Of a DNA stretch of 33,364 bases, positions 1 through 33,364 are shown piece by piece (position 1 is the stretch's first letter; each line of letters begins with the position of its first letter). Under the pieces are notes generated by a model, which worked only from the letters and a program-made list of their open reading frames with translations, did not search any database and had not been told where the DNA came from. The position numbers and the translations under genes are program-made. The stretch covers positions 44,002 through 77,365 of the forward strand of contig NZ_JQCL01000051.1 of assembly GCF_001438845.1 (NCBI RefSeq), read 5' to 3'. The DNA comes from Lactiplantibacillus xiangfangensis. Lineage in GTDB: Bacteria; Bacillota; Bacilli; Lactobacillales; Lactobacillaceae.

Positions 1-253
1 TCGCTAGCTGCAAAGTACGTGCTGATAACGCATACTGCCAATCAGCCTTATTCGCAACTAATTCATTCCGAACCAAGTAAGTACTGGGATGGGGACTACT
101 GGAATCAATCGTATATAAGTCATACATGTCATTCCAAGTAGCCAATCCCTCATTCCAGCAATACCTGCGATAATCACAAAGTCTACCGAGCACCTTTCTC
201 ATATGACGATTAGGATAAAGTCTTACTTTTTGTGTTCGGATCATCAGCATCAT
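1..253 (-). CDS. tnpB: TnpB-like (OrfB) protein of an IS200/IS605-IS607 type element, N-terminal part, cut by the window edge
   Basis: Reading the minus strand from the ATG at 251-253 gives about 84 residues, open to the left edge. They include the segment KVRLYPNRHMRKVLGRLCDY, then YRRYCWNEGLATWNDMYD, and later NKADWQYALSARTLQLA. This is the typical N-terminal helix-turn-helix region of TnpB proteins, the RNA-guided nucleases of IS200/IS605 and IS607 elements. ATG codons also lie at 250, 248-equivalent and 244 in the same frame; GGTGG just upstream fits a start at 244-250 slightly better than 253. Catalytic RuvC residues and the reRNA/right end would lie beyond the left edge, so intactness cannot be judged. 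No tnpA is visible on this side. Confidence 0.8.
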   Translation of the reverse strand, partial: MMLMIRTQKVRLYPNRHMRKVLGRLCDYRRYCWNEGLATWNDMYDLYTIDSSSPHPSTYLVRNELVANKADWQYALSARTLQLA

Positions 254-443
254 CACCACCCAAATTAGTGTTGTCTTTTCACTTCTCATTATAATTTAGG
301 CCGCTATTGATGTCAGTGATTTGATCATCGAGAATGGCTGCTTTGGGATAAATAAGACTGACTTAGTTGGGAAAGCCGCAACACGAATTTTCACTTTTTT
401 ACAGCAAATGAACTGTGCTGGCTTATCGCTAGATTTAATCGTA

Positions 444-495
444 ACCAAGCTCGCCACCTCCATATTTACTCTCTATGGGGAGCTTGGTATTTTTT
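444..495 (+). terminator. Rho-independent terminator
   Basis: ACCAAGCTC at 444-452 pairs with GAGCTTGGT at 480-488. An inner pairing CTCCATA/TATGGGG lies between the arms, and a T-run follows at 490-495. It points rightward and would end any transcript coming from the left before the exporter gene. Confidence 0.6.
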
Positions 496-574
496 CTACA
501 TAGTTCTACATTTTTCTATATTTTAGTCAATGATTGCACCCTCCTGAGTGGTTGGGTGAAAAGTGGTGAATTGG

Positions 575-606
575 TTGGCTACAAAATTAATTATCTCTAT
601 TATAAT
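575..606 (+). promoter_or_regulatory. Likely promoter of the LysE-type exporter
   Basis: TTGGCT at 575-580 and TATTAT at 599-604 are separated by 18 bases. The overlapping TATAAT at 601-606 would need a 20-base spacer. The ATG follows about 75 bases later. Confidence 0.45.
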
Positions 607-682
607 CATCTCTGAATTAAAAGCTAGTTAAGCAATTGGGGATTTCTAAAAGCTTAACTGGTTGGTACGGAGGTAAAAAGGA

Positions 683-1291
683 ATGCAAGTTTTCTTACAA
701 GGTTTATTATTCGGTGTGGTCTACATCGCACCAATCGGAATGCAGAATCTATTCGTGGTCTCAACGGCGATTGAACAGCCCTTACAGCGGGCGTTGCGGG
801 TGGCATTGATCGTGATCTTTTTTGACGCGTCGTTATCATTAGCCTGTTTCTACGGTATTGGTAAATTACTACAGGCCACACCGTGGTTAGAAATGGCCGT
901 GCTGTTGGTCGGTAGTTTACTGGTCTTTTACATTGGCTGGGGCTTATTGCGCGCGAAGGAGGAAGCCATGGGAACGATGAATGCGGATTTCTCGTATAAG
1001 ACGGCAATCATCACGGCCTTTTCAGTAGCTTGGTTGAACCCGCAAGCGATTATTGACGGGTCCGTCTTGTTAGCGGCCTTTCGGGTTTCAATTCCAATGG
1101 AACTGGCCCATTGGTTCATTATCGGTGTTTTGATTGCTTCGGTTGTCTGGTTCATTGGGCTCACCAGTTTAATTAGTAAGTTCAAGCACTTGATGCAACC
1201 ACGGGTCTTATTGTGGATCAACCGGGTTTGTGGCGCAGTGATAATTTTATACGGTGTAAAATTATTGGCGACCTTTGTGACTAAAATTTAG
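683..1291 (+). CDS. LysE/ArgO-family amino-acid exporter
   Basis: A 202-residue, strongly hydrophobic protein with about six membrane segments and the opening GLLFGVVYIAPIGMQNLFVV. The (P)IGMQN motif near residue 20 is typical of LysE/ArgO exporters of lysine and arginine. A second typical segment, SVAWLNPQAIIDGS, lies near residue 110. Length is normal for the family. Start is the ATG at 683, behind GGAGG at 668-672 and AAGGA at 676-680. An aminotransferase and the arginine repressor follow on the same strand, which suggests a link to basic amino-acid balance, but substrate cannot be set from sequence alone. Confidence 0.88.
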   Translation: MQVFLQGLLFGVVYIAPIGMQNLFVVSTAIEQPLQRALRVALIVIFFDASLSLACFYGIGKLLQATPWLEMAVLLVGSLLVFYIGWGLLRAKEEAMGTMNADFSYKTAIITAFSVAWLNPQAIIDGSVLLAAFRVSIPMELAHWFIIGVLIASVVWFIGLTSLISKFKHLMQPRVLLWINRVCGAVIILYGVKLLATFVTKI

Positions 1292-1358
1292 TTGCAGTCT
1301 GGGAAAGCAATCGGTATGCTTGAGCTATTGGACTTTTTTATGGAAGGAACGATAGCAT

Positions 1359-2483
1359 ATGCAAATTGCCGGATTTGGGGTTGAAGCTTGGCTCAACGAG
1401 CATGAGCGCGAAGCAACGACGGATATTAGTCAAAGCTCGGTTTCAGCACTGACCATGGCGGAAGTGACCGCGCTGGATGGACAAGGCGGTCAGCAGTTTT
1501 ATCAACAACTCAACCAAATGCGGTTAGATTACGGTTGGATTGAAGGTTCGCCAGAGTTTAAGCAGCTAGTTAGTGGGTTATATGAACGGGTCCCAGCGGA
1601 AAACGTGTTGCAAACGAACGGGGCGACCGGGGCCAATCAACTGGCAATTTACAGTTTGATTGAACCCGGAGATCACGTTATTTCCCTATACCCGACTTAT
1701 CAGCAGTTATACGATATTCCGAAGTCATTAGGGGCGACGGTTGATTATTGGCACATTCGTGAATCCCATGACTGGATGCCGGATATCGATGAATTAAAAG
1801 CGTTGATTCGGCCAAATACCAAGATGATTTTGCTAAATAACGCGATGAACCCGACTGGCGGGCTCCTTGACCGCGCAATGTTAGAAGCAGTCGTAGCAGT
1901 AGCACAATCGGTTGGGGCGTACGTCTTAGCGGACGAAGTTTATGAACCCTTGGATGGGACGCCGTTTACGTCGATTGCTGACGTGTATGACCGGGGCATT
2001 GCCATCAACAGTTTGTCAAAGACGTACTCGGCACCGGGTCTGCGGATTGGTTGGACGGCGACGTCTGATACTAAGATTGCTGATCTATTTCGGAAGTACC
2101 GGGACTATACGATGATTTCCGGTGGGGTTTTTAATGACCAACTGGCGGTCTTGATCTTGCAACATCGTGCGGAGATTCTGGCGCGCAATCGGCAGATTGT
2201 TAGCCGCAACCTGAAGTTGTTTACGGATTGGGTCGCAACCCAGTCCCGGGTTAGTTTGATTGCACCACACGGTATTTCAGTATCGTGTATCAAGCTAGAC
2301 GTGCCGTTAACGGACGAACAATTTTGTTTGAATCTATTGCGCGATACCGGGGTCTTACTTGTGCCCGGATCACGGTTTGCGATTCCGGGACACGCCCGTC
2401 TCGGTTATTGTACGGATACGACGACGTTAAAACGGGGTCTGCGGTTGTTGGGTGATTATTTAAAACAGTTTGACCGAGATTAA
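1359..2483 (+). CDS. PLP-dependent aminotransferase, class I/II
   Basis: A 374-residue fold-type I aminotransferase. Visible family features are the NPTGG segment (N164-P165), the pyridoxal-ring contacts ADEVY (D192, Y195), and the Schiff-base lysine in SLSKTYSAPGLRIGW (K221). Arg near 229 belongs to the phosphate-binding motif. Ribosome site GGAAGGA lies just ahead of the ATG. It follows the exporter by 67 bases on the same strand and ends in its own terminator, so the two may form one transcript. The amino-acid substrate is not recognisable; the position before argR makes arginine- or lysine-related metabolism possible, which is inference. Confidence 0.88.
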   Translation: MQIAGFGVEAWLNEHEREATTDISQSSVSALTMAEVTALDGQGGQQFYQQLNQMRLDYGWIEGSPEFKQLVSGLYERVPAENVLQTNGATGANQLAIYSLIEPGDHVISLYPTYQQLYDIPKSLGATVDYWHIRESHDWMPDIDELKALIRPNTKMILLNNAMNPTGGLLDRAMLEAVVAVAQSVGAYVLADEVYEPLDGTPFTSIADVYDRGIAINSLSKTYSAPGLRIGWTATSDTKIADLFRKYRDYTMISGGVFNDQLAVLILQHRAEILARNRQIVSRNLKLFTDWVATQSRVSLIAPHGISVSCIKLDVPLTDEQFCLNLLRDTGVLLVPGSRFAIPGHARLGYCTDTTTLKRGLRLLGDYLKQFDRD

Positions 2484-2509
2484 CTCAATTTTTATTCATC
2501 TTTTTTATT

Positions 2510-2549
2510 AGCATAACTTCCTGACAAACTGGGAAATTATGCTTTTTTT
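2510..2549 (+). terminator. Rho-independent terminator after the aminotransferase
   Basis: AGCATAA pairs with TTATGCT and an inner TTCC pairs with GGAA; TTTTTTT follows the stem. Confidence 0.8.
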
Positions 2550-2573
2550 GCGGTGTCTAGCGTAGTTAGCCGC

Positions 2574-2608
2574 ATGAATATTTGTTATAATGTATTCATA
2601 ATTATGAA
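2574..2608 (+). promoter_or_regulatory. argR promoter with ARG-box-like dyads
   Basis: TATAAT lies at 2586-2591 as a good -10; the -35 (near 2563) is weak. ATGAATA (2574-2580) and TATTCAT (2593-2599) flank the -10, and a perfect 14-base palindrome TTCATAATTATGAA lies at 2595-2608. TGAAT/ATTCA are the known half-sites of ARG boxes bound by ArgR/AhrC, so autoregulation is likely. The spacing between half-sites is not canonical. Confidence 0.6.
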
Positions 2609-2623
2609 GGGGAGGTCCCGCAC

Positions 2624-3091
2624 ATGAAAAAGACTGATCGCCAAGCAGCGATTGATCAACTGATCAACCAGTATCCGATTGCGACTCAGGAAGAACTGAT
2701 GGCCAAATTAAAGGCGGAGGGGATTGCTGCAACGCAGGCGACGATTTCGCGGGACATCCGTGAAATGCAAATCGTCAAGACGCCGGACGAACACGGACAA
2801 GCCCGCTATTCAATTTTTAAAGCGAGCGGTAAGAATGAACAGGATCGGCTGTTTGAAAGCTTGCACGACGTGGTAACGGGAGTCGACCGGGTTGAATTTA
2901 TGAATATCATCCATACGTTGCCTAGCAATGGGAACTTGTTAGCTGCAATTATCGATGATTTGAAAATGCCCGAGGTTAGCGGCACGTTGGCCGGACATGA
3001 TACGATTTTTGTGGTCAGTCCGAGTGTTGAGATCGCCAAAGAATTACACGCGTTGATAATTAGCCACGTGGCAAATGAAGATGAATTATAG
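2624..3091 (+). CDS. argR: Arginine repressor ArgR
   Basis: A 155-residue ArgR/AhrC-family regulator of normal length. The N-terminal winged helix (about 1-70) has the signature ATQATISRDIREMQIVK. The C-terminal hexamerisation and arginine-binding domain (about 80-150) includes GTLAGHDTIFVV at 120-131. In well-studied members this loop reads GxxAGDDT, two Asp residues contacting arginine; here the first is His125 and D126 remains, which may alter co-repressor binding. Lactobacilli can carry two cooperating ArgR copies, so this may be one of a pair. Start ATG 2624 follows GGGGAGG at about 2609-2614. A strong terminator follows directly. Confidence 0.93.
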   Translation: MKKTDRQAAIDQLINQYPIATQEELMAKLKAEGIAATQATISRDIREMQIVKTPDEHGQARYSIFKASGKNEQDRLFESLHDVVTGVDRVEFMNIIHTLPSNGNLLAAIIDDLKMPEVSGTLAGHDTIFVVSPSVEIAKELHALIISHVANEDEL

Positions 3092-3095
3092 AAGT

Positions 3096-3123
3096 AAATC
3101 GTCGGCTTGCCGACGATTTTTTT
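3096..3123 (+). terminator. Rho-independent terminator of argR
   Basis: AAATCGTCGGC and GCCGACGATTT form an 11-bp perfect stem with a TT loop, followed by T residues to 3123. Confidence 0.9.
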
Positions 3124-3150
3124 GCAAAGTTGAGGCGGTCACGGTATTAT
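3122..3150 (+). promoter_or_regulatory. Promoter of the small 40-codon gene
   Basis: TTGCAA (3122-3127) and TATTAT (3145-3150) are separated by exactly 17 bases. It begins right at the end of the argR terminator. Confidence 0.55.
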
Positions 3151-3188
3151 TTTACTTAGACAACTAATAGAGAGTGAGATGTCATTTA

Positions 3189-3311
3189 GTGAAGTATACA
3201 AAAAAACGGACATCCCGAACCAATCAAAAAAAACGGGATGCCACTTTTGAAAAATTCAAGCAGCAGCAAAATGAATTGAATGCCAATCGGCGGGGTGTCC
3301 GTCGTAAATAA
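3189..3311 (+). CDS. Small basic protein of unknown function (40 aa)
   Basis: GTG at 3189 opens a 40-codon frame ending in TAA at 3309-3311. The product is very basic and Arg/Lys/Gln-rich, beginning MKYTKKRTSRTNQKKRDA and ending NANRRGVRRK; it has no hydrophobic segment. The unit is complete: a well-spaced promoter upstream, a moderate ribosome site (AGAGTGAG, 3171-3178), and a terminator one base after the stop. An overlapping ATG at 3179 opens only 21 codons. I do not recognise the family. The unit could instead encode a small RNA of about 190 bases; the coding reading is favoured because the stop sits exactly against the terminator. Confidence 0.5.
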   Translation: MKYTKKRTSRTNQKKRDATFEKFKQQQNELNANRRGVRRK

Positions 3312-3343
3312 AGCACAAGGCGACCCAGTCTTGGGCTTTTTTT
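3312..3343 (+). terminator. Rho-independent terminator after the small basic gene
   Basis: AGC-A-CAAG pairs with CTTG-G-GCT with one internal mismatch; TTTTTTT follows. Confidence 0.7.
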
Positions 3344-3460
3344 GTCGCGGTGAGTGGCTTGTTATGATTAAAATACGTTAGTTAATGATTGTGTCAGCGA
3401 CATATTTTTGAAGATTTGTTCAAGGTTCATCCCCAGAAGTTAGTAAATGGGGATTTATGA

Positions 3461-3539
3461 TACAATTATCAAAGCTAACAAGTAACGCGGTGCCGGCACC
3501 GTCAGTTAATGGCGGGGCGTGTTGGTTGATTAACCAACA
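3461..3539 (+). promoter_or_regulatory. Leader of the penicillin-binding protein gene with two palindromes
   Basis: TACAAT at 3461-3466 is a possible -10. The stretch after it holds a perfect 14-base palindrome CGGTGCCGGCACCG (3488-3501) and an 8-bp inverted repeat TGTTGGTT/AACCAACA (3520-3539). Both would lie in the untranslated leader if translation begins at 3568. No T-run follows, so they are not terminators. Confidence 0.4.
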
Positions 3540-3567
3540 ACGGCACTGGCTGAACAAGGGGAAGATT

Positions 3568-5709
3568 ATGCAAAAAAATGGTTTTTGGGCCACGGTCAAA
3601 AATGGCTTGCAAGTCATTGGTCATTGGCTGCAACCATACTGGCAGCGATTAGCTGCCGTGGTTGGCTATCAATGGCACCGGCGACAATTAACACGCTGGC
3701 TGATCGTGCTCATTTTAACGGTGATCTTGATCGGGAGCGCCTATTTAACTTTTGAGGCCAAAACGTCTAAGATCAGTCATTTACAGGCCGAACTTGAAAA
3801 GGTCACGACAATCTATGATAGCGACAGCAAGAAAGCAGGAACCCTATACTCGCAAAAGGGCACTTACGTCCATTTGAGTAGTATTTCAAAGAACTTGCAA
3901 AACGCGGTGATTTCAACCGAAGACCGTAACTTTTACAAGGAACACGGTTTTTCCATTAAGGGGATCGGTCGTGCGGCAATGTTACTCGTGGTCAATAAGT
4001 TACTTGGTCGCGACTACATCAGTGGTGGTGGGAGTACGTTAACGCAACAACTGGTTAAAAATGCCTACTTAACCCAGCAGCAGACCTTTTCTCGTAAGCT
4101 ACGCGAAATCTTCTTATCGATTGAAACGGAAAACGTTTATTCTAAGCAACAGATTTTAGCGATGTATTTGAACAATGCTTACTTTGGGCACGGTGTTTGG
4201 GGCGCTGAGGATGCTTCCGAACGGTACTTTGGGGTGCACGCCTCGGAGCTGAGTGTTGATCAGGCCGCAACGTTGGCCGGGATGCTGAGTTCGCCGAGTG
4301 GTTATGATCCAATCAACCACCCGAAAGCGTCGACCGCCCGGCGAAACGTCGTTTTAAATAATATGGTTGCCAACAAAAAGTTGTCGCAAAGTGAATACGA
4401 AATGTACACCAAAAAAGCGATGACGTTGAATGACAATTATCATTATGAAAGTCGGTATAACTATCCGTACTACTTTGATGCGGTTATCGATGAAGCGATT
4501 AACAAGTATGACCTGACGGAATCTGACATCATGAACCGGGGTTATAAGATTTATACGTCACTTAATCAGGATGATCAGACACAGATGCAGAACTCGTTTA
4601 AAAATCCTAACTTATTCCCAGCGAATGCGGATGACGGGACTAAGGTCCAGGGGGCTTCAATTGCGGTTGATCCGTCAACGGGTGGCGTTTTAGCTGTTGT
4701 TGGTGGCCGTGGTAAGCACGTCTTTCGGGGCTTTAACCGGGCCATCCAAATTAAGCGGCAACCGGGATCAACGATCAAGCCGCTTGCGACCTATACGCCC
4801 GCACTGGAAAACGGGTATACTTACGATTCAAACTTGTCTAACAAGAAGCAGACTTTTGGCGCGAATAAGTATGCGCCAAAAAACTATGACAACGTTTATT
4901 CTTCGTCGGTGCCAATGTATACGGCGCTAGCGCAAAGTATGAATATTCCGGCCGTGTGGTTGTTAAATAAGGTCGGCGTCAATAAGGGCTATAAATCAGT
5001 TAAGAAGTTTGGGTTGCCGGTCACTAAATCGGATGATAACTTGGCGTTAGCCCTCGGTGGGTTGACTTCCGGGGTGTCACCTGCGCAGATGACGAGTGCC
5101 TATACTGCTTTTGCCAATGGTGGTAAGAAGACCACGGCGCACTTTATTACGAAAATCGTGGATGCGAGTGGCAACGTGATCGTTGATAATACGAAGACTA
5201 AGGACAAGAAGATCATGTCTAGCAGCGTTGCTAAGGAAATGACCAGTATGATGCTCGGAACCTACAATAGTGGGACCGGGGCTGCGGCGAAGCCTTACGG
5301 GTATAAAGTTGCTGGTAAGACTGGGAGCACGCAGGCCGATTATAGTACCGGTTCGGGTACCAAAGATCAGTGGATGATTGCTTATACGCCGGATATCGTG
5401 GTGACGACTTGGATTGGGTTTGATAGTACGAACAGTACGCACTATCTGAAGAGTTTGTCGGAAAATCAACTGTCCTCACTCTTTAAAAATGAATTACAAA
5501 ACATTTTGCCGAATACTAAGAACACGAGTTTTGACACGCAGGATGCCGCCACTTTGGCAAACGAAGCTGCAAATAACAATAATAATGATTCTGATAGTAA
5601 TGGTTCTGTTTGGAACAGTGTCGAAAAGGGTGCTAGTGACGTTGGTAAGGCCGTAAAAGACACTGCCAAGAGCTGGTTCTCACAGGCTAAAAAGTTAATT
5701 GGAAACTAA
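3568..5709 (+). CDS. pbp2A: Class A penicillin-binding protein (glycosyltransferase/transpeptidase), PBP2A/PBP1A type
   Basis: A bifunctional peptidoglycan polymerase and cross-linking enzyme anchored in the membrane. I place the start at 3568 (713 residues), after AAGGGGAAG; the frame is open back to 3457, but that part overlaps the likely promoter. One membrane segment lies at about 43-62. The GT51 glycosyltransferase domain (about 90-260) has EDRNFYKEHG (catalytic E118), GGSTLTQQ (154-161) and RKLREIFLSIE. The transpeptidase domain (about 360-640) has STIK (Ser401 nucleophile), SMN (457-459) and KTGST (584-588). The C-terminus is Asn/Ser-rich and low complexity, with a final stretch rich in Lys and Ser. 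All catalytic motifs are intact. Confidence 0.95.
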   Translation: MQKNGFWATVKNGLQVIGHWLQPYWQRLAAVVGYQWHRRQLTRWLIVLILTVILIGSAYLTFEAKTSKISHLQAELEKVTTIYDSDSKKAGTLYSQKGTYVHLSSISKNLQNAVISTEDRNFYKEHGFSIKGIGRAAMLLVVNKLLGRDYISGGGSTLTQQLVKNAYLTQQQTFSRKLREIFLSIETENVYSKQQILAMYLNNAYFGHGVWGAEDASERYFGVHASELSVDQAATLAGMLSSPSGYDPINHPKASTARRNVVLNNMVANKKLSQSEYEMYTKKAMTLNDNYHYESRYNYPYYFDAVIDEAINKYDLTESDIMNRGYKIYTSLNQDDQTQMQNSFKNPNLFPANADDGTKVQGASIAVDPSTGGVLAVVGGRGKHVFRGFNRAIQIKRQPGSTIKPLATYTPALENGYTYDSNLSNKKQTFGANKYAPKNYDNVYSSSVPMYTALAQSMNIPAVWLLNKVGVNKGYKSVKKFGLPVTKSDDNLALALGGLTSGVSPAQMTSAYTAFANGGKKTTAHFITKIVDASGNVIVDNTKTKDKKIMSSSVAKEMTSMMLGTYNSGTGAAAKPYGYKVAGKTGSTQADYSTGSGTKDQWMIAYTPDIVVTTWIGFDSTNSTHYLKSLSENQLSSLFKNELQNILPNTKNTSFDTQDAATLANEAANNNNNDSDSNGSVWNSVEKGASDVGKAVKDTAKSWFSQAKKLIGN

Positions 5710-5780
5710 GGCTAACGCTATTAAAAAATTAACAAAAATGCTAAAATAATTACGACACATACTTCGAGGAGGAACTAACG

Positions 5781-6125
5781 ATGGCCGTTAATATTTACGA
5801 TACTGCGAACCAATTGGAACAAGATTTACGTCAAACCAAAGAATACAAAGAATTGCAGACTGCTTATGAAACAATGAAAGCAAATCAGAGTGCGTTTGAC
5901 CTCTTCAAAGATTTTCAAGAAATTCAAATGCAACTTTCACAAAAGCAAATGAATGGCGAAGAACTTTCCGATGAAGAAGTTAAGAAGGCACATGATCTTG
6001 CGGATAAAGTTGGCAATGTCGATGAAATCAAAGCCCTAATGGGTAAAGAACGCAACTTAAACCAGCTGATGAATGATTTGAATCAGATCATTACGAAACC
6101 GGTTCAAGAACTTTACAACGACTAG
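5781..6125 (+). CDS. YlbF/YmcA-family regulatory protein
   Basis: A 114-residue, charged, all-helical protein starting MAVNIYDTANQLEQDL, behind a strong GAGGAGGA site. It matches the YlbF/YmcA (Com_YlbF) family. In Bacillus subtilis, YlbF, YmcA and YaaT form a complex that acts with RNase Y on mRNA maturation and affects competence, sporulation and biofilm. The 71-base gap from the PBP gene has AT-rich promoter-like sequence, so it may be separately transcribed. The downstream genes are also linked to nucleases and RNA turnover, but a common role is only inference. Confidence 0.88.
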   Translation: MAVNIYDTANQLEQDLRQTKEYKELQTAYETMKANQSAFDLFKDFQEIQMQLSQKQMNGEELSDEEVKKAHDLADKVGNVDEIKALMGKERNLNQLMNDLNQIITKPVQELYND

Positions 6126-6140
6126 TTTGTAGAGAGTGGG

Positions 6141-6243
6141 ACAAAAGACGGTTAGCTTGTGAGCATTAACGTGAAATCAGCGATTATTCCTGGGTTTGGA
6201 ATGGTCGCTGATTTCGGGTTAAGCGGAGCAAGCTGCCTTTTGT
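6141..6243. repeat. Long structured hairpin element, possible dispersed repeat or ncRNA
   Basis: ACAAAAG (6141-6147) pairs with CTTTTGT (6237-6243). AGCTTG pairs with CAAGCT. GAAATCAGCGA (6173-6183) pairs perfectly with TCGCTGATTTC (6205-6215), and ATTCC/GGAAT closes the apex around TGGGTTT. The whole is about 103 bases with bulges and is preceded by GAGAGTGGG. No open frame. It sits between the YlbF-like gene and a separate terminator. Element type is unknown to me. Confidence 0.55.
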
Positions 6244-6267
6244 TGCACGTTTCGACCATAGTAATAG

Positions 6268-6311
6268 AAAAACCGTTCAGAAATATTTAATATTTTTGAA
6301 CGGTTTTTGAG
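6268..6311. terminator. Rho-independent terminator, potentially bidirectional
   Basis: AAAAACCGTTCA (6268-6279) pairs with TGAACGGTTTTT (6297-6308). The A-run and T-run on either side make it usable on both strands. Confidence 0.85.
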
Positions 6312-6344
6312 TTTTACCCCAGACTTTTTTTGATGGAGGAAAAA

Positions 6345-7559
6345 ATGAAATTCTTACACGCTGCGGATTTACATTTAGATACACCCTTTTTAGGGCTGAG
6401 TGACTTGCCGAATGCGCTGCAGCAGCGCTTGATCCAAGCCCCCTTGACGGCTTTGCATCGCCTAGTTGATCTAGCGTTAGATGAACAGGTCGACTTTGTG
6501 TTGCTCGTGGGGGACTTATTTGATTCACAAGCGCAGAGTGTGCAAGCGCAGGCTGCCTTGATGAACGAATTAGAACGGCTTCACCGGGTTCAAATTCCGG
6601 TGCTCTTGTCATTTGGAAACCATGATTTTCAGGCTGACTTAACGACGTGGCACTTTCCAAGCAATGTGCACGTCTTTGGCCCCCAAGTGACGACGGTCAC
6701 CCTGACGACCAATGCACAGGAAAAGGTTGCTATCAGTGGTTTTAGCTACAGCCAACGCTGGATTCAAACTGATTTGACCAGCCAATACCCGTTAAAGACG
6801 AGTGCGGTTGATTATCAGATTGGGACGCTCCACGGACAAGTTGGCCAGGCGGGAGACCACTACGCCCCGTTTAGCGTTGGGGAATTGTTAGCCAAGCACG
6901 ATGATTATTGGGCGTTAGGTCACATCCATCAACGCCAAGTATTAAATGCCCAGCCACCCGTCGTTTACGCGGGTAATATTCAGGGCCGTCACCGTGGTGA
7001 GACCGGCGCGAAGGGCTGTTTAATCGTTACGAGTCAACCGGATCATACCTTGCAATCGACCTTCAAACCGCTAACGGACATTATTTGGACAGATATAACT
7101 GCGGATTTAACGGGAACTTATACCCGGTCAAACTTATTGAATGCTTTAAGTGATCAACTCAATCAGCAGTGTCACGATGGCTTGCAACTAGTCAGTCTGA
7201 TGTTACCAACTGCGGCCCAATTGGACGCTAACGCCCAGCTGGCACTTAATCAGGGGGCCCTCTTGGCGCAATTGCGGGAACGGGCAACTGAACATTGGTG
7301 GCCCGTTCAAATTGAGCAAGCGGTCAATTCAGCTGAAGCCACGTCCTTTGGCGTCAACCAAGCAACATGGGAGTCCGCTGGACAACAGGTTGTGACGGCG
7401 GATGCGATTGCTGATTTAGCGGCTAATTTATTAAATGAAGACTTTTTAAATACGGCATTATTAGAAACGATGACGCCAGCACAATGGCAAGCGCAGGTGA
7501 TGCGGTTGCTGACGGATCAATATCACGTGACGACGGGGGGGACGAACGATGTGGATTAA
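6345..7559 (+). CDS. yhaO: YhaO-like DNA repair metallophosphoesterase (SbcD/Mre11 type)
   Basis: A 404-residue protein with the calcineurin-like phosphoesterase metal motifs in order: FLHAADLHLDTPF near the start, VGDLFDSQ near 56, SFGNHDFQ near 90, TLHGQVG near 160 and LGHIHQRQ near 192. These are typical of Mre11/SbcD nucleases, which act on DNA ends with an SMC-like ATPase partner. Start ATG 6345 follows GGAGG at 6335-6339 with 5-base spacing; in-frame TTG and ATG codons slightly upstream overlap that site. It overlaps the next gene by 11 bases, so the two are translationally linked. The C-terminal half is a less conserved capping region. Confidence 0.92.
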   Translation: MKFLHAADLHLDTPFLGLSDLPNALQQRLIQAPLTALHRLVDLALDEQVDFVLLVGDLFDSQAQSVQAQAALMNELERLHRVQIPVLLSFGNHDFQADLTTWHFPSNVHVFGPQVTTVTLTTNAQEKVAISGFSYSQRWIQTDLTSQYPLKTSAVDYQIGTLHGQVGQAGDHYAPFSVGELLAKHDDYWALGHIHQRQVLNAQPPVVYAGNIQGRHRGETGAKGCLIVTSQPDHTLQSTFKPLTDIIWTDITADLTGTYTRSNLLNALSDQLNQQCHDGLQLVSLMLPTAAQLDANAQLALNQGALLAQLRERATEHWWPVQIEQAVNSAEATSFGVNQATWESAGQQVVTADAIADLAANLLNEDFLNTALLETMTPAQWQAQVMRLLTDQYHVTTGGTNDVD

Positions 7560-10038
7560 GCACGTTGAAATTGCTGGGTTCGGTAAGTTTCACCAGCAAA
7601 GCTTTGACTTTGCTGACGGGCTACAAGTGGTTTACGGGCAAAATGAGTCGGGCAAATCAACCTTACGCGCCTTTATTTTAGGAATATTGTTTGGATTCCC
7701 ATCCCGCCGCTATCCCGTTGAACGCTACGAACCCCAAGCGACTAGCCAGTATGGTGGGTCGTTGGATTTAGTTGTGGACGATGTGACTTATCGGTTGACT
7801 CGGCTAGGTGATCAAGCGGCTACCTTAATTAATTTGGCCACGCAAGCTCCCCAGCCCTTGTCGCTACTGGCGCATTGGTTGACGCCCTATGACGAAGAAC
7901 AGTATAAGCAATTATTTACGTTTAATCAGGCGGAGCTAACGGCCATTAAAACGTTGCGGGCAAGTGACTTGAATACACAGTTGCAACAGGTCGGTTTAGT
8001 TGGAAGTGCGCCGTGGCGGGCGACCGCACAGTCCTTACGGGATAACGCGGATGAACTCTATAAGCCCCGTGGCCGTAAGCCGGAACTCAACCAGGCCCTG
8101 CATCGCTACCACGACCTTCAGATTCAGGTTCAAGCGGCCAAGCAGAATTATCCGGCTTATCAGGAACTACAGGCCCAGATTCAAAGCTTGCAGACGGAAC
8201 AAGCCGCAAGTGAACGGACGTTAAACGAGTTAAACACGCAACAGCAACGGTTAGCGGAATTGCGCAATCAATGGCCGGTGTATCAGCAGTTACAGCAATT
8301 GCGTGCACAAATTTCTCAGGATGGCCAAGTGCTGACGCCGGCGGAAATTAAACGGGCGCAGCAATTATTGCAGCAGCAAACCGATTTACAGCATAGTTTG
8401 GCCGGGGCACGGCAACAGTTGAGCGAGCAACCGGTCGACGAAGAGTCCCAAGGGTTACTCGGCTTTTACGTGAAGCATCAGACAGAATTTGAAACGTTGG
8501 AAGGCCAGCTTCCAACGCTGCAACAAGCATTCGGTCAGTATCAGGCTTTGACGGCGCAAGTGGACCAGGCTAAGACAACTTATGAAACGCAATCACAAGC
8601 TTACCCGGAACTAATGGCTTGTTTATCACCCACAAAAAAGGACGCCTTAAAAACGTTGAAACAAACGGTGACAAACTGGCAACCAGTTTCACGCCAGCAA
8701 CATCAGCAACAACGCCAACTCGATTGGCGATTAGTTGCGGGTGGTATTGGCGTGGTCGCCGGGGTCTTTTTACCGCTTGGTGCTTTGAAGTGGTTGCTGG
8801 CATTAGCTGGTTTTGGACTGTTGGGCTGGTTTGGCTATGACGAAATGAATAAACCGGCTCCGGTGAGCGCAGAACAACCGGATTTAGGCGCTCAGTTGAC
8901 CGCTGCCGGGTTATCATCGCAGCTGTCCGTAGAAGAAGCACGGCAACAATTAGATCAAATTGCTGAACTGCAACGTGCCCAAGCGGCGGTGACGTCTGCC
9001 GAGCAACACGCGGCCACTCAGGCTAGTCGCGTTTGGCAATCACTACAGGACTATCAGTTTGCGGCGGGGTGGATTCCAGTGGCTCCTGATCAGTTACCGT
9101 TAAGCGTTAAGCGTGTGCAGCAATTTTATGAGCAAGTGCACCAACTATTACAGAAACAAAGTATGGCTGGACCGGACTTTGCGTTCACTCAACGGCAAGT
9201 CCAACAACTGACGGAACGGGTACGGGAAGTCGCCAATCGGCTTCAACAGCTGGCGGAAGAAAATGGGTTGGCGAACGCGGACGATTTAGCCGCGGCAATT
9301 GAGAATCAGGCAGTTCAGACGGCGACAACGGCCACGATTGCACAATTAGAGCAGCAGTTGCCACAGTCAGAACAGACGGCGCTACGGGCTTATGCAGACG
9401 TGACCGCGTTACAGACTAAGATTGGGGCTGTTCGCCAGCAATTAGGGACGACACAAGCCCAATTGACGCAGCAAACCAGCGCCTTAGTTACCGCACAGAC
9501 CAAGCTAAAAAGGTTAACGGAGGACGGTCGTTACGCCACGCTACGGCAACAACAGGCCAACTTGCAGACTGAAATCAGCGTGTTAGCCCGCCAATGGGTG
9601 ACGCGGCAGTTAGGCGCAAACTGGATCGAACAAGCACTGCAAACGTTGACTAATCAGCAGTTACCCGCAGTATTAGCGTTAGCAACGACGAACTTCGCGC
9701 GTTTGACTGGTAAGCGGTATAATAAAATTAATTTAGACGGTAATCAATTGGTGGTCACGACCGCCGCGGGAACCCGCTTTGAAGTTGCATTCTTGTCAAC
9801 TGCGACTAAGGAACAGCTATACTTGGCGTTGCGCTTAGCACTGATTGTCCATTTAGGTGAGCAGGCCCGGCTACCGTTGATGATTGATGATGGGCTGGTC
9901 AACTTTGATGACCAGCGACGGACGGCTGCGTGGGACTTGCTAAGAACGGTTGGGCAACAACATCAGTTGATTTATTTCACTAATGAGACGGCCGCGAAGA
10001 CCCAGTTAGCGACGGATGCTGTTCTTGAATTAACTTAA
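7549..10038 (+). CDS. yhaN: YhaN-like AAA-family ATPase (SbcC/Rad50-like) with coiled coils
   Basis: An 829-residue partner of the preceding nuclease. The N-terminus has Walker A GQNESGKST (30-38) inside an SMC/RecF-like lobe. A very Gln-rich coiled-coil region follows from about 180. Two adjacent hydrophobic segments at about 395-430 suggest a membrane hairpin, known in YhaN-type proteins and unlike SbcC. A second coiled-coil part leads to the C-terminal lobe with LYLALRLALIVHL (signature-like helix) and LPLMIDDGLVNFDD (Walker B). By family knowledge it should clamp or feed DNA to YhaO. The high CAG/CAA content comes from the Gln-rich coils. Confidence 0.9.
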   Translation: MWIKHVEIAGFGKFHQQSFDFADGLQVVYGQNESGKSTLRAFILGILFGFPSRRYPVERYEPQATSQYGGSLDLVVDDVTYRLTRLGDQAATLINLATQAPQPLSLLAHWLTPYDEEQYKQLFTFNQAELTAIKTLRASDLNTQLQQVGLVGSAPWRATAQSLRDNADELYKPRGRKPELNQALHRYHDLQIQVQAAKQNYPAYQELQAQIQSLQTEQAASERTLNELNTQQQRLAELRNQWPVYQQLQQLRAQISQDGQVLTPAEIKRAQQLLQQQTDLQHSLAGARQQLSEQPVDEESQGLLGFYVKHQTEFETLEGQLPTLQQAFGQYQALTAQVDQAKTTYETQSQAYPELMACLSPTKKDALKTLKQTVTNWQPVSRQQHQQQRQLDWRLVAGGIGVVAGVFLPLGALKWLLALAGFGLLGWFGYDEMNKPAPVSAEQPDLGAQLTAAGLSSQLSVEEARQQLDQIAELQRAQAAVTSAEQHAATQASRVWQSLQDYQFAAGWIPVAPDQLPLSVKRVQQFYEQVHQLLQKQSMAGPDFAFTQRQVQQLTERVREVANRLQQLAEENGLANADDLAAAIENQAVQTATTATIAQLEQQLPQSEQTALRAYADVTALQTKIGAVRQQLGTTQAQLTQQTSALVTAQTKLKRLTEDGRYATLRQQQANLQTEISVLARQWVTRQLGANWIEQALQTLTNQQLPAVLALATTNFARLTGKRYNKINLDGNQLVVTTAAGTRFEVAFLSTATKEQLYLALRLALIVHLGEQARLPLMIDDGLVNFDDQRRTAAWDLLRTVGQQHQLIYFTNETAAKTQLATDAVLELT

Positions 10039-10057
10039 CCTGAACGGGGGACTTAAT

Positions 10058-11044
10058 ATGGCAAAAAAATTATTTGATTATCAGTTGGATGAACCGGTTG
10101 AGGGCTTCTTTTTGTTAAAAGATTCTGAAGTTCGAATTGCTAAGAATGGCAAAAAATTTCTGGCCATTAATTTTCAGGATATTTCCGGTGAAATTTCTGG
10201 AAAATTTTGGGATGCGAGTGACCAGGACGTTGAGAACTTCCAAGCTGGCCGAATCATCCATTTGAAAGGTAAACGGGAAACCTATCAAGGTAATCCCCAA
10301 ATCAAGATCCAACAAATGCGGTTAACGCATGCGGGTGAGCCGCAAGAAGTCCAGCAATTTGTGGAACACGCACCACTGAATACGCAGACGATGGAAGACG
10401 AAGTCAACCAATTCGTGTTCGCCATCACGGAACCTAATTGGAATCGCATCGTGCGCCACCTCTTGACCAAGTTTCACGCGGACTTCTTTAGTTATCCCGC
10501 GGCTAAGAAAAACCACCACGCGTTTGCGGGTGGCTTAGCGTACCATACGTTATCAATTTTAAAGCTGGCCAAATCCGTGGCGGATGAATATCCCCACGTT
10601 AACCGACCGTTACTCTACGCTGGGGCCATTTTGCATGATATGGGAAAGACCATTGAAATGTCCGGGCCCGTTTCAACGACTTACACGTTGGCGGGAAATT
10701 TAGTCGGGCACATTGTCTTGATCGACGAACAGATCGTTGAAGCTTGCCAGCAATTAAAAATTGATGAACAGTCTGAGTCGGTGTTGATTTTACGGCACAT
10801 GATTTTGGCCCATCATGGGTTGCTGGAATATGGGTCACCAGTACGTCCCCACATTATGGAGGCGGAAATCTTACATGATTTGGATGAACTGGATGCGTCA
10901 ATTCAAATGATGCAGACTTCAATCGGCCATGCCGAACCCGGGACTTATACGGAACGAATCTTTGCGATGGATGGGCGTAATTTCTACCGGCCGACGCATG
11001 ATCAGACGAAGGGTGATTTAGATGGCCATGCGTCGCAAGATTAG
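10058..11044 (+). CDS. yhaM: 3'-5' exoribonuclease YhaM
   Basis: A 328-residue protein with an N-terminal OB-fold nucleic-acid-binding domain (about 1-95). A C-terminal HD-type metal-dependent domain follows, with HHAFAGGLAYHT (H153, H154, H163) and AGAILHDMGK (H193-D194). Length and domain order match YhaM of Bacillus, a 3'-5' exoribonuclease that can also act on DNA. It follows yhaN by 19 bases with a GGGGG-type ribosome site, so the three are one operon. Further HD-domain histidines are in MILAHHGLLEYGS near 250. Confidence 0.93.
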   Translation: MAKKLFDYQLDEPVEGFFLLKDSEVRIAKNGKKFLAINFQDISGEISGKFWDASDQDVENFQAGRIIHLKGKRETYQGNPQIKIQQMRLTHAGEPQEVQQFVEHAPLNTQTMEDEVNQFVFAITEPNWNRIVRHLLTKFHADFFSYPAAKKNHHAFAGGLAYHTLSILKLAKSVADEYPHVNRPLLYAGAILHDMGKTIEMSGPVSTTYTLAGNLVGHIVLIDEQIVEACQQLKIDEQSESVLILRHMILAHHGLLEYGSPVRPHIMEAEILHDLDELDASIQMMQTSIGHAEPGTYTERIFAMDGRNFYRPTHDQTKGDLDGHASQD

Positions 11045-11062
11045 TTTTCGGGAGGTGGGCGC

Positions 11063-11614
11063 ATGCCTAAATTAGTGCCCGTGACGGTCACTAACATTGC
11101 AACGCATATTAGTCAGCGGCCAGCGTACATGACCTTGGTGATTAATGGTCAGAAATATTCCACGGCACGTAAGCAGACGCCGTTTATTTTGAAGGCTTTA
11201 AGTGAAGGGGCGGCCGCGCACGGTCGGGTGACCATGACGACTAATCGGGTGAGCCTCGCTGATGAGTACGGGCATGTCTTCCAGACGTTAGCCCCCTTAG
11301 CCAGTGTTATCACGACGGTCAAGGTCGGTCTAATGCGCTCCAAGGTTCATGAAATCGGGCCTGCCCGCCGAATTAAATCGCGGTATACACTGATGATTGA
11401 TTTAGTGACGCCGAGTGCGACGTATCAGTTGCTCAACACGGCGTTAAACGGGTTACCCGCACTAGTAGCGTGGGCACAGGATTACCATTTAACCCTAGTT
11501 GATCCACTGAACTTAGCTGGGCATGACTTGACGCAGTTGACTGAACCAGTCTTCGAGGCCATGACGAGTGGCACGCCTTATTTTGCCTGGTGTCAGACGA
11601 TTGGTGCTCGGTAA
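11063..11614 (+). CDS. Conserved-looking protein of unknown function (183 aa)
   Basis: ATG 11063 follows a strong GGGAGGTGGG site and starts 18 bases after yhaM, so it is probably the last gene of that operon. The product is 183 residues, soluble, mixed alpha/beta by appearance, with no signal peptide or membrane span. Segments include LVINGQKYSTARKQTPF near 25-42 and PARRIKSRYTLMIDLVTP near 100. Codon use and GC match the preceding operon. I do not recognise a family; transcription with the nuclease genes is the only functional hint. Confidence 0.75.
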   Translation: MPKLVPVTVTNIATHISQRPAYMTLVINGQKYSTARKQTPFILKALSEGAAAHGRVTMTTNRVSLADEYGHVFQTLAPLASVITTVKVGLMRSKVHEIGPARRIKSRYTLMIDLVTPSATYQLLNTALNGLPALVAWAQDYHLTLVDPLNLAGHDLTQLTEPVFEAMTSGTPYFAWCQTIGAR

Positions 11615-11755
11615 TAAACGTGTCGTATAGGAAAATCTTTTAGAAAATAAATAAGTCTATCATAAATGGTTTTTTAAATTTCTAACTTAATTTTATAAAC
11701 GTAAACACCTAATAACTGACCGTCTTCCAAGTGACAACTAAATAAGATATGATTG

Positions 11756-11786
11756 CCTCATCAAATAAATTGGTGAGGTGTTTTTA
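11756..11786 (+). terminator. Rho-independent terminator
   Basis: CCTCATCA pairs with TGGTGAGG (one G-U pair) around a 7-base loop, then TGTTTTTATT. It likely ends the yhaO-yhaN-yhaM transcript. Confidence 0.7.
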
Positions 11787-11793
11787 TTATTAT

Positions 11794-11876
11794 CCCGATT
11801 TATTCACAAAAACAGCCTGAAATCTTGTTATCTTTAGTGATAAGAGATTTCAGGCTATTTTTGTGAATAAATCGAG
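11794..11876. repeat. Long near-perfect inverted repeat (MITE-like)
   Basis: The left arm 11794-11832 and right arm 11839-11876 are complementary almost throughout: CGATTTATTCACAAAAA, then AGCCTGAAATCT, then TTATC. There are a few mismatches, and TTTAGT forms the loop. Such a palindrome without a coding region suggests a miniature inverted-repeat element or two fused ends of an insertion sequence. Confidence 0.6.
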
Positions 11877-12011
11877 ACATAATAACATCTCCCCAATTGA
11901 TTAATTAGAACATTCAAATATCTCAGAAAAATAATTATACACAAAATTTCAAAAGTGAAATATAAAAATAAAATTAATTAAAAATATCTATATTTTTCAG
12001 CAACAAAATAG

Positions 12012-12017
12012 TATAAT
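12012..12017 (+). promoter_or_regulatory. -10 element ahead of the C39 remnant
   Basis: TATAAT at 12012-12017; the region 17 bases upstream is only T-rich, with no good -35. The ATG of the remnant follows at 12059. Confidence 0.35.
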
Positions 12018-12058
12018 TCTTTATATTGTCAATATGAAGAATTGGGGAAAGGCACATT

Positions 12059-12184
12059 ATGACTAGTTTTAAGTATGTTTCACAATTAGATGAAACAGAT
12101 TGTGGCGCTGCTGCATTAGGATTTATAAAGGCAGCTGAACACTTTGGCTTTCTGGCACAGTCACTAAGGAGAAATAAATGTTAA
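12059..12184 (+). pseudogene. Remnant of a C39-peptidase bacteriocin ABC transporter (41 codons)
   Basis: The frame starts behind GGGGAAAGG and encodes MTSFKYVSQLDETDCGAAAL, then GFIKAAEHFGFLAQSLRR, and a stop. SQLDETDCGAAAL is the catalytic-Cys motif at the start of C39 domains of bacteriocin exporters (here C15). In full-length members, about 25-30 residues lie between that motif and a segment like TALGIVKAAEHLGF. Here they are directly joined, so an internal in-frame deletion plus loss of the remaining 600 or so residues is apparent. The last codons overlap the next ORF. It cannot process or export a peptide. Confidence 0.75.
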
Positions 12185-12543
12185 AAAAAAGGTTTATTGA
12201 TCACATAGGCATATTGTTACTCGGTATATTAATTATTGAAATTATCGGGACACTTGCGTGGCAAAGGTATAGGTATGGAGGAGATTATTACTATATGACC
12301 ATTGGACACAGTATAGGAACATATACTGTGGAAGTTCCAGTCAATATTCCAGTTAAGGCGTATATATACCGTAGCGTGGCAAAAAATGATCAAGGGCAAA
12401 AAAAGGTGCTTACATTAAAGACAGATAATGTTGATCCGGGACCGTTTAAAAAAGGGGCAGTTGTACGCTTAACGGTTAACAAACATTATGGAATCACAAA
12501 CTACAAAGTAATTAAAAACAAACAGCATCAAATGAAGTTCTAA
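12178..12543 (+). CDS. YxeA-like (DUF1093) small membrane-anchored protein
   Basis: A 121-residue protein with a short basic start, one membrane segment at about 10-28, and an extracytoplasmic part. That part has the YxeA-type pattern: YYYMTIG, AYIYRSVAKNDQGQKKVLTLKT, and FKKGAVVRLTVNKHYGITNYKVI. Proteins of this family are often found beside peptide-transport or bacteriocin genes, with no established biochemical role. AAGGAG at 12165-12170 provides a ribosome site, and the ATG overlaps the end of the C39 remnant. AT-rich codon use matches the island. Confidence 0.7.
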   Translation: MLKKRFIDHIGILLLGILIIEIIGTLAWQRYRYGGDYYYMTIGHSIGTYTVEVPVNIPVKAYIYRSVAKNDQGQKKVLTLKTDNVDPGPFKKGAVVRLTVNKHYGITNYKVIKNKQHQMKF

Positions 12544-12602
12544 TCCGCTCACCAATCTGGAAGGTAAATACAATTGTATGTGGTTTCTAGGTTGCAAGTA
12601 GT

Positions 12603-12678
12603 AAAAAAGATAAATGACCTGTTAACATTTCTCCTATTGGACCATTTAGGATAATGTATTAGGCTATTTATCTTTTTT
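12603..12678. terminator. Convergent bidirectional terminator
   Basis: AAAAAAGATAAAT (12603-12615) pairs with ATTTATCTTTTTT (12666-12678), with inner CCT/AGG. It sits between the rightward YxeA-like gene and the leftward regulator and can serve both. Confidence 0.65.
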
Positions 12679-12699
12679 AATTTGTATGTTGAGTTTCAA

Positions 12700-13521
12700 T
12701 TAGTCAAATTCTTCGGAAGTGAACGCCGATAAAACCGATGAAATCTGTCTATATGAATCTCCAACCTTCTTAGTTTCAGAGTTCTTTAAATAAATATTAC
12801 TAAGCATGGAATAGTAGTCAGAAACGAAAAAAATTGTTCGGTATTGTTGATTCAATTTCAATCCCCTTTGACAATACAATACGACTTTTTCATCATTATC
12901 TTGCGATGCGTGAAAGTTAGCAATTTGAGCACAAATATAGCTGAGTTCAAAGGTTTCAGCTCTTGGAATCTCCCAATTTTCTTGAACAGCGTCTTCTACA
13001 ATTTTCATGAAGTAGGCTTCCCGTTCTGCTGATCCTTGCTGTCTATTTATCAAGCCTTTAAGGGTAAAGGCCAAAAGTGCATGGATATCGTACATATCTC
13101 CATGACTGTTTACGATGATCTTATCAATGAAGAAGGATGCGTCAGAATAAGCCTCGTGAGAGTAGTTCAAAAGAGCTTCAATGATGTATAGTTTTTGTTG
13201 ATGAAAATGTGAAAGCTTATTATCATTTATTGTGGAAATCATATCCTCATATTTTGAATGACCGTCCAAAATTAAGTCGGTTTCAATACTTTTTAACAGT
13301 ATATGTTCGTCAGCATCCGTATCGGTAACAAAATCAGAAAATGTATCATTAAGTGTTATATCTAATCTTTTACAAATCTTGAATAATATTGGGACTGAAG
13401 GGGCAATATTATGTTTTTCAATTTTACTTATGGTGTTTTGTGTACAGATGTCCTTTGCTAATTCAGTTTGATTCAAGCCTTTGATTTTTCTCTTTTCAGC
13501 AATAATAGACCCTAAAAACAT
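12700..13521 (-). CDS. XRE-family regulator of Rgg/PlcR-like architecture
   Basis: A 273-residue protein. An N-terminal helix-turn-helix (about 5-60) reads IIAEKRKIKGLNQTELAKD and NTISKIEKHNIAPSVPIL. A long all-helical region with TPR-like repeats follows, as in peptide-responsive Rgg/PlcR regulators. Start ATG 13521 follows GTGAGG. It is divergent from the sensor kinase gene across a 230-base AT-rich region, which is the expected place for its operator. It may sense a short peptide, but no pheromone gene was found beside it. The exact subfamily is uncertain. Confidence 0.8.
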   Translation of the reverse strand: MFLGSIIAEKRKIKGLNQTELAKDICTQNTISKIEKHNIAPSVPILFKICKRLDITLNDTFSDFVTDTDADEHILLKSIETDLILDGHSKYEDMISTINDNKLSHFHQQKLYIIEALLNYSHEAYSDASFFIDKIIVNSHGDMYDIHALLAFTLKGLINRQQGSAEREAYFMKIVEDAVQENWEIPRAETFELSYICAQIANFHASQDNDEKVVLYCQRGLKLNQQYRTIFFVSDYYSMLSNIYLKNSETKKVGDSYRQISSVLSAFTSEEFD

Positions 13522-13751
13522 TTAACAAAGCCTCACTTTTTTATGTAAATTTTCTATATCAATTATATAATTTTATCACTATAAGACTGAAAATGCTCTT
13601 TTTATGACTGTTGGATAAAATTTGCTGATAATTATGTTATATTAACTACGGAATTAATTAACATACAAAAAGAGTGTGAGCTTCAATAACTTCATTTACA
13701 ATTTTATGGTCATGGCATTGGGGTCGCGGTTAATATTATGGGAGCTTTATT

Positions 13752-15065
13752 ATGATTCAGTTAACATTAGGTATCGGGCAATTTGTTGATGCGTTCACTA
13801 TCGCTTTAATATTTGTCTTATTGAACATGGTTGTTCCAAATATGTTTAAAAACATACAGAACTGGATTGTTTTAGGACTTTCCGTCATTGTTCTAAGTTT
13901 ATTAGATGACGCATTTAATGGTGCAAGTGATATTTTACTTGTGCCAATTTTTTGTGGCCTGATAAAGTTTTCACCTTCACTACCTATAAAAAACAAGTTA
14001 GTAATTTTATTAATGCTTGGTATAGATGTTGTAATTTCTACTGAGTTAACAGCATTAGTTGTTCTATCTCTAGGGATACCAATTGGAGGAGTGGAGTTTG
14101 CTTTTGCTTGTGTAGTACTTCAATGGGTCCTAGCAATCGGTCTTCTCAAAACAAGCCGACGTGCTTATGTTCGATTTATGAATAAGATAGGATTAAGTGG
14201 GGTCACACTCACAACTTTTATTCTTATGAGCTTGGGGCTTCTGCTTTTGGGAATTTTTGGAGTTGTACTAACGGCTAGAATTTTGAATGCTCAAACTAAA
14301 ATGCTGGCTGTGACACTAGTAATTATTGCATTGTTTTGTGTATTTAACTTTATTGGATTTGCTTTATACGCAGCGGCTTTTTTGAAAAAACAAAAAGCTG
14401 ACGATGAAATAAAACAGCTTCGAGAAACTCAGGTCTATGTTGAAGAGTTGGAAAAAAAGTATGAACAACTAAGAATATTTAAGCACGATTATAAAAATAT
14501 GTTGGCATCTCTATCAGTTATGTCACAAAAAGAAAATGCTGGCCAATTGAATCAGAGTATTAACGCGTTACTTGAAGATAAGGAATTAACAACTGATACG
14601 CACACCACAACACCTGAGCAAATATTTAAGATTAAGGACGCGTTGGTTCGAGGCATGATATATCGTTATTATATAAGATCCGAAAAAAATGGTGTTTCAA
14701 TGAAAGTGGAAGTGGAACATCAGTTAGAGGCTTCCGATTTAAGCGTTCCAATCACCAGATGTTTAGGAATCCTTTTGAACAATGCGTTGGAGGCTAGTTC
14801 ATCACTAGGAAAGTCTAAAATTACAGTCTCTATATTAAATGATCATTCTTCAACTGATTTCATTATTGAGAACGATGTTTTGTCTGATCAAACCCCTGAC
14901 ATGAATCGTATCTATGATTCTAGCTATACGACAAAGGGTGCTGGACACGGTTTAGGATTGGCAAGTATTAAAAAGATAAGTCAAAGGTATAACAACATTT
15001 TTTTGGAAACAAAATGCCAAAACAGTAAGTTTACTGCTTTCTTGTCAGTCACGGAGGAAAAATAA
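13752..15065 (+). CDS. AgrC/PlnB-type sensor histidine kinase (HPK10)
   Basis: A 437-residue kinase with six to seven membrane segments over about 1-212. A short coiled-coil linker follows, then the phosphoacceptor motif RIFKHDYKNML (H245). The GHKL ATPase domain has LLNNALEAS (N343-N344) and KGAGHGLGLAS (395-405). This layout is typical of peptide-pheromone receptors controlling class II bacteriocins and agr-like systems. Start ATG 13752 follows GGGAG at 13740-13744. It overlaps no gene but is followed after 2 bases by its response regulator. Confidence 0.92.
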   Translation: MIQLTLGIGQFVDAFTIALIFVLLNMVVPNMFKNIQNWIVLGLSVIVLSLLDDAFNGASDILLVPIFCGLIKFSPSLPIKNKLVILLMLGIDVVISTELTALVVLSLGIPIGGVEFAFACVVLQWVLAIGLLKTSRRAYVRFMNKIGLSGVTLTTFILMSLGLLLLGIFGVVLTARILNAQTKMLAVTLVIIALFCVFNFIGFALYAAAFLKKQKADDEIKQLRETQVYVEELEKKYEQLRIFKHDYKNMLASLSVMSQKENAGQLNQSINALLEDKELTTDTHTTTPEQIFKIKDALVRGMIYRYYIRSEKNGVSMKVEVEHQLEASDLSVPITRCLGILLNNALEASSSLGKSKITVSILNDHSSTDFIIENDVLSDQTPDMNRIYDSSYTTKGAGHGLGLASIKKISQRYNNIFLETKCQNSKFTAFLSVTEEK

Positions 15066-15067
15066 AG

Positions 15068-15805
15068 ATGTTGAACATAGCTATTTGCGAGGACAACAGA
15101 GAAATTATCAGTTTTTATAAACTTATAGTAAATAAATTTATATTAGAACACCCTGGCAGTCAAATACGTTTGTCTCTAGCCACGCGAGACCCATACGAAA
15201 TGGGGAGTTATATCGAACAAAGTGATGGTGAAATGTCGTTTGTTTATATTTTGGATATTGAATTTGCGGGTTCATCAAAAAAAGGAATAGAACTAGCACA
15301 GATGGCCAGTAGACACGGCGATAATGTTAAAATAATTTTTATTTCAACTCATGAAGAGATGTCCATAGTCAGCTTTCGGTATAGAGTGTCCCCATTAGAC
15401 TTTATTAGTAAAGAAGATGGGATGGATAGAGTTAAAAAAATCCTATCACAAGACCTAGAAAATGTATTACTAGAGACTGATAGTTCAAAAAAGGAAAAGA
15501 CATTCATGTATAGTGTTGGTTCAAGACTAGTCAAAGTGAAATTTGACGATATAAATTTTTTTGAATCTTCAACTAATCCACATAAAGTTGTTATGCATAC
15601 TAAATATGGTACAGCCGAGTTTAGATCCAGCCTGAAAACTCTGGCTGAGTCCAGTGGTGACTTGTTCAGAGTATATAGAAGCTTACTGATTAATGTATCG
15701 AATGTATTATCAATTGACGGTAAATACGTTACGTTTAAAGATCAGACTAAGTTTGAACTCAATAGCCGGTTATTATCTAGAATTAAAGCATGGTTATCTA
15801 GTTAG
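15068..15805 (+). CDS. LytTR-family response regulator (AgrA/PlnC type)
   Basis: A 245-residue regulator. The receiver domain has acidic pair E8-D9, phosphoacceptor D63 in YILDIEF, conserved S/T93-94 and K115. A LytTR DNA-binding domain (about 145-245) includes FFESSTNPHKVVMHT, FRVYRSLLINVSNV and SRLLSRIKAWL. Such regulators bind paired direct repeats upstream of bacteriocin operons. Start ATG 15068 follows GGAGG at 15053-15057, just after the kinase stop, so the two are one transcript. A terminator follows. Confidence 0.93.
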   Translation: MLNIAICEDNREIISFYKLIVNKFILEHPGSQIRLSLATRDPYEMGSYIEQSDGEMSFVYILDIEFAGSSKKGIELAQMASRHGDNVKIIFISTHEEMSIVSFRYRVSPLDFISKEDGMDRVKKILSQDLENVLLETDSSKKEKTFMYSVGSRLVKVKFDDINFFESSTNPHKVVMHTKYGTAEFRSSLKTLAESSGDLFRVYRSLLINVSNVLSIDGKYVTFKDQTKFELNSRLLSRIKAWLSS

Positions 15806-15824
15806 CATAAAATAATATAAACAG

Positions 15825-15851
15825 ATGAGTCCGGGACATAACTCATTTTTT
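15825..15851 (+). terminator. Rho-independent terminator after the response regulator
   Basis: ATGAGT (15825-15830) pairs with ACTCAT (15841-15846) around CCGGGACATA, followed by TTTTTT. It may originally be the outer end of the adjacent insertion sequence. Confidence 0.6.
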
Positions 15852-15853
15852 CG

Positions 15854-16231
15854 TTACCCCTCTGGGTCTGCGAATAACATGGATAATTTTGCCATGTTAT
15901 TTGCCATTAATGCGATACCAACTTCATTACAAGTGTCCGTTAACCCGCTTACTGAGAAACGGTTGAACGACAAATGAGTTTTCAAGTTGGCAAAAATTGG
16001 TTCAACATCAATTTTACGTTGTGCGTAAATCTGTTGGCCAACTTCACTTGAAAGCTGTTCTTTTGCTTCATTTTTAAAATACTCCCACTTCCAGTTAATA
16101 CTAATTTGGCGCTGGTTACCCTTGAGCGTTGTGGCTAATGCTTGTCGAATAGGATTTTCAAAGTGTTTAATAGCTCGATACACTTTGAAATTTCGTTCAG
16201 CAGCTGGGGTATTTATTGTAACGGTATTCAC
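15854..16231 (-). pseudogene. C-terminal fragment of an IS1182-type transposase
   Basis: About 125 codons remain of a protein normally near 500 or more. The segment WEYFKNEAKEQLSSEVGQQI, then YAQRKIDVEPIFANLKTHLS, and ALMANNMAKLSMLFADPEG is the DDE-domain C-terminus (including the catalytic-region YxxR/KxxVEpiFaN pattern) of IS1182-family transposases. The upstream (N-terminal) part is absent, so this is a remnant. It lies between the two-component genes and the ABC transporter and probably marks a past insertion or deletion in the island. Confidence 0.8.
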
Positions 16232-16285
16232 TATCGCAATGAACTTAGTTGGCTTTGCGCTTAATTAAACCTGGCAGATCGAGCA

Positions 16286-16313
16286 TTAGAATTGTCGCTA
16301 TCAGGACTATACT
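16286..16313 (+). promoter_or_regulatory. Weak promoter ahead of the LanF-like ABC transporter
   Basis: TATACT at 16308-16313 is a fair -10. TTAGAA at 16286-16291 with a 16-base spacer is a weak -35. Confidence 0.35.
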
Positions 16314-16344
16314 GTGCATGCGCATTTATAAATGAGGTATAAAA

Positions 16345-17253
16345 ATGGAAAAAATTGCTGAATTACAAAATGTCTCACTACGCAAGCATGGTGGGAAAAT
16401 TTTGGATGATATTTCGTTTGATTTAAATGCTGGAGGAATATGGGGGATTGTTGGTCCAAATGGATCCGGGAAAACAACAATCATGAAAGTAATGCTTGGA
16501 CTTTTGAAATACGATAAAGGAACCGTCAAAATTGACAATCAACTCGTAACAAGCAAAAAACACAGTGTAGTTAGAGATCAAGTTGGTGCACTCATAGAAA
16601 ATCCATCGTTATATCCATATCTAACGGGATTGCAGCACCTCAGTTTGTATTCTAGTGATAAAAAAAAGATCAGTACGATAGTTCAACAATTGAAAATGAC
16701 GAATTATATCAAGCTAAAAACAAAACTATATTCATTAGGCATGAAACAGAAGCTAGGAATAGCTATAGCTTTGGTCAACTGTCCAAAGCTTGTTATTTTA
16801 GATGAACCCATGAATGGGCTGGATCCTAAATCGGCTAGAGAACTACGAATGTTAATTCAACAAAAGAATCGAGAAGGAACTACCTTTTTGATTTCTAGTC
16901 ATGTGTTGAGCGAATTGCAAAAAATAATTACGGGCATCATCATTGTAAATGATGGGAAAATCAGTATAGAAACAACGCCAAGTGAATTGAAAAAAAAGGT
17001 TAATAAGCAAGTCATTATTAATACTAATGACAATGACAAGGCGCTTAAAACACTCAATGTGTTATTTCCTGATGACGGTCTGAAAAGTTTAATTATTGAT
17101 TCGGACAAATCAGAAAAATTGAATGAATATTTACAGGCAATCATTAACAATGATATTCAAATTCTATCGGTCAATGATAGTCAAGATGACTTAGAAAACA
17201 CAATGTTAGAACTGATGCAGCATAAAAGCGACAAGGAAGGGTCGAACCTATGA
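16345..17253 (+). CDS. ABC transporter ATP-binding protein, LanF/BcrA (self-immunity) type
   Basis: A 302-residue ATPase with Walker A GPNGSGKTT (37-45), signature YSLGMKQKLGIA (129-140) and Walker B LVILDEPMNGLD (149-160). The Q-loop position reads GALIENPSLYP, with Glu85 in place of Gln. This E-loop and the SLGMKQ signature are features of LanF/BcrA ATPases that expel lantibiotics or bacitracin from the membrane. The C-terminal about 80 residues are a variable extension. Start ATG follows GAGG. The stop overlaps the permease ATG (ATGA). It likely gives resistance or immunity to a membrane-active peptide; substrate is unknown. Confidence 0.88.
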   Translation: MEKIAELQNVSLRKHGGKILDDISFDLNAGGIWGIVGPNGSGKTTIMKVMLGLLKYDKGTVKIDNQLVTSKKHSVVRDQVGALIENPSLYPYLTGLQHLSLYSSDKKKISTIVQQLKMTNYIKLKTKLYSLGMKQKLGIAIALVNCPKLVILDEPMNGLDPKSARELRMLIQQKNREGTTFLISSHVLSELQKIITGIIIVNDGKISIETTPSELKKKVNKQVIINTNDNDKALKTLNVLFPDDGLKSLIIDSDKSEKLNEYLQAIINNDIQILSVNDSQDDLENTMLELMQHKSDKEGSNL

Positions 17254-18020
17254 AACCATTGATGTATCAAGAATTTTTGAAGTTAAGATTTAAAAAGAGT
17301 ACATGGATTTCATTGATCATTGCTGTAGGCATGATGGTTTTGACTGGACTGACAACACTAAATGTCGGCAGTTCTGATAGTAAGTATTATTTTTCTTCTG
17401 CTTACGGTGGCTTCCAATGGTTCATTATCGTTTTAATTGCAATTAATGCCTCATCTATCACCTCAGAATTTCAATTTGGTACGATCAAGCATTTAGTCAT
17501 TCAAGCAGATAGCCGGTGGCGGGTATACTATATCAAATTATTGGCAATAAGCTGCTATAATTTTATCGGACATATTATAATCTTCCTGGCCGCTGTACTA
17601 ATCAAATTACTTTTATATCCGGGACTAGATTTATTCTCACATTATCACTATGGTAGTACAGTTATCGTTAATCTAATTCTGAACGGGGCGTTAGACTTCT
17701 TTCTTAGTTACCTTTTCATTGGCATGGTAACATTGATTGCTTGTATTAGTTCTAACAGTGCTGTGGCGGTTTCTGTGGGGATAGGTGTCGCATTTGCCGG
17801 AGAGGGATTGTCCAACATGTTATTATCCTCATTTCCAAGCATAATCCCAATAATGCGATGGAATCCATTTAACATGTTAAATTTCCAGCAACAATTTGCT
17901 TATCCAGAACATATTCATGATACCCATCTTCTGTTATCACAGATGGGTATTGGAATATTTGTTTGGAGCTGTCTATTCCTAGTACTTGGGCAATTGCTCT
18001 TTCAACGCAGAAAGATCTAA
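17250..18020 (+). CDS. ABC-2 type permease of the LanF-like transporter (LanE/BcrB-like)
   Basis: A 256-residue membrane protein with about six spanning segments, beginning MKPLMYQEFLKLRFKKST, a typical start for LanE/LanG and BcrB permeases. It is translationally coupled to the ATPase by a 4-base overlap. TSEFQFGTIKHLVIQ near 70-85 is the conserved cytoplasmic segment of this permease family. A second permease (LanG) is absent, so the transporter would be a homodimeric permease or incomplete. Confidence 0.82.
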   Translation: MKPLMYQEFLKLRFKKSTWISLIIAVGMMVLTGLTTLNVGSSDSKYYFSSAYGGFQWFIIVLIAINASSITSEFQFGTIKHLVIQADSRWRVYYIKLLAISCYNFIGHIIIFLAAVLIKLLLYPGLDLFSHYHYGSTVIVNLILNGALDFFLSYLFIGMVTLIACISSNSAVAVSVGIGVAFAGEGLSNMLLSSFPSIIPIMRWNPFNMLNFQQQFAYPEHIHDTHLLLSQMGIGIFVWSCLFLVLGQLLFQRRKI

Positions 18021-18091
18021 AAACATTAAAAAAATATGACGAAATCATCGCACCATTTAACCAGGTTTATTTTAGAAAGGAGATGGGTAAA

Positions 18092-18295
18092 ATGAATGAC
18101 ATTTTACGAATGCAGAAACTAAAAAATAAAGGAACAAAGAAAAATAGTGGTACCCACAGAAGTAACTTTAGCCTTCTTTGTTCTTTAGACCAATATCACA
18201 ACAATATTAGCTGCTTTGCAATTCAAACTAGTGATAAAATCTATTCAGTAACGACCTTGTGGGTTTTGACAACCGTTGAAGATGTGACTTTCTGA
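18092..18295 (+). CDS. Small Ser/Cys-containing ORF, possible lanthipeptide-like precursor or remnant (67 aa)
   Basis: ATG 18092 follows an excellent ribosome site, AGAAAGGAG at 18074-18082, 71 bases after the permease and before a strong terminator. This placement favours a real gene co-transcribed with the transporter. The product begins MNDILRMQKLKNKGTKKNSG and has SNFSLLC (24-30) and ISC (39-41). The start resembles the ILxLQxL leader motif of class III lanthipeptides, and S-x2-S-x2-C resembles their labionin motif. However, the C-terminal 25 residues are atypical and no LanKC or other modification gene is in the window. It could equally be an unrelated small protein or a frameshifted remnant. 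Confidence 0.45.
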   Translation: MNDILRMQKLKNKGTKKNSGTHRSNFSLLCSLDQYHNNISCFAIQTSDKIYSVTTLWVLTTVEDVTF

Positions 18296-18341
18296 ACGGC
18301 AAATTTCCGGTGTTTTACCGGAGACTTGCCGTTCAGTTTTG
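18292..18341. terminator. Strong terminator at the right end of the island
   Basis: CTGAACGGCAA (18292 on) pairs with TTGCCGTTCAG (to 18336), with inner CCGGT/ACCGG, then TTTTGTTT. It separates the rightward small ORF from the leftward rhomboid gene and includes the small ORF's stop region. Confidence 0.85.
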
Positions 18342-18363
18342 TTTAGCCCACTTATTAGGCTCA

Positions 18364-19101
18364 TTAAGGCAAATAGTCATTGAAGATGGTCCAGGTAAAA
18401 AGGACTAGCGTCAAACCAACGGCAAAGGTTGTGCGTAGCCACGATGGAACCCGCACAAAGTCGATTTCATCGATATCGAAGAAGAGGGCGGCCAACAGGA
18501 TGCCACCGATTAGCCCACCGAGGTGACCATAAATATTAACGCTTGGATCGATCAGGTTAAAGGCTAAGTTGACGACTAGTATCGAAGCCAATCGCTGACG
18601 GGCGCTTGGCGTAATTAAAGCAGCGTATACGATTAGCCCAAAAAGACTTGTGGAAGCTCCCGCACTTACCGTATTTTGTGAAAATAGGAAGCTGGTAAAG
18701 TTCCCAGCTAGGCCACTGAGCAGATAAACGCAGCCCATTCTAATTGAACCGATTTTTTGCTCAACCACTGGTCCGACTAAGTAGAGCGTGACCATGTTTA
18801 AGGCCAAGTGAATCGGGCTGACATGGACAAACATGGGGGTCCAAAGTCGCCAATAATCACCCGCGTTAATGAGCGGAACGTACGATGCCCCGTAGTTGAT
18901 AAGTACCAGGGGATTAATGCTGAAAATGTTTCCATATTGAATTTGCGAAAAAGTTTCAAGCAGGTACACGCCGATGTTGACGGCGAGTAGGAGGGTCGTT
19001 ATGATTGCAAAATCGTGACTACCGAGGTAAACCCGGTACCACCGCTTGAGGTTGGCCTTACGTTGATGCCAAGTGAGACCGTCATTTGATCGAAATGCCA
19101 A
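18364..19101 (-). CDS. Rhomboid-family intramembrane serine protease
   Basis: A 245-residue membrane protein with about six to seven segments. Rhomboid hallmarks are WTPMFVHVSPIHLALNM (Asn102 region), the catalytic serine in AGASTSLFG (S150) and the catalytic histidine in NIYGHLGGLIGG (H193). The residue after Ser is Thr rather than the common Gly. Start is TTG at 19099-19101, preceded by AGTAGGAA, since no in-frame ATG is nearby. GC and codon use match the core genome, so this gene marks the right flank of the island. Confidence 0.9.
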   Translation of the reverse strand: MAFRSNDGLTWHQRKANLKRWYRVYLGSHDFAIITTLLLAVNIGVYLLETFSQIQYGNIFSINPLVLINYGASYVPLINAGDYWRLWTPMFVHVSPIHLALNMVTLYLVGPVVEQKIGSIRMGCVYLLSGLAGNFTSFLFSQNTVSAGASTSLFGLIVYAALITPSARQRLASILVVNLAFNLIDPSVNIYGHLGGLIGGILLAALFFDIDEIDFVRVPSWLRTTFAVGLTLVLFTWTIFNDYLP

Positions 19102-19240
19102 AGAAGTTCCTACTTTCTTTCATGAGTTAATTTCAGCATACGGTAAATAGGAGAAATGGTGGTTGTGACGGGGTAAAGAATGAGTAAATTTATAGTAAGT
19201 ATGGGACAATGGTCAAATCAAGTATTTAAACGTATCTATC

Positions 19241-19288
19241 AATCACAGTATGTTATTGATTGTCACTGTGATTAAATTCGGTTATTCT
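19241..19288 (+). promoter_or_regulatory. Promoter with 9-bp inverted repeat upstream of the MacB-like transporter
   Basis: AATCACAGT (19241-19249) and ACTGTGATT (19265-19273) form a perfect 9-bp dyad. TTGTCA (19260-19265) and TATTCT (19283-19288) are spaced by 17 bases. The right half of the dyad lies in the spacer, so a repressor or activator could bind there. The regulator is not identified. Confidence 0.5.
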
Positions 19289-19358
19289 TTGAGGTATAGG
19301 GTTGTATTAATGATGACTTAATAGAAGATAAGGATTAATAGGGAAGGGATTAACTTAA

Positions 19359-21683
19359 ATGTTGGAACTTAAACATATCAAAAAATATTATCACGTTGGT
19401 GATTCGGTCACGAAGGCGTTGGATGACGTTTCCGTGGCCTTTCGTAAGCGTGAATTCGTCGCAATTTTAGGGCCGAGTGGGTCTGGGAAGACGACGATGC
19501 TAAACGGAATCGGGGGCTTGGATGTTTACGATTCTGGTGACTTGATCATCAAGGGTAAGTCGACGAAGGATTTTAAGGCGAGTGATTGGGATGCTTACCG
19601 GAATAATTCTGTTGGGTTTATTTTTCAAAGTTACAATATTATCGGCCATCTGAGTATTTTAGATAACGTTGAGATGGGGATGACCCTAAGTGGCGTTGAC
19701 AATGCCGATAAGAAGGCCAAAGCGGTGAAGGCCCTCGAACGGGTCGGCTTGGGACCACATATGAACAAAAAGCCCAACCAGCTATCTGGTGGTCAAATGC
19801 AACGGGTGGCGATTGCCCGGGCGATTGCAAATGATCCCGAGATCCTATTGTGTGACGAACCCACCGGTGCCTTGGATACTGAAACCAGTGTTCAGATCAT
19901 GGACTTAATCAAGGAACTCTCTGCTGAACGGTTAGTAATCATGGTGACCCATAATCCCGATCTAGCCCGCGAATATGCCAACCGGATCATTGAATTTGCG
20001 GATGGTAAGATTCAGCATGATTCGAACCCTTATGATGAAGAAGCGGCCGACGAAACGTTTGCGTTACAAAAGACAAAGATGACTTATTGGACCGCCTTAA
20101 AGCTATCCTTTACCAACATCAAGACGAAAAAGGGGCGGACGGCACTGACGGCGTTTGCTTCCAGTATCGGGATTATTGGGATTGCCGTCGTTTTATCGCT
20201 ATCCACGGGATTTCAAACCCAAGTGAATAAGACGCAAACGAATACGCTAGCGCAAATGCCAGTTACGATTTCACAGACGGCACAACAGCAGCAAAAGCAA
20301 TCTAATAAGATTAAAACGGCTAAGTCTTCAGAACAGTCGATCACGGCACGGGTCAGTCAAGCGGATAAAGCCACGCATACGAATAATTTAACGTCCAAGT
20401 ACTTAACGTACATCAAGAATATGTCGCCTAGTTTGAGTCATAACGTGACTTACACCTATAGCACGGGGATGAACTTGTTACGGCAAGTCGACGGTAAGAC
20501 CAAGTCGGTAACGTTCTCGAACAAAAATGGAAAGAATTCGACGGCAACGTCGATGTCATCTGCTATGAGCAGTATGTCCGGCGTGGCGACGTCGGTTTAT
20601 CCGACGAGTGGCAATGCTAGTTTTCTGAAGAAACATTACCGGGTCGTTTCCGGACAATACCCCACTTCAGAAAATGAGGTTGTCTTGATTGCTAACCGTG
20701 ACAACACGGTCAACGTTAATGCGCTGAAAAACTTAGGGTATTCGGCTAAGAGTGGTGATCAATTTAAGTTTAGTCAAATCGTGGGCACCACTTTGAAATT
20801 AGTGACTAATAATGACTACTATCAAAAGTTACCAACAGGAAACTATTTGCCAAACAAGGTGACGGATGCGTTGTACAATAAATCTAATAACCAAACAATT
20901 AAAGTTGTTGGGGTTCTGCGAGCAAAGACCAAGGATTCTGACAACGTGCTTGCTTCTGGGATCGCGTACAGTGATAAGCTAACGCAAAACATCATCAAGA
21001 CTAATCAGAATTCGGACATTGTAAAGGCCCAAAAAGACAGTGATACGAACGTGATGACTGGTGCGAAGGTTGATTCGGATGCGCGGCAAACGTTACTCAG
21101 TACCCTCGGTGGGTCAAGCACGCCCGCTAGTATCTTGATTTATCCGAACAGTTTCAAGAATAAGGATAAAGTTTTGAGTTACTTGGATAAATATAACAAG
21201 GGTAAGTCCAAGGCGGATAAAATCGTCTATACTGACTTAGCCGGCACCGTTTCTAGTTTAACCGGTGGTTTGATGGACGCGATTACTTATGTCTTGATTG
21301 CCTTTGCGGGAATTTCGTTGGTCACAAGTATGATCATGATTGCGATTATTACCTATACGTCGGTCTTGGAACGGACCAAGGAAATCGGAATTTTGAAAGC
21401 CTTAGGGGCGCGTAAGAAGGATATCACCCGAGTCTTCGATGCGGAAACAACGATTCTAGGTGTGGCTTCTGGGGTCTTAGGCGTGGTGATTGCGTGGTTA
21501 TTGACGTTCCCAGTCAACGCCGTTTTGAGCAATGTCACGGGGTTGAATAACGTGGCCCATTTGAATCCAATGCATGGGGTTATTTTGATCATCATTAGTA
21601 CCGTTTTGACGGTACTTGGTGGCCATATTCCAGCACGGATGGCAGCGAAGAAGGATGCTGCAACGGCTTTGCGGTCAGAATAA
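19359..21683 (+). CDS. MacB-like ABC transporter with fused ATPase and FtsX-type permease
   Basis: A 774-residue fusion. The ATPase (about 1-225) has Walker A GPSGSGKTT (38-46), signature LSGGQMQRVA (142-151) and Walker B ILLCDEPTGALD (162-173). A first membrane segment at about 260-280 is followed by a large extracytoplasmic domain rich in Ser, Thr, Lys and Asn. Three C-terminal spans and the FtsX-like segment RTKEIGILKALGARKKDITRVF-like region (near 680-700) complete it. MacB/LolD-type transporters act as mechanotransmitters for peptides, lipoproteins or toxins. No adaptor protein or two-component partner is adjacent. Substrate unknown. Confidence 0.9.
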   Translation: MLELKHIKKYYHVGDSVTKALDDVSVAFRKREFVAILGPSGSGKTTMLNGIGGLDVYDSGDLIIKGKSTKDFKASDWDAYRNNSVGFIFQSYNIIGHLSILDNVEMGMTLSGVDNADKKAKAVKALERVGLGPHMNKKPNQLSGGQMQRVAIARAIANDPEILLCDEPTGALDTETSVQIMDLIKELSAERLVIMVTHNPDLAREYANRIIEFADGKIQHDSNPYDEEAADETFALQKTKMTYWTALKLSFTNIKTKKGRTALTAFASSIGIIGIAVVLSLSTGFQTQVNKTQTNTLAQMPVTISQTAQQQQKQSNKIKTAKSSEQSITARVSQADKATHTNNLTSKYLTYIKNMSPSLSHNVTYTYSTGMNLLRQVDGKTKSVTFSNKNGKNSTATSMSSAMSSMSGVATSVYPTSGNASFLKKHYRVVSGQYPTSENEVVLIANRDNTVNVNALKNLGYSAKSGDQFKFSQIVGTTLKLVTNNDYYQKLPTGNYLPNKVTDALYNKSNNQTIKVVGVLRAKTKDSDNVLASGIAYSDKLTQNIIKTNQNSDIVKAQKDSDTNVMTGAKVDSDARQTLLSTLGGSSTPASILIYPNSFKNKDKVLSYLDKYNKGKSKADKIVYTDLAGTVSSLTGGLMDAITYVLIAFAGISLVTSMIMIAIITYTSVLERTKEIGILKALGARKKDITRVFDAETTILGVASGVLGVVIAWLLTFPVNAVLSNVTGLNNVAHLNPMHGVILIIISTVLTVLGGHIPARMAAKKDAATALRSE

Positions 21684-21698
21684 AAAATAGTGAAATGA

Positions 21699-21735
21699 AA
21701 AAGGTGCCGGTAAAAATTTTGCCGGCACCTTTTAT
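21699..21735. terminator. Convergent terminator
   Basis: AAAAGGTGCCGG (21699-21710) pairs perfectly with CCGGCACCTTTT (21722-21733). It follows the transporter gene. Confidence 0.85.
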
Positions 21736-21831
21736 TGGCTCTTTGTGGGTCTTACTTAATTCTATTGTTCAGTTCGTTTCGGAATTGACTGTCCTCGGAA
21801 GCGTTGATTAAGCAAATGTCTTATCACCTGT

Positions 21832-23106
21832 TTATCTTAACTTGAATACTAACGTCCCATTTCGAGCGGAACCATATTGATTAACATTTAAAATTGGTGC
21901 CTTTTGAGTAGTGGAGTCAGGTACGTACTTAATTTGCGAACTATTGTTATCAAGGAGGTCTAAAATACCAATGCTGGCCTTAGCCTGTGGTTTGTATCCC
22001 TTAAATGTCGGCAAGGTTACAGGCTCCATGGTTGAGGTACCATGTGAAGAATCGTAAACACTATTAAACGAACTAATCCCCAGAACTTGTGGCAATCCCG
22101 TAGCGCTCTCTTCACTTGAGACAAAATAAACTGGCATCTTAACCGTCATGTTCATATACTTGGTCAGCTGTGGGTTAGCAGGAAGGTAACCTGAAGTAAC
22201 AGCGATTCGCGCGGCTGTTGATTCTACTAGATTCAGATAATCTGGTGTGGCGGAATTATCCATGACAGCCCCAAAGTGATTGTGCGTACCCAATTTGTCG
22301 TCCAGTTTTTGTGCCATGCTTAAGTAATCTGGATAATTCCAATTGTGAGCTTTCGCATAAGCAATTACAGAGTCAAAAAATGTTTTTAACCCATCGATTT
22401 TGTATGAGTCATTTGGTAAATCACCATTCAATTGTTCGTTACTGTCATTATAAGTTGCAATAAAATCGGTCGATGCAATATTCATTGCTGATTTGTCATA
22501 GCTGGTAGGAGAACCGAGTCCTTTATAAACGCTGCGTTGTCCCTTGTCTCCAGCCATAATATCGGTTAAATTAGCACCACCGGCATCCGCGTGGCCAAGT
22601 CCCAGTGCATGGCCCATTTCATGAGCAACGATGTCATCCCAAGCGGCTTGTTTTGACGTATCGAAAGTGGCTGCGTTAATGGCTGTTACTCTGAGAATAT
22701 AGTCAGTTTGTGCATAGCCACCTAAATTCGAATCAGAATATTGAGCGTATGTAACATCTGCATCTTTGGCATCATTCGTTATTTGGACAATTGTCTTACC
22801 CGCCGCCTTGTTCCAGAAAGCAGCAGCATTCGAGATGGCTTGACGTAGCTGACTCGACGATTGACTCGGTGCATAAGCCATCAGTATATGATTGTCATTC
22901 ACTAGATACACGCCACCAATATAAATTCCATTCTTAACTTTCGTATCAGAAGTGTAATACCCGCGTGCCTGTTGAGTTGTTGATATATCGTTATAGGGAT
23001 TATTTACCTGAGTATCAGCTCGTACTGGTTGTCCGGCCAGGGATGTGAAAAACAAAAAAATTCCAAATAGTGCTGAGAATCTCAATGCTAACTTTTTGAA
23101 TTTCAA
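21832..23106 (-). CDS. Secreted zinc metalloprotease, matrixin-like
   Basis: I place the start at the TTG of 23104-23106, because GGAGG lies 9 bases upstream; the frame continues upstream through that site. The product is 424 residues with a signal peptide (KFKKLALRF, a hydrophobic core, then cleavage near PVRA-DTQ at about residue 31). The catalytic motif HEMGHALGLGH is at 162-172, with DIMAG (Met-turn, M184) about 12 residues later, as in matrixins/metzincins. The C-terminal half is not recognised. The gene follows the acetyltransferase by about 25 bases and is likely co-transcribed. Confidence 0.88.
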   Translation of the reverse strand: MKFKKLALRFSALFGIFLFFTSLAGQPVRADTQVNNPYNDISTTQQARGYYTSDTKVKNGIYIGGVYLVNDNHILMAYAPSQSSSQLRQAISNAAAFWNKAAGKTIVQITNDAKDADVTYAQYSDSNLGGYAQTDYILRVTAINAATFDTSKQAAWDDIVAHEMGHALGLGHADAGGANLTDIMAGDKGQRSVYKGLGSPTSYDKSAMNIASTDFIATYNDSNEQLNGDLPNDSYKIDGLKTFFDSVIAYAKAHNWNYPDYLSMAQKLDDKLGTHNHFGAVMDNSATPDYLNLVESTAARIAVTSGYLPANPQLTKYMNMTVKMPVYFVSSEESATGLPQVLGISSFNSVYDSSHGTSTMEPVTLPTFKGYKPQAKASIGILDLLDNNSSQIKYVPDSTTQKAPILNVNQYGSARNGTLVFKLR

Positions 23107-23130
23107 TGTCTTTTCCTCCAAAAATAAAAA

Positions 23131-23994
23131 TTAAATAACTGTGATTCTAATATCCTGAGATATTACCTGATCAAACTCAGGCTGGATGAACAGGACTGTT
23201 ATAGTTGTTTCTCCATTACCCACCGCAGTAATCTTCCCTTCGTGTGAGATTGTGATAATCGAATCATTACTTGAGCTAAAACTATAATGGCCACCTCGTG
23301 TATTAGGTGGGAGCGTCATGGCCGCAACTTGTTCAGTATCGCCTACATGTAGTTGCTTAGTGTCAATGTTAGTGATTAGTCGACGCGCTTTGAACTCATT
23401 ATCAGGGATGTCTGAATGAGCATCATCCGTTTGACGAATGACTCTGGCAGGATTCCCTCCAACAATTACAGAACCATCTGGGAAGGAATGCGTAACGACC
23501 GCTCCCGCAGCAACAATAGTTTTGTTTCCTAAAGTCACGCCACCCATAATAGTTGCTCCTGCACCAATCCAACAATCAGCACCAATGGTGATTGGCTTGG
23601 TGAACATCTTTCCAAGCAAGCGACTCTCTGCGTGCAATGGATGATAAACCGTAATAAATTGGCATCTCGGTCCAACGAGAGTTCGACTGCCAATTTTAAT
23701 CGTTCCATGATCCATAAAATCACAGTCGTAATTAATCATTGCTCCGTCACCAAGAAAAGTATTTACGCCAAAACCCATTCTAATTGGAGTAAATACTAGG
23801 TTCGTTTTATTGGCGCGGCCAAATAGTTTTTCTTTAATAGTTTCTGGATCCATGTTTTGGTCACCGTAATTATATTTAAAGCTCAATTGACTTGCTTCAT
23901 TCATAATCCGGGCGATCTCTGGATCGGCAACATCATACCATCCTCCATTTTTCATTTTGTTAAATTCAGTCAGGTCCTTAGCTACTTCAGTCAT
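23131..23994 (-). CDS. Sugar/galactoside O-acetyltransferase with C-terminal Ig-like (Big_2) domain
   Basis: A 287-residue two-part protein. Residues 1-190 are a left-handed beta-helix O-acetyltransferase of the LacA/Maa type: N-terminal helix, hexapeptide repeats, ITVYHPLHAESR (candidate catalytic His at 118 or 121), CWIGAGATIMGGVTLGN, then GGNPARVIR. Residues about 205-287 look like a bacterial Ig-like domain (Big_2): hVGDTEQVAA..., SFSSSNDSIITIS, GKITAVGNGETTITV. Such domains are normally extracellular, but there is no signal peptide. Start ATG follows AGAAGGGG. Cytoplasmic acetyltransferases normally end near residue 190-200. Confidence 0.88.
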   Translation of the reverse strand: MTEVAKDLTEFNKMKNGGWYDVADPEIARIMNEASQLSFKYNYGDQNMDPETIKEKLFGRANKTNLVFTPIRMGFGVNTFLGDGAMINYDCDFMDHGTIKIGSRTLVGPRCQFITVYHPLHAESRLLGKMFTKPITIGADCWIGAGATIMGGVTLGNKTIVAAGAVVTHSFPDGSVIVGGNPARVIRQTDDAHSDIPDNEFKARRLITNIDTKQLHVGDTEQVAAMTLPPNTRGGHYSFSSSNDSIITISHEGKITAVGNGETTITVLFIQPEFDQVISQDIRITVI

Positions 23995-24240
23995 TGCTAC
24001 CCCTTCTGTCCAAATGATTTATAGTCCATCCAATTTGAAGTATAGCAGAGAAGAAGTACCGTAAACTCGTTTAAAAGCACCTGAGGTATCAGTTTATACA
24101 CGAAACTATATAAGCCTATAAACGAAATCTTTGAATATCGCTTTCTTCTAAGCTTAGGCTTCATTAATTTACCTGAATGATCTTGCTTTAATTGAGAGAG
24201 AATACAATGATACTTGTAAGTTAGCTCTTACAAATTTAAA
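23995..24240. promoter_or_regulatory. Divergent promoter region, acetyltransferase/protease versus bacteriocin
   Basis: About 245 bases between the two units. TACAAT at 24203-24208 is the best rightward -10, with a weak -35 near 24181-24188. TTGTAAG (24214-24220) and CTTACAA (24227-24233) form a perfect 7-bp dyad around TTAGCT just ahead of the bacteriocin frame. No LytTR-type direct repeats were recognised. Confidence 0.4.
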
Positions 24241-24462
24241 ATGAATGATGTGCTTGGGTATATGAATAGTCAAAAAGTTTTAATTAGTTCAGAACTATCA
24301 AATGTGATTGGTGGAAAATTGGTAAAGCTATATACAGCTGAACCATATACCTTCTATCGGGATACACGAACTAAGAAAATTGTGATGCGTCAGACGACCG
24401 GCTATTCTGCTCATTTACAACATGTAATTGCAGATGGCTGGGTAAGATCAGCGCATTTATAG
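24241..24462 (+). CDS. Double-glycine-leader bacteriocin-like peptide
   Basis: A 73-codon frame whose first 25 residues end in SSELSNVIGG, the classical double-glycine leader pattern (Leu/Ile at -7, -4 region, GG at 24-25) cut by C39 transporters. The predicted mature part is 48 residues, cysteine-free and without the YGNGV motif. It has eight Lys/Arg against three Asp/Glu and ends DGWVRSAHL. ATG 24241 has no clear ribosome site; ATG 24262 would give an 18-residue leader, also normal, but likewise lacks a good site. An enterocin A-type immunity gene starts 24 bases after the stop. I do not recognise a named bacteriocin. Confidence 0.72.
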   Translation: MNDVLGYMNSQKVLISSELSNVIGGKLVKLYTAEPYTFYRDTRTKKIVMRQTTGYSAHLQHVIADGWVRSAHL

Positions 24463-24486
24463 AATTGTGTTAGGGGGATTAGCAAC

Positions 24487-24768
24487 ATGGCTAAATCAGC
24501 AAAGATGCAACTGGTAGAATTGATAGATACCGCACTTAGTAATAAAACTATTTCTAAGGCTGAAGTGGTCGCTTTAACAAAGGCACAAGAAGGGTTAAGT
24601 AAGCATCAATCGGATACTATGATTGCATCAAAATTAAAAACAGAATTATCATTGTTAGGTGCTCAACAGAAACTTTCTCCACAGTTAGTGGATTTGCTAA
24701 CATGGCTATCCAAGTCTTATCTAGGATGGGGAAGACGAGGAATGGGAATTACAAATCTATTTGTGTAA
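24487..24768 (+). CDS. Bacteriocin immunity protein, enterocin A immunity type
   Basis: A 93-residue, all-helical, Lys-rich protein behind AGGGGG. Segments LVELIDTALSNKTISKAEV, LTKAQEGLSKHQSDTMIASK and LTWLSKSYLGWGRR fit the four-helix-bundle EntA_Immun family. By family knowledge, such proteins protect the producer against a class II bacteriocin, often by acting at the mannose PTS receptor. Its place after a GG-leader peptide makes it the likely cognate immunity protein. The last residues, GITNLFV, are less typical. Confidence 0.78.
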   Translation: MAKSAKMQLVELIDTALSNKTISKAEVVALTKAQEGLSKHQSDTMIASKLKTELSLLGAQQKLSPQLVDLLTWLSKSYLGWGRRGMGITNLFV

Positions 24769-24795
24769 TAAGAAGCCCGAAGGATCTTTATCAAT

Positions 24796-24844
24796 AAAAC
24801 TATCTGAGGGCCGAGCGAAGCGACATCCTCAGATAGTTTTTTGT
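24796..24844. terminator. Terminator after the immunity gene
   Basis: AAAACTATCTGAGG (24796-24809) pairs with CCTCAGATAGTTTT (24827-24840). Symmetric A and T runs make it usable in both directions. Confidence 0.85.
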
Positions 24845-24899
24845 GGTGATTGCATTTAAAAAAGTCGCCCGGAAGTGATTACCGGACGACCAAAGTTAA

Positions 24900-25340
24900 C
24901 TATAAGATTTCACCAACGAATTCACCCTTAGGTAGGGTATTGAAGTCGTACGTTTCAAAGTCTGCAACTTGCTTAGTGTACCAGTGCATGCTTTCAGTAA
25001 TCATTAGATTAACCGCTTCGTCTTTTTCTTGCAAGACTAAGATGGGGAGGTTCCGCATGGTAGCGACACCGAGTTCGTAAGCGGTCCCCGAATCAAGATT
25101 TTTGGCTTCAAAGTCTAAGACGGTGACAATTACGTCAGCGGCGGCAATTTGATCCATGTCGCGGTGAAAAACTTCAGTGGCCCATGGCTTGGTGAATTGT
25201 TCGGCCTGCGCATCTTGGTGCAACCGGGGCGAATAAAAATCCTTAACCGTCGGATTTTTGGCGAGGGCCTGTTCGAGTCGGATGACGCGGTCGACCTGTT
25301 CGGGACTGAAAAAGGGACTTGCAACGTATACTTGTGCCAT
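24900..25340 (-). CDS. Nucleoside 2-deoxyribosyltransferase
   Basis: The start is ATG 25338-25340 with AAGGAG 9 bases upstream, giving 146 residues; an in-frame ATG further upstream lacks a site. The enzyme exchanges bases between 2'-deoxyribonucleosides, a purine/pyrimidine salvage route typical of lactobacilli. Family features are VYVASPFFSPEQVDR at the N-terminus, ADVIVTVLD near 68-76 and DSGTAYELGVA with the nucleophilic glutamate (E89, D83 nearby). The conserved C-terminal segment NLMITESMHW is also present. Single-gene unit. Confidence 0.92.
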   Translation of the reverse strand: MAQVYVASPFFSPEQVDRVIRLEQALAKNPTVKDFYSPRLHQDAQAEQFTKPWATEVFHRDMDQIAAADVIVTVLDFEAKNLDSGTAYELGVATMRNLPILVLQEKDEAVNLMITESMHWYTKQVADFETYDFNTLPKGEFVGEIL

Positions 25341-25488
25341 AAAAGGGAACTCCTTACGACAAGCAATTGAGCCTGTCACGTATTTTGATCACATGGGTGC
25401 TATTTTACGGATTAATTAAGTCACCGTCAATACTAATCAGGGTCAGATTGGTCGAGTTTAAGAAAATCGCTATTCTGGAACCTTTTAC

Positions 25489-25519
25489 TTGCTCTAACCC
25501 CCACTAGTAGGGGTAAAGT
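25489..25519 (+). promoter_or_regulatory. gabD promoter with 18-bp dyad in a long spacer (MerR-type candidate)
   Basis: TTGCTC (25489-25494) and TAAAGT (25514-25519) are 19 bases apart, longer than normal. The spacer holds a dyad with centre ACTAGT and outer arms ACCCC (25497-25501) and GGGGT (25510-25514), with one mismatch pair. A 19-base spacer with a central dyad is typical of promoters controlled by MerR-family activators. Confidence 0.45.
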
Positions 25520-25583
25520 ATAAATTGGGTAGCTGTTATTAAAAGCCAAAGTCTAACTTTGGTCTAAAAAAGGAGAATTTATT

Positions 25584-26951
25584 ATGGCCTATCAAACAAT
25601 CAATCCATACAATAATAAAGTTTTGAAGAAATTTGAAAACGCTTCCAATAGCGAATTGGAAGCCACGTTAGCGACCGGACACGCGCTTTATCAGCAATGG
25701 CGTAAGGAACCCGCAACTTCACGACAAGCAACGCTGCATAAAGTGGCGGACCTGTTACGGGAACACCGGCACACCTTAGCAGTGACCGTGACGGAGGAAA
25801 TGGGGAAGCTGATTGGTGAATCGGAAGCGGAGGTTGACCTTTGTGCCGACATTGCGGACTACTTTGCCGACCACGCGGATGAATTCCTACAACCAACGCC
25901 ATTGACGACTTCAATCGGGGATGCCCATTATGAAAAGCAGTCCTTGGGTGTTTTAGTTATGGTTGAACCATGGAATTTTCCATACTATCAAATTATGCGG
26001 GTCTTTGCGCCGAACTTTATGATTGGGAATCCACTGCTATTGAAGCATGCATCCAATACACCAAGTAGTGCCGAAGCCTTCGTTGATATCGTTAAGGAAG
26101 CGGGCGCACCAGCGGGCAGTTTGACTAACATGTTCATTAGTTACGACCAAGTGGCTAAAGCCATCGCTGACCCTCGAGTGGCCGGGGTTGCCTTGACCGG
26201 TTCCGAACGGGGCGGAGCGTCTGTGGCTAAGGAAGCCGGCGCTAACCTGAAAAAGTCAACCTTGGAATTAGGCGGGAATGATCCGTTTATCGTCTTAGCG
26301 GATGCTGACATGGCAAAAGTTAAGCAGTGGGCACCACAAGCCCGGTTATCCAACGCGGGGCAAATCTGTGCGGCTTCAAAGCGGTTTATCGTGATGCCAG
26401 ATAAGTATCAAGAATTGTTAGCGATTTTAAAGGAAGCCTTTGAGAACGTTAAAATGGGCGACCCGCTAGATCCTGAAACGACGCTAGCGCCATTAACCTC
26501 AATGCACGCTAAGGAGACTTTGCAAAAGCGGGTCGACGCAGCGGTGGCGGCTGGCGCGCACGTTTATTACGGTAACGAACCCGTTGACCTTCCCGGGGCG
26601 TTCTTCCAGCCAACGATTTTGACGAACGTGACTAAGGATAATCCGTCCTACAACCAAGAATTATTTGGCCCGGTTGCCACGGTTTACGTGGTTCAATCTG
26701 AAGCAGAAGCGATTGCCTTGGCCAATGATTCTAGTTACGGCTTAGGGAGTGCCATCTTCTCTGAAGACGTGGCGCACGCCGAAGAAGTTGCTAGTCAGTT
26801 AGAGACCGGGATGACGTTTATTAACCGCGCCTGGGCTACTTTGCCAGAACTGCCATTCGGTGGGGTCAAGAATTCTGGTTATGGGCGTGAAATGTATCGC
26901 CTAGGGTTTGACGCTTTTGTTAATGAACATTTAGTTGTTAGTGCCAATTAA
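25584..26951 (+). CDS. gabD: Succinate-semialdehyde dehydrogenase (NAD(P)+)
   Basis: A 455-residue aldehyde dehydrogenase superfamily member. The catalytic motif has Glu in TLELGGNDPF (E228) and the nucleophilic Cys in SNAGQICAASKRF (C262). Cofactor-binding segments EPWNFPYYQ and ALTGSERGG are intact. Sequence style matches lactobacillus GabD, which oxidises succinate semialdehyde to succinate, though other aldehydes are possible. ATG follows AAAGGAGAA. It has its own promoter and a very strong terminator. Confidence 0.85.
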   Translation: MAYQTINPYNNKVLKKFENASNSELEATLATGHALYQQWRKEPATSRQATLHKVADLLREHRHTLAVTVTEEMGKLIGESEAEVDLCADIADYFADHADEFLQPTPLTTSIGDAHYEKQSLGVLVMVEPWNFPYYQIMRVFAPNFMIGNPLLLKHASNTPSSAEAFVDIVKEAGAPAGSLTNMFISYDQVAKAIADPRVAGVALTGSERGGASVAKEAGANLKKSTLELGGNDPFIVLADADMAKVKQWAPQARLSNAGQICAASKRFIVMPDKYQELLAILKEAFENVKMGDPLDPETTLAPLTSMHAKETLQKRVDAAVAAGAHVYYGNEPVDLPGAFFQPTILTNVTKDNPSYNQELFGPVATVYVVQSEAEAIALANDSSYGLGSAIFSEDVAHAEEVASQLETGMTFINRAWATLPELPFGGVKNSGYGREMYRLGFDAFVNEHLVVSAN

Positions 26952-26996
26952 AAGAATGATGCTGTTTTAACACTAGTTGTTATCAGCAATTAAACG

Positions 26997-27045
26997 AATA
27001 ACGCGCAATGCAACCCGAATCAAGCGGGTTGCATTGCGCGTTATT
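26997..27045. terminator. Strong convergent terminator
   Basis: A 21-bp perfect stem, AATAACGCGCAATGCAACCCG (arm 26997-27017), with its complement at 27025-27045 and a 7-base loop AATCAAG. It lies between the convergent gabD and aldo/keto reductase genes. Confidence 0.75.
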
Positions 27046-27058
27046 AAGTTATCCACGA

Positions 27059-28036
27059 TTACCAAGCATACGCTTCTGGGGCCGCACCACCGGGGCCAGG
27101 AAAGATGTCGTCTAGTTCAGCCAAAACGTCGGGTGATAAGTTGATGTCTAGGGCGTGAACGATGTTTTCCAATTGGCCAACGGTTCGCGGTCCAATAACG
27201 GGTGCCGTCACGGCCGGATTGGCTAATAACCAAGCGATGGCAACGTTTGATTCCGTTTCTTCTAGGTCAGCGCAGAGGTCGGCGTAACGTTGGAGTTGGG
27301 TACGTTGGGCGGGAGTGAGTCGCTTAACGGCGGCGGCCCGCTTGCTCTGGGGATCGGTATTGCCATCGAGTAAGTGGTCCGCTAGCAAGCCGCCACCGAG
27401 GGGACTCCACGTGAGAATGCCCATGCCTAATTCCTGTGCGGCTGGTAGGACTTCAAGTTCGGGCAACCGGCATAGTAAGTTATAACGGTGTTGTTCGCTG
27501 ACGAGTCCTAAGAAGTGACGGTTGTCAGCCGCGGCCTTGGCGTAAGCTAGGTGCCGGGCACCAAAGTTACTTGACCCAACGTAATAAGCTTTACCTTGTT
27601 GAATCACGTTTTCTAAAGCGCCATAAACTTCGTTCCAGTTAATTCGGTGATCAATGTGGTGCATCTGGTAAAGCTCAACGTGATCAGTTTGAAGGCGCTT
27701 TAGGGAGGCGTCTAGGTGCCGGTAGATTTTATACGCCGAGATTCCGCGGGCATCATTAGGACCGTCGACAGGGTCATCCATGGGCTCGTACGTCTTCGTT
27801 GCTAAAACAACCCGTTCGCGGCGCTGATTTCCCTGGGCGAACCAGTTACCAATGATTTTTTCAGTTGCGCCCTGGCCGTAAACATCCGCGGTGTCAAAAA
27901 AGTTGATGCCGAGTTCTAAAGCTCGATCCATAATTTTAAAGGCTTCGTCCTGACTAGTTCGGGCACCAAAGTTCATCGTGCCTAAACAGAGTCGGCTGAC
28001 GCGCATGCCAGTTCGACCTAAATAAGTGTATTGCAT
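27059..28036 (-). CDS. Aldo/keto reductase
   Basis: A 325-residue NADPH-dependent TIM-barrel oxidoreductase. The catalytic tetrad is visible: D48 and Y53 in FFDTADVYGQG, K81 in ATKTYEP, and H126 in YQMHHID. Cofactor-binding residues appear near 270-295 (APVIGPRTVGQLENI). Start ATG at 28036 follows TTAGGAGT. Subfamily resembles the YghZ/YajO-type general aldehyde reductases; the physiological substrate is unknown. Confidence 0.9.
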   Translation of the reverse strand: MQYTYLGRTGMRVSRLCLGTMNFGARTSQDEAFKIMDRALELGINFFDTADVYGQGATEKIIGNWFAQGNQRRERVVLATKTYEPMDDPVDGPNDARGISAYKIYRHLDASLKRLQTDHVELYQMHHIDHRINWNEVYGALENVIQQGKAYYVGSSNFGARHLAYAKAAADNRHFLGLVSEQHRYNLLCRLPELEVLPAAQELGMGILTWSPLGGGLLADHLLDGNTDPQSKRAAAVKRLTPAQRTQLQRYADLCADLEETESNVAIAWLLANPAVTAPVIGPRTVGQLENIVHALDINLSPDVLAELDDIFPGPGGAAPEAYAW

Positions 28037-28385
28037 AAGATCACTCCTAATTTTTTAATTGGTTATGTAACTTACATTAAACGTAGCAGAGCTGATGCGA
28101 CGGTGCAATTGGTTTAATAGCTAAAAAGCCTGTAAAAATGATACAATCGATGGTAATTCTTTGATTTGTTGCGAATATGGTGTATAAATTAGATTATGCT
28201 TGTCTGCTTTAAGCGCTTTCGCCAGCTTGAATAAGTGGAAACTGGCTATGCAGCTGGATTGTATTTAGCGTAAAATGTTTCCCCAATTAATAAAAACGTT
28301 CAGGATATCTCTCAAATTTTTAATAATTAAAGCAATATTTGCGGTAAAGTAGAGTAAGACAATAATTTTGATGGAGGCCAATTGC
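28037..28385. other. Intergenic region between aldo/keto reductase and small gene
   Basis: About 350 bases with divergent promoters and no gene. A cre-like sequence TTTAAGCGCTTTCG (28208-28221), with AAGCGCTT core, might bind CcpA, but matches the consensus imperfectly. TAAAGT-type -10 candidates occur near 28346 ahead of the small gene. Confidence 0.4.
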
Positions 28386-28577
28386 ATGCTAGTACAAGTT
28401 GAAAATGCCGACCATAAACATTTGACGGCCCTTGATTTAAAACGTTTCTTAAGTCGGTATTCGGATGAAGAGCTGGAAGACATTTTGATTAAACAAGATG
28501 ATCTTGAGTTTCACGCGGCTTTCCTACAAACGACCCAACCAGTTCAAACGCCGACCTTGTATCTCGAGGAGTATTAA
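28386..28577 (+). CDS. Small acidic protein of unknown function (63 aa)
   Basis: ATG 28386 follows GGAGG at 28373-28377. The 63-residue product is acidic and probably helical: LTALDLKRFLSRYSDEELEDI, then many Gln/Thr near the end (TTQPVQTPTLYLEEY). No membrane segment, signal or Cys. A terminator follows about 120 bases later. I do not recognise the family. Confidence 0.6.
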   Translation: MLVQVENADHKHLTALDLKRFLSRYSDEELEDILIKQDDLEFHAAFLQTTQPVQTPTLYLEEY

Positions 28578-28696
28578 TGAGAGGCTAAAAGTTCGGTACG
28601 AGCTATTAAAACTGATATGCTCAGGATAGCTGATCCAGTTAAGATTAGCGAGCGGTTGACCGTGAACAAGACGGGCTTAAAAACTAAGCGTAATAG

Positions 28697-28733
28697 AACA
28701 AGGAAATCGGTGGGTACCGGTTTCCTTGTTTTA
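28697..28733 (+). terminator. Rho-independent terminator
   Basis: AACAAGGAAA-CGG (28697-28710) pairs with CCGGTTTCCTTGTT (28717-28730) with one bulge, followed by TT. Confidence 0.7.
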
Positions 28734-28746
28734 GTGCGGTTAATTT

Positions 28747-28777
28747 TTGTAACAATTCTGTAAAATAATTGTACAAT
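28747..28777 (+). promoter_or_regulatory. Amidohydrolase promoter with small dyad
   Basis: TTGTAA (28747-28752) and TACAAT (28772-28777) flank a 6-bp inverted repeat ACAATT/AATTGT (28752-28772). The 19-base spacing is slightly long. The nearby LysR gene is a candidate regulator. Confidence 0.4.
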
Positions 28778-28822
28778 GAAGGTGAGTTGAGAGCTCGGTC
28801 CATCGAGAGAGGAAGTTAATGA

Positions 28823-29762
28823 ATGACACTTGCACAAGAGATTCCTATCGACGTGTTTGCGCACGTTGTGACGCCACAGTTCTATCAAAAAATGTTGGCG
28901 ATTGATGCTAAAATTCCAGAAAAAGCCAGTTATATTCAAAATCAAGCGTTGGTTGATTTCGATTATCGGCGGCAACACCGAACGATTCCGACCCGCCAAG
29001 TTATCAGTATGATGAATATAAATCCTGAAGACTACGTCGACTCAGAGCAGGCCTTGGCGCTGTGTCAATCTGCAAATCAGGAATTAGCCGCTTTAGTGAC
29101 GACGCATCCGGATCAGTTTTGTGGGGCCGTTGCAATGGTGCCGATGAATAACGTTGCAGGGGCGCGAGCGATAATGCGTGATCAGGTGAAGTCAACGACG
29201 AACTTGCTAGGTATTCAGCTATTTACCCGTGCCCTCGGCCGTAGTATTGCGGACCCCTGAATTTGATGGAGTATTTAAGACCGCTGCAGAGCTAGGACTG
29301 CCCATTTGGCTACATCCCGTTTTTGATGATCGTAAGCCTGACAACAATATTGTTTTTAGTTGGGAATATGAATTAACCCAAGCAATGCGGGAATTAGTTG
29401 TCGGTGGGGTCTTTCAGCGTTATCCCGATTTGAAGATCATTGTTCATCACGCGGGGGCGATGGTGCCGTTTTTCGCTGGCCGCATCAATGCCATTATGAC
29501 GCCGGGTCAATCGGCTGATTTCCATAAGTTTTACGTGGATACGGCTATCTTAGGGAATACCGCCGCGTTAAATCTAACGGTGGACTACTTTGGTACCGAC
29601 CACGTCCTATTTGGGACCGACGCACCGTTTGGTATTTTACCCGTGGGAGCTAGCAGCAAAATTGCCATCGCAATTGAGCACTTACCGTTAAGCACGGCTG
29701 AAAAGGCGCAAATCTTATTCTCTAATGCAAACCAACTATTAGCCTTGTCGTCAAATTCTTAA
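28823..29762 (+). pseudogene. ACMSD-like amidohydrolase interrupted by a frameshift
   Basis: Two adjacent frames together make one amidohydrolase of about 312 residues. The first (28823-29260, 145 codons) starts MTLAQEIPIDVFAHVVTP and ends ALGRSIADP. The second continues EFDGVFKTAAELGLP through the metal-site segments LPIWLHPVF, IIVHHAGAMVPFF and LFGTDAPFG. Both halves match the ACMSD/decarboxylase family. The break is in a run of four C at 29254-29257; with three C the frame reads straight through (ADPEFDG). In the first motif Phe replaces the first His of the usual HxH (DVFAHV). A base-call error is possible. Confidence 0.85.
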
Positions 29763-29775
29763 TAAGCTTAAATGA

Positions 29776-29811
29776 AAGGTCGCGTTTCTGAAAATTCGGA
29801 AACGCGACCTT
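29776..29811. terminator. Convergent terminator
   Basis: AAGGTCGCGTTTC (29776-29788) pairs with GAAACGCGACCTT (29799-29811). It lies between the amidohydrolase and LysR genes, which converge. Confidence 0.85.
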
Positions 29812-29825
29812 ATTAGTATTGGTGA

Positions 29826-30704
29826 CTATGACTTGTATTTGGTTTTTAAAGTATCGATTAAAGCTTGGGCCGGTCCACTCAAGGGCACCCCTTGCCGCCA
29901 AATCAGAACGTGTTGCAGGTGGTGAGCTGGGGTAAATGGGACGAACGTTAGTTGACTCGTTGCTGGTAAGGTAACGCCCTCAATGCACACAAGTAGTCCT
30001 AACCCGGCGGCTGCTAGGTAAAAGGAATTGGTCAGTAAATTATATTCGCCAACGATGTGCAAGGGCGCAATCGGTTGTAACCAATCGTTTAAAGCCGTTT
30101 TAACTAATGACCGGTGCGGAATGATCAGCGGACGCCCCGCCAAATCAGAAACCTGAATATTGGGTCGCTTGGCCATGGGATCGGTTGCGGGTAATGCCAC
30201 ACCCCAACGATCACGGATGGAGAGTGGCAAGGCGTGGTACTTGGCGGTGTTGATTGGAGTTGAGACGACGCCAATTTCGAGTAGCCCCCGGTCGAGGCGT
30301 TCCTTAATCGTGTTGCCATCCGCATCGTGCATGTCGATAATGACGCTGGGATGAGCCCGTTGAAAATCAACCAGTGCGGGTGAAAGTTGTGTAGTGACCG
30401 ATGATTCAACGCACCCGATGTTAATGGGTCCCGTCAGCTCGTTGTTATTACTGTTCTTAACGAGCTGATTGGCGTTGTCGAGTTCAGTCAGGATTTGTTG
30501 GACATGAAGCTGGTAAGTTAAGCCGGCCTTAGTCAGTTTCATTTGATGATGTTCACGGGTGAATAATGGGATTTCAAGTTGGGCCTCTAACTGTTGAATC
30601 TGGCGGCTGAGTGTGGGCTGGGCGACGTGGAGCTCGCGGGCAGCCGCTGAGATTGTGCCTAAGCGTGCAATGGTTAAAAAGTAGTGTAAAATTCGGGTTT
30701 CCAT
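29826..30704 (-). CDS. LysR-family transcriptional regulator
   Basis: Start chosen at ATG 30702-30704, with GTGAGG 6 bases upstream, giving 292 residues; an upstream extension in frame lacks a site. The N-terminal winged helix reads METRILHYFLTIARLGTISA, AARELHVAQPTLSRQIQQLE. The effector-binding domain (about 90-290) follows with the usual length. It is divergent from the acetyltransferase/ABM pair and convergent with the amidohydrolase, so its target may be either. Effector unknown. Confidence 0.92.
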   Translation of the reverse strand: METRILHYFLTIARLGTISAAARELHVAQPTLSRQIQQLEAQLEIPLFTREHHQMKLTKAGLTYQLHVQQILTELDNANQLVKNSNNNELTGPINIGCVESSVTTQLSPALVDFQRAHPSVIIDMHDADGNTIKERLDRGLLEIGVVSTPINTAKYHALPLSIRDRWGVALPATDPMAKRPNIQVSDLAGRPLIIPHRSLVKTALNDWLQPIAPLHIVGEYNLLTNSFYLAAAGLGLLVCIEGVTLPATSQLTFVPFTPAHHLQHVLIWRQGVPLSGPAQALIDTLKTKYKS

Positions 30705-30916
30705 GATTAGCCTCACTATTCTCTTTTGGCATTGATATGTATACATTATAGGACTTTTACATAATTAAAATCACGGATTATGATGATTAGTGTTAGGAAG
30801 GGACGGCCCATTGAAAACGCCAGTTCAATTAAATAGGGACGCGACCAAGTCACAGCATTAGATGAAATTAATTGATGAAGGTTTAGAACTGTAAATTTAA
30901 AAAGAAGGGTGACGTT

Positions 30917-31504
30917 ATGACAATGACGGAGCATGAAAAATTACTAGCTGGAAAAGATTATGATTACCGTGATCCAGCCTTACAGGCCATGTTGGCGAAG
31001 GGGCGGCGACTGGTTCAAGTGATTAATACCACAACTGATTTGGCGACTCGTCAAACCGCAATCACCGATTTGTTTCACCAAGTGGGCCAGCGGGTGACTT
31101 TGAATGGCCATTTTGAAGCCATTTATGGGGACCACATCTCTTTAGGTGACGATGTCTTTATCAATGGCAACTGCTTTTTTCAAGACTCCAATCGAATCAC
31201 GCTCGGTAACCGGGTGATCATTGCGCCCGACACGAAGTTTTACTGTGGGGAACACGCGCTGGATGCGACCAAGCGCTTTGGCACCCGACCGGATGGTAGC
31301 CGCTATTTAATAACGCACACGGCACCAATTACGGTTGAAAACGATGTGTGGATTGGTGGCAACGTGACCGTCATTGGTGGCGTCCATATTGGGAATAACG
31401 TGGTGATTGCCGCTGGGGCGGTCGTCACGCGTGACATCCCCGATAATTGTGTGGCCGGCGGTGTGCCTGCCAAGGTCATTAAGCCCTTACCAGCGCTAAA
31501 GTGA
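30917..31504 (+). CDS. Sugar O-acetyltransferase (maltose/galactoside type)
   Basis: A 195-residue hexapeptide-repeat acetyltransferase. Family segments are EKLLAGKDYDYRDPAL near 5-20, YGDHISLGDDVFINGNC, the catalytic-His region YCGEHALD, and VWIGGNVTVIGGVHIGN followed by GGVPAKVI. It acetylates sugars such as maltose or glucose by acetyl-CoA; specificity unclear. ATG 30917 follows AGAAGGGTGA. It has the normal family length, unlike the longer Ig-domain version at 23131. The stop overlaps the next gene's start region, so the two are translationally linked. Confidence 0.9.
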   Translation: MTMTEHEKLLAGKDYDYRDPALQAMLAKGRRLVQVINTTTDLATRQTAITDLFHQVGQRVTLNGHFEAIYGDHISLGDDVFINGNCFFQDSNRITLGNRVIIAPDTKFYCGEHALDATKRFGTRPDGSRYLITHTAPITVENDVWIGGNVTVIGGVHIGNNVVIAAGAVVTRDIPDNCVAGGVPAKVIKPLPALK

Positions 31505-31512
31505 GGTGCGTG

Positions 31513-32160
31513 ATGAAGCCTATAAGCAAACCACCGATTTTTCGCCATTATCAGCTGACCATTGAGGCTCGTGACCGGGCAGCGTTCGTTGCCGGGGGAA
31601 CGGCTAATTTGTTGACTTCACTGCGGACTGAGCCGGGAACGTTAGCGATGTTTGCGACGCATGCGGATAGTGCGGGTACGCGCAACGAAGTGTTTGAGCT
31701 ATATCAAGACGAAGTGAGTTACCAGATTCACGCGCAGTCACCACAGTTTAAGCGCTATGGCCAGTTAGCGCAGCAAGTTGTCAGGAAGCATCAAATGGCC
31801 GAATTAAAACCGCAAGTTTTAGTTTCAACTGCTGATGGCTTTGAGGTGAGTGGTGAGACTACCAATCAATTATTGTTGACCGAATTCACCGCTGGCGCTC
31901 AGTGGCTGATGGCGTTAAAAGCGGATTGGAACCAGTTGCACAATGGCAGCCTAATTCAATACGCGGCGACGTTGCCAGCGACGCCGACTAGCTGGGTGTT
32001 GCTAAGTATTTATCCGAATGCTACGGTGCTCAGTGCGGGTCAAAACAAGTTGCAAAGTTGGTTAGCCGCTGAAGCTATCACGACCGTCCGGCAACGCGTT
32101 TTAGCCATCGATACAATGATTAGTCAACCCAATGTGCAGTACGTTTCTTCGAATGAGTAA
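31513..32160 (+). CDS. ABM-domain (antibiotic biosynthesis monooxygenase/quinol monooxygenase-like) protein
   Basis: Start taken at ATG 31513 behind GAGGTG (31503-31508), 215 residues; a GTG at 31501 is also possible. The N-terminal about 90 residues resemble the YgiN/ABM ferredoxin-like fold: HYQLTIEARDRAAF, LRTEPGTLAMFATHAD, FELYQDEVSYQIHAQSPQFK. The C-terminal half (about 95-215) is not recognised and may be a second, diverged ABM-like domain. Coupled to the acetyltransferase. Function in lactobacilli is not established. Confidence 0.75.
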   Translation: MKPISKPPIFRHYQLTIEARDRAAFVAGGTANLLTSLRTEPGTLAMFATHADSAGTRNEVFELYQDEVSYQIHAQSPQFKRYGQLAQQVVRKHQMAELKPQVLVSTADGFEVSGETTNQLLLTEFTAGAQWLMALKADWNQLHNGSLIQYAATLPATPTSWVLLSIYPNATVLSAGQNKLQSWLAAEAITTVRQRVLAIDTMISQPNVQYVSSNE

Positions 32161-32202
32161 AAGTAAGTCACCCGGATATTTGTCGTTAAATAACTAATTG
32201 AG

Positions 32203-32236
32203 TCAGCTATCTTGTAAAATAGCTGATTTTTTTTTG
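32203..32236 (+). terminator. Rho-independent terminator
   Basis: TCAGCTAT (32203-32210) pairs with ATAGCTGA (32219-32226), followed by TTTTTTTTT. Confidence 0.85.
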
Positions 32237-32378
32237 ATTTTGAAAAGCTTCACTATGTTTAAGGTTCATAATGGTGATATAGTTAAACCGAAAGCCCTGA
32301 GCTAATCGTAACGATTGGACTTCCATAAATTTTGTTGAGATGGATTAGGTTGTTTAAACAATTTTAGGGGGCTACGAG

Positions 32379-33364
32379 ATGAGTAGCAAAAAATTGATGC
32401 AAGTTTCAAAATCACCCAAGATTCATTATCGGATGTATAAGTCAGGTCGTCATTGGCTATTCGCTGGTGTAACGGTTGTAACTGTTGGCGGCAGTTTATT
32501 ATGGGGAACCCAAGCGCGCGCGGCGACAACGTCCACGTCAACCGATGAGCAGTCGGTTGACCAGACGATTGTGAATGGGACTGCGTCGGTGGGTTCAACG
32601 GTACCGCTAAAACAGGCAACGCAATCAACCGTGTCAGTAACGGGCTCAACCGTGACCAGTGGTAAAAGTCAAAGTACGACTAGTTCGACGAGCCAAGTTA
32701 GTCAGACTAGCCAAAGCAGCCAAGCAACGAGCGAATTAAGTAGTGCTAGTCAACCAGCGGAAAGTGATGGGAAAAACGCGTCATCTGATCCTGGTCATGT
32801 GACTAGTCAAGTGGCAACCAGTGAGTCCAATTCAGTTGATCAGTCAGCAACGAGTGGTAACCAATCGTCAACGGCATCGGATAGTTCAGATGAGGCATTA
32901 AGCCAGGCTAAATCGGCAGTGCCATCACAAGCCAGTGGAGTTGATAGTCAGACGATTGATTTACAGTCGATGGTTAGTTCAGAAAATAAACAAATTGATC
33001 GTAAGAACCTTACTAATCACTTAATGGCTTCAGACGTGACTGCGGGCAATCAATTGGCGACTTCTCGAATCAGTTTGTTGCGGGATGCGACACCGGATGA
33101 TTCGGCCTTTACTTGGTCGATCGATGACACGGGCACCACGTTGACGTTGAATGGTGGGACACCAACGGAATCGCTGTACAATATGCTTGATGACACACAA
33201 CGTGAGAATATTAAGAACATCATTGTTGCTAAGCCGGTAACGATTGTCGGGAATGTCGGAGTTAAATTCTTTTATGGTTTGGCAAATTACAAGTTTAATC
33301 CGAACAAGCCCGGAATCTTTCAATGGCAGTCTGTTGATGATGTATTTTTAATGGTCGTTGATTA
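32379..33364 (+). CDS. Large Ser/Thr-rich surface protein with KxYKxGKxW-type signal, N-terminal part
   Basis: ATG 32379 follows AGGGGG (32366-32371); the frame stays open to the window edge, 328 codons so far. The start MSSKKLMQVSKSPKIHYR is followed by MYKSGRHW, a variant of the KxYKxGKxW signal. A hydrophobic core and ARA-A cleavage near residue 48 come next. Residues about 50-205 are Ser/Thr/Gln-rich and low complexity, likely a glycosylated spacer. A more globular region begins about 215 (DDSAFTWSIDDTGTTLTLNG, typical of mucus-binding/BspA-like surface proteins). The anchor and main domains are beyond the window. Confidence 0.88.
   Translation, partial: MSSKKLMQVSKSPKIHYRMYKSGRHWLFAGVTVVTVGGSLLWGTQARAATTSTSTDEQSVDQTIVNGTASVGSTVPLKQATQSTVSVTGSTVTSGKSQSTTSSTSQVSQTSQSSQATSELSSASQPAESDGKNASSDPGHVTSQVATSESNSVDQSATSGNQSSTASDSSDEALSQAKSAVPSQASGVDSQTIDLQSMVSSENKQIDRKNLTNHLMASDVTAGNQLATSRISLLRDATPDDSAFTWSIDDTGTTLTLNGGTPTESLYNMLDDTQRENIKNIIVAKPVTIVGNVGVKFFYGLANYKFNPNKPGIFQWQSVDDVFLMVVD

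Follow-up and report, generated by a model that had tools for sequence, protein, structure and literature searches.

Lactococcins A and B (LcnA and LcnB) are encoded on plasmids of Lactococcus by genes for precursors with a double-glycine (GG) leader, which are directly followed by the immunity genes lciA and lciB, respectively. One such plasmid (L027) carries, in this order, genes for a peptide cleavage/export ABC transporter, an HlyD protein, a lactococcin-family bacteriocin, an immunity protein, a second lactococcin-family bacteriocin and lciB. We take the two bacteriocins to be LcnA and LcnB, which is consistent with the lciB label. In the available text of PMC10783117, the structure 8HFS is described as lactococcin A with LciA on the mannose PTS, and pore formation at this PTS is given as the killing mode of lactococcin A. 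The available part of PMC11403280 names the same killing mode for the peptide group and sorts the non-pediocin mannose-PTS peptides into five groups, including LcnA-like and LcnB-like ones; garvicin Q-like bacteriocins are described there as another such group. According to the same part, LcnA, LcnB and LcnZ are active against L. lactis with a very narrow spectrum, and HB19 and HB20, two peptides compared with LcnB, were inactive when synthesized. Kinship with these peptides therefore implies neither killing nor a need for protection in a lactobacillus.

We analyzed a stretch of 33,364 nucleotides from the genome of Lactiplantibacillus xiangfangensis (the window) that contains a small precursor gene and an immunity-type gene next to it. 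Judged by sequence, this is a divergent subclass IId (non-pediocin) lactococcin/LciA pair, and it adds a divergent lactobacillar member with an LciA-like partner to the lactococcin family of mannose-PTS-type bacteriocins. The gene order is that of the lcn plasmids. Unlike the lcn systems, the pair lies on a 77-kb draft contig and not on a known Lactococcus plasmid, and it comes without a detected C39 exporter or LcnD match. Word searches of the literature, which would not find a peptide by its sequence, listed no paper evidently on this peptide.

Anatomy and family of the pair

The pair and its immediate surroundings comprise the following features (positions in the window).

21832 to 23121, minus strand: metalloprotease-like protein with a HExxHxxGxxH stretch and a hydrophobic N-terminus (PF02031, 27.4 bits, cut-off 25; PF00413, 24.7 bits, cut-off 24)
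23131 to 23994, minus strand: maltose-acetyltransferase-like hexapeptide protein with a C-terminal Big_2 (Ig-like) domain
24214 to 24233, plus strand: inverted repeat TTGTAAG-N6-CTTACAA just 5' of the precursor, unchanged in the congener G273
24241 to 24462, plus strand: lactococcin-family precursor ORF, 73 codons from ATG 24241 and 66 from the likelier ATG 24262, with a PF04369 match
24262 to 24315, plus strand: GG leader ending in ELSNVIGG, 18 residues long with ATG 24262 as the start; in the alignment it pairs with the GG leaders of LcnA, LcnB and the homologue in the congener G227
24316 to 24459, plus strand: putative mature lactococcin-like peptide, 48 residues, cationic, without cysteine, assigned by alignment and by profile and shuffle comparisons
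24487 to 24768, plus strand: putative immunity gene of the LciA/EntA_Immun type, 93 codons, with a PF08951 match, a profile match to LciA and a strong predicted ribosome site
24796 to 24842, plus strand: predicted hairpin terminator downstream of the pair, stem plus T-run, from folding against shuffles

A first-pass annotation of this DNA had described a 73-codon peptide with a leader ending in ELSNVIGG, a cationic, cysteine-free mature part of 48 residues without YGNGV, and a gap of 24 bases between the precursor stop and the ATG of the following gene. The ORF and its translation confirmed this anatomy. In the window genome the frame is open and the GG site is intact. For the mature peptide we calculated a net charge of about +5, a pI of 9.99 (about 10.0) and a mass of 5651.5. 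The GG leader and the linear cationic core without YGNGV are the sequence features of the LcnA/LcnB-like subclass IId in PF04369, whereas the YGNGV motif of class IIa (pediocin-like) peptides is absent from the ORF.

The precursor frame contains two in-frame ATGs, at 24241 and 24262. With the 16S tail sequence that we presume for this organism, the predicted pairing was +1.3 kcal/mol for ATG 24241, -4.1 kcal/mol for ATG 24262 and -10.2 kcal/mol for the immunity gene; 13 of the 14 other ORFs scored in the window reached -5.5 kcal/mol or stronger, and one stood at -1.0. The precursor start is therefore likelier to be 24262 than 24241, owing to its stronger pairing to the 16S tail, and the ribosome site is predicted to be weak at either ATG. 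The G273 copy keeps the equivalents of both ATGs, and conservation therefore does not choose between them.

The first-pass annotation had also stated that the mature sequence matches no bacteriocin, and this did not hold. The homology search that it proposed did yield a bacteriocin family match, and the peptide is not an unrecognized one. The precursor matched the Pfam family PF04369 (Lactococcin) with 34.2 bits (E 2.8e-8; cut-off 23.1), while no NCBIfam family was matched. Alignment of the mature peptide with LcnB scored 97, compared to a maximum of 47 among 5000 shuffles, and identity was about 38% to LcnB and 29% to LcnA. The mature part shares with both the pattern Y-x-x-T-x-T-x-K ... QT ... 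GW. A tblastn search of a plasmid collection with the precursor returned 21 records at E up to 10, 19 from Lactococcus and 2 from Streptococcus, every one below 60% identity. Lactococcin-family bacteriocins of Lactococcus appeared there at 38% identity (E 3e-7), and among the matches listed 18 Lactococcus records were annotated "lactococcin family bacteriocin" and the 2 Streptococcus records "hypothetical protein". A single-sequence phmmer search of solved structures with the precursor found nothing. A profile built from the cores of the window peptide, the G227 homologue and the two Streptococcus proteins, with LcnA and LcnB left out (A7), found the LcnA chain 8hfs_A at E 1.5e-4, with the next match at 0.3; after addition of LcnB (A6) the LcnA match stood at E 2.3e-4. 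The A6 profile also gave a weak match to GarQ around the GW motif (E 0.5), which was lost without LcnB, since A7 gave no GarQ match up to E 10. Across wider-family genomes, PF04369 matches at E 0.01 were reached in 12 of 397 (own genome counted) and the cut-off in 6 of 397.

The protein encoded at 24487 to 24768 was said in the earlier annotation to be EntA_Immun-like. Indeed, it scored 23.5 bits against PF08951, narrowly over the cut-off of 22.1, and it thus shares a Pfam family with the enterocin A-type immunity proteins. Its AlphaFold model has four helices and low confidence (pLDDT 62.7). The structure prediction that had been suggested earlier for peptide and immunity protein was of low confidence for the precursor too (pLDDT 56), which makes that model uninformative. 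Against solved structures, single-sequence phmmer found nothing for the immunity protein, and tblastn against plasmids gave one weak Nocardia match (E 0.8). A profile of the window protein and five same-genus homologues, without LciA (A5), ranked LciA first (8hfs_B, E 2.6e-4; 5lfi_A, E 3.8e-4; next match 0.18), and none of its 13 matches up to E 10 was a chain named enterocin A immunity protein. Since A7 leads to LcnA and A5 leads to LciA, the two window partners point to the two partners of complex 8HFS. The PF04369 match, the LcnB alignment, the A7 match to LcnA and the LciA match are the grounds on which we regard the locus as a divergent subclass IId lactococcin/LciA pair. The earlier view of a class II GG precursor with an adjacent immunity gene is thereby borne out by the family matches of both genes, and the gene at 24487 to 24768 would be the immunity gene cognate to the precursor.

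The terminator that the two genes were proposed to share was recovered as well. The hairpin has 15 pairs followed by a T-run. For the stretch 24790 to 24848 the folding energy is -22.8 kcal/mol (z -4.6), a value matched by 1 of 200 shuffles. A simple terminator scan of the region with a loop limit of 8 bases found none. In its folding, the inverted repeat at 24214 to 24233 does not stand out from shuffles (71 of 200 as good) and is therefore not evidence of function. A promoter scan gave 2 sites against 3.3 expected. We dropped an argument from promoter conservation because homology to G273 begins only at 24191.

Genus comparison and exporter search

Precursor homologues were present in 3 of 21 genus genomes, namely the own genome (G000), its nearest congener G273 (91% identity) and G227 (42%, frame open). 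In G273 the precursor frame contains 2 in-frame TAA codons. Immunity homologues were more widespread (7 of 21 genomes), the one in G312, close to the edge of a contig, being limited to 35 of 93 residues. Between the window and G273 the immunity gene differs by 3 nonsynonymous and 5 synonymous changes (pN/pS 0.18) and has no stop; the precursor, counted from the second ATG with the two stop codons left out, differs by 4 nonsynonymous and 3 synonymous changes, and its pN/pS of 0.39 is, at such tiny counts, not clearly neutral. We also scanned the DNA surrounding the immunity homologues of G071, G149, G125 and G312 with a profile search that reads through stops. No precursor-like match there was better than E 1.8, and the broken G273 precursor was recovered by this search at E 7e-27. 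G071 and G227 share flanking DNA; at the site where G227 has precursor and immunity gene, G071 has the immunity gene alone, without a detectable precursor. The order of precursor and immunity-type gene is found in G227 and in the Lactococcus plasmids that we opened. The neighboring deoxyribosyltransferase gene has a close orthologue (86% or more) in 7 of 21 genus genomes, 2 of which carry the pair at a distance of less than 1.5 kb from it.

The first-pass annotation had cautioned that the peptide would be made only if a C39 transporter elsewhere exports it, and this caution proved apt. A search for PF03412 (C39) gave no match in the own genome, whereas 8 of 14 control genomes and 6 of 21 genus genomes were positive. 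All 85 matches listed for LcnC in the own genome start at LcnC residue 145 or later, and therefore none spans the first 144 residues, the N-terminal stretch where C39 is expected. Nor was a C39 match obtained in G273 and G227, which likewise have a precursor homologue. LcnD had no match in the own genome, which shows little as the search had no positive control. A dedicated C39 ABC exporter with its accessory protein (LcnC and LcnD) was accordingly not found; both are needed for production, not for membership in the peptide family. The own assembly is a draft of 103 contigs (99.98% complete), and a plasmid-borne exporter could be missing from it. Since no C39 exporter was found in the own genome, production is doubtful, and the precursor is probably not exported. 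We also considered an anti-association of precursor and C39. With 3 precursor genomes and 6 C39 genomes among 21, zero overlap is expected by chance about a third of the time, and therefore none is claimed.

The genus comparison suggests that the immunity gene outlasts both bacteriocin and exporter here. Immunity genes that lack their bacteriocin are on record elsewhere: for a strain of Streptococcus mitis, cibC is termed an orphan immunity gene (PMC13059744).

EntA_Immun matches at E 0.01 numbered 3 to 7 per genome in all 21 genus genomes, next to the C39 matches in 6 of 21. In G227 a further GG-leader peptide ORF lies just 3' of the lactococcin-like pair (L001:2155-2385), with a weak ComC match below the cut-off. 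On contig C98 of the own genome (L086:8299-9358) we observed a GG-leader peptide ORF with a PF10439 score of 21.5 bits (below the cut-off of 27.1), a second small GG-containing ORF upstream and an Rce1-like gene (PF02517, 55.8 bits) downstream; this locus may be an orphan two-peptide bacteriocin.

Genomic site and present role of the pair

The window matches the G273 contig (L025) in the blocks 7696-11656, 18347-21732, 24191-30857 and 30853-31998. The blocks 11657-18346 and 21733-24190 have no counterpart there, and the pair itself is common to both. Block 11657-18346 encodes a helix-turn-helix regulator, a GHKL histidine kinase (13752-15065), a LytTR regulator (15068-15805) and an ABC transporter (16345-18020; ATPase and ABC-2 permease), and may be a peptide-sensing or immunity-transport module. 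GHKL kinases and LytTR regulators belong to types with a role in class II bacteriocin control. In the window, both genes sit 8 kb upstream of the pair and not beside it, and the ORFs listed around the kinase gene included no GG-leader peptide. Block 21733-24190 holds the metalloprotease-like and acetyltransferase genes, where G273 has about 325 unrelated bases. The fusion of a hexapeptide acetyltransferase with Big_2 (23131-23994) looks unusual, as the enzyme is apparently cytoplasmic.

Between the acetyltransferase gene and the precursor lies an 11-base direct repeat with a period of 22 bases (24095-24127; TATACACGAAA / TATAAACGAAA). A 22-base period is a spacing of the kind that LytTR regulators use. 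The repeat ends more than 100 bases 5' of either start, in DNA absent from G273. It is the sole such site in the window, with a pattern derived from the site itself, and its half-sites are no commoner than chance. Comparable direct repeats occurred in 14 of 1000 shuffles and in 8 of 253 window stretches including the site itself. A regulatory link of the pair to the kinase and LytTR genes was not supported, the block being absent from the G273 contig and the repeat being weak against these controls.

By analogy with the family, a C39 ABC exporter would cut the precursor after GG and release the 48-residue peptide. The peptide would then bind IIC/IID of the mannose PTS on sensitive Gram-positive cells and wedge the Core and Vmotif domains apart, so that a pore would form, and the immunity protein would plug this pore from the cytosol in the owner cell. 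As a possible receptor, the own genome encodes four EII-Sor genes, one with a GGQGxxG stretch, which the Man-PTS motif given in the available part of PMC11403280 resembles. For the own genome we infer that the peptide is not produced and that the neighboring protein confers immunity. As no C39 exporter was found, the pair would at present most likely serve to protect the cell from lactococcin-type peptides through the immunity protein, and the precursor would be an orphan that is probably not exported. Altogether, we consider it quite probable that a lactococcin A/B-type precursor and an LciA-type immunity protein form an orphan pair here that is kept mainly for immunity.

A complete and produced bacteriocin, an active weapon that is perhaps quorum-controlled and exported by another transporter or by a C39 protein on a plasmid or missed in the draft, would also account for the open ORF, the GG leader, the terminator and the immunity partner. 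A draft of 103 contigs leaves room for it, and the second GG-leader peptide gene beside an Rce1-like (PF02517) gene in the own genome, the GHKL kinase, LytTR regulator and ABC transporter of the window and the period-22 repeat upstream of the precursor would fit as well. However, the own genome gave no C39 match, and neither did G273 and G227; the precursor is broken in G273, and the ribosome site of the window copy is predicted to be weak. The regulatory points are weakened by the absence of block 11657-18346 from the G273 contig, by the lack of a GG-leader peptide around the kinase, and by a repeat that lies more than 100 bases from either start in DNA that G273 lacks and that has similar repeats in 8 of 253 window stretches. 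We therefore regard production as rather unlikely. GG-leader peptides also include pheromones, and with sensing-type kinase and LytTR genes 8 kb upstream the peptide might be a secreted signal (inducing peptide) instead of a killer. This is very unlikely, since its 48-residue mature part matches the lactococcin family and the adjacent gene is of the immunity type, while kinase and regulator lie apart from the pair and are missing from the G273 contig. Finally, EntA_Immun matches in 21 of 21 genus genomes, and homologues of the window immunity gene without a precursor, would suit a chance ORF beside a stand-alone immunity gene. Such an origin is hardly conceivable given a PF04369 match at E 2.8e-8, an LcnB alignment score reached by 0 of 5000 shuffles, and the recurrence of the same gene order in G227 and the Lactococcus plasmids opened. 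An orphan pair kept mainly for immunity is thus the reading that we prefer.

Preproproteins with a lactococcin core

The pair led us to preproproteins outside Pfam and NCBIfam in which the same core stands behind a different N-terminus. A lactococcin core was found at the C-terminus of proteins of 134-155 residues (lengths depend on the start chosen) on plasmids of Streptococcus suis and S. dysgalactiae and in three other Lactobacillales genomes (L123-L125). The latter three were drawn from matches in 6 of 395 genomes, the others being the own genome, L126 (four internal stops) and L127 (a partial match). The loci, each a preproprotein with the small ORF that follows it, are:

L028:2785-3500
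L029:2497-3250
L123:1093-1887
L124:1201-1982
L125:1264-1979

None of the five preproproteins passes a cut-off in Pfam or NCBIfam. A literature search on Sec-dependent lactococcin-like bacteriocins listed no paper evidently on these proteins, which does not show them to be unpublished. Among the small ORFs, that of L125 scored 49.0 bits against EntA_Immun (over the cut-off of 22.1), those of L029 (18.5 bits) and L124 (15.7 bits) stayed below it, and those of L028 and L123 gave no match at E 0.01. The L029 ORF is annotated "bacteriocin immunity protein".

All five preproproteins have a hydrophobic, signal-peptide-like N-terminus, which suggests export by Sec, and share a segment around SE(A/V)...I-x-(T/S)-(D/E)-x-D-(I/V)-P-E. 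The lactococcin core might thus be used with two unrelated export routes, one by GG leader and C39 and one by a signal-peptide-like N-terminus, and the window peptide might mark an exchange of leaders between them; we put this forward tentatively and hold it to be doubtful. The YTAEPY stretch of the window peptide is present in 3 of the 5 preproproteins.
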